DNA of 49,100 bases from Actinomycetota bacterium (GTDB lineage: Bacteria; Actinomycetota; Acidimicrobiia; Acidimicrobiales; Acidimicrobilacustridaceae), in NCBI GenBank assembly GCA_009700115.1, contig WLMU01000005.1, positions 1-49,100 on the forward strand, written 5' to 3'. This document shows positions 1-49,100 of this stretch, one piece after another. The notes beneath the pieces are model-generated. The model was not told the DNA's origin and searched no databases. It was given only the letters and a program-made list of their open reading frames with translations. Both the position numbers and the translations under genes were made by a program. Within the stretch, counting starts at the first letter, position 1. Each line of letters starts with the position of its first letter.

Positions 1-276
1 GCTTCCCTTTGTTGATGGAAGTCCAGCCACATCGCAGTTGAGGTCCTTCACGAGGAACGGAACGCCAGCGATGGGTGATGTTGATGTGACACGACTGGCT
101 TCTGCGCGTGCCTCTTCATATCGCTTCGCAACGACCGCATTAAGAGTGGAATTACGTGATTCGATTCTTGCGATTGACGCTTCTACGAGTTCGCTGCTGC
201 TGACGTCGCCGGCTTTAACGAGAGCAGCGAGGCCGATGGTGTCGTTGTTGTCGAGAAGTTGTTCGATATCAGACAT
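1..276 (-). CDS. Amidase family protein, N-terminal fragment (runs off the window)
   Basis: The 92 codons present read as the N-terminus of an amidase-signature (GatA-like) enzyme: a helical start (MSDIEQLLDNND), then SSSELVEASIARIE and SPIAGVPFLVKDL. The VKD lysine corresponds to the catalytic Lys of the Ser-cisSer-Lys triad; the Gly/Ser-rich core lies outside the window. The family hydrolyses amide bonds in the cytoplasm. ATG at 276 lies two bases after the TAG of the upstream sulfotransferase gene, so the two are one transcription unit. Without adjacent gatB/gatC genes, a catabolic amidase is as likely as the tRNA amidotransferase subunit. The family call is firm; the substrate is unknown. 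Confidence 0.85.
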   Translation of the reverse strand, partial: MSDIEQLLDNNDTIGLAALVKAGDVSSSELVEASIARIESRNSTLNAVVAKRYEEARAEASRVTSTSPIAGVPFLVKDLNCDVAGLPSTKGS

Positions 277-278
277 AG

Positions 279-1439
279 CTACTCCAAGTACTCGGCGTAT
301 CGAGTGAGATACGGCTGGACGCGTTCGGTAAGTGCATCGCGATCAAGGCCCCATTCTTCGAGTGAATAGGAATGAGATCCGAAACGATCTTTTTTGTGCT
401 CTGCGCTGTGCGCGCGCATCGCTGACTCTGCTTCGGCGGAGAAATTTTCACCGAGGTGTTCGTAGAGCGAAGCGATTGTCGTTATGGGATCGCCCACAAG
501 ATCGCTGTAGGCGACATCAACGAATGCATCACCTCGACCTGCCGCAATTTGTGAGTCTCGAAAAGCGTTTTGGTTATCAAGGAGACTGCCGACAACTTCA
601 GGCCATGTTTGGCGTATGTAGTCCTGCCAATCGGCACTGGTAAATGTTCCAGCAAGTGACCGTACGAGACTGCACACCGATGCGATGACGTTCACTGGAT
701 CTCGATGCGTAAGGACGAATCGCGCATCGGGGTAGACCGCGGCGATAGCGGACGGGTCGATGAGATGAACTGGTGACTTCAATTGCCATTGTCCCGGACA
801 TTGCGATTGCAAGACTTGCAGAACGGTTCGGTGCCACTCGTAGGCCTGAGTGTGATCGTTGGTTCTGATCCAGTCCATGTACGACGGCAGATTGAACGTC
901 GTGGAGAGATGGAGACTTGAGAAGTGCTGACCCAGCACGGTTGCGCATTCAAGTGGCATGTTGGGCGGATCGTGGTGAATTGCCTTGAACTCGGGATTAA
1001 TCATGCCGAGCATGTCGGGCGCTTCCATGGCCGCTACGAATCGTGGGTCGGTGCGATAGGTCGCGGTGGTCGGAGGCGGCACCGATTGGTTGATCTCCCA
1101 GCCGAGCAACGAACGATTGGCAGGGTCAACGGAGAGAAGGTGGCTGAGCGCTGTTGTTCCCGTGCGGGGCAAACCAATGAGAAAGATTGGTGAATCGATA
1201 CGCGAAGTGGCTAGCGCCGGGTGGGTGCGGTGCCACTCGACAACATTGAGGCGGTTCACCAGATTGCTGAGCGCCATTCCTTCCAGAGCGGCCTTGCCGA
1301 TCTCGGTGAGTTGACCCTCGTTCGCTCCGGATTGGAGAAAGATCTCGAGACCATCGCGAAATGAGCCGTCGCCGAAATCAGCGAGGCCTCCGGTGAGTTC
1401 ACTTGCTTGCGCAAGAAGTGGATCGACAGCAGTTGTCAT
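279..1439 (-). CDS. Sulfotransferase family protein (Sulfotransfer_3 type)
   Basis: A 386-residue protein with the two PAPS-binding elements of bacterial sulfotransferases. The 5'-phosphosulfate loop is PIFLIGLPRTGTTALSHLL, about residues 104-122. The 3'-phosphate element is RFVLTHRDPVNVIAS, with the expected Arg and Ser, near residue 240. Length and spacing fit the family that transfers sulfate from PAPS to hydroxyls or amines of small molecules or lipids, but the acceptor cannot be read. ATG at 1439 sits behind a G-rich stretch that can serve as a ribosome site. The gene is the first of a minus-strand pair with an amidase and diverges from an SDR/carboxyltransferase pair. Confidence 0.88.
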   Translation of the reverse strand: MTTAVDPLLAQASELTGGLADFGDGSFRDGLEIFLQSGANEGQLTEIGKAALEGMALSNLVNRLNVVEWHRTHPALATSRIDSPIFLIGLPRTGTTALSHLLSVDPANRSLLGWEINQSVPPPTTATYRTDPRFVAAMEAPDMLGMINPEFKAIHHDPPNMPLECATVLGQHFSSLHLSTTFNLPSYMDWIRTNDHTQAYEWHRTVLQVLQSQCPGQWQLKSPVHLIDPSAIAAVYPDARFVLTHRDPVNVIASVCSLVRSLAGTFTSADWQDYIRQTWPEVVGSLLDNQNAFRDSQIAAGRGDAFVDVAYSDLVGDPITTIASLYEHLGENFSAEAESAMRAHSAEHKKDRFGSHSYSLEEWGLDRDALTERVQPYLTRYAEYLE

Positions 1440-1523
1440 ATGGCCCCCCGTTCTCGGGGGAACGGTAGTCGGTGGGCCTCAGCAGCACCGTCGCAGTCAT
1501 GGCGAGACTGCTAGAAACGACGC
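1440..1523. promoter_or_regulatory. Divergent promoter region, sulfotransferase / SDR
   Basis: An 84-base divergent spacer. On the plus strand TAGAAA (1512-1517) is six bases before the SDR ATG at 1524, as in the leaderless promoters elsewhere in the window. On the minus strand TACCGT (1467-1462) is a possible -10 for the sulfotransferase. A 6-bp inverted repeat, CCGTTC/GAACGG (1448-1453 and 1460-1465), lies between that box and the start codon. Confidence 0.35.
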
Positions 1524-2306
1524 ATGACGACAGGATCACTCCTTGCGGGGACTCGCGCAGTCGTAGTGGGCGGCAGTAGCGGCATTGGCTTGGCGACGAC
1601 GCGGCTTCTCGCCGCTGATGGTTGCCGAGTCACGATTGCTGCTCGAGGCGAAGATCGCATGGCGTCTGTGGTCGCGTTACTTGCGGCAGAGGGGTTGTCG
1701 ATTGCGTCGGTCGCATGCGACACGATGGTCGAGAAAGATATTGCTCATGCCGTCGATGTGGCCAGTGAAGGTGAGCGACTCGATATCGCTATAACTGTGC
1801 CTGGCGGGGGAACGCCAATGAAGGTTCTCGATTATGAATGCGACGCGTTCAGCGCAGAGGTCGATAAGAACGTGCGTCCTGTGTACATGTTGTTGCACTA
1901 CGCCGCTCCGATGATGACCAATGGCGGGTCCTTTGTCGCGGTCTCTTCGACGGCGGCTGTATTTTCCACTCGGGGTCTCGCGTCGTATCGCGCAGGAAAG
2001 GCCGCAGTCGATGCGCTGGTCGACGTCGCCGCCGACGAACTCGGAGAGCGCAATATCCGCGTGAACTCGGTCCGACCGGGCCTGACACGAACCGAGTCAA
2101 CGGCTCGAATGTTTGAAAACCCCGAACTTCTGTCCCGGTTCCTTGAGCAACAGGCGATCGACCGCGGGGGAGAGGCCGAGGACATTGCCCATGCCATCCG
2201 CTATTTTGCTGGTCCCGAATCGAGTTGGGTGACGGGTCAACATCTCACGGTCGACGGGGGCCATACGCTTCGGGCGATGCCGGACATGCGTCCACCCCGG
2301 CCCTGA
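1524..2306 (+). CDS. Short-chain dehydrogenase/reductase
   Basis: A 260-residue classical SDR, the usual length for the family. The nucleotide-binding glycine motif is GGSSGIG (residues 16-22). The catalytic set is intact: Ser142 (VAVSSTAA), Tyr155 and Lys159 (YRAGK). The C-terminus has the standard substrate-loop and VTGQHLTVDGG ending. It would oxidise or reduce a hydroxyl/keto group with NAD(P). The downstream carboxyltransferase starts 22 bases after the stop, so the two are probably cotranscribed and may act on related acyl-CoA or ketone intermediates; that link is inference. Confidence 0.92.
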   Translation: MTTGSLLAGTRAVVVGGSSGIGLATTRLLAADGCRVTIAARGEDRMASVVALLAAEGLSIASVACDTMVEKDIAHAVDVASEGERLDIAITVPGGGTPMKVLDYECDAFSAEVDKNVRPVYMLLHYAAPMMTNGGSFVAVSSTAAVFSTRGLASYRAGKAAVDALVDVAADELGERNIRVNSVRPGLTRTESTARMFENPELLSRFLEQQAIDRGGEAEDIAHAIRYFAGPESSWVTGQHLTVDGGHTLRAMPDMRPPRP

Positions 2307-2328
2307 TCGAACTGCAGCAGGAGTATCC

Positions 2329-3852
2329 GTGAGCGAAAGCGTCGAATCGAATCCATCTGAACTTCCCGGTGGGTGGGGGCCGGCCCTTGATGACCTCGCG
2401 CAGCGTCGCACGGCAGCGCGGGCGATGGGTGGCGAAGAACGACTGGCGAAGAAACACGCGAAAGGTCAGCTCGATGCGCGTGCTCGTGTCGACTACCTCC
2501 TTGATTCAGGAACATTCCGCGAACTTGGAACGCTTGTTGGAGAGGTGCCAGGCGATGGAATTGTTGCTGGCGCCGGTCGAATCGACGGCAGGCCGGTAAT
2601 GATTGGTGCGGAGGATTTCACCGTGCTGGCCGGTTCAATCGGTCCCGGTAGTTCGTCAAAGCGATACCGACTTGCGGAACTTGCCTTAGCCGAGCGCATT
2701 CCGCTCATCATGTTGCTTGAAGGCGCTGGTCATCGTGGTGGTGGTGGCGGTGGCCGCGCGCCGACCGATCTGCTTATTCAAGCGCAGTGTTCCGGCAAGA
2801 TCCCTGTTTTGAGTGCCGTGATGGGACCGTCAGCCGGACACGGCGCGCTCATCGTCCCGATGTCTGATTTCAGCGTGATGACGCAAGACGCAGCAGTGTT
2901 CACCGCTGGTCCGCCTGTTGTTCGCGAGTCACTTGGTGAAGACATAACCAAGGAAGACCTCGGCGGACCTTCTGTCGCTATTCCAAGCGGACTCATTCAC
3001 AACGTTGCGCCCGACGATCAGACTGCTCTCGATATGTTGCGCGTCTATCTATCGTTCTTTCCATCGAGCGCGTGGAGTTTTGCCCCGCATCTACCTGCCG
3101 AACAGAGCGATGACCAAGGATTCCGCTCGACCGACGAACTTCTGTCGATCATCCCGAGTGATTCTCGACGGGCCTATGACATGCGAGCGGTACTCGATGT
3201 TGTGGTCGACGATGGTTCCTGGTTTGAAGTACAACCCAACTTTGGCCAGTCGATGATCTGCGGGCTCGCTCGTCTCGGGGGCGAATCGGTTGCTGTGATC
3301 GCAAATCAGCCGACCGTGATGGCTGGTTCCATTGATGCAGCCGCTGCGGACAAGGCTGCACATTTCATCATGGTCGCCGATTCGTTCCATCTTCCGTTGG
3401 TCTTCCTCGCTGACAATCCAGGGATGTTGCCGGGAAGTGCATCAGAACGCGACGGAGTACTGCGTTCGGGGGCGCGAATGTTCGCCGCGCAAACTCAGGC
3501 AACAAGTCCGAAACTGCATCTGACGTTGCGTAAGGCCTACGGATTCGGATCGATGGTGATGTCGCTCGTTGGTTTCGATCATCAGTCGGCAACGTTTGCC
3601 TACCCGGGAGCGACGATGGGAGCGATGGGAGCGAACGCAATGAGTCGAGCGACCAACGCCGATGCTGATGAAGCGGCGATGTTGCGCGACGCAGAGTTGC
3701 AGGCCTCATATAGGTCAGCCGAAAACCTTGGTTTTGATGAACTCATCGACCCTCGAGAGACGCGTGATGTCTTGCTCGATGCACTGCAGCGGGCCATGTA
3801 TCGCCGCCAAGCAACTCCAGAGCCGGTGTCGCGGACAGCGATAACGCCGTAA
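2329..3852 (+). CDS. Acyl-CoA carboxylase carboxyltransferase (beta) subunit
   Basis: A 507-residue two-domain carboxyltransferase of the propionyl-/methylcrotonyl-CoA carboxylase beta family. The N-terminal domain has the acyl-CoA oxyanion region GAGHRGGGGGG. The C-terminal domain has the biotin-side motif DNPGMLPGSASERDG and the Ala/Gly/Met-rich stretch PGATMGAMGANAMSR. The enzyme moves CO2 from biotin on a partner alpha subunit to an acyl-CoA. No biotin carboxylase gene is adjacent, so the partner must lie elsewhere; biotin synthesis genes occur about 16 kb downstream. GTG at 2329 follows CAGGAG at a good distance. Substrate (propionyl, methylcrotonyl, geranyl or longer acyl) is not readable. 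Confidence 0.92.
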   Translation: MSESVESNPSELPGGWGPALDDLAQRRTAARAMGGEERLAKKHAKGQLDARARVDYLLDSGTFRELGTLVGEVPGDGIVAGAGRIDGRPVMIGAEDFTVLAGSIGPGSSSKRYRLAELALAERIPLIMLLEGAGHRGGGGGGRAPTDLLIQAQCSGKIPVLSAVMGPSAGHGALIVPMSDFSVMTQDAAVFTAGPPVVRESLGEDITKEDLGGPSVAIPSGLIHNVAPDDQTALDMLRVYLSFFPSSAWSFAPHLPAEQSDDQGFRSTDELLSIIPSDSRRAYDMRAVLDVVVDDGSWFEVQPNFGQSMICGLARLGGESVAVIANQPTVMAGSIDAAAADKAAHFIMVADSFHLPLVFLADNPGMLPGSASERDGVLRSGARMFAAQTQATSPKLHLTLRKAYGFGSMVMSLVGFDHQSATFAYPGATMGAMGANAMSRATNADADEAAMLRDAELQASYRSAENLGFDELIDPRETRDVLLDALQRAMYRRQATPEPVSRTAITP

Positions 3853-3978
3853 CTCAATCTTGGAACAAAAAAAAGTTCTAGGTACATCATGTGAAGTTCG
3901 GATACCGGTAGTCTTTCTGGGTCGCGAGAGACCGTCTCGTGCCGTTCGACGTGTCGATTAGGGCACCCAGGAGGAATC

Positions 3979-4374
3979 ATGTTTGCAGCAAGCACGAATT
4001 GGGGTGTCGGTGAAGTTCTCATCACCATGCTCTATTTCACCTGTCTTTTCATCTGGATCTGGTTAGCGATCAGTGTCTTCATCGACATCTTCCGCAGCCG
4101 TGACATGGGTGGTCTCCATAAGGCCGTCTGGGTTGTCGCCATCATCGCTTTCAATCTTCTTGGCGTCCTCGCCTACCTCATCGTTCGTGGCGGCAAGATG
4201 CACGAGCATGAGATCGAAGCTGCAAAGGCACAAGAAGCAGCGATGCAGAACTACATCCGCAACGCAGCAGGTACCACGCCGGCCGACGAACTTCATCGTC
4301 TTGCCGACCTCAAGGATCGTGGCGTCATCGATCAGGCCGAATTCGACAAACTGAAGGCCAAAGTCGTTAGCTGA
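3979..4374 (+). CDS. Small membrane protein with C-terminal SHOCT domain (PLDc_N-like)
   Basis: A 131-residue protein with two hydrophobic segments near residues 13-36 and 46-70, the layout of the PLDc_N membrane-anchor family. A charged linker follows, then a C-terminal short helical-hairpin motif (DELHRLADLKDRGVIDQAEF), which is the SHOCT domain. SHOCT domains are thought to mediate oligomerisation; no enzyme activity is expected. ATG at 3979 follows a strong CAGGAGG ribosome site. The upstream spacer (3853-3978) holds an 8-A tract inside a weak inverted repeat (3861-3880) and a 5-bp hairpin (3925-3939). A strong terminator follows, so the gene is probably monocistronic. Confidence 0.8.
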   Translation: MFAASTNWGVGEVLITMLYFTCLFIWIWLAISVFIDIFRSRDMGGLHKAVWVVAIIAFNLLGVLAYLIVRGGKMHEHEIEAAKAQEAAMQNYIRNAAGTTPADELHRLADLKDRGVIDQAEFDKLKAKVVS

Positions 4375-4412
4375 ATTCCTCGCAGCACCTAGGTGTTGCA
4401 ATGGTGTTAGTC

Positions 4413-4440
4413 CCGGTGCCCCGCCTCGGCGGGGCACCGG
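4413..4440 (+). terminator. GC-rich hairpin terminator after the SHOCT gene
   Basis: A perfect 13-bp inverted repeat (4413-4425 with 4428-4440), effectively a 12-bp stem with a CTCG loop, lies 38 bases after the SHOCT stop codon. There is no U-tract, as is common for actinobacterial terminators. Confidence 0.75.
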
Positions 4441-4472
4441 CGCGTCACGAGGCTTGTCTGAGGATTGGGTCA

Positions 4473-4478
4473 TAGGAT
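4473..4478 (+). promoter_or_regulatory. -10 box TAGGAT, leaderless start
   Basis: TAGGAT lies six bases before the GTG at 4485 and there is no Shine-Dalgarno, so transcription should begin at or near the start codon. This supports GTG 4485 over the out-of-frame GTG at 4481. Confidence 0.5.
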
Positions 4479-4484
4479 CTGTGC

Positions 4485-6590
4485 GTGCCGCATCCCACAC
4501 TTCTCACGCAGGGCCGCATCGGTTCGGTTGAAACTCGGAATCGAATTGTCTTGCCCGCCATGGACCAAAACAGCTGCGATGACGGGGAGATCACCGATCT
4601 CAACGTTGCGCATTATGAGGCGCGTGCTCGCGGTGGAGTGGGCCTCCTCATTCTTGAAACCTCGGCAGTGGCGTGGCCGATTGGCGCAACCTCGCTTCAT
4701 CAACCCGCACTCTCCGACGATCGATTCATCCCAGGGCTGAAGCGCTTAGCTGAAGCGGCGCATCGACATGGCTCGAAAATGTTCGTGCAGGCTTGTCATC
4801 ACGGGAAAACTGCCGGTGTTGACGCGATGCAGGACCGTGAACAACTTGTTCCGTCAGTCCCACTGCCGGCGGACGAGAACGATCTCAGTTCCGTCACGAT
4901 GGATGAACTGATGAAGATGGCGGGGCTTACGGGAGGAAAGCGAGCACAACAGCGCGCTGCTACCGCCGAGGATCTTGCATGGGTCGTCGATCAGTTTGCT
5001 GATGCCGCAGAGCGTGTTCAGAAAGCCGGGCTCGATGGCATCGAAGTTCACGCGGCGCATGGGTATCTGATTTCGACATTCCTATCGCCGCATTACAACC
5101 TTCGTGATGATGAGTACGGCGGCTCAGTTGAAAATCGCGCCCGTTTACTTGTCGAGATCGTCACAGCGATACGTAAACGCTGTGGCGCAGATTTTGGAAT
5201 CATCGTGCGACTTGATGGTCGTGAATATGTAGACGGCGGGATCACCCCGGAACTTTCCGCCGAGTACGCCGTGCTCGCGGAATCCGCGGGAGCCGATGCG
5301 ATACATGTAACAGCTTCTGGTCCCAATTCGATGGGAGTCGGGTTTACAAATGGTCCGCTTCCTTGGCAACCCGATCAGTATCTCGGTCTCGCAGCAGTGG
5401 TCAAGAAGTCAGTGTCGATTCCAGTCATCGCTGTCGGTCGCATCTTCCCTGACGCAGCAGAAACACATGTGAAAAATGGCGATTGTGATTTTGTTTCGAT
5501 GGGTCGACAATTATTGGCCGATCCGGATCTACCAGCGAAGTTGTTATCGGGAACACCTGAACGGGTTCGCACCTGCATTAACTGTTTCGTTTGTGTGGCT
5601 CAGAATTTCTGGGACGGTGCGCCCATCTGTGCCGTAAATGCCGAACTGGGGCACTACGACGAAGGTCCACTTCGTCCGGCAACTGAACGACGCAGGGTTG
5701 TGGTCGTTGGTGGTGGTCCAGGAGGATTGGAAGCAGCGCGAGTCGCTGCGGTTCGCGGTCATTCCGTCACACTGTTGGAAAAATCGCCCCACCTCGGAGG
5801 TACAGCGCGATTCTCGTCGCTCACAACTCCAATGAACGCTGAACTCGTGCGGTATTTGAGTACCGAAATTTCACTTCTTGATGTGGACATCCGAACTTCA
5901 ACTCCAGCGACCGCCGACCTACTTCGGGAATTGCAGGCAGACGTGGTCGTCGTTGCCACAGGGGCCCGCAGAGAGCGTCCGGACATTTCTGGTGCCGATC
6001 TTCCCCACGTGTTCTCCGGAGATGATCTGCGAGGACTCCTCACGGGGGATGATCCAGCAGCCGCTGCCCGGCTGCCTGTTCATCGCCGTCTGATGGTCTC
6101 GGTTGGTCGATCGCTTGGGTTTATGTCCAGCATGGATCGCGTTCGGTCAATGTCGAAGCGATGGATGCCAATCGGCAAGCGAGTTGTCGTTGTCGGTGGG
6201 GGATTGGTTGGAGTCGAATTGGCCGAATATCTCGCTGAGAGGGGTCGAACGGTCACCGTGCTCGAAGAAGGCGACAAATTGGGCGTCGAAATGGCCCATC
6301 CTCGCCGGGCCCGAGCGTTGTTTGAAGCCCGCAATCACGGCGTGTCGTTCATCACCGGAGCGCAACTCACGGGGATCACTGAGAGCGGTGTTTCGTATCA
6401 AGCCGGAGAAGAGACACACACGGTTCGTTCCGATGCTGTTGTCATCGCCAGTGGCGTGCACGCCGATGAATCGATTGCGGAACAACTTCGCGCCGATGGT
6501 TTCGATGTTCACGTCGTAGGCGATGCCGCAAGCGTGGGTTACATCGAAGGCGCGGTTCGAACTGGCTATCTCGCTGGTCGTTTGATCTGA
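4485..6590 (+). CDS. NADH:flavin oxidoreductase, FMN/4Fe-4S/FAD type (dienoyl-CoA reductase / trimethylamine dehydrogenase family)
   Basis: A 701-residue three-part oxidoreductase. Residues 1-350 form an old-yellow-enzyme FMN barrel (EVHAAHGYLISTFLSPHYN and FVSMGRQLLADPDL are family blocks). Cys364, Cys367, Cys370 and Cys382 (C-x2-C-x2-C-x11-C) would hold a 4Fe-4S cluster. The rest carries an FAD/NAD(P) two-dinucleotide fold: GGGPGG near 409 and GGGLVG near 572. The x2 spacing between the second and third Cys is closer to trimethylamine dehydrogenase than to FadH, which has x3. Roles in the family include NADPH-dependent reduction of 2,4-dienoyl-CoA, amine demethylation and reduction of steroid or enone double bonds. 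The gene stands alone between two terminators, so substrate is not indicated. Confidence 0.9.
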   Translation: MPHPTLLTQGRIGSVETRNRIVLPAMDQNSCDDGEITDLNVAHYEARARGGVGLLILETSAVAWPIGATSLHQPALSDDRFIPGLKRLAEAAHRHGSKMFVQACHHGKTAGVDAMQDREQLVPSVPLPADENDLSSVTMDELMKMAGLTGGKRAQQRAATAEDLAWVVDQFADAAERVQKAGLDGIEVHAAHGYLISTFLSPHYNLRDDEYGGSVENRARLLVEIVTAIRKRCGADFGIIVRLDGREYVDGGITPELSAEYAVLAESAGADAIHVTASGPNSMGVGFTNGPLPWQPDQYLGLAAVVKKSVSIPVIAVGRIFPDAAETHVKNGDCDFVSMGRQLLADPDLPAKLLSGTPERVRTCINCFVCVAQNFWDGAPICAVNAELGHYDEGPLRPATERRRVVVVGGGPGGLEAARVAAVRGHSVTLLEKSPHLGGTARFSSLTTPMNAELVRYLSTEISLLDVDIRTSTPATADLLRELQADVVVVATGARRERPDISGADLPHVFSGDDLRGLLTGDDPAAAARLPVHRRLMVSVGRSLGFMSSMDRVRSMSKRWMPIGKRVVVVGGGLVGVELAEYLAERGRTVTVLEEGDKLGVEMAHPRRARALFEARNHGVSFITGAQLTGITESGVSYQAGEETHTVRSDAVVIASGVHADESIAEQLRADGFDVHVVGDAASVGYIEGAVRTGYLAGRLI

Positions 6591-6603
6591 ATTCGAGCGC
6601 GAA

Positions 6604-6629
6604 TCGGGTCTGGGTTCCCCCAGACCCGA
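6604..6629. terminator. Convergent hairpin terminator
   Basis: An 11-bp perfect stem (6604-6614 with 6619-6629) with a TTCC loop lies between the converging oxidoreductase and peroxiredoxin genes and could stop transcription in both directions. Confidence 0.75.
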
Positions 6630-6665
6630 GCGCGAATAGTGCTGTCTTGCTTGATGAGAGCAGGC

Positions 6666-7148
6666 TTACAGCCGCCCGATCACCGCTGAGCAGGAGCTCA
6701 CTTCGACGCCGCCGTTTTCATCGACGTCGAGATTGGTGACGACGCCGTTTTCGATAATGACGGCGTAGCGCTTTGAGCGAACGCCGAGGCCAAATCCGGT
6801 TCCGTCCATGACCAAGCCCATGGCCTGTGTGAATTCGCCATTGCCGTCGGCAAGCATCGTGATCGAGTCACCGACTTGCTGGTCCTCGCCCCACGCGCCC
6901 ATGACGAACGCGTCATTGACGGAGATGCAAGCGATTCGATCGACGCCTTTGCCGGTGAGTTCGTTTGCTTGCTGGACGAAGCCAGGAAGATGAACCTTCG
7001 AACATCCCGGAGTGAATGCACCGGGAACCGCGAACAGTACGACTTTGCCTGATCCGAGCACATCGGCGGTGTTGACCTTTTCGGGTCCGGCCGCGCCCAT
7101 GATGAACAGATCGATGGCGGGGATTGTGTCTCCAACGTTGATTGTCAT
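6666..7148 (-). CDS. Peroxiredoxin, Prx5 (redoxin) subfamily
   Basis: A 160-residue thioredoxin-fold peroxidase of the Prx5/AHPE type. The peroxidatic Cys49 sits in VPGAFTPGCSKVHLPG. A C-terminal Cys153 (VEVSSCSAV) is placed like the resolving Cys of atypical two-Cys Prx5 enzymes, so an internal disulfide is plausible. It would reduce H2O2, alkyl hydroperoxides or peroxynitrite in the cytoplasm. ATG at 7148 lies six bases after TAATGT (7160-7155), with no ribosome site, so it is probably leaderless. It is a single gene; a second peroxiredoxin of the BCP class is encoded at 25.4 kb. Confidence 0.92.
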   Translation of the reverse strand: MTINVGDTIPAIDLFIMGAAGPEKVNTADVLGSGKVVLFAVPGAFTPGCSKVHLPGFVQQANELTGKGVDRIACISVNDAFVMGAWGEDQQVGDSITMLADGNGEFTQAMGLVMDGTGFGLGVRSKRYAVIIENGVVTNLDVDENGGVEVSSCSAVIGRL

Positions 7149-7154
7149 GCGGTC

Positions 7155-7160
7155 ACATTA
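7155..7160 (-). promoter_or_regulatory. -10 box TAATGT for the Prx5 gene
   Basis: On the minus strand TAATGT is followed by six bases and then the ATG at 7148. It is one of the better matches to TANNNT in the window and implies a leaderless transcript. Confidence 0.5.
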
Positions 7161-7227
7161 CGGTTTCGACGATGGGCCGTGCCTGTTCGGGTGCGGATTC
7201 GAGGGGACGATTCCTCTACCTCGTCGA

Positions 7228-7725
7228 TCAGCCGAAGAGAGTCGAACTGGCATCGGCGGTGGCAAGCACCGCGAAATAGACAAAGACGATCGTTTGGGCG
7301 AGGCAGAGCAGGCCAAGAAGTTGGGCGGCATCGCCATCCCGTTCGGCCGAGGGGCTCCAAAGCTGCCGAACGACAACCGTCGCGACGGCCACTGCTGCGA
7401 CGGCGGTAACCGTGATCGACCAACCAACAGGGAACTGCATCTTCCAGCCGATCAATGCTGCGGCACTCACTGCGCCAGGGATGAGGGCGAGAAGACGTTC
7501 CTTCGGCGTGGTTCCAAAAACCGCTTGGCGAAGGAACGCAACGAAGCCGGCGCCACCGATGGAGAACACCAGCAACTGCAAAATTGCGTCTGTCGCAGAT
7601 TGTGTCGCGAGTTGATTGAATGCAAGGACGTCGCCGAGCACCAAGAAAGCGAGTGTGAGCGTGACCAGCGCATTTTGAGCAATGGAACCCACCGTGTGGC
7701 GCGGTTGTGTGAGTTCGGAAGTCAT
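7228..7725 (-). CDS. Hypothetical multi-spanning membrane protein coupled to murT-gatD
   Basis: Not a family I recognise. The 165-residue product has about five hydrophobic segments: LVTLTLAFLVLGDVLAF, LQLLVFSIGGAGFVAFL, LLALIPGAVSAAALIGW, a Val/Ala-rich helix, and LLGLLCLAQTIVFVYFA. The ATG at 7725 overlaps the gatD stop codon (ATGA, 7722-7725), so I prefer it to the longer reading frame starting at 7749; translation is presumably coupled to GatD. Being third in a lipid II amidation operon suggests a peptidoglycan-precursor or envelope role at the membrane, which is inference from position only. Confidence 0.75.
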   Translation of the reverse strand: MTSELTQPRHTVGSIAQNALVTLTLAFLVLGDVLAFNQLATQSATDAILQLLVFSIGGAGFVAFLRQAVFGTTPKERLLALIPGAVSAAALIGWKMQFPVGWSITVTAVAAVAVATVVVRQLWSPSAERDGDAAQLLGLLCLAQTIVFVYFAVLATADASSTLFG

Positions 7726-8528
7726 GAGCGTCGCAGAATGTCTCGCCAAGACCGCCGAGGAGCGAGTTCATGATCGCGAGCGGCTTGAATCCGTTCTACG
7801 CGCAATGACTCTACGTCGGTGTCATTAAGCGGAGTGAGAGCTGAAGCCCCGACGATCCAACCCAAAAGCGCGTCGGCGAGTAACGGGTTGCGAGCAAGCA
7901 CGGGACCATGCAGGTAGGTGCCTACGATTTTTCCGGTAATCACGCCCTCAGTTCCGTCGCCGTTACCTTCTCCGACTTCAACCGAAGCAAGAGTTTGAGA
8001 GCAATTGCCGGGAATTGTCCGACCAGCGTGATTTTCGAATCCAGTTAGTGGTCCGAGGTCGATGATCCCATCGGCGGTCGTGAGTTGCGCACTCGTTGTA
8101 AGCAGTTCGCCAACCGCCCGAGTTCGGTCGACACGGACGGTTTCGCAATCAAGAAGTCCAAGTCCCGGACGACTCGTTCCATTCACGTCCGGAAACCGAT
8201 GTCCAAGGATCTGCATCCCCGCGCAAATGGCAAGAACGACAGCGCCGTTCTCCACTGCGCGATGAAGACCTTGGCTCTGTTCGAGTTCTCGAGTGGCCTG
8301 AACCTGCGGGCCATCCTCGCCGCCGCCGACGAGGTACAAGTCTGCTGAATCGGGAACTGGTTCGCCCGCATCCACAGTGATGTGTTCAACAGCGATTCCG
8401 CGCCATTCGAGTCGACGAGATAATACGATTGCGTTGCCTCCGTCGCCGTATGTTCCGAGGAGGTCTGGGTAGAGCGAAACAATCCGGACCGCGGAGTCGG
8501 TCAGGCGAGTGGTGGGGAGTGACGTCAC
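7722..8528 (-). CDS. gatD: Lipid II isoglutaminyl synthase, glutaminase subunit GatD
   Basis: A 268-residue class I (CobQ/CobB-like) glutamine amidotransferase domain that stands alone. The nucleophile is Cys102 in LAICAGMQILGH, and the partner His207 is in GTYLHGPVLARNP. YPDLLGTYGDGGNA at the N-terminus is typical of GatD. It releases ammonia from glutamine for MurT, which amidates the alpha-carboxyl of D-Glu in the lipid II stem peptide. GTG at 8528 overlaps the murT stop (GTGA, 8525-8528), giving the expected 1:1 coupling of the two subunits. Function follows from family and partner gene. Confidence 0.93.
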   Translation of the reverse strand: MTSLPTTRLTDSAVRIVSLYPDLLGTYGDGGNAIVLSRRLEWRGIAVEHITVDAGEPVPDSADLYLVGGGEDGPQVQATRELEQSQGLHRAVENGAVVLAICAGMQILGHRFPDVNGTSRPGLGLLDCETVRVDRTRAVGELLTTSAQLTTADGIIDLGPLTGFENHAGRTIPGNCSQTLASVEVGEGNGDGTEGVITGKIVGTYLHGPVLARNPLLADALLGWIVGASALTPLNDTDVESLRVERIQAARDHELAPRRSWRDILRRS

Positions 8529-9817
8529 AGCACACCGCCCACATACTCGAGGTGGTCCTGAAAAGCGGTGTAGTTCGATGCAATATCGATGGGAAGAGTC
8601 GGATCGTAGGTAGGTGACTGACGAACCAATTCGATGGCTGATTCGAGATCATCGGCGACAACGTGATTGATGTTGCCGTAACGGAATCGAACCGCAAGGT
8701 CGTGTCGTCGTTCACCGATCGCGACGACAAATCGTTGACCGATGCGTTCGTAAGCGACGTCCCACAGCCACGATGGGTCATGACCATCGGCGATTCGGGC
8801 ATTGATGGCAACCACGAGAGGTGTTGATGGCCCTTCAAGGAGTTCGAGGGCCTCGTGCCAACCAGCGGGATTTTTGGCCAACAGGAGCCGGATGCGACTG
8901 TCGCCAAGTTGGGCGATCCGATATCGACCCGCAACTTCGCGAACGTCGTCGAGACCATCGAATGCTTGGTCGAGGTCAGCCCCCATCGCTGACGCAGCAG
9001 CGAGTGCGAACGCAGCATTGACCCGATTGACGCGACCAGGAAGCGCGAGTTCTCCGGCGATGGTTTTGCCCTCGATGGCGATGACGCCGTCGTTGATTGC
9101 CACATCGACGGAAGGTCGTCGAAGGTCGCAGTCCGAGCAGGCCCAACCCTCGTCGGCGAAGTCAATGCGACCCGAACACGCAGGACACCCAGCGGCATCG
9201 GCAGTCCAATCTTGACCAGTGCCAACCCACACAACATTTGGAGCTGCGAGTGCGGCCCATGCCACGAGCGGATCATCGGCATTAGCGATGACGGTCTGGG
9301 GTGGAGTTGCCTCAAGCGCTACCCGCCACTGCTCTGCGAGCTTGCGAACTTCTTGTGTTCGATCAAGTTGATCGCGACTGAGATTGAGCAGGACGACTGT
9401 GTTTGCGCTGGTGGCACGCAGAACTGAATCGACCCAACGTTCGTCTACTTCAAGAACTGCCGTATCAGTTGCGTTGGCGGCGGCAAGTGCCGCAACAATT
9501 CCGGGTGTCATATTCGCGCCTAACCAATTGGACACAACTGGTCGATCGGAGCTGAGTGCGCTTGAGAGAAGTTTTGTCGTTGTGGTCTTTCCGTTCGTCG
9601 CGCTCACAATGACGACATCCCGAGATGCAGTGAGTTCCGACAGCAGATTTTTGTCAATAAGCAACGACACTCGACCGCCGATTACCGAACCTGTCCCGAA
9701 ATGCACAACACGAGAGACCCGGGCTACGAAACGACCGGCAGCGACGGCGAGCCGTGTGCGAGGTCGCAGCTTTATGGCTCGGCCTGTTGCAGAAGCGGGG
9801 GTGGGAGCATCAGTCAC
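8525..9817 (-). CDS. murT: Lipid II isoglutaminyl synthase, Mur-ligase subunit MurT
   Basis: A 430-residue Mur-ligase-type ATPase. The P-loop SATNGKTTTTK spans residues 72-82. A four-Cys zinc ribbon (Cys211, Cys214, Cys227, Cys230) inserted in the central domain is diagnostic of MurT versus MurC-F. The C-terminus (about 300-430) is the DUF1727 domain. It activates the D-Glu carboxylate of lipid II by phosphorylation and uses ammonia from GatD. GTG at 9817 lies nine bases after TAGCAT (9832-9827), with no clear ribosome site. The operon continues into gatD and a small membrane protein. Confidence 0.93.
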   Translation of the reverse strand: MTDAPTPASATGRAIKLRPRTRLAVAAGRFVARVSRVVHFGTGSVIGGRVSLLIDKNLLSELTASRDVVIVSATNGKTTTTKLLSSALSSDRPVVSNWLGANMTPGIVAALAAANATDTAVLEVDERWVDSVLRATSANTVVLLNLSRDQLDRTQEVRKLAEQWRVALEATPPQTVIANADDPLVAWAALAAPNVVWVGTGQDWTADAAGCPACSGRIDFADEGWACSDCDLRRPSVDVAINDGVIAIEGKTIAGELALPGRVNRVNAAFALAAASAMGADLDQAFDGLDDVREVAGRYRIAQLGDSRIRLLLAKNPAGWHEALELLEGPSTPLVVAINARIADGHDPSWLWDVAYERIGQRFVVAIGERRHDLAVRFRYGNINHVVADDLESAIELVRQSPTYDPTLPIDIASNYTAFQDHLEYVGGVL

Positions 9818-9983
9818 GACGTCACGATGCTACTTCCGAGAGTGGCGAGGGTTCCGAAGCAAACGCCCAGGAACTTCAACCTCCTGCGAGTCGTGCTGGG
9901 TATCGCGTTGTGACAGAGAAGCGTTCTGACACAGTGGTGAAGACAGGTACCGTTATCGGGCAGGTCTCGACAAGGGAGCACAC

Positions 9984-10754
9984 GTGGGCGATTTTGCAGG
10001 CCGGAGCGGCACAGCCGTGGTGACAGGTGGAAGTGGTGGCATCGGCGCTGCGATCGTGCGCATGCTGGCTGATCGCGGCAGTGATGTTCTTTTCACCTAT
10101 CGAGCAAACCATGATGCAGCCGATGCAATCATCGCTGAACTTTCGTCGCTTGATGTCCGAGTCGCAGCGATTCCTGCTGATCTTGTTGACGAGTCGGCCG
10201 CTTCAGCGGTAATTCAAACAGCGGTCGGAGAGTTTGGTGGTCTTCACACGCTCGTGCATGCGGCAGGACCGCATGTCACGCAGATTCATCTGAGTCGCGT
10301 TGAACCTTCGGCGTATCGAGCACAGATCGAAGGCGAGGCCATCGCCTTCTTCAATGTTGTGCAGCCAGCGCTTGAACACCTGCGAAAAGCAGGAGGCAGC
10401 ATTGTTGCGGTAACGACGGCAGCTACTCGGCGTTATCCAGTTCGTGATGGCTTGTCATCAGGGACGAAGGGTGCAGTCGAAGCCGTGGTTCGCGCCCTTG
10501 CAGCTGAAGAAGGACGCTTCGGTGTGCGCGCGAATTGCGTTGGCCCAGGAATGCTGACTGACGGAATGGCTGCACGGCTTATGGCCTCGGGTGATCTTGA
10601 CGACGCCGCGCTTGAAGTGACAATGCGGAACATTCCATTGAGGAAGTTCGGTGACGCGGTCGATATCGCCGAGGCGGTCTGTTTCCTCGCGTCTGATCGA
10701 GCCGATTTCATTACTGGCCAGATGCTCGATATCGATGGTGGCTACGGCATCTAG
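9984..10754 (+). CDS. SDR-family protein with non-canonical active site
   Basis: A 256-residue protein with the full SDR frame: glycine motif TGGSGGIG (14-21), NAAG-like HAAG (93-96) and the FITGQMLDIDGGYG ending. The active site is altered: the Tyr of Y-x3-K is Ser158 (SSGTK, Lys162 kept), and the Ser 13 residues earlier is Thr145. FabG-type enzymes need that Tyr as acid/base, so this protein either uses a different catalyst, as divergent enoyl-reductase-like SDRs do, or is a binding protein. GTG at 9984 follows AAGGGAG. It is monocistronic, divergent from murT and convergent with an MpaB-like gene. Confidence 0.85.
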   Translation: MGDFAGRSGTAVVTGGSGGIGAAIVRMLADRGSDVLFTYRANHDAADAIIAELSSLDVRVAAIPADLVDESAASAVIQTAVGEFGGLHTLVHAAGPHVTQIHLSRVEPSAYRAQIEGEAIAFFNVVQPALEHLRKAGGSIVAVTTAATRRYPVRDGLSSGTKGAVEAVVRALAAEEGRFGVRANCVGPGMLTDGMAARLMASGDLDDAALEVTMRNIPLRKFGDAVDIAEAVCFLASDRADFITGQMLDIDGGYGI

Positions 10755-10768
10755 AAACGTGGTTGACG

Positions 10769-11686
10769 TCAGGCTGCGTCTGCTTCGATGACACCTTCGA
10801 TAGCCCATGTAAGAGTGCGGATCAGCGCCCGGGCTGCGGGTTGAACGATCAGCGGATCAAGGGCCGGAACCAACGGCAGTTTGAGGTCTTCGCGCATCCA
10901 CGTGGGGAGCATGCCCACAGCGGCAGGCGCAATCACGCCATACGCGGTGCGGGCCGCAAGCGGAAGGGGAGCGAGCATGAGCCAACGAGCAGCGTCGCGG
11001 GCCTGCTGGCCGGCCTCGAGTTCCGGACGAATCTTTTGCATCCACTGGTCGAGTTCGGCGACAGAATGCGCTGACTCATTGCCCCCGAGACGGTCGTTGA
11101 TGATTGCCATTTCATCGACGTAGCGATCGGCTTCAGCGGAAGTCAGAGTTGTTGCTCCGTAGCGTTGATAGGCGCGAAGGAATGAATCGACCTCTGCATG
11201 ATGGACCCATGAAAGAAGGTGAGGGTCATTGGCCGAGTACTCGCGACCATCAGGTGCGAGGCCGACGACTCGTTGATGCACTCGAGTCACCATTTCGAAT
11301 GCCGCGGTGGCTTGTTCGGTTGTGCCGAACGTCGTGGCAGCAACGAATTGGCTCGTTGCGCTGAGGCGGTCGAGGGGATGGCGTCGGTAATCGGAATGTT
11401 CGGCAACACCGGCCATAGCGAGAGGGTGCATCAACTGCACGAGAAGGGCGCGTAATCCGCCGATGAGCATCGAACCGTCGGAATGGACTCGCCATGTGAC
11501 GCTGTCGGGTCCGAAAAGACCAGGGTCGCCGTCGAAGGGTTTGGTGAGATCTCGCACCGGAGGGTTGTCTCCGGAGATCAGGGTGCGGAGTTCTCGACCC
11601 AGCCGCAATCGGACATTGCCAAGTGCCGAGCCGATCGCTTCAGCAATGGCGGTTAGCCCCGGAGGCAGATTTGGCTCGGTGGTCAT
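10769..11686 (-). CDS. MpaB-like oxygenase family protein (DUF2236)
   Basis: A 305-residue helical protein of the DUF2236/MpaB family, which includes latex-clearing protein (a heme b oxygenase) and many uncharacterised actinobacterial members. Visible family blocks are WRVHSDGSMLIGGLRALLVQ, LMHPLAMAGVAEHSDYRRHP, and LLSWVHHAEVDSFLRAYQRYG near the middle, with candidate heme-ligand histidines. The reading frame stays open to 12115, but that extension crosses the cobalamin riboswitch and encodes unrelated basic sequence. ATG at 11686, six bases after TATCCT (11698-11693), is the credible leaderless start. The substrate is unknown. Confidence 0.85.
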   Translation of the reverse strand: MTTEPNLPPGLTAIAEAIGSALGNVRLRLGRELRTLISGDNPPVRDLTKPFDGDPGLFGPDSVTWRVHSDGSMLIGGLRALLVQLMHPLAMAGVAEHSDYRRHPLDRLSATSQFVAATTFGTTEQATAAFEMVTRVHQRVVGLAPDGREYSANDPHLLSWVHHAEVDSFLRAYQRYGATTLTSAEADRYVDEMAIINDRLGGNESAHSVAELDQWMQKIRPELEAGQQARDAARWLMLAPLPLAARTAYGVIAPAAVGMLPTWMREDLKLPLVPALDPLIVQPAARALIRTLTWAIEGVIEADAA

Positions 11687-11692
11687 GAGTTG

Positions 11693-11698
11693 AGGATA
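11693..11698 (-). promoter_or_regulatory. -10 box TATCCT for the MpaB-like gene
   Basis: TATCCT on the minus strand, six bases before ATG 11686, decides the start within a much longer open frame. It is divergent from the riboswitch-controlled operon. Confidence 0.5.
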
Positions 11699-11749
11699 GG
11701 ACTCGACGGCGCGAAACCGCCGGTCGGACGAGTATCGCTTTCGGTGATT

Positions 11750-11905
11750 GACGGGGGCCACCCCATGTGGTGGGGTGTAAAGACAACTTGACCCACCGCA
11801 GCAGGGGAAGCCGGTCTGATTCCGGCGCTGACCCGCAACCGTAGGTGGCCTCTGGGGAGATTCTCCGGGCGGCCACGAGCCGGACTGCCTGCTTCGAGGG
11901 GATTG
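11750..11905 (+). promoter_or_regulatory. Cobalamin (B12) riboswitch aptamer
   Basis: The plus strand carries the conserved blocks of the cobalamin riboswitch in order: GCAGGGGAAGCCGGT, GATTCCGGCGCTGACCCGCAA, a variable GC-rich stem (about 11845-11875), and the B12 box GAGCCGGACTGCCTGC (11877-11892). It lies in the 380-base gap 11687-12066, which holds no gene, and reads into the ECF transporter operon. Binding of adenosyl- or methylcobalamin is expected to reduce expression of the importer. Outer boundaries are approximate because the P1 stem was judged by eye. Confidence 0.93.
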
Positions 11906-11974
11906 CTCCATCACAGACCGTCGTCGGATTACGGGAGGTGGGGCTCGGTTCGGTCGGCGGCCTTGGTCCGTGGT

Positions 11975-12002
11975 CCGGTCGGGTCTCGCACCCATAGACC
12001 GG
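11975..12002 (+). promoter_or_regulatory. Hairpin in the riboswitch expression platform
   Basis: CCGGTC pairs with GACCGG (11975-11980 and 11997-12002), extended by GGGT/ACCC inside with a small bulge. It sits between the aptamer and the first gene. There is no U-run, so it may act in translation control or as a U-less terminator. Confidence 0.4.
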
Positions 12003-12066
12003 CACACGTAGGCGCCTGTGGCAGACCTGAAATCAGACCAGAAAAAGAACCGAGACACCGCATACC

Positions 12067-12921
12067 GTGAGCACCCGTCGTTCCTCCTCCGCAATGTTGC
12101 GTGCGCAAATGTCACGCGCGTGTCGAGCGATGGCGGTTTGTTGTGTGGGTGTCATCGCGCTTGCGGGATTGATTGTTACGACGAGTGGCCGCGCCGAGGC
12201 TTCGTCTTGCTCCGGACCCCTTTCCGGTGGGGAAATTCGTGTGGTGGTCGTTGTCGATTCGTCTGATCTCGGTGGAGGCGCTTCGGCGACCTGCCTCGTC
12301 GTCCCTGCCGGGACTACGGGTTCGCAGTTATTGGCCCGACGCAGTGCGGAACTCGGAACTGGCTCTGTTCGTTATGGGTCAAGCGGTTTGTTATGTGCAA
12401 TTGATGGACTGCCGGCCGCAGGATGCGGCGATCACAATGCCGGTGGCTTTGACTATTGGGGATATTTCATCGGCCGATCTGGAAGTTGGGTCTTCGGCAA
12501 CATCAATCCATTTACACGACGACTTTCCGATGGCGACATCGAGGGCTGGCGTTACGTGCGTGGGGGAACCGGTAGCGCGCAAGACCCGGCGCCGCGGATC
12601 GTTCCGTCGCAATCACTCTTTCCATCTCTTCGTCCAGGCGAGCCCGCTTTTGTTGAGCAACCAGCGGCAGCAAGTGGAACCGTACCGTCGCTGAGTTCTT
12701 CTATGACGATCGATGTTTCTCCTGAACAAACTTTCGATTCACTCGATGTCGCTTCGATTGCGACGACAACGCTTGAACCGATTGCTGTCGAGGGTGTTGC
12801 GCTGGCGTCATCACGAACGAGCGACTCAAATCTTGGTCGATGGTTCGCTATTGCGGCGGTGTTTGTTCTTATCGCCATGATGACGGGCGGCGCTTGGATA
12901 CAGACTCGTAGGTCTCAATGA
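12067..12921 (+). CDS. Exported transcobalamin-like (DUF4430-type) protein of the B12 importer, C-terminally anchored
   Basis: A 284-residue surface protein. The N-terminus is basic with a hydrophobic signal segment (about 22-42) ending near GRAEASSC. Residues 45-160 resemble the DUF4430/transcobalamin C-terminal-like fold (GFDYWGYFIGRSGSWVFG; DGDIEGWRYVRGG; GSAQDPAPR). A Ser/Pro-rich linker leads to a transmembrane segment (about 258-278) and a short basic tail (TRRSQ). The fold is related to the beta domain that binds cobalamin from one face in human transcobalamin, so this is likely the extracellular B12-capture component. It is first gene after the riboswitch; EcfT overlaps it by ATGA. 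GTG 12067 has a poor ribosome site and ATG 12094 is an alternative. Confidence 0.8.
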   Translation: MSTRRSSSAMLRAQMSRACRAMAVCCVGVIALAGLIVTTSGRAEASSCSGPLSGGEIRVVVVVDSSDLGGGASATCLVVPAGTTGSQLLARRSAELGTGSVRYGSSGLLCAIDGLPAAGCGDHNAGGFDYWGYFIGRSGSWVFGNINPFTRRLSDGDIEGWRYVRGGTGSAQDPAPRIVPSQSLFPSLRPGEPAFVEQPAAASGTVPSLSSSMTIDVSPEQTFDSLDVASIATTTLEPIAVEGVALASSRTSDSNLGRWFAIAAVFVLIAMMTGGAWIQTRRSQ

Positions 12922-14018
12922 CTGCGCCGCGAATGTTGCACCCGGGGGCATGGTGGTTGTGGGCGGTGGCACTCGCTGCATGTGCATTACGCACGACGAA
13001 CCCCGTATTGCTCAGTCTCATCATCGCGGTCGCCGGATGGGTCGTGGTCTCCCGTCGAACCGATGTGCCGTGGTCTCGGTCGTTCGCAAGTTTCCTGCGA
13101 CTCGGACTCATCGTTGTGGTGTTCCGTGTTGTGTTTCAGATCCTTTTCGGCGTTCGTGTCCCTGGGACAACACTCTTTTCCATTCCCGAGGTCACCCTTC
13201 CTTCGTGGGCGGCTGGTGTGAGTCTGGGTGGACCGGTCACGCTCGAATCGTTAATGGCGGCGCTCTACCAAGGACTTCGGCTCGCAACAGTGCTGGCTTG
13301 TTTCGGTGCGGCCACTTCGTTGTGCAGTCCTTATCGCATGCTGCGAGCCCTGCCCACGGTGCTCTACGAAGCAGGCGTGGCGGTGACGGTCGCCTTCACG
13401 TTTGCGCCACAGGCGATTGTTGCATCGCGTCAGGTTCGTGAAGCGCGTCGACTCCGTGGTCGTTCAGATCGTGGACTTCGAGCCTGGTCAGCGTCAGCCT
13501 TGCCTGTACTTGAAGGAGCTCTTGATCGCGCTGTCGCTCTCGCTGCATCGATGGACAGTCGGGGCTACGGCCGACGGGGTGGAGCGTCGGTCTCTCAGCG
13601 TCGGCGTTCCGTTGGTTTGGTTTTGCTCGGCCTCGTCGCTCTAACGATCGGCTCCTACGGACTCCTCGATCCGGCGGCACCTGCAGCGTTCCGGCTCCCG
13701 GCGCTCGCGGTCGGGGTGATAGCCCTCGTGGGCTCGCTCGTTGCTGGCGGTCGTTCCGCCGAGCGGACTCGCTACCGACCCGATCCATGGGTGAAACCGG
13801 AATGGATTGTTTCGGTTGCTGGCATCGTTGCCTTTGCATCGTTCGTCTTCGCAGACAGGATGGGCGACGCGCTCAATCCGTCAACGAATCCACTTGAGGT
13901 TCCAGCAGTTCCTGTCGTCGCGGTGCTCGGGCTTCTTATCGCAACGCTTCCGGCGTGGTTCGCTCCTCCGCCCCCGACTCTCGCAGCAGTGTCAACTTCT
14001 ATGGCGGTCGCGGCATGA
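12918..14018 (+). CDS. ECF transporter transmembrane coupling protein EcfT (B12 importer)
   Basis: A 366-residue membrane protein with several hydrophobic helices in the first 165 residues and again near 235-350. Both cytoplasmic coupling-helix motifs of EcfT are visible: ARRLRG (176-181) and DSRGYG (213-218), which engage the two ATPase subunits. It joins the ATP-hydrolysing module to the substrate-binding S component. ATG at 12918 overlaps the upstream stop (ATGA) and its own stop overlaps the ATPase start the same way. Family and operon context are clear; the B12 substrate is inferred from the riboswitch and the neighbouring proteins. Confidence 0.9.
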   Translation: MTAPRMLHPGAWWLWAVALAACALRTTNPVLLSLIIAVAGWVVVSRRTDVPWSRSFASFLRLGLIVVVFRVVFQILFGVRVPGTTLFSIPEVTLPSWAAGVSLGGPVTLESLMAALYQGLRLATVLACFGAATSLCSPYRMLRALPTVLYEAGVAVTVAFTFAPQAIVASRQVREARRLRGRSDRGLRAWSASALPVLEGALDRAVALAASMDSRGYGRRGGASVSQRRRSVGLVLLGLVALTIGSYGLLDPAAPAAFRLPALAVGVIALVGSLVAGGRSAERTRYRPDPWVKPEWIVSVAGIVAFASFVFADRMGDALNPSTNPLEVPAVPVVAVLGLLIATLPAWFAPPPPTLAAVSTSMAVAA

Positions 14019-15649
14019 TCAGGTTTGAACATGTGACGATCACCTATCCCGATGCCACCGCTCCGACACTGGTGGATGTCTCGTTTGAGGTTCCCGAAGG
14101 GGAGTTGTGTCTGGTAGTTGGCGTCACGGGCTCAGGGAAATCCACCTTGCTGCGCGCGGTGAACGGATTAGTTCCACGTTTTTCTGGTGGCGTGCTGGCT
14201 GGTTCAGTCGTAATCAACGGCAAGAGCACGGCCGACCTCCCGCCGCGAGATCTCGCCGATGTCGTTGGTGTCGTTGGTCAAGATCCGGCGGCTGGATTCG
14301 TCACCGATTACGTCGAAGACGAACTGGCCTATGCAATGGAGAACCTCGGCGTTGCGCCTGAGGTCATGCGCCGTCGCGTTGAAGACATTCTCGATCTCCT
14401 TGGTCTGCACGAAATCCGACATCGGCCGCTCGCCTCGCTCTCTGGTGGGCAGCAGCAACGAGTGGCGATTGGTTCCGTGCTTACTGCCGGTCCACGAGTT
14501 CTTGTTCTCGACGAACCAACGTCCGCCCTCGACCCAGCTGCAGCTGAAGAGGTGCTCGCCGCGCTCACTCGCTTGGTCCACGACCTCGGGATCACGGTGC
14601 TCATCGCTGAGCATCGACTCGAACGAGTCGTTCAGTACGCCGATCGAATCGTGATGGTTCCTGGCGATGGCCGCCCCGTAGTCGTGGGAACACCCGCCGA
14701 AGTTTTTGGTCAATCTTCAGTTGCGCCGCCGGTGGTCGAACTCGGCCGGTTAGCTGGTTGGTCGCCGCTTCCTCTTTCGGTGCGAGATGCCCGCCGTCTC
14801 GCGGGACCTTTGCGTGAGCGACTCGCCGAAGTTGAACTGTCTGCTTTTCGACGGACTTCGCGCGTGGTCGGAGATGTTGTTGCGATCACTGACGGTCTTC
14901 AGGCGTCATACGGGCCCATCACTGCACTGCGCGGCATCGAACTGCAGTTCCGAGCCGGTGAAGTCGTTGCACTGATGGGTCGCAACGGCGCAGGAAAGTC
15001 GACATTGCTAAATCATCTCGTCGGACTGCGCGAACCCGCCTCGGGAACTGTGCGGGTAATGGGCGCCGAGCCGCATCGACTTTCGGCTCATGACGTCGTT
15101 CGTGTCGCCGGATTGGTTCCGCAAGACAGCGGCGTCTTGCTCTATCACGACACGGTTGCTGCCGAATGCAGCGCCTCTGATCGCGATGCCGGCCTTGACT
15201 CCGGAACAACACGTTCGGTACTTGATCAAATCGTTCCTGATGTCAATCCGACTGCGCATCCCCGTGATCTTTCGGAGGGACAACGCCTAGGGCTGGCGCT
15301 CTCTATCGTGTTGGCATCAGAGCCCCCGTTGTTATTGCTCGACGAACCGACACGAGGACTTGATTACGGGGCCAAGCAACGACTGGTTGAGTTGCTCAGT
15401 CGATTGGCGGATGAAGGCCATGCCGTGGTTATCGCGACGCACGACGTTGAAGTAGTCGCCGCCGTTGCCGATCGCTGCGTCGTGCTTGCCGAAGGAGAGG
15501 TCGTCTCCGATGGTCCTGCTCGCGATGTTGTCATTCACTCACCCGTTTTTGCACCGCAAGTAGCGAAAGTTCTGGCACCGTTACCGCTGCTTACAGTTCA
15601 TGAAGTCGAGCTCGCTCTTGCGGCGGTTGGCGATCTTCCCTTCTCATGA
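14015..15649 (+). CDS. Fused EcfA-EcfA' ATPase of the B12 ECF importer
   Basis: A 544-residue protein with two complete ABC ATPase halves. Half one: Walker A GVTGSGKST (36-44), signature LSGGQ (142-146), Walker B VLVLDEPTSAL, H-loop IAEHR. Half two: Walker A GRNGAGKST (322-330), signature LSEGQ (419-423), Walker B LLLLDEPTRGL, H-loop ATHD. The second signature departs from LSGGQ, the mild asymmetry common in ECF ATPases. In many organisms the two subunits are separate; here they are one chain. ATG at 14015 overlaps the EcfT stop (ATGA); the open frame extends to 13955 but that is inside ecfT. Confidence 0.93.
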   Translation: MIRFEHVTITYPDATAPTLVDVSFEVPEGELCLVVGVTGSGKSTLLRAVNGLVPRFSGGVLAGSVVINGKSTADLPPRDLADVVGVVGQDPAAGFVTDYVEDELAYAMENLGVAPEVMRRRVEDILDLLGLHEIRHRPLASLSGGQQQRVAIGSVLTAGPRVLVLDEPTSALDPAAAEEVLAALTRLVHDLGITVLIAEHRLERVVQYADRIVMVPGDGRPVVVGTPAEVFGQSSVAPPVVELGRLAGWSPLPLSVRDARRLAGPLRERLAEVELSAFRRTSRVVGDVVAITDGLQASYGPITALRGIELQFRAGEVVALMGRNGAGKSTLLNHLVGLREPASGTVRVMGAEPHRLSAHDVVRVAGLVPQDSGVLLYHDTVAAECSASDRDAGLDSGTTRSVLDQIVPDVNPTAHPRDLSEGQRLGLALSIVLASEPPLLLLDEPTRGLDYGAKQRLVELLSRLADEGHAVVIATHDVEVVAAVADRCVVLAEGEVVSDGPARDVVIHSPVFAPQVAKVLAPLPLLTVHEVELALAAVGDLPFS

Positions 15650-16485
15650 AACGATCCGGACACCATCGGATTGACGTGATTCGTTTAGGTGCGACATCGT
15701 GGGCCCTGCTCATTGCTGCGTTTGCCTTGGGAGTCGTCGCATTTGCTTGGCCCCTCTTCGCATCCGCGAACTCTGCGCTTGATGCTTCGCATAGTGCCGA
15801 TGCCCCCTGGATTTTTGTGATTCTTATTCCGCTTTTGATTGGTGTAATCCTTGCCGAGTTGGCCGATGGTTCCCTTGACGCGAAATCGGTGGCACTACTT
15901 GGTGTGCTGGCAGCGAGCGGGGCGGTGTTGCGACTCCCAAGTGGTGGGGTGGCAGGGTTTGAGCCGGTGTTCTTCCTCCTGGTTCCGGCAGGGCGAGTAT
16001 TCGGTCGGGGTTTTGGGTTTGTTCTTGGAGCGCTGACACTTTTCGTAAGTGCACTCATCACAGGCGGCGTTGGTCCGTGGCTTCCGTTTCAGATGTTCGG
16101 TGCGGCGTGGATCGGATTCTTTGCCGGTTGTTTGCCCCCAGCGCGTGGGCGACTTGAGGTTGCCCTCCTTGCGATCTACGGAGCCCTCTCGGCTCTTGCC
16201 TACGGGTTGGTGATGAACCTTTGGTTCTGGCCGTTTGTGAGTTCAGGTGACACGACGGTGTCCTATGTCGCTGGTGATTCGGTGGCCGAGAACCTCCGTC
16301 GTTTTTGGGGCTTCCACATCACCACTTCATTCGGGTTTGATATTCCTCGGGCAGTGTTTACTGCGCTGTTTCTTGTCATCGCTGGTCGGCCGCTACTTGG
16401 CGCGCTGAGAAGGGTGGCCCGCCGAGCGGCGTTCGAAGCCCCAGTGACGTTTGTCCCGGCGGAAACGGGAAGCACCATCTACTGA
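15646..16485 (+). CDS. ECF transporter S component, CbrT-like (cobalamin)
   Basis: A 279-residue integral membrane protein with about six hydrophobic segments, the expected topology of an S component. Family-like blocks are SGGVAGFEPVFFLLVPAGRV, GFVLGALTLFVSALITGGVG and GPWLPFQMFGAAWIGFFAG. The late conserved stretch VAENLRRFWGFHITTSFGFD is typical of actinobacterial CbrT-type predicted cobalamin S components. It would bind B12 in the membrane and release it inward when driven by EcfT/EcfA. ATG at 15646 overlaps the ATPase stop (ATGA), completing the riboswitch operon. Substrate assignment rests on family resemblance plus the riboswitch. Confidence 0.85.
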   Translation: MKRSGHHRIDVIRLGATSWALLIAAFALGVVAFAWPLFASANSALDASHSADAPWIFVILIPLLIGVILAELADGSLDAKSVALLGVLAASGAVLRLPSGGVAGFEPVFFLLVPAGRVFGRGFGFVLGALTLFVSALITGGVGPWLPFQMFGAAWIGFFAGCLPPARGRLEVALLAIYGALSALAYGLVMNLWFWPFVSSGDTTVSYVAGDSVAENLRRFWGFHITTSFGFDIPRAVFTALFLVIAGRPLLGALRRVARRAAFEAPVTFVPAETGSTIY

Positions 16486-16507
16486 GTCAGTTGTGGCACG
16501 GTGTCGC

Positions 16508-17473
16508 ATGGCTTCTCACGTCTTCGTTACGCGTCCTCTGCCCGCGCCAGGAATCGATCTCCTGAAAGATTCTGGATTTGAGGTTCGATCAAATCCAGAA
16601 GATCGTCCGCTCAGTCGAGAGGAGTTGTTGGCGGGGGTTCGAGATGCCGATGCACTGATCTGCATGCTGAGCGATCGCATCGATAGCGAACTGCTTGATT
16701 CGGCACCTGCACTGAAAGTCATCGCCAACTACGCGGTTGGGCATGACAATATCGACGTCGGAGCTGTTCGAAAACGCGGTATCGAGGTCACGAATACTCC
16801 CGGTGTACTGACCGAAGCCACTGCCGATCTTGCGTGGGCGCTGCTTCTTGCCGCTGCACGGAACCTTGGGGCCGGCGAGCGAATGGTTCGTGCGGGGGAG
16901 TGGACCGGTTGGGGTCCGATGCAGTTGCTTGGCGAACCGCTGCAGGGGCGAACGCTGGGCATTGTTGGAATGGGTGCAATCGGTCAAGCAGTCGCGAGGC
17001 GGGGTAAGGGTTTCGGATTGGAGATCATCTACTTCAATCGCAATCGTGTTGCTCCTGAAATCGAGTCTTCACTGGGTGCTCAATTTGTTTCTTTTGATGA
17101 GTTGGTGCGTCGCTCAGACTTTGTGTCACTGCATGCACCACTGAATGAGCAAAGTCGACACCTGTTCAATCAGCAGACATTTCAGTCGATGAAGTCCACG
17201 GCCGTACTTGTAAACACGGGTCGTGGTGCATTAATCGATGAAGTCGAGTTAGTTGCAGCGCTTCAACAGGGCCGCATCGCCGCGGCCGGTCTCGATGTCT
17301 ACGAATTCGAACCGAAAATTACTGAGGGTTTGGTAAGTCTCGACAATGTTGTACTAGCGCCACATCTTGGATCTGCATCGACATCAGCGCGCGGGGACAT
17401 GGTTCGATTGTGTTGTGAGAATGTGATCGCCGTACTCGCTGGCAAACCAGCGCTAACGCCGGTGCATGCCTGA
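16508..17473 (+). CDS. D-2-hydroxyacid dehydrogenase (glyoxylate/hydroxypyruvate reductase type)
   Basis: A 321-residue NAD(P)-dependent D-isomer hydroxyacid dehydrogenase. The Rossmann motif is GIVGMGAIGQAVARR. Catalytic Arg lies in NTGRGALIDE, catalytic Glu in the LDVYEFEPKI region, and catalytic His in VLAPHLGSAS. The pattern with VGHDNIDV and TPGVLTEATADLAW fits GyaR/GhrB glyoxylate and hydroxypyruvate reductases. ATG at 16508 was chosen; GTG at 16493 in the same frame is possible. It lies 22 bases after the cobalamin S component and could be read through from that operon, though no functional link is evident. Confidence 0.9.
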   Translation: MASHVFVTRPLPAPGIDLLKDSGFEVRSNPEDRPLSREELLAGVRDADALICMLSDRIDSELLDSAPALKVIANYAVGHDNIDVGAVRKRGIEVTNTPGVLTEATADLAWALLLAAARNLGAGERMVRAGEWTGWGPMQLLGEPLQGRTLGIVGMGAIGQAVARRGKGFGLEIIYFNRNRVAPEIESSLGAQFVSFDELVRRSDFVSLHAPLNEQSRHLFNQQTFQSMKSTAVLVNTGRGALIDEVELVAALQQGRIAAAGLDVYEFEPKITEGLVSLDNVVLAPHLGSASTSARGDMVRLCCENVIAVLAGKPALTPVHA

Positions 17474-17477
17474 CCAC

Positions 17478-18341
17478 TTACGCAGTTTTTGCGCGAGCCG
17501 AGATTGCTAATTCCGCAATTTGGTCAAAAGCAAGAAGCATCTCTGTGGCCGATGCCGTTGTTGCCTCGGGATGAGCAGCACGTGCTTTTGAGCCGATGCC
17601 GTGGCCACCGATTACGACGGGGCACCCGAGTTTTTCTTTGATGGCGTTCACAGTGGCAATGATCTGATCGTCGGTTTCGGCAGTGCTTGAAGTGATTCCT
17701 ACTGCGATCAATCGGTCGGCACTGCCTGCAGCGTCGAGGAACGATTCAATCGGCGAATTGGCGCCAAGATCGAAGACGGTGAATCCACTTCCGCGGAGTA
17801 GGTCGGAAGCAATTGCTGTTGGAACAGCATGCAGATCGCCTGATACGGCCCCAAGGACGATTGTCCCGCGAGTTTGTCCAGGGCGATGAAACCGTGGCCC
17901 AAGACGACCGATCAGGCGATTCGTGACTGCAGTAGCGCGATGCTCATCGGCGATCGATACTTCGCCGGCCGCCCAAGCGCTTCCGATGGAGGCAAGAGCC
18001 GGAGCAAGAACTTCTAAATAGACAGCGGAAGGTTCGAGTCCTGACACCATCGATGCCTCGATCACGTTCCATGCGCCGGCTTCGTCCCCAGCTAAGAGCC
18101 GGTCACAGAGCCGTACATGCCAATCGACATTCTTGTGAGATTTCGTTTTCGTTGGGGTCGATGCAAATTCATCGAGTGCGACCTTGTTAACGAGCCAGCC
18201 ACCGCCAGCTTTCACTGCGGGAAGACGACCGGTGCGCACATAGCGATACACCGTCATGTAGTGCACGCCGAGTTGATCGGCTGCTTCGGTGAGGGTCAAT
18301 GTAGGAGTGACCGATTGCGTGGACTGCGATTCATCAGTCAT
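17478..18341 (-). CDS. CarH/LitR-type cobalamin-binding transcriptional regulator, probable light sensor
   Basis: A 287-residue regulator with an N-terminal MerR/excisionase-type helix-turn-helix (about 15-60: LTEAADQLGVHYMTVYRYVR). A helical cobalamin-capping domain (about 70-145) and a C-terminal B12-binding Rossmann domain (about 155-285) follow. The capping domain holds Trp123-x9-Glu133-His134, the W-x9-EH signature of adenosylcobalamin photoreceptors such as CarH. In the Rossmann domain Asp169-x-His171 gives the expected lower-axial His. CarH represses in the dark as a tetramer and releases DNA when light breaks the Co-C bond. ATG at 18341 follows GGGGCGGGGAA; the frame upstream crosses the bioD end and is not coding. 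Targets are unknown; autoregulation is likely. Confidence 0.88.
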   Translation of the reverse strand: MTDESQSTQSVTPTLTLTEAADQLGVHYMTVYRYVRTGRLPAVKAGGGWLVNKVALDEFASTPTKTKSHKNVDWHVRLCDRLLAGDEAGAWNVIEASMVSGLEPSAVYLEVLAPALASIGSAWAAGEVSIADEHRATAVTNRLIGRLGPRFHRPGQTRGTIVLGAVSGDLHAVPTAIASDLLRGSGFTVFDLGANSPIESFLDAAGSADRLIAVGITSSTAETDDQIIATVNAIKEKLGCPVVIGGHGIGSKARAAHPEATTASATEMLLAFDQIAELAISARAKTA

Positions 18342-18405
18342 TTCCCCGCCCCTCACCGGTAGTCCTTGCGATGCTCTGAAGCAGACGGTAGCGGCGACCA
18401 GGACT

Positions 18406-18420
18406 TCAGGCCTGATCAGG
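18406..18420. promoter_or_regulatory. Candidate operator of the CarH-like regulator: three alternating half-sites
   Basis: TCAGG-CCTGA-TCAGG forms two overlapping perfect 10-bp palindromes with no spacer. It lies between the bioD stop and the regulator start, about 16-30 bases upstream of a possible minus-strand -10 TACCGT (18390-18385), so it would overlap the -35 region. Autoregulatory binding is inferred from position. Confidence 0.4.
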
Positions 18421-18429
18421 GGGAAATTC

Positions 18430-19092
18430 TTAGTTTGCTTTGATTTTTGCCAGCACTGCCGGGACGCTTGAAAGAACGTCAACGTCAAGATGTTGGACAA
18501 GCCAGTCGCGATTGCGACGATGTAAGTCATCGGCAGGATCGAATCGATTTAAAACAACAACAGGGGTCGCGACGTGGGCGCCACTGTTGATTGCTTCGAG
18601 GCTCAGGAGAATTGAGTTGATTGTGCCGAGCCCTGCGTCAGCGACGAGAAGCACAATGTCGGGCTGTAGAAGTTCGATAAGTGAAATGGCGTCTCCATTG
18701 CTGGCCATTGGTGAACGGATACCACCCGCAGTTTCAACAAACGCAACATCGGGGGCCGGCAGTGGCCACTGGATTTCGGCTGCGAGATCTTCGACGGAGA
18801 ACTCGGGACGGGCAAGCGCATCGGCGGCCATTGGCGGCGCCATCGCAATCGGATACCAACGATGTCGCGGGCAGACGTCGGTCGGATGTTCGCCCGATGC
18901 GTCAGCAAGGTGATGCGCATCTGTCAGTGAATCGTCGGGATCGAACGATTGCACTGGCTTGCGTGCGGCGACATCGACACCGTTAGCTCGCAGATCACGG
19001 AGAAGGCGAGCCGTGACCCATGTCTTTCCAACTTCAGTCCCAGTTCCAACAACAACGACAAGGCGTTGTGGTCGTAATCCGTCGAAGGTCAT
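18430..19092 (-). CDS. bioD: Dethiobiotin synthetase BioD
   Basis: A 220-residue P-loop enzyme. The nucleotide loop VVGTGTEVGKTW spans about residues 14-25, and KPVQSFDP plus ETAGGIRSPM are the substrate-side motifs of BioD. It closes the ureido ring of dethiobiotin from diaminopelargonate, CO2 and ATP. ATG at 19092 overlaps the bioF stop (ATGA, 19089-19092). The gene is the last of the ABC1 kinase-bioA-bioF-bioD run; the final-step enzyme BioB is not in the window. Confidence 0.93.
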   Translation of the reverse strand: MTFDGLRPQRLVVVVGTGTEVGKTWVTARLLRDLRANGVDVAARKPVQSFDPDDSLTDAHHLADASGEHPTDVCPRHRWYPIAMAPPMAADALARPEFSVEDLAAEIQWPLPAPDVAFVETAGGIRSPMASNGDAISLIELLQPDIVLLVADAGLGTINSILLSLEAINSGAHVATPVVVLNRFDPADDLHRRNRDWLVQHLDVDVLSSVPAVLAKIKAN

Positions 19093-20237
19093 CGGCCACC
19101 ATCCGTTTCCAATGTACTTAGAGCGTCAAGTAGTGCAGTGATCTGCTCATCAGTATGGGCCGCCGAGAGCGCCACGCGCAGACGGCTTGACCCGACCGGC
19201 ACGGTGGGGGGGCGAATGGCAGGTACGAGAAGGCCGCATTCGAGAAGCTCTTGTGATGCGCGAAGAGCGGCACTCTCATCGCCAAGGACAATGGGGATGA
19301 TGGGCGATGGGTGGCCGAGTCGGACGCGGTCAACAGATGAGCGCAATCGTTCTCGTAGCGCAGCGCCTTCGGTGGATTCGAGAACGCCTATTGCCGCGAG
19401 TGCCGCTGCCGAGTCGGCGGGACTTGGAGCAGTGGTGAAGATGTAGGTCCGAGCGCGATTTACGAGTAGATCGATAACTGCGGCTGGTCCCGCAACGAAA
19501 CCTCCGAGTGCGCCCAGTGTTTTCGAAAGGGTGCCGACTTGGACGATGGTGGTGCCACCCAGCTGTGGTGGCGGAGTGGGTTCGAGGACAGCGTGAGCCT
19601 CATCGAGAACAAGTAATGCCGAATAGCGAGCACAAAGTTCTGCGAGTTGAGCGATCGGTGCAACATCTCCATCCATAGAGAACACCGAGTCGGTGACGAC
19701 GACCTGGCGCGCGTCGGAATGCGATTCCAAGTGCACGGCGAGTGTTTCGAGGTCGAGGTGGGGATAGGTGACAATCTCGGCACCATTAGCGCGAGCCATT
19801 CGGCAGCCGTCGATGATCGAAGCATGGTTGAGTTCATCGGAATGCACGACAACGCCACGGGCTCCGAGGGTTGCGAGAAGTCCGAGGTTTGCTGCGAATC
19901 CGGTGGGGAAGAGAACCGCCGATTCGGTACCGCGCCAGCTGGCGAGGTGTGTTTCAAGTTCGTGATGAATTGGTCGTGATCCAACGACGAGCCGAGACGC
20001 TCCCGAGCCGGATCCCCAACGATCGATTGCATCACGAGCCGCAGCCTTTACGGCGGAATGAGAGGTGAGGCCGAGGTAATCATTTGAGGCGAACGAAACA
20101 ACGGTTTGACCATTGAGGATTCCGGTGGGACCGTTCGCGTCAAATGCGCGGGGAGATCTCCATCGGTCGCTGCTCTTGATCGAATCAATCTCCGCATCAA
20201 GCCAGGTCGACCAATCGGTCGCTTGGTTTGGGCTCAC
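19089..20237 (-). CDS. bioF: 8-amino-7-oxononanoate synthase BioF
   Basis: A PLP-dependent alpha-oxoamine synthase of 382 residues from the chosen start. Family blocks are FASNDYLGL, SGSGASRLVVGSRPIHHELE, SDELNHASIIDGCR, LDEAHAV, and the PLP lysine in TLSKTLGALGGFVAG. It condenses pimeloyl-ACP/CoA with alanine. GTG at 20237 forms a GTGA overlap with the bioA stop, matching the coupling style throughout the window; GTG at 20246 in the same frame would give 385 residues. It is followed by bioD with ATGA coupling. Confidence 0.93.
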   Translation of the reverse strand: MSPNQATDWSTWLDAEIDSIKSSDRWRSPRAFDANGPTGILNGQTVVSFASNDYLGLTSHSAVKAAARDAIDRWGSGSGASRLVVGSRPIHHELETHLASWRGTESAVLFPTGFAANLGLLATLGARGVVVHSDELNHASIIDGCRMARANGAEIVTYPHLDLETLAVHLESHSDARQVVVTDSVFSMDGDVAPIAQLAELCARYSALLVLDEAHAVLEPTPPPQLGGTTIVQVGTLSKTLGALGGFVAGPAAVIDLLVNRARTYIFTTAPSPADSAAALAAIGVLESTEGAALRERLRSSVDRVRLGHPSPIIPIVLGDESAALRASQELLECGLLVPAIRPPTVPVGSSRLRVALSAAHTDEQITALLDALSTLETDGGR

Positions 20238-21556
20238 TTCGAGCACACCTCGGCGATGGAAGCGGCCAAGACATCGACAATGCGGTCGATCTCATCGGCA
20301 GTAGAAGTGAGGATGGGCATAATCACGACGACGTCACCGAGTGGTCGAAGCAGGACACCGCGTTCGACCGACGCAGCACAAACACGTCGGCCCCATCGGA
20401 GGTCGTCGGCGGGTGGGTTGAGTTCAACACCCACCATGAGGCCGCGTTGGCGCACAACTTTGATGGCAGGGTTGTCGATCGCTAGCCCTGAAAGTCGTTC
20501 ATGTAATTGAGCGGCTCGGTCGCGAACATTGGCCAGAACTTCGAGTTCCTCGAAGAGTTGAAGGTGACGGAGCGCAACGGCAGCAGCGAGTGCATTGCCA
20601 GAAAAAGAGTGCCCGTGATACAGCGTCATCTCGCTGAGGTCGGGGCCGAGGAAAGCCTCGTAGACGCGTCGAGAAGCGACGGTCGCAGCCATAGCGAGGT
20701 ACCCGCCCGTGAGGCCTTTCCCGATGCACATGATGTCGGGACGGAGTCGGCATTGTTCAGTCGCGAACAACGTGCCAGTTCTTCCGAATCCAGTGGCGAC
20801 TTCATCGGCAATAAGTAAGACGTTGTGTTCTCTGCACGCATCGCCAACGCGTTCGATGGATTCGGGGTTGGTAACCCACATTCCCGCAGCGCCTTGAACG
20901 AGTGGTTCGATGACAACGGCGGCGAGTTCGTGTGCATGGGCGGCGATCATCGCAACGGCGGTGTCGGCCCAGCCAAGGTCGTCGTAACCGGGAGCTCGCA
21001 GAACGTCGAAGCGCAGCGGATCGAACACGTCGGTTCCGAATCCACCGGCCCCGATTGAGATCGCGCCGATGGTGTCACCGTGGTACGCCCCACCGAGAGC
21101 GAGATACCGAGTTCGGGACGTGATGCCCTGATTCGTCCAGTACTGAAACGCGATTTTGATTGCTTGCTCAACGGCGGCTGCGCCATCGGACGCAAAGAGA
21201 AAATGTGGTTCGCTGACCGGCACACGAGGAGCGAGAGCTTCTGCGAGTTCGATCGTGATTCGGTTGCCGTTGCCCAACATCGTGGTGTGAGCAACACGGT
21301 CGAGTTGTTCACGAGCTGCCGCATCGAGTTCTGGAACCCGGTGACCGAGTGTTGTCACCCACAACGATGAAATCGCATCGAGGTAGCGGGTTCCATCAAC
21401 GTCGACGAGTTCGCGTCCTTCGGCGTAGTCCACGATGACGGGCCGATTTGTGGCATAGGTCGACATCTGAGTGAAGCCGTGCCAAACAACGGCAGCGTCT
21501 CGGTCGACCCAGCGATCATGGGCACTGGTCAGGGACGTCTGGTCGTCAGGTGTCAC
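20234..21556 (-). CDS. bioA: Adenosylmethionine-8-amino-7-oxononanoate aminotransferase BioA
   Basis: A class III PLP aminotransferase of 440 residues. Motifs: WHGFTQM near the start, DAISSLWVTTLGHR, FASDGAAAVEQAIKIAFQYW, LIADEVATGFGRTG (PLP-ring Asp), and the Schiff-base lysine in CIGKGLTGGYLAM. It converts the BioF product to 7,8-diaminopelargonate using SAM as amino donor. GTG at 21556 overlaps the ABC1 kinase stop (GTGA, 21553-21556); the frame is open to 21658 but the extra sequence lies within the kinase gene and is not aminotransferase-like. Confidence 0.94.
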   Translation of the reverse strand: MTPDDQTSLTSAHDRWVDRDAAVVWHGFTQMSTYATNRPVIVDYAEGRELVDVDGTRYLDAISSLWVTTLGHRVPELDAAAREQLDRVAHTTMLGNGNRITIELAEALAPRVPVSEPHFLFASDGAAAVEQAIKIAFQYWTNQGITSRTRYLALGGAYHGDTIGAISIGAGGFGTDVFDPLRFDVLRAPGYDDLGWADTAVAMIAAHAHELAAVVIEPLVQGAAGMWVTNPESIERVGDACREHNVLLIADEVATGFGRTGTLFATEQCRLRPDIMCIGKGLTGGYLAMAATVASRRVYEAFLGPDLSEMTLYHGHSFSGNALAAAVALRHLQLFEELEVLANVRDRAAQLHERLSGLAIDNPAIKVVRQRGLMVGVELNPPADDLRWGRRVCAASVERGVLLRPLGDVVVIMPILTSTADEIDRIVDVLAASIAEVCSK

Positions 21557-23052
21557 CGTGACAGCATCGCACCCTTGGCATCGGGGTGGCGAAGGCGTCG
21601 CCAAGCATCGATTTCGAGGGCCATGGGCGTTGATGGAGGGCCATCGACGAACGGCCAAAGTTCCTCGGCAATCTTGCGCCAGTCGCCGGTCGCATGGAGT
21701 TCGCCGAGAATCGCATAGAGGCCGAGGCTGATGCGCTGGATGATCACGAAACTTCCAGGGAGGTTCGCGGCCTTCTGCATGACGGCGTAGGGGCCGCTGG
21801 TGTCGAAGAAGCGGCGAACGGTTTCGGATGCGTAGGCGGGTGTGATGGTGAAGTCGCCTTCAACGGCGACGAATTCGTAGAAGTGCCCGAGGTAGTCGAT
21901 GACGTCGGCGTCGGTCACGTCGAGTCCGGCGGGAAGAAGCCCGAGACGCTCGACGGTTGAGCGGAATGCGGCGGCATCGTGATCGATCACCATGTGTTGG
22001 ATCATTTCGCCAAACTCGTCGAGTTCGGCAGCGGTGAAGTACTTGACCAGGCCGAAGTCAAGGAATGTGACGCGTCCACCGGGGTGGAACAAATAGTTGC
22101 CGGGATGAGGATCACCGTTAAATGCCGCGAGTCGATACAAACCGCCGAACGCGAAGCGATACAGCGTCTCGGCAGCGAGATCCTTTTCTTTCTGGCTCCA
22201 CGTCATGAGTTCTTCCCAACGGACGCCATTGGAAAGTTCGGTAGTGAGAACACGACGGCTTGAATAGAGATCAATCACATGCGGAATATGGATTGTTGGA
22301 TGTCCGTCGTAATAGCGAGCGAATGCTCGCTGGTTGGCGGCTTCGGTTTCGTAATCGAGTTCCTCAACGAGTCGTTCACGCAATTCGGCGACGAGCGCTT
22401 TGTGGTCGAGTCCCGGGAAAAGCACCCCTAGACCGGCAAAAATAAAACCGGCGTTGTTGAGGTCAGAAGCGACTGCTTCGGCAACGCCGGGGTACTGCAC
22501 TTTCACAGCGACTGCTTGGCCATCGTGCGTAAGGGCACGATGCACTTGACCGATCGATGCAGATGCGATCGGCGCTGGGTCCCACGTGGCAAATAGTTCG
22601 TCTGGGTGTTTACCGAGTTCTTCGTAGATCACTTGAGCAGCAAGTTCAGCGCTCATTGGCGGGGCGTTTTGTTGGAGGTCCGCTAGAGCGCTTCTGACGT
22701 GTTCGGGCAACCCTTGGTCGATGTAGCTGGCCATCTGGCCAACCTTCATGAGCGCGCCCTTCATCTGTCCGAGCGCTTCAGCAACCTGTTGGGTGGTCTT
22801 CATTTCAAAAGCAAGATCAAGTTCCTGACGCTTGCCGACATCGGTGAACACTCGGCGGGCGCGATGGCGAGCGTAAGCGCCACCCGTTTTTGCTCCGAGA
22901 AGAGCGAGGCGAAGATTGCGGGCGCCTCGAGCGCCGTTTTGCACTGGCCCGCTTGAAATTGGTCGTGAACGACGATTTCGAAAGAGGGCAACGACAACGG
23001 CAATGAGTCCGAGGGGAACAATCAGTCGGAGAGTTCGTCGCGGCAGTGTCAC
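21553..23052 (-). CDS. ABC1/UbiB-family atypical kinase with N-terminal membrane anchor
   Basis: A 499-residue member of the ABC1/ADCK/UbiB atypical kinase family. A hydrophobic segment (about 8-23) follows a basic start, suggesting a membrane anchor. Then come the KxGQ extension (GALMKVGQMASY), the Ala-rich nucleotide loop ASASIGQVHRA, the lysine in VAVKVQYPG, the catalytic loop FNGDPHPGNYLF and DFG in FLDFGLVKYF. Family members support isoprenoid-lipid and quinone metabolism, probably as ATPases. It heads the biotin operon through a GTGA overlap with bioA, an unexplained pairing. GTG 23052 is eight bases after TAACGT, consistent with a leaderless message. Confidence 0.9.
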   Translation of the reverse strand: MTLPRRTLRLIVPLGLIAVVVALFRNRRSRPISSGPVQNGARGARNLRLALLGAKTGGAYARHRARRVFTDVGKRQELDLAFEMKTTQQVAEALGQMKGALMKVGQMASYIDQGLPEHVRSALADLQQNAPPMSAELAAQVIYEELGKHPDELFATWDPAPIASASIGQVHRALTHDGQAVAVKVQYPGVAEAVASDLNNAGFIFAGLGVLFPGLDHKALVAELRERLVEELDYETEAANQRAFARYYDGHPTIHIPHVIDLYSSRRVLTTELSNGVRWEELMTWSQKEKDLAAETLYRFAFGGLYRLAAFNGDPHPGNYLFHPGGRVTFLDFGLVKYFTAAELDEFGEMIQHMVIDHDAAAFRSTVERLGLLPAGLDVTDADVIDYLGHFYEFVAVEGDFTITPAYASETVRRFFDTSGPYAVMQKAANLPGSFVIIQRISLGLYAILGELHATGDWRKIAEELWPFVDGPPSTPMALEIDAWRRLRHPDAKGAMLSR

Positions 23053-23060
23053 GGCACTGA

Positions 23061-23066
23061 ACGTTA
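23061..23066 (-). promoter_or_regulatory. -10 box TAACGT for the ABC1-bio operon
   Basis: TAACGT on the minus strand ends eight bases before GTG 23052; no ribosome site is visible. Confidence 0.45.
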
Positions 23067-23123
23067 GGTGCCAACGCTGCCGGTTCCCTCACCGGGCGCT
23101 GACCAACGCTTGCTTATCGGCGG

Positions 23124-23129
23124 TAGCGT
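23124..23129 (+). promoter_or_regulatory. -10 box TAGCGT for the esterase-queC pair
   Basis: TAGCGT lies 30 bases before ATG 23160. Here a short leader with a GGGGGAG ribosome site is present, unlike the leaderless genes. Confidence 0.4.
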
Positions 23130-23159
23130 GGGCCCGTTCACTCGGCTGGGGGAGTACCT

Positions 23160-24668
23160 ATGAGTTCCGCGTCGGTCACCATTACGCAAGGCTCGTTGCA
23201 GGGCCTTGAGCGCGACGGAGTCGTGCAATTTCGAGGCATTCCTTACGCAGCGCCACCTGTGGGTGAACGCCGATTTCTGGCGCCGGCCCCTCCCCAACCG
23301 TGGGATGGAGTTCGGGATGCGACGAAGTTCGGGTCGATGTCGGTTCAAGAGTCAGGTGGAGTCACCGCGCTCTTAGGTGATGCAGCCCTTGACTCAAGTG
23401 AAGACTGTCTCTTTCTTAATGTGACCACGCCGGCCTGCGACGATGCGGCTCGACCTGTGATGGTGTGGATCCACGGTGGCGCTTTCGTTAACGGGTCCTC
23501 CTCGACGCCTTGGTACGACGGAACGCCGCTGGCAACTCGTGGCGACGTTGTCGTTGTCTCCCTTAACTACCGACTTGGCGCGCTGGGTTTTCTTTGGCTC
23601 GGCGATCTCGATGATCGGTATCGCTCGAGTGGTGTGAATGGGTTGCTTGATCAAGTAGCTGCGCTTGCGTGGGTGCGAGACAACATCAGCACGTTTGGTG
23701 GTGATCCAAACAACGTCACCATCTTCGGAGAGTCAGCAGGAGCGATGAGCATCTCGACGCTTCTCGCTCTTCCTGCTGCGCAGGGGCTCTTTCAAAAGGC
23801 AATCGCTCAAAGTGGCGCAGCACACAACGTCTTTACCCCTGCGATGGGCGCGGCGATGACCGAAGAGTTCATGGAAAAACTCGGTGTCGCTGATATCGAT
23901 GGACTGTTGCGAGCGTCTGCAGAAGACATCGCAAAAGCGGCGACGAAGGTTGAAGCCAAGCTCTATGACGATCCATCCGGTTTGGGGGGACCCACCAGTT
24001 TTGCGCTCGCAATGGCCTTTCAGCCGGTTATCGACGGCACGTATCTGCCCCAAGATCCACTCGTTGCTGTGGCGAATGGCGACGCAGTCGACGTTCCGTT
24101 TCTGACCGGTACCAATCTCAACGAATGGAATCTTTTTGCACTTATGAGCCCCGGCGGTCTCGACGACTCCAGTTTGCTGGACCGTCTTGAGGGCATCTTT
24201 GGGTCCGGACATCGGGTGCGTGATGTGTACGCCTCCGATCGCCCCGATGTCTCGGCGGATGAACTTTGGAATGCAGTACTCACCGATGCATCGTTTCGGA
24301 TTCCAGCCATTCGTCTCGTCGAAGCTCGAGTCGCGGCCAAATCGCCAACTTGGCAGTACCTCTTCACATGGGCCACGCCGGCCTTCGGCGGTGTTGTGAA
24401 GTCGTGTCACGCGCTCGAGATTCCCTTCGTCTTTGGGGCGCTCAACAACCAGGGGGCAGAACTGTTTCTGGGTGGTCCTGTTAGTGACGACTTGTGGGAA
24501 TTGTCAGCAGCGATGCAGGAAGCATGGCTTTCGTTTGCTCGAAACGGCGATCCTGGTTGGCAGGCATGGAACAGTGAGTCGCGTCCGACGCAACGTTTCG
24601 ACGTGGTCAAGGAACTTCTCTCCGATCCGATGTCGGCGGAACGTGGGGTTTGGGAAGGCGTTCTGTGA
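23160..24668 (+). CDS. Carboxylesterase type B
   Basis: A 502-residue alpha/beta hydrolase of the type-B carboxylesterase family. Motifs in order: [25 protein letters not shown], the oxyanion loop [12 protein letters not shown], the nucleophile elbow FGESAGAMS with Ser192, and the His region [13 protein letters not shown]. No export signal is visible, so it should act in the cytoplasm on carboxylic esters. The queC start overlaps its stop codon (GTGA), making an odd operon of two functionally unrelated products. Confidence 0.92.
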
Positions 24669-25363
24669 GTAAACCTGCGGCGATCGTTCTGCTGTCAGGA
24701 GGACTCGATTCCACAACCTGTCTGGCGATCGCTCAGAGTGAAGGTTTCGAAGTAGTTGCCGTAAGTTTTCGCTACGGACAGCGACATACAAACGAACTCG
24801 AATGCGCTGCAGCGATCGCGAGGTCCGCGGGCGTCGAACATCTCATCGTCAATATCGATCTCGCTGCCTTTGGTGGTTCAGCGTTAGTCGATGATTCGAT
24901 CGAAGTTCCAAAACATGAGTCGGTTGAGGAGCTAACTGCCGATTCAGTCCCGGTCACCTATGTGCCTGCTCGTAATACCATCTTCTTGAGCTTTGCGACA
25001 GCAGTTGCCGAAACTCGCGGCGCACACGATGTCTTTATCGGCGTGAATGCGGTGGACTACTCGGGATACCCCGATTGTCGCCCGGAGTTCATTGAAGCAT
25101 TTGAGGCAATGGCGAATCTCGCGACCCGCGAAGGGGTCGAAGGTGGCCGTCTCTGCATTCGCACCCCATTAATCGACCTCACGAAAGCACAAATCATCCA
25201 GCGAGGTCTCGAACTCGGTGTCGATTACAGCGTCACGCTGTCGTGTTACGACCCCACTGACGATGGTGGATCATGCGGGCATTGCGACGCGTGTCTCCTA
25301 CGCGCTCGCGGCTTTGCCGATGCCGGGATCAGCGATCCCACGCGTTATTCAACGAAGGCTTGA
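24665..25363 (+). CDS. queC: 7-cyano-7-deazaguanine synthase QueC
   Basis: A 232-residue PP-loop ATPase. The pyrophosphate loop SGGLDST is residues 11-17. [12 protein letters not shown] and [17 protein letters not shown] are QueC blocks. The C-terminal zinc site is formed by Cys in LSCYDPT and [14 protein letters not shown]. It makes preQ0 from 7-carboxy-7-deazaguanine, an intermediate for queuosine and for deazapurine metabolites or DNA modifications. GTG at 24665 overlaps the esterase stop (GTGA) and is preferred to the longer frame from 24650. No queD, queE, queF or DNA-modification (dpd) genes are nearby. Confidence 0.94.
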
Positions 25364-25367
25364 GAAG

Positions 25368-25397
25368 CATCACGGTTGCTGTCAGTGACTCGTGATG
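25368..25397. terminator. Weak inverted repeat between convergent queC and bcp
   Basis: CATCACG (25368-25374) pairs with CGTGATG (25391-25397) around a 16-base loop in the 44-base convergent spacer. It is possibly a bidirectional terminator; the stem is only 7 bp. Confidence 0.3.
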
Positions 25398-25407
25398 TGT
25401 CTGAGAA

Positions 25408-25866
25408 CTAGTTCGTCGATGCAGAGCCGATTACGGCAAGCGCTTCGTCGATGTGCTTTTTGGGTTTGAATTGCGAAGAGAAGACTTTGCGCACGATGCC
25501 ATTGGGATCGATCACGTAGGTGACTCGTCCCGGCAGAAGGCCGAGGGTCTTGGTGACGCCGAACTGCTTGCGAACTTCGCTCTTCGTGTCGGCAAGCAAG
25601 GTAAATGGAAGGTTGTGCTTCTGCGCGAACGCTTTATGTGAGTCCACTGAATCGGAACTAATGCCGATGACCTTTGCCCCGACGTCAGTGAAGGCTTCAA
25701 AGTTGTCGCGGAATGAACACGACTCAGCGGTGCAACCCGGGGTGTCATCCTTTGGGTAGAAGTAGATGACCGCCCAACTTCCGCGGAGTTGAGCTGATGT
25801 GACGGTGGTGCCGTCCTGGTCGGGAAGCGAGAACTCGGGAACCGGCTGGCCTTCGATGATGGTCAT
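25408..25866 (-). CDS. bcp: Thiol peroxidase of the BCP/PrxQ class
   Basis: A 152-residue peroxiredoxin. Peroxidatic Cys45 and resolving Cys50 lie in KDDTPGCTAESCSFRD, the C-x4-C pattern of two-Cys PrxQ/BCP enzymes. It reduces H2O2 and organic peroxides using thioredoxin. ATG at 25866 lies five bases after TAAGAG; the frame extends upstream to 25893 but without family similarity. It is convergent with queC and divergent from the ParA gene. Confidence 0.94.
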   Translation of the reverse strand: MTIIEGQPVPEFSLPDQDGTTVTSAQLRGSWAVIYFYPKDDTPGCTAESCSFRDNFEAFTDVGAKVIGISSDSVDSHKAFAQKHNLPFTLLADTKSEVRKQFGVTKTLGLLPGRVTYVIDPNGIVRKVFSSQFKPKKHIDEALAVIGSASTN

Positions 25867-25956
25867 GCACTCTCTTATCACCGAAATCGGCATGATTCAG
25901 CGCTCGAATCCCGCCTTTTTGCGACCGGTATCGCCCGGTTGGATGGGCCTGCCGCG

Positions 25957-25962
25957 TAGCGT
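25957..25962 (+). promoter_or_regulatory. -10 box TAGCGT, leaderless start of the ParA-like gene
   Basis: TAGCGT ends six bases before ATG 25969 and no ribosome site intervenes. The same hexamer recurs at 34612 (minus), 34636 and 40558. Confidence 0.5.
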
Positions 25963-25968
25963 TAGGGC

Positions 25969-26820
25969 ATGCCAATCGTCGCTGTCGTGAACCAAAAGGG
26001 CGGAGTGGGCAAAACCACCGTCACCCTTGGCCTCGCTTCTGCCGCCGCTCAGCGGGGGAAGAGGGTCCTCGTCGTTGATCTTGACCCTCAGGCCAATGCC
26101 ACGTCAGGCCTCGGCGTTTGGGAGCCAGCGACCACCGTTGATCTAGCGCTTGAGGCCGATCTTCCCGGTTCGGCCAGTTCGCTGGCTGTGCCAACGGCGT
26201 GGGTGCTTGAAAGCGGAATGGCGCCAGATGTGCTTGCCAGCACTCCTGCGCTTTCGGCCCGAGAGCCGCAATTGGCGAATGACCCAGTCGGTGCCCAGGA
26301 CCGCCTGCAACTCGCGCTCGAAGGCAATGACTATGACCTCGTTGTGATCGATTGTCCTCCGTCGCTCGGTCTGCTCACTATCAACGGCCTCTTCGCTGCT
26401 GATCGGGCGCTCATCGTTACCGAACCCGGCGCATGGGCCTCCGATGGCGTAGCCAATGTGCAGCTCACCATTTCGCGAATTGCGGCTCGGCGCGCTGGTC
26501 GTCCTGAAGTTGCGGGCATTGCCGTGAATCGGCTTGGCCGAACTCGTGATGCGCATTACTGGCACACGATGTTGCTTGAGCAATACGGCAATCAGGTTTT
26601 CGCTCCGGTGCACATGCGGGCCGCTGTCGCTGAGGCCTCAGCGCAGTCGTTGCCGATTCATGGTCTCGGAAATCGCCAAGGAGCCAGCGATGCGGCTCAG
26701 GAATTCGACATGCTTCTTGATTCAGTAGTGCCGGAGATGGCACGGTCTGTGGGATCGGTGGCTGCGTCAGCGCCGTCAGTAGCCACGGAATCCAATGGAG
26801 GATCCGATGCCAGCGTATGA
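25969..26820 (+). CDS. ParA/Soj-family ATPase
   Basis: A 283-residue deviant-Walker ATPase. The P-loop QKGGVGKTT carries the signature Lys10 and the nucleotide Lys15. VVDLDPQANATSGLG and LVVIDCPPSLGLLTIN are the A' and B motifs. Such ATPases form ATP dimers on DNA or membrane and position cargo. No ParB gene or parS-like context is present. Instead the next gene overlaps by 14 bases and encodes a tail-anchored protein, so this is probably an orphan positioning ATPase, not the chromosome segregation ParA, though that cannot be excluded from one window. Confidence 0.9.
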   Translation: MPIVAVVNQKGGVGKTTVTLGLASAAAQRGKRVLVVDLDPQANATSGLGVWEPATTVDLALEADLPGSASSLAVPTAWVLESGMAPDVLASTPALSAREPQLANDPVGAQDRLQLALEGNDYDLVVIDCPPSLGLLTINGLFAADRALIVTEPGAWASDGVANVQLTISRIAARRAGRPEVAGIAVNRLGRTRDAHYWHTMLLEQYGNQVFAPVHMRAAVAEASAQSLPIHGLGNRQGASDAAQEFDMLLDSVVPEMARSVGSVAASAPSVATESNGGSDASV

Positions 26821-27166
26821 CCCGCAACGAACACGGAATCGTCCGGCACCTGCCACCGATCGTCCTGCCCCGGTCGATGCTTTTCTCGACGCTATGCCCC
26901 CATCGAGGCTTCTTCCTGAAGGTGTCGATAGCGACACGGCATCTCGCGGCGACGCTGTTGTCCATGGCGCAGACATTGCTGCCAACCCCGCCGTCGAAGA
27001 GATCGTTATCGACGCTGCACCGCGAGTTGCCGTCGATGTCCCTCGTACGTCGAGTCCGCCTGTTTCTCAGCCGACAAGCGACAACCGTTCAAAAATTGCG
27101 ATCGCCGTTATTGCAGCAACCGTTGCACTGGTTGCCGTACTTCTCCTTCGACGCAAGCGCCGCTAA
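26807..27166 (+). CDS. Hypothetical tail-anchored protein paired with ParA
   Basis: No family recognised. The 119-residue product has an Arg/Pro-rich N-terminus (MPAYDPQRTRNRPAPATDRP), a low-complexity acidic/Ala-rich middle and a Pro/Ser linker. A single C-terminal transmembrane helix (about 95-114) ends in the basic tail RRKRR. This topology puts the N-terminus in the cytoplasm. ATG at 26807 has a strong GGAGGATCCG ribosome site inside the parA 3' end. ParA partners such as ParB use short basic N-terminal peptides to stimulate the ATPase, so this may be a membrane cargo or adaptor; that is inference. Confidence 0.7.
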   Translation: MPAYDPQRTRNRPAPATDRPAPVDAFLDAMPPSRLLPEGVDSDTASRGDAVVHGADIAANPAVEEIVIDAAPRVAVDVPRTSSPPVSQPTSDNRSKIAIAVIAATVALVAVLLLRRKRR

Positions 27167-27174
27167 TTCTCTTC

Positions 27175-27981
27175 TCAGTCGAGAAGGCTTGCTGCAAGTG
27201 AATCAATGACATCGGCAGAGATGCCGATGCTGTTCACATAGCCAGTCATCGAACCGTATTCCGCGTTGACATGATCAAGAAGGCGTTTCATGGCCTCGGG
27301 AGGTGCCGCTAAATATGCCGATGGTTGATCGTTCATCGCGGTGAGTGCTTCAGGACGATCCCGTTTGAGTCGCTCTACAAGTTCGGCCATATTTGCGCCG
27401 GAAATTGCGTAATCAGCAACGATCACATGATCGGCAACTCCAATGGTTGAGAGCACCATGGCGGCGAGAACTCCGGTTCGGTCCTTTCCTGCTGCGCAGT
27501 GAAAGACCGCAGGAAGCTTCTCTGCATCGGCCAGGGTTCGGAACGCTTGGGAAAGTGCGGGAGCACCTATGTCGAGCATGTGGACATAAAGGTCACTGAG
27601 AACGACACGCGCGTCGGCGTTGTCGTCGAGATCGAGGGGCTTCCATACTTCGCCGAGAACATCAAGATGGACGTGTTGAATGCCGCGTGCAGGGTCGTGG
27701 AGATGGCCATGCTCAACTTCGGAACCAGTTCGAAGGTCGATCACAGTCTTCAGGCCGATAGCGGCGAGTTGATCAAGTTCGGCGTCGGGAAGACGGTGCA
27801 CGGCATCGGCGCGAAAGAGCGTGCGCCATTTGACCATACGGCCATCGGTTGTTGCATAACCACCAAGATCTCGAAAGTTAAACGCGCCTTCAAAACTCAG
27901 GCGTCGGTCCGGATGGATGGTGGCGAGGGCAAGCTCTTCTTCATTCACGAGTGTGAGGCTACGTGCAGCGGGAGGGTTCAC
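27175..27981 (-). CDS. Protein tyrosine/lipid phosphatase (Y_phosphatase3 family)
   Basis: A 268-residue phosphatase. NFRDLGGYATTDGR near residue 35 is the family block. The P-loop FHCAAGKDRTG gives nucleophile Cys162 and Arg168 (C-x5-R). The Lys-Asp pair after the Gly resembles MptpB-type and lipid phosphatases with broad pTyr/pSer/phosphoinositide activity. GTG at 27981, five bases after CAGGAG, is the best start; the longer frame to 28248 is not supported. No secretion signal. It is convergent with the ParA pair, which ends nine bases away. Confidence 0.9.
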   Translation of the reverse strand: MNPPAARSLTLVNEEELALATIHPDRRLSFEGAFNFRDLGGYATTDGRMVKWRTLFRADAVHRLPDAELDQLAAIGLKTVIDLRTGSEVEHGHLHDPARGIQHVHLDVLGEVWKPLDLDDNADARVVLSDLYVHMLDIGAPALSQAFRTLADAEKLPAVFHCAAGKDRTGVLAAMVLSTIGVADHVIVADYAISGANMAELVERLKRDRPEALTAMNDQPSAYLAAPPEAMKRLLDHVNAEYGSMTGYVNSIGISADVIDSLAASLLD

Positions 27982-28103
27982 GTTCACTCCTGAGGAATTG
28001 GACTGCCCAACGCATTTACAAAGCAAAGTGTTGTGGGGCGCCAAACCAACGCACGGTAAATCTGGTGAGCAGGATGTGAACGTTTGGGAAAGTTTCTGTG
28101 GTG

Positions 28104-28901
28104 TTAGCCGATTGGCTTCTGCACGAGAACGGGGCAATGGCAGCCGTGCACTGTGCGCATTGTCGTGCTGCCAAGCGCTGTTCGAGCAAGTCCGCCGCGA
28201 CCGTGGGTAGCCATGGCGACGAGGGTGACGTCGTTGGCATTTGCCCATTCGGAAACGGCGACAGCAGCGTCGGAGCCAATGACAGTTTCGGGCCGGGCTT
28301 CGATGCCGTCGCGAGTGAAAAATCCGACGGCGGATTCCACTGCGTTCGCAAGTGCATCAGCATCGGCGCTGCCGAGGGGCGATCCGTTTGCCGCCGTAGC
28401 GGAGAGAACGACGACAGACATTGCGAGTGCCTTGGCCCAGCGGGCGGCGCGAGGGAGGACCATTGCGGAAATTGGTGAACCATCGGTGGTGACGACCATC
28501 GTGGTTCCCTTGAAACTTGTAAATGGCTTCGCTCCAGGTCCGATTAGGAGAACTGGATTGTTCGAGCGCTTGAGCACGTCTTCAGCAACGGAACCGAGAA
28601 GGGCCTTTCCGAATCCTGTTCGCCCATGTGTGCCCATGACGATTGCATCGTCGGGCGCGTTGACGGCGTTGGCGATCGCTGTTGCGGGGAAGGTGTCGGG
28701 AACGACGGAACTCTTGAACGGCACGGTGAGTGACGCGCCTTGATCGTCGAGATAGCCAATGAGTTCTTCGACGGTGGTTCCCCAACCTGAAGCGAGGAGC
28801 TCGATGGAAGAGTCGAGCGCGGCTGCAAGTTCGTTGGCAATCGGCAGTGCTGCCTGAGACAGGTCAGAACCGTCAAGGGGCACGACGATGGTGTTGATCA
28901 T
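28104..28901 (-). CDS. Tandem universal stress protein (UspA family)
   Basis: A 265-residue protein with two Usp domains (about 1-130 and 135-263). Each ends with the ATP-binding pattern: GTHGRTGFGKALLGSVAEDV in the first and THGRGGLARTALGSTT in the second. Tandem Usp proteins respond to starvation, low oxygen or redox stress in actinobacteria and bind ATP; no enzymatic role is implied. ATG at 28901 follows GGAGGAACAGCC, a canonical ribosome site. It lies just downstream of the histidine kinase on the same strand (87-base gap) and may be cotranscribed. Confidence 0.92.
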   Translation of the reverse strand: MINTIVVPLDGSDLSQAALPIANELAAALDSSIELLASGWGTTVEELIGYLDDQGASLTVPFKSSVVPDTFPATAIANAVNAPDDAIVMGTHGRTGFGKALLGSVAEDVLKRSNNPVLLIGPGAKPFTSFKGTTMVVTTDGSPISAMVLPRAARWAKALAMSVVVLSATAANGSPLGSADADALANAVESAVGFFTRDGIEARPETVIGSDAAVAVSEWANANDVTLVAMATHGRGGLARTALGSTTMRTVHGCHCPVLVQKPIG

Positions 28902-28988
28902 GGCTGTTCCTCCGGGATCGAGTAATCGATGAACGTCATGCTCGCACGCTGAACGGTGGCTGGCGTCATCGCCCTCTGCGGTAACGGA

Positions 28989-30371
28989 TCAGTTGCCGAG
29001 AAGGAGCACGGCATCGAGTCCGCCGCCTTCGGCGGCGCGAAGCTCAGCTCGGCCGCCTTCGGATTCCACCAGTTTCTGAACGATGGCGAGGCCGAGTCCA
29101 GTTCCTCCTAATTCGCCGCGTTCATTTGTGGCTCGCCAGAAACGATCGAAAGCTCGTTCCCGTTGTTCATCGGAGAGGCCGGGACCTTGATCGATGACGT
29201 GTACAGCGATGATTGAGCCCGAAGAGGAGTCTTCTGTGGTCGCCTGGAGAGTGAGTACCGAATCGGCGGGAGCAACTTCAAGGGCATTCGCTATGAGATT
29301 GTCGAGGACTTGGCTCAGCATGTCGGATGTGCACCGCCCCTTTAATCCGCCGCCATTCGCAACGATGGAAATATTGCGCTCGGTAGCAAGCGGTTGCCAC
29401 GCAGCGGCGCGTTCCTGGAGGGCTTCGTCGAGTTCAAGGCGGCCTGGGCGTGCTCCCTGCGTTCGCTCGGCTCGAGCGAGCGCCAAGAGTCCGTCAACGA
29501 GTCGAGACATCCGCTGCACTTCGTTGCGAGCGCCTTCGATATCGCCATGGTTGGCATCGTCGGGATCAAGTTCGACCATTTCAAGACGAAGCCGGAGTGC
29601 GGTTAATGGAGTCCTCAGTTGATGAGAGGCATCGGCAACAAACTGTTCCTGTGCGGTGACGAGTTCTTCCAGACGGACTGCGGTCGCATTGAATGCGGCG
29701 GCAAGGTCTTTGATCTCGGGGGGACCGCGGTCAAGATCTGCTCGAGCAGAGAGGTCGCCATCGCCGAGTTGATTGGCTGCATCGCGCAGTTTGGCGATCG
29801 GGCGAGTCACCCATCGGGCGAGCAGAACCCCGAGCGCTGCGGCAAGGAGCAGAGTGACGAGACCAGCCCCGAGAAGCACGAGCCAGTAGCGACGAACCTT
29901 GGCATCGACTTGATCGGTTGAATAACTCACTCGAATTGCACCGAGGACTTGGTCTCCAATCGAGATAGGAACGGCGACGTACACGAGACCGGTTCCTAGC
30001 GTTGTTGAATAACGCGTTCCCGTTGAAATCTGCCGATCGAGCGCATCGGCGATTTCGGGTCTCGAAAGAAAGTTTCGTTGTCCTGCTGCGGCTGGTTCGG
30101 AATCGGCGAGTACGTCGCCGGTCGAGTTGACGATGACGACTCGGCCGTCGGTGGCTGCGGTGTAGTTGGCGACGACCGCAGTGAGATCGACTGGAGTGCC
30201 GCCTGAGAGTGAACCGGAAAGGTAGGAGGACAGGACGAATGCGTCACGTTCAATTCCCGATTTCAACTGATCCATCTGGTGGTCGCGGTATCCCAGAGCC
30301 AGAGGTACCTCAAGTGCGATGAGAACGACGAGGGTGAGGAGGAGATAGGTCGCGAGTAGGCGCCGAGTCAC
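28989..30371 (-). CDS. Sensor histidine kinase, OmpR-type partner
   Basis: A 460-residue kinase. Transmembrane helix 1 is about 8-27, an extracytoplasmic Cache-like sensor follows (28-160), and helix 2 is about 161-186. HAMP is about 187-240, the H-box is FVADASHQLRTPL with phosphorylated His250, and the N-box is NLIANALE. G-boxes are DQGPGLSD and GGTGLGLAIV. GTG at 30371 overlaps the regulator stop (GTGA), so kinase and regulator form one operon. The divergent genes encode exported proteins, ApbE and a heme membrane protein, suggesting this system senses an envelope or redox signal. Confidence 0.93.
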   Translation of the reverse strand: MTRRLLATYLLLTLVVLIALEVPLALGYRDHQMDQLKSGIERDAFVLSSYLSGSLSGGTPVDLTAVVANYTAATDGRVVIVNSTGDVLADSEPAAAGQRNFLSRPEIADALDRQISTGTRYSTTLGTGLVYVAVPISIGDQVLGAIRVSYSTDQVDAKVRRYWLVLLGAGLVTLLLAAALGVLLARWVTRPIAKLRDAANQLGDGDLSARADLDRGPPEIKDLAAAFNATAVRLEELVTAQEQFVADASHQLRTPLTALRLRLEMVELDPDDANHGDIEGARNEVQRMSRLVDGLLALARAERTQGARPGRLELDEALQERAAAWQPLATERNISIVANGGGLKGRCTSDMLSQVLDNLIANALEVAPADSVLTLQATTEDSSSGSIIAVHVIDQGPGLSDEQRERAFDRFWRATNERGELGGTGLGLAIVQKLVESEGGRAELRAAEGGGLDAVLLLGN

Positions 30372-31063
30372 GAGGCTGAATCGTTTTCAGTGGTCGAACG
30401 AAGCCGGAAACCCACACCTCGAACAGTTTCAATGATGGTCGGGTCGCCGAGTTTCTTGCGTAGAGATGCGATATGAACATCAAGCGTCTTTGTTGGTCCG
30501 TACCAATGGGCGTCCCAGACCTGTTCAAGGATTGTTTCCCGTGTTTGGGTTGCACCTGCGTCACTGGCCAAGAGTGAAAGGAGGTCAAACTCCTTGCGCG
30601 TTAATTGGATGTCTTTGTCATGCACCGTGACTTTTCGAGTTCGGTTGTCGAGAGTCACATCGCTAGGGAGTTTGGTGATGTCTTCCTTGATTGACCCTGA
30701 CGTATTACTGCGACGGGTAACGGCGTTAATCCGCGCAATGAGTTCGCGAAAGCCAAACGGCTTGACCATGTAGTCGTCGGCACCTAGTTCAAGTCCCAGA
30801 ACTCGATCGATTTCATCGCCGCGTGCAGTAAGGATGATGATCGGAATCGTTGAATCGGAACGGACGCGTCGGCATACTTCGTAGCCATCGATATCGGGGA
30901 GTCCGAGGTCAAGAAGAACGATGTCGACAGATGGGTCTGAGTGGAATGCGGCAACGCCGCCGAGTCCAGTTGATTCATGGCGCACGACATATCCCTGTCG
31001 CTCGAGACCTCTGATGAGGGGTTCAGCGATGGCGTCGTCATCTTCGACCAGCAGGACATTCAC
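30368..31063 (-). CDS. OmpR/PhoB-family response regulator
   Basis: A 231-residue regulator with receiver domain 1-120 (acidic pocket ED at 7-8, phosphorylated Asp52 in LLDLGLPD, Lys in YMVKPFGF) and a winged-helix DNA-binding domain about 130-225 (LTRKEFDLLSLLASD; TLDVHIASLRKKLGD; VRGVGFRL). GTG at 31063. It precedes its kinase on the minus strand. A direct repeat with 11-bp period lies in the 144-base divergent spacer (31145-31163), the pattern OmpR-family dimers recognise. Confidence 0.94.
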   Translation of the reverse strand: MNVLLVEDDDAIAEPLIRGLERQGYVVRHESTGLGGVAAFHSDPSVDIVLLDLGLPDIDGYEVCRRVRSDSTIPIIILTARGDEIDRVLGLELGADDYMVKPFGFRELIARINAVTRRSNTSGSIKEDITKLPSDVTLDNRTRKVTVHDKDIQLTRKEFDLLSLLASDAGATQTRETILEQVWDAHWYGPTKTLDVHIASLRKKLGDPTIIETVRGVGFRLRSTTENDSAS

Positions 31064-31144
31064 CGACTAAGGGTGGCACGTCGGGGAGGGGAACATGCGC
31101 CCCCATGCTTCAATGCCATCGGTTTTAGCCCTCTAGACGAATGA

Positions 31145-31163
31145 CTTTGCCAGTTCTTTACCA
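31145..31163 (+). promoter_or_regulatory. Candidate OmpR-family binding site (direct repeat, 11-bp period)
   Basis: CTTTGCCA (31145-31152) and CTTTACCA (31156-31163) are spaced one helical turn apart, about 31 bases upstream of the -10 of the exported-protein gene. Position and period suit activation by the divergently encoded response regulator. Confidence 0.45.
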
Positions 31164-31194
31164 TTAGCGAGGCACCTGTTGGGGTGGGGGTCTC

Positions 31195-31200
31195 TACGGT
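31195..31200 (+). promoter_or_regulatory. -10 box TACGGT of the exported-protein/apbE/ferric-reductase operon
   Basis: TACGGT ends seven bases before ATG 31208; no ribosome site, so the message is probably leaderless. Confidence 0.45.
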
Positions 31201-31207
31201 GAGCCCC

Positions 31208-31747
31208 ATGAACAGACACTTCGCACTCACGGTTGCCGGCGCCGCCGCCATCTTCGTTACGGCGGCAAGCGGAGCGGTCGCAGCAAACGTCGGGATTCTT
31301 TCTGCTGGGGCGTCAAAGCCTGTCGGCAAGTTGAGTGCTGCCAATGTCAGCCAACTCGCTGTCGCAACGCCGACCAATGCAAGTGCTGCCGCATCGTCGT
31401 CGAACGCTTCGGCGCTTCAATCCGACCCAGCGTCTGCGGGAGTTACCGATGCAGGAGTAACACAACGTTCGTCGACTCAGTCGTCTGATTCGGGTGCGAC
31501 TTCGAATGGCTCGTCGAGTTCGGGTTCATTCGGAGCGAGTGGCGCATCTCAGAATGGTTCGAGTGGGGCTGTTTCAGGTTCATCAGGAACGCCGTCGGCT
31601 ACTTCAGCTGCTCGCCCGCAGGCCCCGTCGACACCAGGTGCGGTGGTCACAACTCCACCCACCGTGGTGAAGGCGCCCACGCCTCCGACAACGTCTCGGT
31701 CACGCGAACGCGAGCGCGAGGAGCGCGAGGAGGAAGACGATGACTGA
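31208..31747 (+). CDS. Exported Ser/Gly-rich low-complexity protein with charged tail
   Basis: Not a recognised family. The 179-residue product has a signal peptide (MNRHFALTVAGAAAIFVTAA, cleavage probably after AVA near residue 25). A long Ser/Ala/Gly/Thr-rich stretch follows, then a Pro/Thr linker, and the last 20 residues are almost all Arg, Glu and Asp. It contains SGATS (in QSSDSGATSNG), which resembles the core of ApbE flavinylation sites but lacks the usual upstream Asp spacing. It is first gene of an operon with ApbE. ATG at 31208 is chosen over the upstream GTG at 31199 because of the -10 position. Likely an envelope or periplasmic-side protein. Confidence 0.7.
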   Translation: MNRHFALTVAGAAAIFVTAASGAVAANVGILSAGASKPVGKLSAANVSQLAVATPTNASAAASSSNASALQSDPASAGVTDAGVTQRSSTQSSDSGATSNGSSSSGSFGASGASQNGSSGAVSGSSGTPSATSAARPQAPSTPGAVVTTPPTVVKAPTPPTTSRSREREREEREEEDDD

Positions 31748-32300
31748 TCAAGGTCCGGCGGTGCAACAAACGAACGTCGATAGTGAAACGACATCCAACC
31801 CGGCAAAGAGGATCCCGACGAAGAAGGGTCCTAACGCTCCGGCGTCTCGAGCGCTCACTGCCGGTCTGAGTTTGGCGGCAAGCGCAGCGATTGTTGCTGC
31901 ACTCGCCCTGAGTAGCCAGCAAAGCGGCGCAGCGAACCCAGCCACGGTGGAACTCAACGTGGCCGGCGCTTCGGGGGTCACGGGATCGTCATCGGTAGGG
32001 ACCGTAACTGACCCGGCTGCAGTTCCGGCCGCTGGTGCAGGACCGGCAAACACGTCTTCTAGTGCGTCAAGCACTCCGGTCGGATCCCCTCCATCGTCAT
32101 CGAGCTCGTCGAAAGCCGGAGCAGTGGCCGTTGCTCCGGCTGCATCGGGTTCAAGTTCGCAAGCAGCGCCGCCGTCGGCGCCGTCTTCTCCGTCGGCACC
32201 GGTGACCTCACCGCCAGCGACATCGGCGCCGGTGGTCACGGTTGCTCCGGCCCCGGCTCCGGTCACCACGGTGGCTCCACCTCGCGCTCGCGCCTCCTGA
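31740..32300 (+). CDS. Single-pass membrane protein with extracellular Ser/Pro/Val-rich stalk
   Basis: No family recognised. The 186-residue product has a Lys-rich cytoplasmic N-terminus (about 1-38), one transmembrane helix (about 39-60: LTAGLSLAASAAIVAALAL) and about 125 residues of Ser/Ala/Pro/Val/Thr-rich extracytoplasmic sequence with repeated VAPA and SAP units, ending RARAS. It overlaps the previous gene by 8 bases and is followed 9 bases later by ApbE. The low complexity and lack of Cys suggest a stalk or cell-wall-spanning element. It may anchor or present a partner outside the membrane; this is inference from layout. Confidence 0.68.
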   Translation: MTDQGPAVQQTNVDSETTSNPAKRIPTKKGPNAPASRALTAGLSLAASAAIVAALALSSQQSGAANPATVELNVAGASGVTGSSSVGTVTDPAAVPAAGAGPANTSSSASSTPVGSPPSSSSSSKAGAVAVAPAASGSSSQAAPPSAPSSPSAPVTSPPATSAPVVTVAPAPAPVTTVAPPRARAS

Positions 32301-32309
32301 TCAACAAGC

Positions 32310-33266
32310 ATGGGAGCGATGGCGGAGAGTTCACGCCCGTTTCGGGCGATGGGCAGTGACTGTGTTGTTCGAGTTGTTGTAGATGATGATCGAGCGGAAC
32401 CAATTCTCGATCGAGTGGAAACTCGGATGCGCGATCTTGAACAACGTTGGTCTCGATTTATCGACAACAGTGAACTTTCTCAATTAAACCGTCATGCTGG
32501 TGATCCGGTATTTGTAAGTCCCGAAATGTTTGCAGTGGTTGCACTGGCTATCGATGCGTGGAAAGCGACCGACGGACTTTTTGATCCGACGCTTCTTGAT
32601 GTTCTGCGTGAAATTGGATACAACGACACATTCGATGAACTTGCTGATCGCGATCCTTTTCAGGCAAACGAACTGGGGGTACCTGCGACTGAACTCGACA
32701 GTGTTGTTCTTGACGTTCGTTCGTCGCTTATCCATGCTCCACTCGGGCTCCATTTTGATCTTGGTGGAATTGGGAAAGGGCAGGCTGCCGACCTCCTTTT
32801 TGCCCAGGTGATAGAGGACGGCGTGAGCGGAGCATGTCTGGATCTCGGCGGTGACATACGTGTCGGTGGTGAAACGGTGGAAGGTGGCGGTTGGGCCATC
32901 GTGATCGATGACCCGTTCGCACCAGGCGTGGATCTCGCTGTTCTGGGGCTTGAGGCTGGCTCTGTGACAACGAGTTCGCGGTTGCGTCGCAAATGGTCGA
33001 CCACGACTGGCGAAGCTCATCACCTCATCGATCCGAAAACTGCCCAACCATCACGAAGTGGTCTCGCGTCTGTCACGGTGATTGCTGCGCACGCAGCGTG
33101 GGGTGAAGCACACGCCAAAGCTGCACTCATTGCGGGGGCAGTGGCTGGTCGAGCACTTTTAGAGCGCGCAGGGTTATCGGGGCTGCTGATCTCAGACGAT
33201 GGCCAACTCATCACAGCGGGGCAATTCAATGACTTTGTTGTCGAGGGGCCTACGCTTAACTCATGA
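32310..33266 (+). CDS. apbE: FAD:protein FMN transferase (ApbE)
   Basis: A 318-residue ApbE. Family blocks: FRAMGSDCVVRV, LEQRWSRFIDNSELSQLNRH, the metal/FAD site LHFDLGGIGKGQAADLL, GGDIRVGG, and TTGEAHHLIDPKTAQP. ApbE splits FAD and attaches FMN to Ser/Thr of exported flavoproteins (NqrC, RnfG or FMN-binding-domain proteins). No signal peptide is obvious, so it may act inside or be anchored by partners. No FMN-binding-domain substrate is encoded beside it; the following heme membrane protein is a typical companion. ATG 32319 is an alternative start. Confidence 0.92.
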   Translation: MGAMAESSRPFRAMGSDCVVRVVVDDDRAEPILDRVETRMRDLEQRWSRFIDNSELSQLNRHAGDPVFVSPEMFAVVALAIDAWKATDGLFDPTLLDVLREIGYNDTFDELADRDPFQANELGVPATELDSVVLDVRSSLIHAPLGLHFDLGGIGKGQAADLLFAQVIEDGVSGACLDLGGDIRVGGETVEGGGWAIVIDDPFAPGVDLAVLGLEAGSVTTSSRLRRKWSTTTGEAHHLIDPKTAQPSRSGLASVTVIAAHAAWGEAHAKAALIAGAVAGRALLERAGLSGLLISDDGQLITAGQFNDFVVEGPTLNS

Positions 33267-33284
33267 AACTTTGGTGGCCTTGAA

Positions 33285-33890
33285 ATGACCCAGTTGGTCT
33301 TCGGCGCCACCAAAGTGTGGTGGTACGTCTCGCGCTCAACCGGCATAGTCGCTTGGGCGCTGCTTGCTCTCGCTGTTCTGTGGGGTCTCGCATTGTCGAC
33401 TCGAGCATTGGGTCGTAAGACGCCGGCACCGTGGTTACTTGATGTTCACCGTTTTTTCGGCGGACTTGCTGTGATTTTCACCATCATTCATTTTGTGACG
33501 TTGTCGTTTGATCCGTATATGTCGACGACGTACGGCTACAAGATCACGCAGGCGTTTGTTCCGTTCGCGTCGAAGTGGAAGCCCGGGCCCATGGCATGGG
33601 GGATCGTCGCCTTCTATCTGTTGCTCGCAGTTGAACTGACTTCGCTTCTCAAAAAGCGATTGCCGCAGAAGTTCTGGCGAGGCGTACATATGGCGAGTTA
33701 CGCGCTTTATGCAATGGCCACGATTCATCTGCTCACCGCTGGAACCGAGCGCCAGAATCCACTTTTGCGCTGGAGCGTGTTGGTGACCGTTGGAGCTGTG
33801 GTGTTTTTCACCGTTTACCGAATCATTGGTCCCGGTCGCGCGGAAAGCGTGAAGCAATCGGGGCCAAAGAAGAGTTCACCTGCGAACTAA
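33285..33890 (+). CDS. Ferric-reductase-like transmembrane heme protein
   Basis: A 201-residue membrane protein with about five or six hydrophobic helices of the ferric reductase-like (FRD/MsrQ/YedZ) type. Histidines fit b-heme ligation on two helices: VHRFFGG and IIHFVT on one side, GVHMASY and ATIHLLT on the other. It should pass electrons across the membrane, in flavinylation systems to an FMN-bearing exported domain. It is last in the operon with ApbE and two exported low-complexity proteins. Its TAA abuts the stop codon of the convergent crotonase gene with no spacer. Confidence 0.88.
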   Translation: MTQLVFGATKVWWYVSRSTGIVAWALLALAVLWGLALSTRALGRKTPAPWLLDVHRFFGGLAVIFTIIHFVTLSFDPYMSTTYGYKITQAFVPFASKWKPGPMAWGIVAFYLLLAVELTSLLKKRLPQKFWRGVHMASYALYAMATIHLLTAGTERQNPLLRWSVLVTVGAVVFFTVYRIIGPGRAESVKQSGPKKSSPAN

Positions 33891-34604
33891 TCAAGCGTCG
33901 GGGATCTTGACCACAAACGACGCGATGTCATTGCTGAGGCCATTGCGGATGATTTCTAACGACGCTCCGCGACAATTCGTACGTGTGAGAGCGAAGGCAT
34001 TGGAATCAAGCCGCTCTGCGAGTTCGGCCGCGTGAGTGAGAGCTGTGGAGATCACTGCATCGTCGGCGACGACCTGATCGAGATAGCCAGCAACAACCGC
34101 TCCGGCGGGGTCGTAGACCGTGGCGTGGTTCACTGCGGAAGTGAATGCGGCGTTTGAGAGTGATGTTCGGGCCAACTCAACTGCGAACTTTGGCACCGGC
34201 ATGCCGATTGCGACTTCGTTGAGTCCGATTTTGTAGTTGCCCTGTGCGCCGATGCACGTATCGGCGGCCATCAACAAGATTGCTCCCATGGCGAGAGCGT
34301 GGCCGGTTGAAGCGACTACCACGGGCATGGGGAATTCGTGAATCTCGATTGCGACATCGGCGCCGGCTTTGAGCAAATTGCGAGCGGCTTCTGGGCTCGA
34401 AGTCATGACTGAAAGATCGAAACCAGCAGAGAATCGACCGGGCCGACCAGCGAGAACCACTGCACCGGCTTCGCGTCGTGCTCGTTCAAGCGCTTCGTGG
34501 ATTCCGCTCGCGATGTCGTGGCTGATGGCGTTGGCCTTGCCGTCATCAATCGTGATGAGGGCGACGCGGCCTTTGAGTTCGTACGTCACTGAGGTGTCGG
34601 TCAT
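33891..34604 (-). CDS. Crotonase-family protein (enoyl-CoA hydratase/isomerase)
   Basis: A 237-residue crotonase-fold enzyme. Oxyanion-hole regions are RFSAGFDLSVM and GHALAMGAILLMAAD. Compared with enoyl-CoA hydratase, the position of the first catalytic Glu (G-C-E-L) is occupied by Ile, while the second Glu is kept in GLNEVAIGMPVP. One-Glu crotonases are often delta3-delta2 enoyl-CoA isomerases, which would fit better than hydratase. ATG 34604 lies seven bases after TAGCGT on the minus strand. It shares a 44-base divergent promoter region with an alpha/beta hydrolase gene. Confidence 0.88.
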   Translation of the reverse strand: MTDTSVTYELKGRVALITIDDGKANAISHDIASGIHEALERARREAGAVVLAGRPGRFSAGFDLSVMTSSPEAARNLLKAGADVAIEIHEFPMPVVVASTGHALAMGAILLMAADTCIGAQGNYKIGLNEVAIGMPVPKFAVELARTSLSNAAFTSAVNHATVYDPAGAVVAGYLDQVVADDAVISTALTHAAELAERLDSNAFALTRTNCRGASLEIIRNGLSNDIASFVVKIPDA

Positions 34605-34611
34605 AGCGAGA

Positions 34612-34617
34612 ACGCTA
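34612..34617 (-). promoter_or_regulatory. -10 box TAGCGT (minus) of the crotonase gene
   Basis: TAGCGT on the minus strand ends seven bases before ATG 34604. It is one of a back-to-back pair of identical boxes in a 44-base divergent spacer. Confidence 0.5.
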
Positions 34618-34635
34618 CCCGTGCTGGTGGACCGG

Positions 34636-34641
34636 TAGCGT
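34636..34641 (+). promoter_or_regulatory. -10 box TAGCGT (plus) of the alpha/beta hydrolase gene
   Basis: TAGCGT ends seven bases before ATG 34649, mirroring the minus-strand box; both transcripts would begin at their start codons. Confidence 0.5.
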
Positions 34642-34648
34642 CAGTCGA

Positions 34649-35518
34649 ATGCAGACCTTTGAAGTGACCGGTGCAAATGGGATCACCCTTGTTGCTGATG
34701 AACGAGGTCCGAGCGATGCACCGCCGGTACTTCTCCTTCATGGCGGAGGGCAGACGCGACATTCGTGGGCAGGCACGTCACAAACGCTTGCTGATCAAGG
34801 TTGGCGGTCAGTGACCTTGGATTTCCGCGGTCACGGAGACTCCGAATGGGCAGAGGGCGGCGATTACCGATTGGTGAGCTTTGCCGGTGATGTTGACGCG
34901 GTTGTTTCCACCTTCGATCAACCTCCGTTCATTATCGGAGCATCGCTTGGCGGCTTCACGTCGATGTTGCTTGCCGGAGAGATTCATCCTGGCGTCGCGC
35001 GTGGCGTAGTGCTCGTTGACATCATCCCAGAAATGGAATCAGCCGGTTCTCACCGCGTCGCCGAGTTCATGTCGGCAAAGGCGAAAGAGGGATTTTCCTC
35101 GTTGGACGAAGTCGCCGATGCGATAGCGGCATACAACCCCCATCGCCCGAGACCTTCCAATCTCGATGGGCTGCGTAAGAACGTTCGAGAGCGTGATGGT
35201 CGTTGGTATTGGCATTGGGATCCAGCATTTGCAGGGGGTGGCGAGGGCATCGCTGATATGGGTCCGTCTGAGGTCACCGACATTGATCGTCTGCATGCCG
35301 CGATTGCCAAGATCATCGACGATGGCATTCCGGTGATGTTGGTGCGTGGTCGCGTTAGTGATCTCGTGAGTGCCGAAGGTGCACAACGCTTCTGTGAACG
35401 ATTCCCGTCAGTTGAGTTCGTAGACGTGTCCGGAGCCGGACACATGGTTGCCGGCGATCGCAACGACGCGTTCACCGATGCTGTTGTCGGGTTTCTCAAT
35501 CGCCACAGCGACGTGTGA
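34649..35518 (+). CDS. Alpha/beta hydrolase
   Basis: A 289-residue alpha/beta hydrolase. Motifs: oxyanion LLLHGGGQTRHSW, the DFRGHGDSEW strand-turn, nucleophile Ser99 in IGASLGGFTS, an acid region VRGRVSDLVS, and catalytic His in VSGAGHMVAGDRND. The substrate is probably a small ester or related bond, and peroxidase or dehalogenase-like activities are possible. No export signal. The gene ends exactly where the convergent DUF3097 gene ends (stop codons at 35516-35518 and 35519-35521), with no spacer for a terminator. Confidence 0.9.
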   Translation: MQTFEVTGANGITLVADERGPSDAPPVLLLHGGGQTRHSWAGTSQTLADQGWRSVTLDFRGHGDSEWAEGGDYRLVSFAGDVDAVVSTFDQPPFIIGASLGGFTSMLLAGEIHPGVARGVVLVDIIPEMESAGSHRVAEFMSAKAKEGFSSLDEVADAIAAYNPHRPRPSNLDGLRKNVRERDGRWYWHWDPAFAGGGEGIADMGPSEVTDIDRLHAAIAKIIDDGIPVMLVRGRVSDLVSAEGAQRFCERFPSVEFVDVSGAGHMVAGDRNDAFTDAVVGFLNRHSDV

Positions 35519-36352
35519 TTACGAAGGTTCGGTAACGAAGTCGATTAATTGTTCGACTGCACCAACGAGTGGTGGTTGCAGATCGGAATAGCTCGAGACG
35601 GAGTTGAGGATCTTTTTCCAGAAAAGACGAGGATCTTCGACGCCAAGCGCTGCGCAGATCCCTTCTTTCCATGGTTGACCTTTGGGGATCTCAGGCCAGG
35701 CCGCAATTCCGACGACGGAGGGTTTCACCGCAGCCCAGATATCGACATAGGGATGGCCAGTCACGAGCACATCTGGGTGATCGATCCCAGCCGCGATGCG
35801 GGTCTCTTTGGAATTATCGACCAGATGATCGAGAAGTACGCCAAGTCGTCGGCCGCTTCTCGGGCCAAACGATCGCACAATTTCTTGAAGATTGTCAGCG
35901 CCGTCAAGGAGTTCAACGACAACGCCCTCGACTCGTAGGTCATCGCCCCAAACCTTTTCGACTAGTTCCGCGTCGTGCACACCTTCAACGAGCAAGCGGC
36001 TCGCACGGGCCATGCGAGCCGGTGCCGAGGGAACTGCGACAGAGCCCGACGCTGTACGCGTTGCCTCTGCAGTCGATGATGCCTTTGGGCGGATGAGGGT
36101 GACCTGACGTCCTTTTACGTCGAATGCGCCATCTCGCAATCGAACTTTGTGATCGCGTCCTTGACGGTCGCGGAGGGTAATGAATGCTGAATCACATTCA
36201 ACGACTACTCCCCATAAATGAGTGCCGCGAACTTCAACTTCGAGTCCCGGTGTTGCGGGAATTGTCGGCGGCTTCTGACGTGACCGTGGCGCACCGCCAT
36301 CGAGATCAAGCGGCTCCGAGAGGATGCCTTTGCGGTAAGGCGTTTCAGCCAC
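35519..36352 (-). CDS. DUF3097 family protein, TOPRIM-like core
   Basis: A 277-residue protein of the actinobacterial DUF3097 family. Residues 35-90 look like a small beta-barrel (VEVRGTHLWGVVVECDSAF). About residue 118 on reads as a TOPRIM-like domain: RLLVEGVHDAELVEKV with the conserved Glu, then VLLDHLVDNS with the acidic D-x3-D pattern. TOPRIM domains occur in nucleases, primases and topoisomerases, so a metal-dependent nucleic-acid role is possible but unproven. GTG at 36352 lies three bases after the stop of the ABC ATPase gene, so it is third in an ABC-exporter operon. Confidence 0.82.
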   Translation of the reverse strand: MAETPYRKGILSEPLDLDGGAPRSRQKPPTIPATPGLEVEVRGTHLWGVVVECDSAFITLRDRQGRDHKVRLRDGAFDVKGRQVTLIRPKASSTAEATRTASGSVAVPSAPARMARASRLLVEGVHDAELVEKVWGDDLRVEGVVVELLDGADNLQEIVRSFGPRSGRRLGVLLDHLVDNSKETRIAAGIDHPDVLVTGHPYVDIWAAVKPSVVGIAAWPEIPKGQPWKEGICAALGVEDPRLFWKKILNSVSSYSDLQPPLVGAVEQLIDFVTEPS

Positions 36353-36355
36353 TGG

Positions 36356-37102
36356 CTATTCGCCGCCGACGAGTTCGCGAATCTTTGCTGCAGTTGCGGG
36401 ACCGTCGTAGGCGAGTTCGCCGTCACGCAGACCAACGCATCGGTTCGCGCTCGGAACTAAATCAAGTTGGTGGGTTGAACAGATGATTGAAGCACCCTGG
36501 GCGACCACATCGGTCATGATCTCGACGAGCGTTTCTTGACCGGGAGTATCGAGTCCGACGAATGGCTCGTCGACGAGCATCACTGTGAAAGGTCGAATGA
36601 GCCCGAGGATGAGACCAGTCTTCTGCTTGAGACCGCGGCTGAACCTCGATGGAAGATCGTCAATGCGATCGCCGAGACCAAACATGTCGACCAGATCATC
36701 GGCGTAGTCCTGCCAATCGACTGTCTTGTGTAGGCGCGCGATGTATTCGATGTGCTCGCCGAGACTGAGGTCGTCGTAAAGAACAGGATTGTCGGGAAGG
36801 TACGAAAGCGCAGCGCGGGCTGGAACTGTGCCAGCAGGGCTGCCGGCGATAAATGCCCAACCGTTCGAGGGTTCGAGCATTCCCGCCGCAAGACCGAGAA
36901 ACGTTGATTTACCGGCGCCGTTGGGACCGACGAGCATGACGAGTTCACCCTTATTGATCACAAGATCAAGTTCGCTCATGAGGCCCATGCCATCGCCGTA
37001 GTCCTTCGACAGGTCGAGGGTCTGCAACGCAGCATCGGGTTTGAGGCGCGGCTCGGTGGCCGGTGTGGGTGGTTGTTTGGGTAATGCGAATGGTGAGGTC
37101 AC
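36356..37102 (-). CDS. ABC exporter ATP-binding protein
   Basis: A 248-residue single ABC ATPase. Walker A GPNGAGKST, Q-loop region YLPDNPVLYDDLS, signature FSRGLKQKTGL (a degenerate SRGLKQ form common in ABC-2 exporters), Walker B MLVDEPFVGLD, H-loop CSTHQLD. GTG at 37102 overlaps the permease stop (GTGA, 37099-37102). With the upstream permease it should form an efflux or envelope-related transporter; the substrate is not evident. Confidence 0.9.
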   Translation of the reverse strand: MTSPFALPKQPPTPATEPRLKPDAALQTLDLSKDYGDGMGLMSELDLVINKGELVMLVGPNGAGKSTFLGLAAGMLEPSNGWAFIAGSPAGTVPARAALSYLPDNPVLYDDLSLGEHIEYIARLHKTVDWQDYADDLVDMFGLGDRIDDLPSRFSRGLKQKTGLILGLIRPFTVMLVDEPFVGLDTPGQETLVEIMTDVVAQGASIICSTHQLDLVPSANRCVGLRDGELAYDGPATAAKIRELVGGE

Positions 37103-38664
37103 AGGTGCTTTGGCTTCCGTGTGCGCAGATAAAGGATGGCACCGCCGACGGCGAACAGTGAGTACACCGTTGCATTGCCGACTTTGGTGGTGTTGATGGC
37201 GTTGGGATCAGACCCAGCGCTGAGCAATGGGAGGAGGGCGATGATGGTGATGGCTGGCGGAATGATGAGCCGAGCGATCATGAGCCAGCCCATGACGTCG
37301 GGGCCAAGGCCAGCGAGTCCGGCCATGTCGGGTGCACCTTGGGCGGTGCTGATCATCGCCGAAACAGCAGAAGCAAGAGCGACGGGCACGAACATAATGA
37401 GTGCCAGTTTCCACACGACTGCGAATGGCACGAGGAGTGTTGCTGCGGCGGCAGCGATGAGGCAGATAAATGCCATGACGACGAACGCCGCGGCGATGTG
37501 CTGAAGAATCAGCACGCCTGGTGCATCAGGAAAACTCTCCCAGCGCGTGGGGTGGTCGACTTCTTGCGCCGTTGGTTCGGACGCGTCGTACGCAACGAGA
37601 TAGAGCGCTAGCCCGGCAACGATGATCATCGGGATCGTGCCGCGCCAAAGTGCTCCGAGCGAGAGACCTGCGATCGCTCCGAGCATCGCCATACGAAGAA
37701 GGCGGGGGAGTGGGAATCGCAAGTAACTCTGCCAATCGCGTTTCCAAGTTGGAGGAATAAAACTCTTGCGCTTTAATCGTCCAATACGGATCCAAGGTCG
37801 AAGTCGCGCGTTCTCTTGTGACAACTGCCGGCGCAGCAATACAACGGTGCGAACGTCCTGGAGCGTTACCGCGAAACGTAACTGTGCAACGAGGCCGGCT
37901 CGACGCAGCGCATGTTCGATCGAGAGATCGCCGATTCGAGAAAGGCCAAGCCACACCACGACACCAACAAGAACGACGCTGAGAAGAGCAAGGGCTCGGA
38001 ACGTGATGGGCCAGAACGCGATGTCGGCGAGAAGCGTGAATGGTGAGGTGGTTCGTTTCCCGAGAACATCGAGAACAGACCAACCAATAAAAATTGCTGC
38101 AAGGAAATTCGCTGGCCACCAGCGAAGTCGACGACCCGACGCTGCGAGCGCAGTTGCCGACGCCAACATTCCAGCAAGAGCAAATGACAACGCCCCGCAA
38201 CCGATCGCAACGGCAGGATTTACCGGGAGTCGGTGAGCGGAGACTTCTCCGATGATGGCGCCAATAACTGCACCGGCAAAAGCCATGAAACGAAGTTGTT
38301 TGATGGCTGGACCACGCACCACCGACTCACGGGGAACAGGCGCATTGAGTTCATGCATTACGACAGGGGCTTCAAGGACCAGAGGTCCGCCGCGGCCGCC
38401 TGATCGCAATCCGATGCCGATGGCAATTGCGAAACCAAGGCCGAGCCACATTGGTGCTTCATCGGCGAACTGCAAGGCCTCGGCATTTGTGAGTCGATCG
38501 TTTGGAAGTCGACTGACAGCAAACATGATGAAAATCACCGCAGCGAGCCCAACCATGTAGACCCGGTAGAGCGCGTCGATCCAGTGGACTTCAGAAAGTC
38601 GGTTATGTCGTCGAGTTCGCCGCAGATCTAGCAGCGCCTCGGTGGGGGTCTCGACGTCGGTCAC
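37099..38664 (-). CDS. ABC transporter permease-like multi-spanning membrane protein
   Basis: A 521-residue integral membrane protein with about ten hydrophobic segments in two groups (about 35-245 and 325-515) separated by a basic cytoplasmic region (about 250-320, RRQLSQENARLRPWIRIGRL). This layout suits an ABC-2-type exporter permease, probably a fused pair of permease halves. I do not recognise a named family. GTG 38664 is eight bases after TAGATT, with no ribosome site, marking it as first gene of the permease-ATPase-DUF3097 operon. Confidence 0.8.
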   Translation of the reverse strand: MTDVETPTEALLDLRRTRRHNRLSEVHWIDALYRVYMVGLAAVIFIMFAVSRLPNDRLTNAEALQFADEAPMWLGLGFAIAIGIGLRSGGRGGPLVLEAPVVMHELNAPVPRESVVRGPAIKQLRFMAFAGAVIGAIIGEVSAHRLPVNPAVAIGCGALSFALAGMLASATALAASGRRLRWWPANFLAAIFIGWSVLDVLGKRTTSPFTLLADIAFWPITFRALALLSVVLVGVVVWLGLSRIGDLSIEHALRRAGLVAQLRFAVTLQDVRTVVLLRRQLSQENARLRPWIRIGRLKRKSFIPPTWKRDWQSYLRFPLPRLLRMAMLGAIAGLSLGALWRGTIPMIIVAGLALYLVAYDASEPTAQEVDHPTRWESFPDAPGVLILQHIAAAFVVMAFICLIAAAAATLLVPFAVVWKLALIMFVPVALASAVSAMISTAQGAPDMAGLAGLGPDVMGWLMIARLIIPPAITIIALLPLLSAGSDPNAINTTKVGNATVYSLFAVGGAILYLRTRKPKHL

Positions 38665-38672
38665 GGCTTACG

Positions 38673-38678
38673 AATCTA
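38673..38678 (-). promoter_or_regulatory. -10 box TAGATT for the ABC exporter operon
   Basis: TAGATT on the minus strand ends eight bases before GTG 38664. Confidence 0.4.
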
Positions 38679-38696
38679 CCGGTGATGAGCCTGGTG

Positions 38697-40493
38697 TCAG
38701 TTCGACGCCTGTTCGGCCTCGTCGGTCAGTTGCAACCACTGTTCTTCGGCCGATTCGAGTTCGGAGATCACGGCAGTGAGTTCGGCGCCGGAAGTGGTCA
38801 GATCGACGTGATTGCCGGAGGTCGCCAGTTCGGCGACCTTTGTCTCGAGCCGGTCTTTGACCTTGGTGAGACGCTTGATCTCTTTCTCGAGATCCTTGAT
38901 CAGGAAGCGAAGTGTGCTTGCTGATCTCGTCGGTTTCTTGTTCACGGGAGATGTGGCTGCACCCGGTGACTTTGTTCGATTCGATGATTTGGACGCAGAT
39001 TTTCCTGGATCAGAGATGCGGCCCCGAACCATTGAGGAACGTCGTTTCTCTTCCCAAGCGGCATAGCCGCCAGGCCTGCGGGAAGGAGTGGTGTGTCCAT
39101 CCATGATGATGACGTCAGCAACTGTTCGTTCAAGAAATGCACGATCATGGCTGACGACGATTAACGCCCCGGGCCAGTCGTCGAGGAACTCTTCAAGCAC
39201 TCGGAGAGTGTCGAGGTCGAGATCATTTGTGGGCTCGTCGAGCAACAGGACATTTGGTTTCTGTGCGAGGACGAGAAGAAGTTGTAAGCGGCGTCGTTCA
39301 CCGCCGGAGAGAAGCTCGATGGGAGCCCATTGCGCGTCACCATCAAACCAAAATGATTCGAGAAGCGCGGAGTCTTGCCAATCGGGCTCTCGGCGACCAC
39401 CGGTGATTGCTTCGCGGACGCGTTGGCGTGGATCAAGTTCGACGCCGATTTGGTCGTAGTAACCGATGCGCACAGTTGAACCAGTGTCGATTGTTCCGAC
39501 CGTTGGGGAGCGTCGGCCCGCAATGAGATCAAGCAGTGTGGATTTTCCCGCACCGTTGGGGCCGATTAATCCGAGGCGTTCACGATTATCGAGCATCAAT
39601 TCAAGATTGCTGAAGAGCGGAGCTGCACCTTCGTAACCGAATGAGACATCGGTGATCTCGGCCACCTTGTCACCAAGACGCGGGGTGCCCAAGTAAAGAT
39701 CGGGAATTCCTGATCGTGCTGCGGGTTCTGCACGTGTTTCAACCAGAGTGGTTGCGGCTTCGATTCTTGCTTTTGGTTTGCTCGTCCTTGCGGGAGCGCC
39801 GCGGCGAAGCCATGCCAATTCTTTTCGGGCAAGGTTCTTGCGTGTTGATTCTTGGGAGACCGCTTGTTCTTCGCGTAGCGCTCGCCCTTCGAGATAACCG
39901 CTGTAGCCGCCGTCATGAAGGTAGGAACGACCGCGATCGAGTTCAAGAACGCGAGTGGTGACTCGGTCAAGAACGTGACGATCATGAGTAACAAGTATGA
40001 GGCCGCCCCGATAACTATCGAGGCGATCTTCAAGCCACGCAATGGCATCGATGTCGAGATGGTTGGTGGGCTCGTCGAGGACGAGCAGATCGCTGGGAGC
40101 GACGAGAGCTCGAGCGAGCGCGACTCGTTTTGCCTGACCACCCGACAGCCGGCCGGTGTCGGCTTCGGTGAGAGACGCCATACCGAGATGGTCGAGAACA
40201 GCGGCAGCTTCCCAATCGCGTTCGGCGACGGCTTCGACGGCTGCGAGCACGGTGCCACTAGGAAGGACAGGGCGTTGGGGGAGTGTGGCGATCTGAACTC
40301 CGCGTCCTCTCCGTACAGCTCCGGATTCCGGCTCGACCTCTCCAGTGAGAACAGAGAGCAACGTGGATTTGCCGGTTCCATTGAGCCCGACGATGCCGAG
40401 CCGGTCGCCCGTTGAAAGGGTGAGGGACACGTCGGTGAAGAGCGGCCTCCCGGGACGGGTCATTGTCACTCGGTCGACGTCAACACAGATCAT
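38697..40493 (-). CDS. ABC-F family ATPase with C-terminal coiled coil (Uup-like)
   Basis: A 598-residue soluble twin-ABC protein. Half one: GLNGTGKST, LSGGQAKRVALARAL, LLVLDEPTNHLD. Half two: GPNGAGKST, LLSGGERRRLQLLLVL, VLLLDEPTNDLD. The inter-domain linker is Arg/Lys-rich, and a C-terminal coiled coil (about 525-598) resembles Uup. ABC-F proteins act on the ribosome E site in translation or antibiotic protection and do not transport. ATG 40493, seven bases after TAGCCT, is preferred to ATG 40514 in the same frame. No associated resistance genes are present, so a housekeeping translation role is likelier. Confidence 0.92.
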   Translation of the reverse strand: MICVDVDRVTMTRPGRPLFTDVSLTLSTGDRLGIVGLNGTGKSTLLSVLTGEVEPESGAVRRGRGVQIATLPQRPVLPSGTVLAAVEAVAERDWEAAAVLDHLGMASLTEADTGRLSGGQAKRVALARALVAPSDLLVLDEPTNHLDIDAIAWLEDRLDSYRGGLILVTHDRHVLDRVTTRVLELDRGRSYLHDGGYSGYLEGRALREEQAVSQESTRKNLARKELAWLRRGAPARTSKPKARIEAATTLVETRAEPAARSGIPDLYLGTPRLGDKVAEITDVSFGYEGAAPLFSNLELMLDNRERLGLIGPNGAGKSTLLDLIAGRRSPTVGTIDTGSTVRIGYYDQIGVELDPRQRVREAITGGRREPDWQDSALLESFWFDGDAQWAPIELLSGGERRRLQLLLVLAQKPNVLLLDEPTNDLDLDTLRVLEEFLDDWPGALIVVSHDRAFLERTVADVIIMDGHTTPSRRPGGYAAWEEKRRSSMVRGRISDPGKSASKSSNRTKSPGAATSPVNKKPTRSASTLRFLIKDLEKEIKRLTKVKDRLETKVAELATSGNHVDLTTSGAELTAVISELESAEEQWLQLTDEAEQASN

Positions 40494-40500
40494 TGGGCCG

Positions 40501-40506
40501 AGGCTA
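40501..40506 (-). promoter_or_regulatory. -10 box TAGCCT for the ABC-F gene
   Basis: TAGCCT on the minus strand ends seven bases before ATG 40493, which decides the start against the in-frame ATG at 40514. Confidence 0.45.
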
Positions 40507-40557
40507 CGGCGCATGAGGCGCCCTCCGATCTTCTGTCGGTGACGGCGACACTGCGGC

Positions 40558-40563
40558 TAGCGT
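40558..40563 (+). promoter_or_regulatory. -10 box TAGCGT for the mannosyltransferase gene
   Basis: TAGCGT ends five bases before an in-frame GTG at 40569 and points to that codon as a leaderless start. Confidence 0.45.
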
Positions 40564-40568
40564 TTGAC

Positions 40569-41879
40569 GTGGCCCATCGGGGGGATGGACCGCCCAAAAC
40601 AATGTCTGAGAACTCAACCACCACACTCGCTCCTTCGGAGCCGTCCCGTCGTTGGCTTGTTTCGCGACTTCGGGACCGGAGCGCCATTGATGGGCCACCA
40701 GCCAGCGAAGTACCAACGTGGATGGACAAATGGTGGACGCCGTTGGCAGTCTTCGCCTCTATCGGCGTCCTCGTCTGGACCGCGATTTGGTTTGGAAATA
40801 ACCACTTAGCCCATGATCCGTTCTTCCCGGTTCGACATGGAATAGGCGATGTTTGGTTTGGCGGCTTCGCCCGGTGGGATGCGGAGTGGTATCGGACGAT
40901 TGCCCGAGAGGGATACGTCTATTTCCCGGGAGTGCAGTCGTCGGTGGCGTTCTGGCCTACCTATCCCGTCGTGATCCGGCTTTTGAGTTGGGCATTTCCA
41001 ACGATCTACATCACTGGAACCGTGGTGACGGTTTTCAGCAGTGCAGTGGTTGTGGTCGTTCTGCGGAAGTGGGCCAAACTTTTTGTGTCACCTGCGGTTG
41101 CGTTTACCGCGGTGGCGCTTCTCTGTGTGTTTCCGTTCAGTTGGTATCTCTACGGCGTGGTGTATTCGGACGCACTGTTTATTGCGACGGCAATTGGCGC
41201 GTTCTATCTCGTCGAACGCGATCGGTACTTCTGGGCTGGTCTCGTTGGAATCTTGGCTACAGCCGGACGTCCCGCGGGCCTCGTCGTTGCGCTTGCGCTT
41301 GTGTTGCGCGTCGTTGAGCGCCGCAACCTTGCCAGCGGCGCGGTCGGAGTACGTCAATTGTTCGATCCCCGTGGACTTACGCGAGCTGACGCCCCGATCT
41401 TTCTTTCATGGCTTGGCGTTGGCGGTTGGTGCGCGTTTCTTTGGGTGAAGTTCGGCGACCCTTTGTTATTTGTCACCATTGAGGCCAGCGAAGGCTGGGA
41501 TCAGGGTGCTGGCCCATCAACCTGGCTGAAGTTCCGCCTTCTAGAAGAACTTCAGCACCATCCCTTTGCCTGGTCAACGATGAGCCACGTCGCACACGGA
41601 CTCGTAGTGATCGGGGCCCTTTTCCTTGTTCCTCGTGTGAAGCACCGCTTTGGTTGGGCCTACACCGTCTACGTACTTGGGCTCATTGCGTTGCCGTTGA
41701 TGGGCACGAAGGACTTCTTCGGCGGCGGTCGCTACCTGCTTGGAGCATTCCCGTGCGTCGTGGTGGCTGCAGAACTTCTCGTGGCCCGGCCCAAATTGCG
41801 AATGGTGATTCTGCCGCTCTCGCTCATGATGATGTTGGCCTTGGCTGTTGCATTTGGTCGCGGTTCGTACCTCTCCTGA
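40569..41879 (+). CDS. PIG-V-like membrane mannosyltransferase
   Basis: A 436-residue multi-spanning membrane protein with about nine hydrophobic helices after a cytoplasmic N-terminus of about 60 residues. The block FARWDAEWYRTIAREGY is the luminal-loop signature of PIG-V/GPI-mannosyltransferase-II-like proteins (R-W-D-x2-W-Y), whose bacterial members are predicted to use polyprenyl-phosphate-linked sugars. FPFSWYLYGVVYSDALF and ATAGRPAGLV support this. Likely role: extracytoplasmic mannosylation of lipids, glycans or proteins. GTG 40569 was chosen from the -10 position; ATG 40602 is the alternative. Confidence 0.83.
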   Translation: MAHRGDGPPKTMSENSTTTLAPSEPSRRWLVSRLRDRSAIDGPPASEVPTWMDKWWTPLAVFASIGVLVWTAIWFGNNHLAHDPFFPVRHGIGDVWFGGFARWDAEWYRTIAREGYVYFPGVQSSVAFWPTYPVVIRLLSWAFPTIYITGTVVTVFSSAVVVVVLRKWAKLFVSPAVAFTAVALLCVFPFSWYLYGVVYSDALFIATAIGAFYLVERDRYFWAGLVGILATAGRPAGLVVALALVLRVVERRNLASGAVGVRQLFDPRGLTRADAPIFLSWLGVGGWCAFLWVKFGDPLLFVTIEASEGWDQGAGPSTWLKFRLLEELQHHPFAWSTMSHVAHGLVVIGALFLVPRVKHRFGWAYTVYVLGLIALPLMGTKDFFGGGRYLLGAFPCVVVAAELLVARPKLRMVILPLSLMMMLALAVAFGRGSYLS

Positions 41880-41994
41880 CCAATGTCTGGCCTGATTCAT
41901 CAACTTTTGACTCAGCCGAGGGGTCAGGGGCTGGTACCGGTAACGTTTCATCTCGGTGCTGGGATCACCCGGCAGTTCTCCCGCAGAGGTTCTG

Positions 41995-42651
41995 ATGTCT
42001 GACAGCTCATTAAGCGCGACCGACGAGGCAATTGCAACGGGCGAGTTCGTTCTCACCGTTGCTCCCGATGCACTGGGCCGCGTTCTGGAAATTCGCGACA
42101 CCGAAGAAGACCCCGGCTCAATCTGCCTTCGGGTCGAGATCACGGGTTCCGCTGGGGTCGACTACACCTACGACCTTGGTTGGGCAACGATCTCCGAACT
42201 TGATCCTGAAGACGACCTCTCGGTTCAAGGTGGTTTGAGCGTGGTTGTTGCGGCGAACAGCGTCGACACCATGCGCGGAGCGGTACTTGATCTTCCTCGT
42301 TCGGAGAGCCAAGGCGGCTTTGTCATTAAAAATCCGAATCGGCCAGCTCCGGTGAATCCGCTTGAAGGCCGCGATATCGAACTGACCGGCGACATCCCCG
42401 ACAAGGTCACCCAACTTCTTGAAGAGGTCATCAACCCAGGGTTGGCCCAGCACGGCGGTTTCGCTGCGCTGGTCGGAGTGGATGACACAACTGTCTTCTT
42501 GACGATGGGTGGCGGCTGTCAGGGATGTGCCATGAGCGCGGCCACGTTGCGAGATGGCATTACTGCTTCGATTTACGAATCGATCCCCGAGGTGACCGAT
42601 GTTGTGGACGTCACCGACCACAACGCCGGAGACAATCCCTTCTATACCTGA
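41995..42651 (+). CDS. NfuA-like Fe-S carrier (degenerate A-type plus NifU domain)
   Basis: A 218-residue protein. The N-terminal half (about 15-115) resembles an IscA/HesB fold that has lost its cluster cysteines. The C-terminal half is a NifU domain with the cluster-binding C-x2-C in MGGGCQGCAMSAATL. This arrangement is that of NfuA, which carries 4Fe-4S clusters to apo-enzymes and protects them under stress. ATG at 41995 follows GCAGAGG. TTGACT (41907-41912) and TAACGT (41941-41946) lie upstream but 28 bases apart, so the promoter is uncertain. It is a single gene ahead of the crotonase block. Confidence 0.88.
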   Translation: MSDSSLSATDEAIATGEFVLTVAPDALGRVLEIRDTEEDPGSICLRVEITGSAGVDYTYDLGWATISELDPEDDLSVQGGLSVVVAANSVDTMRGAVLDLPRSESQGGFVIKNPNRPAPVNPLEGRDIELTGDIPDKVTQLLEEVINPGLAQHGGFAALVGVDDTTVFLTMGGGCQGCAMSAATLRDGITASIYESIPEVTDVVDVTDHNAGDNPFYT

Positions 42652-42710
42652 GTCGACCGTTCACCTCGAAGGTGCGTGATCCGGGCGATCGGAAAAATCA
42701 CCCGAACAGG

Positions 42711-42740
42711 TTGCTCAGCAGTGTTAAGTACCTCTAGGGT
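42711..42740 (+). promoter_or_regulatory. Candidate sigma-70 promoter TTGCTC-18-TAGGGT
   Basis: -35 TTGCTC (42711-42716) and -10 TAGGGT (42735-42740) with an 18-base spacer, upstream of the crotonase-DUF35-thiolase operon. Predicted leader is about 80 bases. Confidence 0.4.
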
Positions 42741-42747
42741 CGAGACA

Positions 42748-42796
42748 CCGATCGGGGGGCATCGGACTGCGGAGAACTCCGCGGGCTGGTCTCCGC
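42748..42796 (+). promoter_or_regulatory. Structured 5' leader with alternative pairings
   Basis: CCGAT/ATCGG (42748-42752, 42761-42765) forms one hairpin. GCGGAG (42769-42774) can pair with either of two CTCCGC copies (42777-42782 or 42791-42796), so two folds exclude each other, just ahead of the crotonase ribosome site. Confidence 0.3.
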
Positions 42797-42828
42797 CGAG
42801 CGCTTTCTGCCGCCGTGAGAGGAGGATC

Positions 42829-43632
42829 ATGCCTGACGCAATTATTGAGCGCGAAGGTCACGTGCTCGTCATGACAATGAATCGCCCAAAGCGTCTGAAT
42901 GCGCTCTCCGGTGCGATGTTGATGCGCATGTACGACGCAATGGTCGAGGCTGACGCCGACGATGGCGTTCGCGCCATCATCCTCACCGGCGCCGACGGCA
43001 ACTTCTCGTCCGGAGCTGACCTCAAAGCAATGGCTGGTGACGCCGGACCCGATGCCGACACTGAGATCGATACCGTCGCCCGACTTGCTGAAGATCCAAA
43101 TCTCATGTGGAAGTGCTTATTGCGCGACTACCAGCCCAAGAAACCGCTTATTGCTGCGGTAGAAGGCATTGCCTTTGCTGGTGGAACCGAACTGCTGCAA
43201 GGCACCGATATCCGCGTCGCGGGCAAGGGCGCGCGTTTCGCAGTGAGCGAAGTCAAGCGGTCGCTCTATCCGATGGCAGGTTCGGCGGTTCGTTTGCGCC
43301 GACAGATTCCTTACACAATTGCCGCTGAAGTACTTCTTGCTGGTCGTGAATTAACTGCCGACGAAGCTCTCCAGTACGGGCTCATCGGTCATGTTGTTCC
43401 CGATGGCCAGGCCTTAGCCAAGGCGAAAGAAATCGCAGCACAAATTGCCGACAACGGACCGATTGCGGTCGAAGCAGTGCTTCGCACCTTGCGTGAGACC
43501 GAAGGCATGACCGAGCGCGAAGCGCTCGACCATGAGTTCACCTACGGATGGCAGGTGTTTCAATCCGAAGACGCCAAGGAAGGTCCGAAAGCGTTCGCTG
43601 AAAAGCGCAAACCAGTTTTTAAACGACGTTGA
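42829..43632 (+). CDS. Enoyl-CoA hydratase (crotonase family)
   Basis: A 267-residue crotonase. Oxyanion regions NFSSGADLKAM and GIAFAGGTELLQGTDIRV; both catalytic glutamates of enoyl-CoA hydratase are in place (GGTELLQ and AVSEVKRSLYPMAG), so hydration of a trans-2-enoyl-CoA is likely. ATG 42829 has a strong GAGAGGAGGATC ribosome site; the frame extends to 42676 but that is leader. It starts the operon with the DUF35 protein (48-base gap) and the two lipid-transfer thiolases, consistent with a CoA-bound side-chain or branched-acid degradation pathway. Confidence 0.92.
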   Translation: MPDAIIEREGHVLVMTMNRPKRLNALSGAMLMRMYDAMVEADADDGVRAIILTGADGNFSSGADLKAMAGDAGPDADTEIDTVARLAEDPNLMWKCLLRDYQPKKPLIAAVEGIAFAGGTELLQGTDIRVAGKGARFAVSEVKRSLYPMAGSAVRLRRQIPYTIAAEVLLAGRELTADEALQYGLIGHVVPDGQALAKAKEIAAQIADNGPIAVEAVLRTLRETEGMTEREALDHEFTYGWQVFQSEDAKEGPKAFAEKRKPVFKRR

Positions 43633-43680
43633 TCATTCCGATCGATGTCTCGAGAGCCTGAACAACAGGAAAGGAAGAAG

Positions 43681-44703
43681 ATGGCTGACACTGTCCAAGA
43701 GTTTGTCTTCAACCTGACGTTCCCATTCACACGGACGTTGGGTTCGACGCTCAGTACGTTTAGTTCGGCGCTGGCACAGGGCCAGATCATTGGTGTGCGC
43801 ACCGGTGGTCGGGTCATTGCTCCGCCGCTCGAATACGACCCCGATAGCGCTGCTGATAGCGGCACCGATTGGGTTCGAGTTGGACCGAAAGGCACCGTGT
43901 CCACGTGGACGTGGGTTCCCGAACCGACCAACCTGCACCCCCTCGATCACGCCTTTGGTTTCGCGTTCATCACTCTTGATGGCGCCGATACCCCAATGCT
44001 TCATGTGGTCGATGCTGGTTCCGAGAGTGCCATGGCCGCAGGAATGCGCGTAGAAGCCTCGTTCAAAGCTCCGGCTGACTGTGTCGGACGAATCGACGAC
44101 ATCATCGCGTTCGTTCCTGCCGCGGATCCTTCGCCCAGCGAAGGTGCTGGCGAGCCGTTCGCAGCGCCTGAAGAAAATGACATCACGGAAATGGATGCTT
44201 ACTGCGACCTGACCTATGTCGATAACGCTTCGCCGACCACCACGATGTGGGCGAAGGCGCTGATGGAAGGCCGGATCATCGGTCAGAAGTGCCCGCAGTG
44301 TGAACGCACAATTGTCGGACCTCGCGGTATGTGCAGCGTGTGTGCAATTGAACTCGACGAATCACACGTGATCGATGTTCCTGATCGCGGTGTGGTTTCG
44401 AACTTCACCATCGTCACCCCGGTGCAGTACCACGGGCAGACCGAAACCGAGCCCTTTGTTCGTTGTTCGATTCTGCTTGATGGTGCGAACGCCGTGATCG
44501 CTCAGCAAGAGATTCTTGGAATCACTGCCTCCGAGGTACGAGTTGGCATGCATGTCGAATGTGTTTGGGCTCCAGCAAATGAGCGCAGTGTTCAAGATAT
44601 CGATAACCGCAGCCGCGGCAGCGGTGGTGACGCCATCATCGGTTGGCGCCTTACTGGTGAGCCGGACGAACCGGCCGAGAACTACCTGAATCGGATGATG
44701 TGA
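43681..44703 (+). CDS. Double OB-fold (DUF35) acyl-CoA-associated protein
   Basis: A 340-residue protein of two DUF35-like halves. Residues 1-165 look like an OB-fold half without zinc cysteines. Residues 170-340 begin with a rubredoxin-like zinc ribbon (Cys204, Cys207, Cys218, Cys221) and continue as an OB fold (DRGVVSNFTIVTPVQY). DUF35 subunits bind lipid-transfer thiolases; in steroid catabolism the ChsH2 DUF35 domain activates the Ltp2 aldolase. ATG 43681 follows AAGGAAGAAG. The next gene, a thiolase-fold protein, starts on the stop codon (TGATG), so the pair should be made together. Confidence 0.88.
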   Translation: MADTVQEFVFNLTFPFTRTLGSTLSTFSSALAQGQIIGVRTGGRVIAPPLEYDPDSAADSGTDWVRVGPKGTVSTWTWVPEPTNLHPLDHAFGFAFITLDGADTPMLHVVDAGSESAMAAGMRVEASFKAPADCVGRIDDIIAFVPAADPSPSEGAGEPFAAPEENDITEMDAYCDLTYVDNASPTTTMWAKALMEGRIIGQKCPQCERTIVGPRGMCSVCAIELDESHVIDVPDRGVVSNFTIVTPVQYHGQTETEPFVRCSILLDGANAVIAQQEILGITASEVRVGMHVECVWAPANERSVQDIDNRSRGSGGDAIIGWRLTGEPDEPAENYLNRMM

Positions 44704-45773
44704 TGGCACCTACAGAAAATGACATCGCGATCGTCGGGTTTGCGCAAACTTCTCCCGATCGACGTACCCAACTGACCGAAGCCGATCTCGTGCTTCACGC
44801 CACGCGTGCTGTGATTGCAGACACGGGGCTCGATAAGTCCGAAATCGGTTTCACCGTTTCCGGTTCTTGCGATTACCTGTCAGGTCAGGCGTTCTCGTTC
44901 GTGCAGAACACCGATGCCTACGGCATGGTTCCTGCCATTAACGAAAGCCATGTCGAGATGGACGGTGCGTGGGCACTCTATGAGGCCTACGTTCGACTCC
45001 TCCAGGGCGACATCGATGTCGCTATGGCTGTAGGTGTTGGCAAAAACTCGAACTCCGATCCGAGCACGCTGTACACGATCGAGTTCGATCCCTACTACCT
45101 GACTCCACTTGGCACCGATACCTGGTCACTCGCGGCGCTTCAGGCTCGTGCATTGCTTGATTCAGGCAAAGCCACCGAGCGTGACTTCGCTGATGTGGTC
45201 GTTCGAAATCGGGCGAATGCAAAGTCGAATCCGTATGCGCAGATCAAGGGCGATTATTCCGCCGATGAACTGCTTGCGGCTGACTATGTGCGCAATCCGT
45301 TACGTCGTCACGATTTACCGCCGACTACTGATCAAGCGGCAGCCATCATCCTTGCTCGCGGTAAGCGCGCATATGACTTCTGCGAACGTCCCGCTTGGAT
45401 CACCGGCATCGATCATCGCATCGAGGCTCACCTTCCGACCGTCCGCAAGGACATCACAACCTCAGTGTCGACACGCCTTGCGGCGCAAGGCGCTGGAGTC
45501 GGGAAGGGACCGATCGAGGTTGCTGAAGTCCATGCACCATTTAGTTTCCAAGAGCTCATCGTGGCCGAGTCGCTTGGTCTCGACGCGTCGACGGAAATCA
45601 ATCCTTCGGGTGGCGCACTTGCAACCCATGCGGTCATGGTTGCTGGCATTATCCGAATGGGTGAAGCCGCCAACCAGATCATCAAGAACGGCAAGAACCG
45701 AACGCTGGCTCATTCAACGTCCGGCCCTTGCCTTCAGCAGAATCTCGTATGCGTCATGGAAGGTGACCAATGA
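44703..45773 (+). CDS. Lipid-transfer protein / thiolase-fold acetyltransferase, first paralogue
   Basis: A 356-residue SCP2-thiolase-like protein. The N-terminal thiolase motif is IAIVGFAQTSPDRR and the C-terminal loop NPSGGALATHAVM is conserved. The place of the nucleophilic Cys reads NESHVEMDGAWAL, without Cys, so classical thiolysis is unlikely. Cys-less members such as Ltp2 are retro-aldolases that need a DUF35 partner, which is encoded immediately upstream. ATG 44703 shares its A with the upstream TGA; GTG 44700 is possible. Its stop overlaps the second paralogue (ATGA). Confidence 0.88.
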   Translation: MAPTENDIAIVGFAQTSPDRRTQLTEADLVLHATRAVIADTGLDKSEIGFTVSGSCDYLSGQAFSFVQNTDAYGMVPAINESHVEMDGAWALYEAYVRLLQGDIDVAMAVGVGKNSNSDPSTLYTIEFDPYYLTPLGTDTWSLAALQARALLDSGKATERDFADVVVRNRANAKSNPYAQIKGDYSADELLAADYVRNPLRRHDLPPTTDQAAAIILARGKRAYDFCERPAWITGIDHRIEAHLPTVRKDITTSVSTRLAAQGAGVGKGPIEVAEVHAPFSFQELIVAESLGLDASTEINPSGGALATHAVMVAGIIRMGEAANQIIKNGKNRTLAHSTSGPCLQQNLVCVMEGDQ

Positions 45774-46927
45774 GCCATCAACCTGTAGCCATCGTCGGTA
45801 TCGGTCAGACACATCACAAGCGCAAGCGCGCCGATGTTTCGATCGCCGGCCTCGTCCGTGAAGCCGCCCAGCGCGCGCTTGAAGACGCAAATATGGACTG
45901 GGGAGACATCGACGCCGTTGTCCTTGGTAAAGCCCCCGATTTGTTCGAGGGTGTCATGAAGCCCGAGATGTACCTCGCCGACGCGCTTGGCGCGGTGAAC
46001 AAGCCGATGTTCCGAGTGCACACTGCTGGTTCAGTGGGTGGCTCAACAGGCATCGTCGGTTCTCACCTCGTATCAAGCGGCCGACACAAGCGTGTTCTGT
46101 CGGTTGCCTTCGAAAAGCAGTCAGAGGGCAACGCTCAGTTCGCTCTCGGCGGCGGCAAGGGTGCATCGATCGGTGCTGGTGGCGCATTTGCTCCATTCAT
46201 TCGTGCCTACATCCGACGTTCAGGTGCTCCTGAAGACATCGGTTGGATGGTTGCGGTGAAGGATCGCCTCAACGGCGCCAAGAACCCCTATGCCCATCTC
46301 AAGTTGGCAGACATCACCATCGACAAGGTGAAGGAATCTCCGATGATGTGGGATCCACTCCACTTCCTCGAGTCCTGCCCGTCGTCGGACGGTGCTTGCG
46401 CCGTTGTGTTCACCGATGAAGACGGTGGCAAAGCTGCGTCAAAGCCTCCGGCATGGGTGCTTGCAACCGCGATGAAGTCCGAGCCGGGTTGGTACTCGGG
46501 TCGCGACGCTGTCAATCCGCAAGCTGCACATGCATGCGCACAAGAGATCTACAAGACCGTGGGCATTACCAACCCGCGTGAACAGATTGACTGCGCCGAG
46601 CTTTACGTGCCGTTCTCGTGGTACGAGCCGATGTGGCTTGAAGCTCACGAGATCGCTGCTCCTGGCGAAGGCTGGAAGATGACCCAATCGGGTGCAACTG
46701 CACTCGATGGCGACTTCCCCGTGAACATGTCTGGTGGCGTGCTTTCATCGAACCCGATTGGTGCTTCCGGTCTGTTGCGGTTCGCTGAAGCAGCACTGCA
46801 GGTCCGGGGACTTGCTGAAGATCATCAGGTTGGCGGCGCCAACCTGGCAATCGCTCAGGCCTATGGGGCGAACGCTCAGTTCTTCGCCATGTGGGCAGTT
46901 GGTTCCTCGCTTAACCCTCTGGGCTGA
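45770..46927 (+). CDS. Lipid-transfer protein / thiolase-fold acetyltransferase, second paralogue
   Basis: A 385-residue thiolase-fold protein. Motifs: PVAIVGIGQTHHKRKR at the N-terminus, HTAGSVGGSTGIVGSHLV where the active-site Cys block should be (no Cys), CAELYVPFSWYEPMW, and MSGGVLSSNPIGASGLLRF near the C-terminus. With the preceding paralogue it probably forms the alpha/beta pair typical of DUF35-linked lipid-transfer complexes. Substrate is perhaps a beta-hydroxy or beta-keto acyl-CoA with a ring or branched side chain. ATG 45770 overlaps the upstream stop (ATGA). A strong terminator follows. Confidence 0.88.
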   Translation: MSHQPVAIVGIGQTHHKRKRADVSIAGLVREAAQRALEDANMDWGDIDAVVLGKAPDLFEGVMKPEMYLADALGAVNKPMFRVHTAGSVGGSTGIVGSHLVSSGRHKRVLSVAFEKQSEGNAQFALGGGKGASIGAGGAFAPFIRAYIRRSGAPEDIGWMVAVKDRLNGAKNPYAHLKLADITIDKVKESPMMWDPLHFLESCPSSDGACAVVFTDEDGGKAASKPPAWVLATAMKSEPGWYSGRDAVNPQAAHACAQEIYKTVGITNPREQIDCAELYVPFSWYEPMWLEAHEIAAPGEGWKMTQSGATALDGDFPVNMSGGVLSSNPIGASGLLRFAEAALQVRGLAEDHQVGGANLAIAQAYGANAQFFAMWAVGSSLNPLG

Positions 46928-46947
46928 GTCGAGGTCATGACGTGTGT

Positions 46948-46976
46948 CGGAGGCGGCCCTGTGTGGGCCGCCTCCG
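46948..46976 (+). terminator. GC-rich hairpin terminator after the thiolase operon
   Basis: A perfect 12-bp stem (46948-46959 with 46965-46976) and TGTGT loop, 20 bases past the second thiolase stop; no U-tract. Confidence 0.75.
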
Positions 46977-47006
46977 TCGCGTAACTGTTCTTCGGAGGTG
47001 TGGCAG

Positions 47007-47843
47007 ATGCCTAAAGCATTGGTGCTAGGTGGCGGTGGTGTCGCGGGGATCGCATGGGAACTTGGTGTCCTTGACGCGCTCGCGACTACTGGGGTCGATC
47101 TGACCACGGCCGATCGGATCGTGGGTACCTCTGCGGGTTCCGCCGTCGGTGCTCAATTGCGTACCGGCGAATCGCTTGATTCGCTGTGTGCCCGACAACT
47201 TGTGCCGGCGGAACAAAGCGCCGAACTGCAGGTCGAAAGCAGCCTTGATTCACTGATCGAACAATTTGCTGCTTGTTTTGAAGGCGCACCGAATGCACTC
47301 GAGGTTCGCCGGAGATTGGGCGCAGTTGCATTAGGCGCCCCTACGGTCGAAGAAGCGGCTCGTATTGCAGTCATTGAGTCGCGACTTTCATCACACGAAT
47401 GGTCCGAACGCGAACTGCTGGTCACCGCGGTCGATGCCTTCACTGGTGAGTTCAGAGTCTTTGACAAGAATTCTGGCGTTTCACTCGTTTCAGCAGTGAC
47501 TGCGAGTTGCGCCGTTCCAGGAATTTGGCCTCCGGTCACTATCGGTGACACTCGATTCATTGATGGTGGCGTCAATAGTGGAAGTAACGCTGATCTTGCT
47601 GAAGGTTGCGAGGTTGTGGTGATCATTGCTCCGTTCGCTGGAGGATTTGGTCCAACAGTTGAGGTCGAGGCTGAAGCACTGCGATCTACGGGTGCAATCG
47701 TCGAAGTGATTGCTGCTGACGCCCAAGCAACCGAAGCATTCGGAACAAATGTTCTTGACCCGGCGACTCGTGTGCCTTCATTGCGCGAAGGTCGCCGTCA
47801 GGGTGCGCTGGAAGCTCTGCGAATTGCGAAGGTGTGGCAATGA
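47007..47843 (+). CDS. Patatin-like phospholipase
   Basis: A 278-residue patatin-domain lipase. The oxyanion Gly-rich loop is LGGGGVAGIAWELG, the nucleophile elbow GTSAGS holds Ser42, and the catalytic Asp is in FIDGGVNSGSNAD. It should hydrolyse acyl groups of phospholipids or CoA/wax esters on the cytoplasmic side; no signal peptide. ATG 47007 follows CGGAGGTG. The MarR gene overlaps its stop (ATGA), and a fatty-acid-activating enzyme follows, suggesting release and activation of acyl chains. Confidence 0.9.
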   Translation: MPKALVLGGGGVAGIAWELGVLDALATTGVDLTTADRIVGTSAGSAVGAQLRTGESLDSLCARQLVPAEQSAELQVESSLDSLIEQFAACFEGAPNALEVRRRLGAVALGAPTVEEAARIAVIESRLSSHEWSERELLVTAVDAFTGEFRVFDKNSGVSLVSAVTASCAVPGIWPPVTIGDTRFIDGGVNSGSNADLAEGCEVVVIIAPFAGGFGPTVEVEAEALRSTGAIVEVIAADAQATEAFGTNVLDPATRVPSLREGRRQGALEALRIAKVWQ

Positions 47844-48334
47844 GTCGTCGAGAGCCAAAGGAGATGGCAGAGGTGCTTCGTCGACTCAGGGACGAGATGG
47901 GCTCACTCCGGAGGATCACTGGCAGCCAACGCCTCGACCGATTGATTGCCGTGCGGTCCGGTGTCGCAATCGGAGTTGCAGCGGTTGCCGTTCTGGGCAA
48001 AGTCATCGATGACGGTCCTATGCGGATGAGTGATCTCGCTGATGCGGTGCGCACACATCCAGCGGCATTGACTCGTCAGGTTCAGGCGCTTGAAACCGAG
48101 GGGTATGTCGAGCGTTCCGCCGATCCCCATGACGGTCGAGCGTCTGTGGTCGCTGTAACGGCTGCAGGGCGTGTAGCTCATCGGCGTATTGAAGCGGCAA
48201 ATGATGAGTTAATGGCCGAACAACTCGATGGCTGGTCCGCCGAAGAACTTTCGGAATTGGTTGAACAACTTGATCGCCTCGTCGCAGATTTACGAGCCGT
48301 TCCAGCATCACGCCGTTCGAAGGCAGCGGGCTAA
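47840..48334 (+). CDS. MarR-family transcriptional regulator
   Basis: A 164-residue winged-helix protein. The core is MRMSDLADAVRTHPAALTRQ for the recognition helix, followed by the wing ERSADPHDGRASVVAVTAAG, the hallmark D-x-R-D/H-x-R-type wing of MarR. Flanking helices form the dimer interface. ATG 47840 overlaps the patatin stop (ATGA). It likely represses the operon it sits in and responds to an acyl or aromatic ligand; no operator could be picked out by eye. Confidence 0.92.
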   Translation: MSRREPKEMAEVLRRLRDEMGSLRRITGSQRLDRLIAVRSGVAIGVAAVAVLGKVIDDGPMRMSDLADAVRTHPAALTRQVQALETEGYVERSADPHDGRASVVAVTAAGRVAHRRIEAANDELMAEQLDGWSAEELSELVEQLDRLVADLRAVPASRRSKAAG

Positions 48335-48340
48335 CGCACG

Positions 48341-49100
48341 TGGAACTCTTTCGTGCGAATAGTGAAGATGCTGCCAGCTATCACGAGCATGGATGGTGGG
48401 GCAACGACACGGTTGGTTCACTTGTTGCGTCGTGGCAAGCGGTGAATCCCGCTGGCGTTGCGTTCATCGCCGATGGTCGTCGGTATACCTGGGCGGAATA
48501 TCACGTCGATGCCGACGACATCGCTCGCGCGATTCTTGCGGGCGAACCAGAAAAAGGTGAACGGATTGCGGTGATGATGCCCGACGGCCCCGCGGTCCAT
48601 GCCGTGTTCGTCGGTATCGAACGAGCGGGTTGCGTGGCGGTGGGTATCGGTGCCCGAGCCGGGGACCGGGAAGTGGCTCACCTCCTTTCGCTTACCGGTG
48701 CTCGAACGTTGATTACCGCCCCCGTGCAGCACGGGCGTGATGCGGCGGCATTGCGCTCCGATGTTGGCGCTCTGCGGGTGACGATTGATCGTCATCTGCT
48801 TGTCGGGCTCGATGCACGCGTTGTCGATGCAGCACTCCCCGAAGGTGTCGAGATGGAACTCGACTACCCGCAGCGGCCGATCCATCCCGATGAACTCTTT
48901 CTTCTGAATTCCACTTCGGGCACGACAGGACTCCCGAAGTGCGTGATGCATACTCAGAATCGGTGGTTCTACTTTCACAAGCTCGCCGCTGAAGCAGGCG
49001 GATTCTCGAACGACGAAGTGTTCTTTGGTGCGCTTCCTGCCCCATTTGGTTTCGGCTTGTGGACGGCCCATTTCACTCCCACGGCGCTTGGTGCTCCGAC
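48341..49100 (+). CDS. AMP-binding acyl-CoA synthetase, N-terminal part (runs off the window)
   Basis: The last 760 bases encode about 253 residues of an ANL-superfamily adenylating enzyme: an N-terminal domain with ADGRRYTWAEYHVDADD, GERIAVMMPDGPAV, then the ATP-binding P-loop LLNSTSGTTGLPKCVMH. It would activate a carboxylic acid to the acyl-AMP and then the CoA thioester. GTG 48341 lies six bases after the MarR stop, in the same operon as patatin and MarR. The catalytic C-terminal domain is outside the window, so the substrate class cannot be judged. Confidence 0.9.

Follow-up and report, generated by a model that had tools for sequence, protein, structure and literature searches.

A cobalamin-riboswitch ECF importer operon in an actinobacterium and its predicted two-part corrinoid catcher

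We analyzed a 49,100-nt stretch of DNA from an Actinomycetota bacterium (Acidimicrobilacustridaceae; contig WLMU01000005.1, assembly GCA_009700115.1; hereafter the window), in which an operon at 11748-16485 (+) places genes for an exported anchored protein, EcfT, a fused EcfA-EcfA ATPase, and an S component, in that order, behind a cobalamin riboswitch. It is probable, in our judgment, that the operon encodes a dedicated ECF importer controlled by the riboswitch and served by an exported two-part corrinoid catcher composed of an alpha/alpha barrel and the beta domain of the first gene. The case for a two-part catcher is built on the operon itself, riboswitch matches at both the operon and the barrel gene, the kinship of the S component with CbrT through intermediates, homologs in which barrel and beta domain are linked or fused, and a genome in which MetH was found and CbiC and CobS were not. 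From these we infer that barrel and beta domain meet, bind corrinoid, and hand it over.

Cobalamin riboswitches as a class mediate repression by B12; if the same holds here, low cellular B12 would cause the element at 11748-11910 to permit expression of the operon. The anchored beta domain and the exported barrel would jointly bind a corrinoid, as do the two domains of intrinsic factor and transcobalamin. Capture would take place near the S component, itself related to CbrT; this subunit would then take the corrinoid over and, with EcfT/EcfAA, move it into the cell.

The riboswitch and the importer genes

The features of the operon are as follows:

11748-11910 (+): cobalamin riboswitch aptamer (RF00174; cmscan), also in close relatives
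12067-12921 (+): beta-domain protein, predicted exported and C-terminally membrane-anchored, divergent SCO2322-family and DUF4430-related (sub-cut-off NF040672 match; hydropathy)
12199-12570 (+): beta domain, halves ordered as in DUF4430 (domain model; hhalign)
12826-12906 (+): C-terminal hydrophobic segment of the beta-domain protein, predicted membrane anchor (hydropathy, residues 254-280)
12918-14018 (+): EcfT (CbiQ-like) transmembrane coupling subunit (PF02361; ATGA overlap)
14015-15649 (+): EcfA-EcfA, two ECF-type ATPase domains in a single chain (ABC domains; motifs)
15646-16485 (+): S component, distant CbrT relative (profile-profile comparison via intermediates; predicted model)

All four open reading frames are present, the first with a GTG start, and the genes are joined by overlaps, as an earlier note on this DNA had described: each of the three junctions reads ATGA. 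Among eight close relatives (L003-L010), the gene order is unchanged as far as the contigs extend (that of L006 ends within the S gene and that of L010 after EcfT). The note had also proposed the riboswitch, with a covariance-model search as its check, and RF00174 was found at 35.8 bits (gathering score 31.5; E = 1.5e-5). No other Rfam match in the whole window reached its gathering score. RF00174 reaches gathering score in the equivalent position in seven of the eight close relatives and falls slightly below it in the eighth (L007, 31.2 bits); the more distant L011 has no match at gathering score there. No promoter- or terminator-like site was seen in 11600-12150.

The assignments of the coupling subunit and the ATPase held. 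EcfT scored 29.4 bits against PF02361 (CbiQ; cut-off 25), over the cut-off. The ATPase carries two ABC domains in one chain with two full motif sets (two Walker A, two LSxGQ, and two DEP motifs); among NCBIfam models, it scores best against two for ECF ATPases, in each case slightly below the equivalog cut-off (308.7 vs. 330 and 300.2 vs. 315). CbiM was not recognized among the operon products in a Pfam and NCBIfam search.

The S component, which the note had called CbrT-like, has no Pfam match; its counterpart in L011, 51% identical, exceeds the cut-off of PF12822 (ECF_trnsprt) at E = 6e-9. A predicted model resembles FolT, RibU, and ThiT (Foldseek probability near 1, with E values no better than 0.03), and the CbrT structure 6FNP is absent among the 50 listed fold matches. 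A 34-row S profile that included six S components of DUF4430-type operons matched 6FNP in the PDB at E = 2e-16, a direct match that vanished in a control omitting the six: profiles of the nearer kin alone found no CbrT in the PDB. Because of this control, we claim the relation through intermediates, and we hold both the preferred explanation and its broader extension slightly less firmly. The window-type S profile matched the six at E = 3.7e-28, and the six matched CbrT (6FNP) at E = 3.9e-18. Compared with CbrT directly by hhalign, the 28-row window-type profile scored 31.2 over 156 columns (E = 5.2e-4), and the controls reached at best 18.9 in 80 column shuffles and 25.8 in 60 block shuffles. 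By these profile comparisons the window S component appears to be a distant relative of CbrT, through intermediate relatives only.

The beta domain and its barrel partner

Hydropathy marks two hydrophobic segments in the 12067-12921 product, residues 15-43 and 254-280, so that it resembles a protein exported by a signal peptide and anchored at its C-terminus. The note's term "tail-anchored" is loose. The proposed relation to DUF4430 was borne out by profile-profile comparison together with genomic position. The protein itself has no Pfam match, with DUF4430 (PF14478) missing even at E 10; none of 31 aligned beta-family members matched DUF4430 at E 0.1, and the window's own genome (G000) yielded no match to it. 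The protein aligned with 30 actinobacterial relatives. The domain at 12199-12570 matched a domain model at 7.5e-37, the seed of which includes the window sequence. The beta-domain profile aligned co-linearly with DUF4430 in hhalign (score 32.3, E = 2.4e-5, probability 75.6), and two further comparisons agreed. Controls for this score gave 16.6 as the best of 150 column shuffles, 25.5 as the best of 60 block shuffles, 6.6 for a reversed profile, and 11.9 and 13.6 for two unrelated profiles.

NF040672, the SCO2322-family model, matched the window protein at 57.2 bits (E = 2.3e-15), below its curated cut-off of 85, in two pieces of reversed order. At the sequence level the protein is a divergent SCO2322-family relative with profile similarity to DUF4430, and the streptomycete-type SCO2322 proteins are, by the order of their halves, circular permutants of the window-type beta domain. 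The DUF4430/transcobalamin-like SLBB clade would be expected to show a beta-grasp fold with a beta-hairpin insert. Structure prediction, the check put forward in the note, was run on an alignment of nine sequences; the model of the domain was poor (pLDDT 51.7, pTM 0.36), Foldseek found no fold match to it at E 0.001, and we did not count it as evidence. Transcobalamin was not retrieved when the PDB was searched with an alignment of nine DUF4430 sequences, so the link between DUF4430 and transcobalamin rests on the literature, where DUF4430 is located at the C-terminus of TCN (PMC4350170).

As a capture device, the role the note had given it, the beta protein appears incomplete and is probably only one half. 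The genome also encodes an alpha/alpha barrel on another contig (C110, about 645-1823, minus strand), unlinked to the operon and behind a riboswitch match. A search with the single L011 query had missed this gene; an alignment of 22 sequences found it at E = 1.3e-52, and the idea that the lineage has no barrel was dropped. Against NF053823, the SCO2321-family model, the barrel scored 91.5 bits (E = 5.2e-26; cut-off 300), and by this score it is a relative of that family and not a member. Scoring 54 of 104 first-look candidates in the genome gave two RF00174 matches, that of the window and one directly upstream of the barrel, 71 nt ahead of its likely start codon. The latter reached 29.9 bits, below the gathering score of 31.5, and the same region matched RF01482 at 46.2 bits (gathering score 50; E = 3e-7 in 701 bases). 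A cobalamin-riboswitch match precedes the unlinked barrel in all five genomes with this arrangement (G000, G102, G134, G284, and G166), which span two families and four genera; it reaches gathering score for RF00174 or RF01482 in two (G134 and G284) and lies within 1.6 bits of the RF00174 gathering score in the other three.

Of 296 genomes searched, 44 matched NF040672, and together these gave the 45 loci of our survey; since NF040672 profiles the permuted form, 44 of 296 is probably a lower bound. A riboswitch match lies upstream of the first exported gene at 39 of the 45 loci (20 over gathering score, the remainder at E up to 0.0031), EcfT, EcfAA, and S are present at 39, and the barrel shares the locus with beta at 37. 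Barrel and beta are fused in one chain, with cell-wall-binding repeats, in three genomes of one genus (L049, L067, and L074). Beta and the ECF genes remain together even at loci that lack the barrel, whether it is unlinked or was not found. In two genomes with beta and ECF genes, G062 and G225, the 22-sequence alignment found no barrel, and G225 also has no RF00174 match. DUF4430 proper takes the place of beta in similar operons: at 15 loci drawn from 34 matching genomes, mostly high scorers, we found a riboswitch at 10, an ECF-type ATPase at 13, EcfT at 7, an S component at 12, and a barrel at 8.

MetH was matched in the window's genome and in G102, a 98%-complete genome of the same genus; CbiC and CobS were matched in neither. 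The window organism is a probable B12 auxotroph, judged from its gene content. Among the five genomes whose barrel is unlinked, G134 does have CbiC and CobS, and auxotrophy thus does not extend to the whole group.

Alternative explanations

The S component might bind and import B12 alone, with beta and barrel as accessory surface proteins that take corrinoids away from other binders or keep a store at the surface, making no direct hand-over contact. CbrT alone is described as binding cobalamin at about 9 nM (PMC5997447). The fused barrel-beta chains, with their cell-wall-binding repeats, may sit off the membrane, and hydropathy shows no clear anchor at the C-terminus of the unlinked barrels (best values of 1.51 for G000 and 0.34-0.64 for the other four). 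We nevertheless regard this explanation as unlikely: the beta gene overlaps EcfT through ATGA, its product appears to be membrane-anchored, and beta keeps company with the ECF genes even where the barrel does not. That the cargo is cobalt or another corrinoid or precursor (cobinamide or an incomplete cobamide) in place of cobalamin seems quite improbable. EcfT does fall within CbiQ, a cobalt family, and cobalt genes, too, can be under the control of cobalamin riboswitches. The window S component is only distantly related to CbrT, which also takes cobinamide (PMC5997447). The S component groups with CbrT relatives all the same, and no CbiM was recognized in the operon; moreover, because CbiC and CobS were not found in G000 and G102 while MetH was present, neither cobalt nor cobinamide would help much there by those routes.

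We hold it very doubtful that the barrel is a terpene-cyclase-type enzyme, or an unrelated B12-regulated surface protein, that does not work with beta. Squalene-hopene cyclases are the best matches of the barrels in the PDB (E = 2.2e-33), with a weak match to complement C3d (0.0013) and none to any chain of transcobalamin or intrinsic factor. Support from PF01122 (Cobalamin_bind) is weak as well, with no match over the cut-off in any of 32 genomes and weak single matches in L067 (16.1 bits vs. 25) and in one of 22 barrels (E = 9.8e-4). Set against this are the company the barrel keeps with beta, at 37 of 45 loci and in the three fusions of one genus, its presence at 8 of the 15 DUF4430 loci, and the riboswitch match ahead of it in five of five unlinked cases. 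A two-part corrinoid catcher serving the importer remains the reading that we prefer.

Relation to known systems

The general idea of a surface B12 catcher with a CbiO/CbiQ operon was already predicted in 2007 (PMC1796856). That work described secreted domains like the transcobalamin C-terminus, which often share a chain with an alpha/alpha toroid and occur in predicted CbiO/CbiQ operons whose hosts usually lack B12 synthesis, and proposed a role in B12 scavenging. The clade was assigned to low-GC Gram-positives, planctomycetes, and euryarchaea; the term riboswitch is absent from the excerpt of that paper used here. The window's beta domain, in contrast, is actinobacterial, below Pfam detection, and accompanied by a permuted sister form, and its toroid is encoded by a gene of its own, which in the window lineage lies apart from the operon and follows a second riboswitch match. 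The note had set the first gene against the view that ECF importers need no binding protein; given the 2007 prediction of surface B12 scavengers, this contrast is less surprising than was stated. Neither the unlinked layout with two riboswitches nor the beta permutation was found in the open-licence PMC literature searched.

Like ECF-CbrT of Lactobacillus delbrueckii (PMC5997447; PDB 6FNP), the window system combines an ECF module with an S component, here a predicted one for B12; the S component is described in that work as the substrate-binding protein of ECF importers. In L. delbrueckii, however, one ECF module is common to several S components, whereas here EcfT, EcfA-EcfA, S, and beta lie in a single operon. 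Animal intrinsic factor, transcobalamin, and haptocorrin (PMC1796856) likewise pair an alpha/alpha barrel with a beta domain, in one secreted chain; in the window system the two are separate genes, with beta predicted to be membrane-anchored, and the sequences gave no significant match to a solved transcobalamin or to PF01122. In the SCO2321 (NF053823) and SCO2322 (NF040672) families, the genes for the exported barrel and the exported beta protein adjoin each other within this type of ECF operon (L011 and L041-L043), but the SCO2322 beta halves run in the opposite order, and both the window protein and its own-genome barrel fall below the family cut-offs. BtuH of Bacteroides (PMC8941943) and BtuF (PMC5997447) bind B12 outside the cytoplasmic membrane for uptake, as is predicted here; they belong to other protein families, and BtuF serves another importer type.

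More tentatively, and with somewhat less than even confidence, we suggest that many Actinomycetota have a two-chain receptor resembling intrinsic factor, in which an exported barrel and an anchored beta domain would enclose a corrinoid between them and dock it onto a CbrT-type S component. Each gene would lie behind a cobalamin riboswitch, sometimes unlinked, beta would be permuted in streptomycete-type lineages, and the whole would form a binding-protein-dependent ECF importer. If true, corrinoid capture would be a separate step in many actinobacterial ECF importers. The 2007 prediction would become testable with small soluble domains, and the SCO2321, SCO2322, and DUF4430 families would gain a working hypothesis. 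The finding would also bear on the competition for corrinoids among B12-requiring actinobacteria.

The importer operon and its surroundings

The earlier note had placed a cobalamin riboswitch ahead of a four-gene importer operon joined by ATGA overlaps. We confirmed both features: the riboswitch is present and is kept in close relatives, and all three gene-gene junctions read ATGA in the sequence.

Features of the importer operon
11748-11910, forward strand: cobalamin riboswitch, covariance-model match
12067-12921, forward strand: exported protein (beta protein), first of four overlapping genes
12918-14018, forward strand: EcfT, CbiQ family
14015-15649, forward strand: EcfA-EcfA, two complete ABC domains in one chain
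15646-16485, forward strand: S component, fourth gene of the operon

In eight close relatives (loci L003-L010), gene order and the neighbors on both sides are kept to the contig limits, with identities to the window of 56-81% for the beta protein, 83-92% for EcfT, and 86-95% for the S component where present. The riboswitch reaches the gathering score in seven of the eight and falls slightly under it, at 31.2 bits, in L007; none at the gathering score was found in the more distant L011 (Streptantibioticus). The records of L005 and L006 are titled Bifidobacterium breve MAG; judging by the ∼80-98% protein identity of operon and neighbors to the window, these are probably mislabelled Acidimicrobiia-type MAGs.

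A D-2-hydroxyacid dehydrogenase-like gene (16508-17473, forward strand) starts 22 nt past the S gene and may be cotranscribed with it; it holds the same position in six of the eight relatives, the contigs of the other two ending earlier. Convergent to the operon, a reverse-strand gene (17478-18530) encodes an HTH and two B12-binding domains (PF12728, PF02607, and PF02310). Its product, which we take to be a CarH-like B12-sensing regulator, is encoded at the same place in the six relatives whose contigs extend that far. Beside this B12 region lies an apparent biotin cluster (18430-21658, reverse strand) with BioD-, BioF-, and BioA-like genes; the domain scan covered the first (BioD-like), and the rest were judged by eye.

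Relationships of the beta protein and the S component

The beta protein has hydrophobic segments at its N and C termini; between them lie a domain of ∼124 residues and then a low-complexity linker. It had no Pfam family match; it matched the SCO2322 family (NCBIfam) at E 2.3e-15 and 57.2 bits, under the cut-off of 85. That model matches it as two pieces in reversed order, a pattern for which the sequences point to circular permutation as the cause. The VVVVVD...LLCAIDGLP..GC half of the window protein precedes its YWGYF...DGDIEGWRY half; in streptomycete-type proteins, a label that we infer for the L011-like permuted family, the latter half comes first. Both halves were matched in reversed order at L011, L041-L044, L109, and L112, and one half alone passed the threshold at L108, L110, and L111. 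All nine genomes above the cut-off of NF040672, the SCO2322 family model, gave a near end-to-end match to the permuted profile.

The halves of the window beta domain stand in DUF4430 order. Compared profile to profile with 19 DUF4430 domains of actinobacteria, it scored 32.3 (E 2.4e-5, probability 75.6); the controls gave at most 16.6 over 150 column shuffles and 25.5 over 60 block shuffles, 6.6 for a reversed profile, and 11.9 and 13.6 for two unrelated profiles. Two further comparisons point the same way (E 2.2e-5, probability 51.7; E 7.1e-5, probability 62.9), and one stretch of a fused protein at L074 is matched by both the DUF4430 model (3.1e-5) and the window-type model (2.6e-24). DUF4430 proper, matched in 34 of 198 genomes, occupies the beta gene's place in similar operons: the 15 loci examined carry a cobalamin riboswitch (10), an ECF-type ATPase (13), EcfT (7), an S component (12), and a barrel (8). 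The proposal of a DUF4430/transcobalamin-like first gene thus has co-linear profile similarity and operon position in its favor, but none of 31 window-type domains matched DUF4430 by hmmscan at E 0.1, and the predicted fold was too poor to support or oppose the likeness. The further link to transcobalamin comes from the literature rather than from our comparisons, the available text of PMC4350170 stating that TCN proteins carry a DUF4430 domain at the C-terminus.

The window S component had no Pfam match. Its predicted model (pLDDT 69.6, pTM 0.70) resembles the S components FolT, RibU, and ThiT in Foldseek, at probabilities near 1 and E values no better than 0.03, and 6FNP, the PDB entry of ECF-CbrT (PMC5997447), was absent among the 50 fold matches listed. 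Searching the PDB with a 34-row S-component alignment returned 6FNP chain A, a 182-residue chain that we infer to be CbrT, at E 2e-16, followed by a folate S component at 0.61. This alignment takes in six S components of DUF4430-type operons, and the match depends on them, since PDB searches with profiles lacking those rows (28-, 15-, and 8-row versions) returned nothing relevant. Profile-profile comparison related the window-type profile to the six (E 3.7e-28) and the six to CbrT (E 3.9e-18); directly, window type and CbrT scored 31.2 (E 5.2e-4, 156 co-linear columns), with shuffled controls reaching at most 18.9 (80 column shuffles) and 25.8 (60 block shuffles). On this chain, "CbrT-like" appears right for a distant relative connected through intermediates.

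A probable barrel partner, linked or behind its own riboswitch match

At L011, a gene for an alpha/alpha-barrel with a C-terminal hydrophobic segment directly precedes the beta gene. The domain order in transcobalamin is barrel, then beta. The toroid cavity of transcobalamin, which joins a toroid to a beta domain, has a major part in B12 binding (PMC1796856). Of 296 genomes searched across the phylum, 44 were matched by NF040672, and we surveyed the surroundings in all of these (45 loci, two in G171). Among the 45 loci, 37 include a barrel gene, and 39 have EcfT, EcfAA, and S together; of the other six, L054, L063, L064, and L114 meet contig ends, L070 lacks an EcfT match, and L073 lacks EcfT, EcfAA, and S matches. 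A riboswitch match lies upstream of the cassette's first exported gene (a DUF4430 protein at L064) at 39 of 45 loci, 20 above the gathering score and the rest at E up to 0.0031. The upstream search was empty at L042, L047, L070, L072, L108, and L112; at L047 and L072 the barrel is at the contig edge. Barrel and beta form one chain, followed by cell-wall-binding repeats, at L049, L067, and L074, a fusion that may be a single event, since these genomes are all of one genus. No barrel was found in G062 or G225, and G058 gave weak barrel matches only, in a 756-residue frame. In G225, which also had no RF00174 match, L070 (about 2114-2797 and 5240-8699) carries a beta-domain gene with EcfAA and S a few kilobases from a MetH match.

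In the window lineage, no barrel was found beside the importer operon. A 22-sequence barrel alignment identified one on another contig of the window's genome (G000 C110, E 1.3e-52), a SCO2321-family relative at 91.5 bits against a cut-off of 300. RF00174, scored on 54 of the 104 first-look candidates in this genome, matched twice: in the window and immediately ahead of the barrel gene. The latter match scores 29.9 bits, under gathering, and 46.2 bits with RF01482 (gathering 50, E 3e-7), and ends 71 nt ahead of the likely start codon, which was chosen by judgement. All five genomes with an unlinked barrel (G000, G102, G134, G284, and G166; two families, four genera) have a riboswitch match before it, at the gathering score in G284 (RF01482, 52.6 bits) and G134 (RF00174, 32.5 bits) and within 1.6 bits of that of RF00174 in the other three. 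Four of the five barrels end with a short tail whose last two residues are TG (FTG at L103 and L106, YTG at L105, VTG at L107); that of L104 lacks it. Four genomes have tandem glycine riboswitches within a few kilobases of the unlinked barrel, followed at L103 by a glycine dehydrogenase-like ORF (by eye).

Tandem glycine riboswitches near unlinked barrels
L103: 2993-3240
L104: 6160-6410
L105: 4971-5162
L106: 10770-10977

Probable B12 dependence and a proposed capture step

In the window's genome (85% complete), MetH was matched and CbiC and CobS were not, a pattern shared by G102 of the same genus (98% complete). Across 34 genomes tested, MetH was matched in 27, CbiC in 6, and CobS in 10; G134, among the five genomes with an unlinked barrel, has both of the latter, which shows that not only auxotrophs carry the cassette.

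Burroughs et al. (2007; PMC1796856) predicted a role in B12 scavenging for transcobalamin-like domains of bacteria; these frequently occur as fusions with alpha/alpha toroids, are encoded alongside CbiO and CbiQ, and come from bacteria usually without B12 synthesis, the clade's named taxa being low-GC Gram-positives, planctomycetes, and euryarchaea. Relative to the available text of that paper, we add the actinobacterial form and its permutation, the cobalamin-riboswitch matches, how the S component relates to CbrT, and a barrel that is unlinked and has a riboswitch match of its own ahead of it; parts of this may already be in print in a 2009 ECF survey. Our literature search found no paper for SCO2322 and one naming SCO2321, the available text of which concerns a skin-delivery peptide.

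What speaks most against a catcher being needed is the affinity of CbrT, which by itself binds cobalamin with a Kd of ∼9 nM, as given in the available text of PMC5997447. What we observed are genes, riboswitch matches, and relationships, and the reading that we favor builds on them a proposed course of B12 regulation, binding, assembly, and hand-over. Low B12 would switch on both the importer operon and the barrel locus, the exported barrel would pair with the anchored beta domain to hold a corrinoid between them, and the S component would then take it over from the pair.
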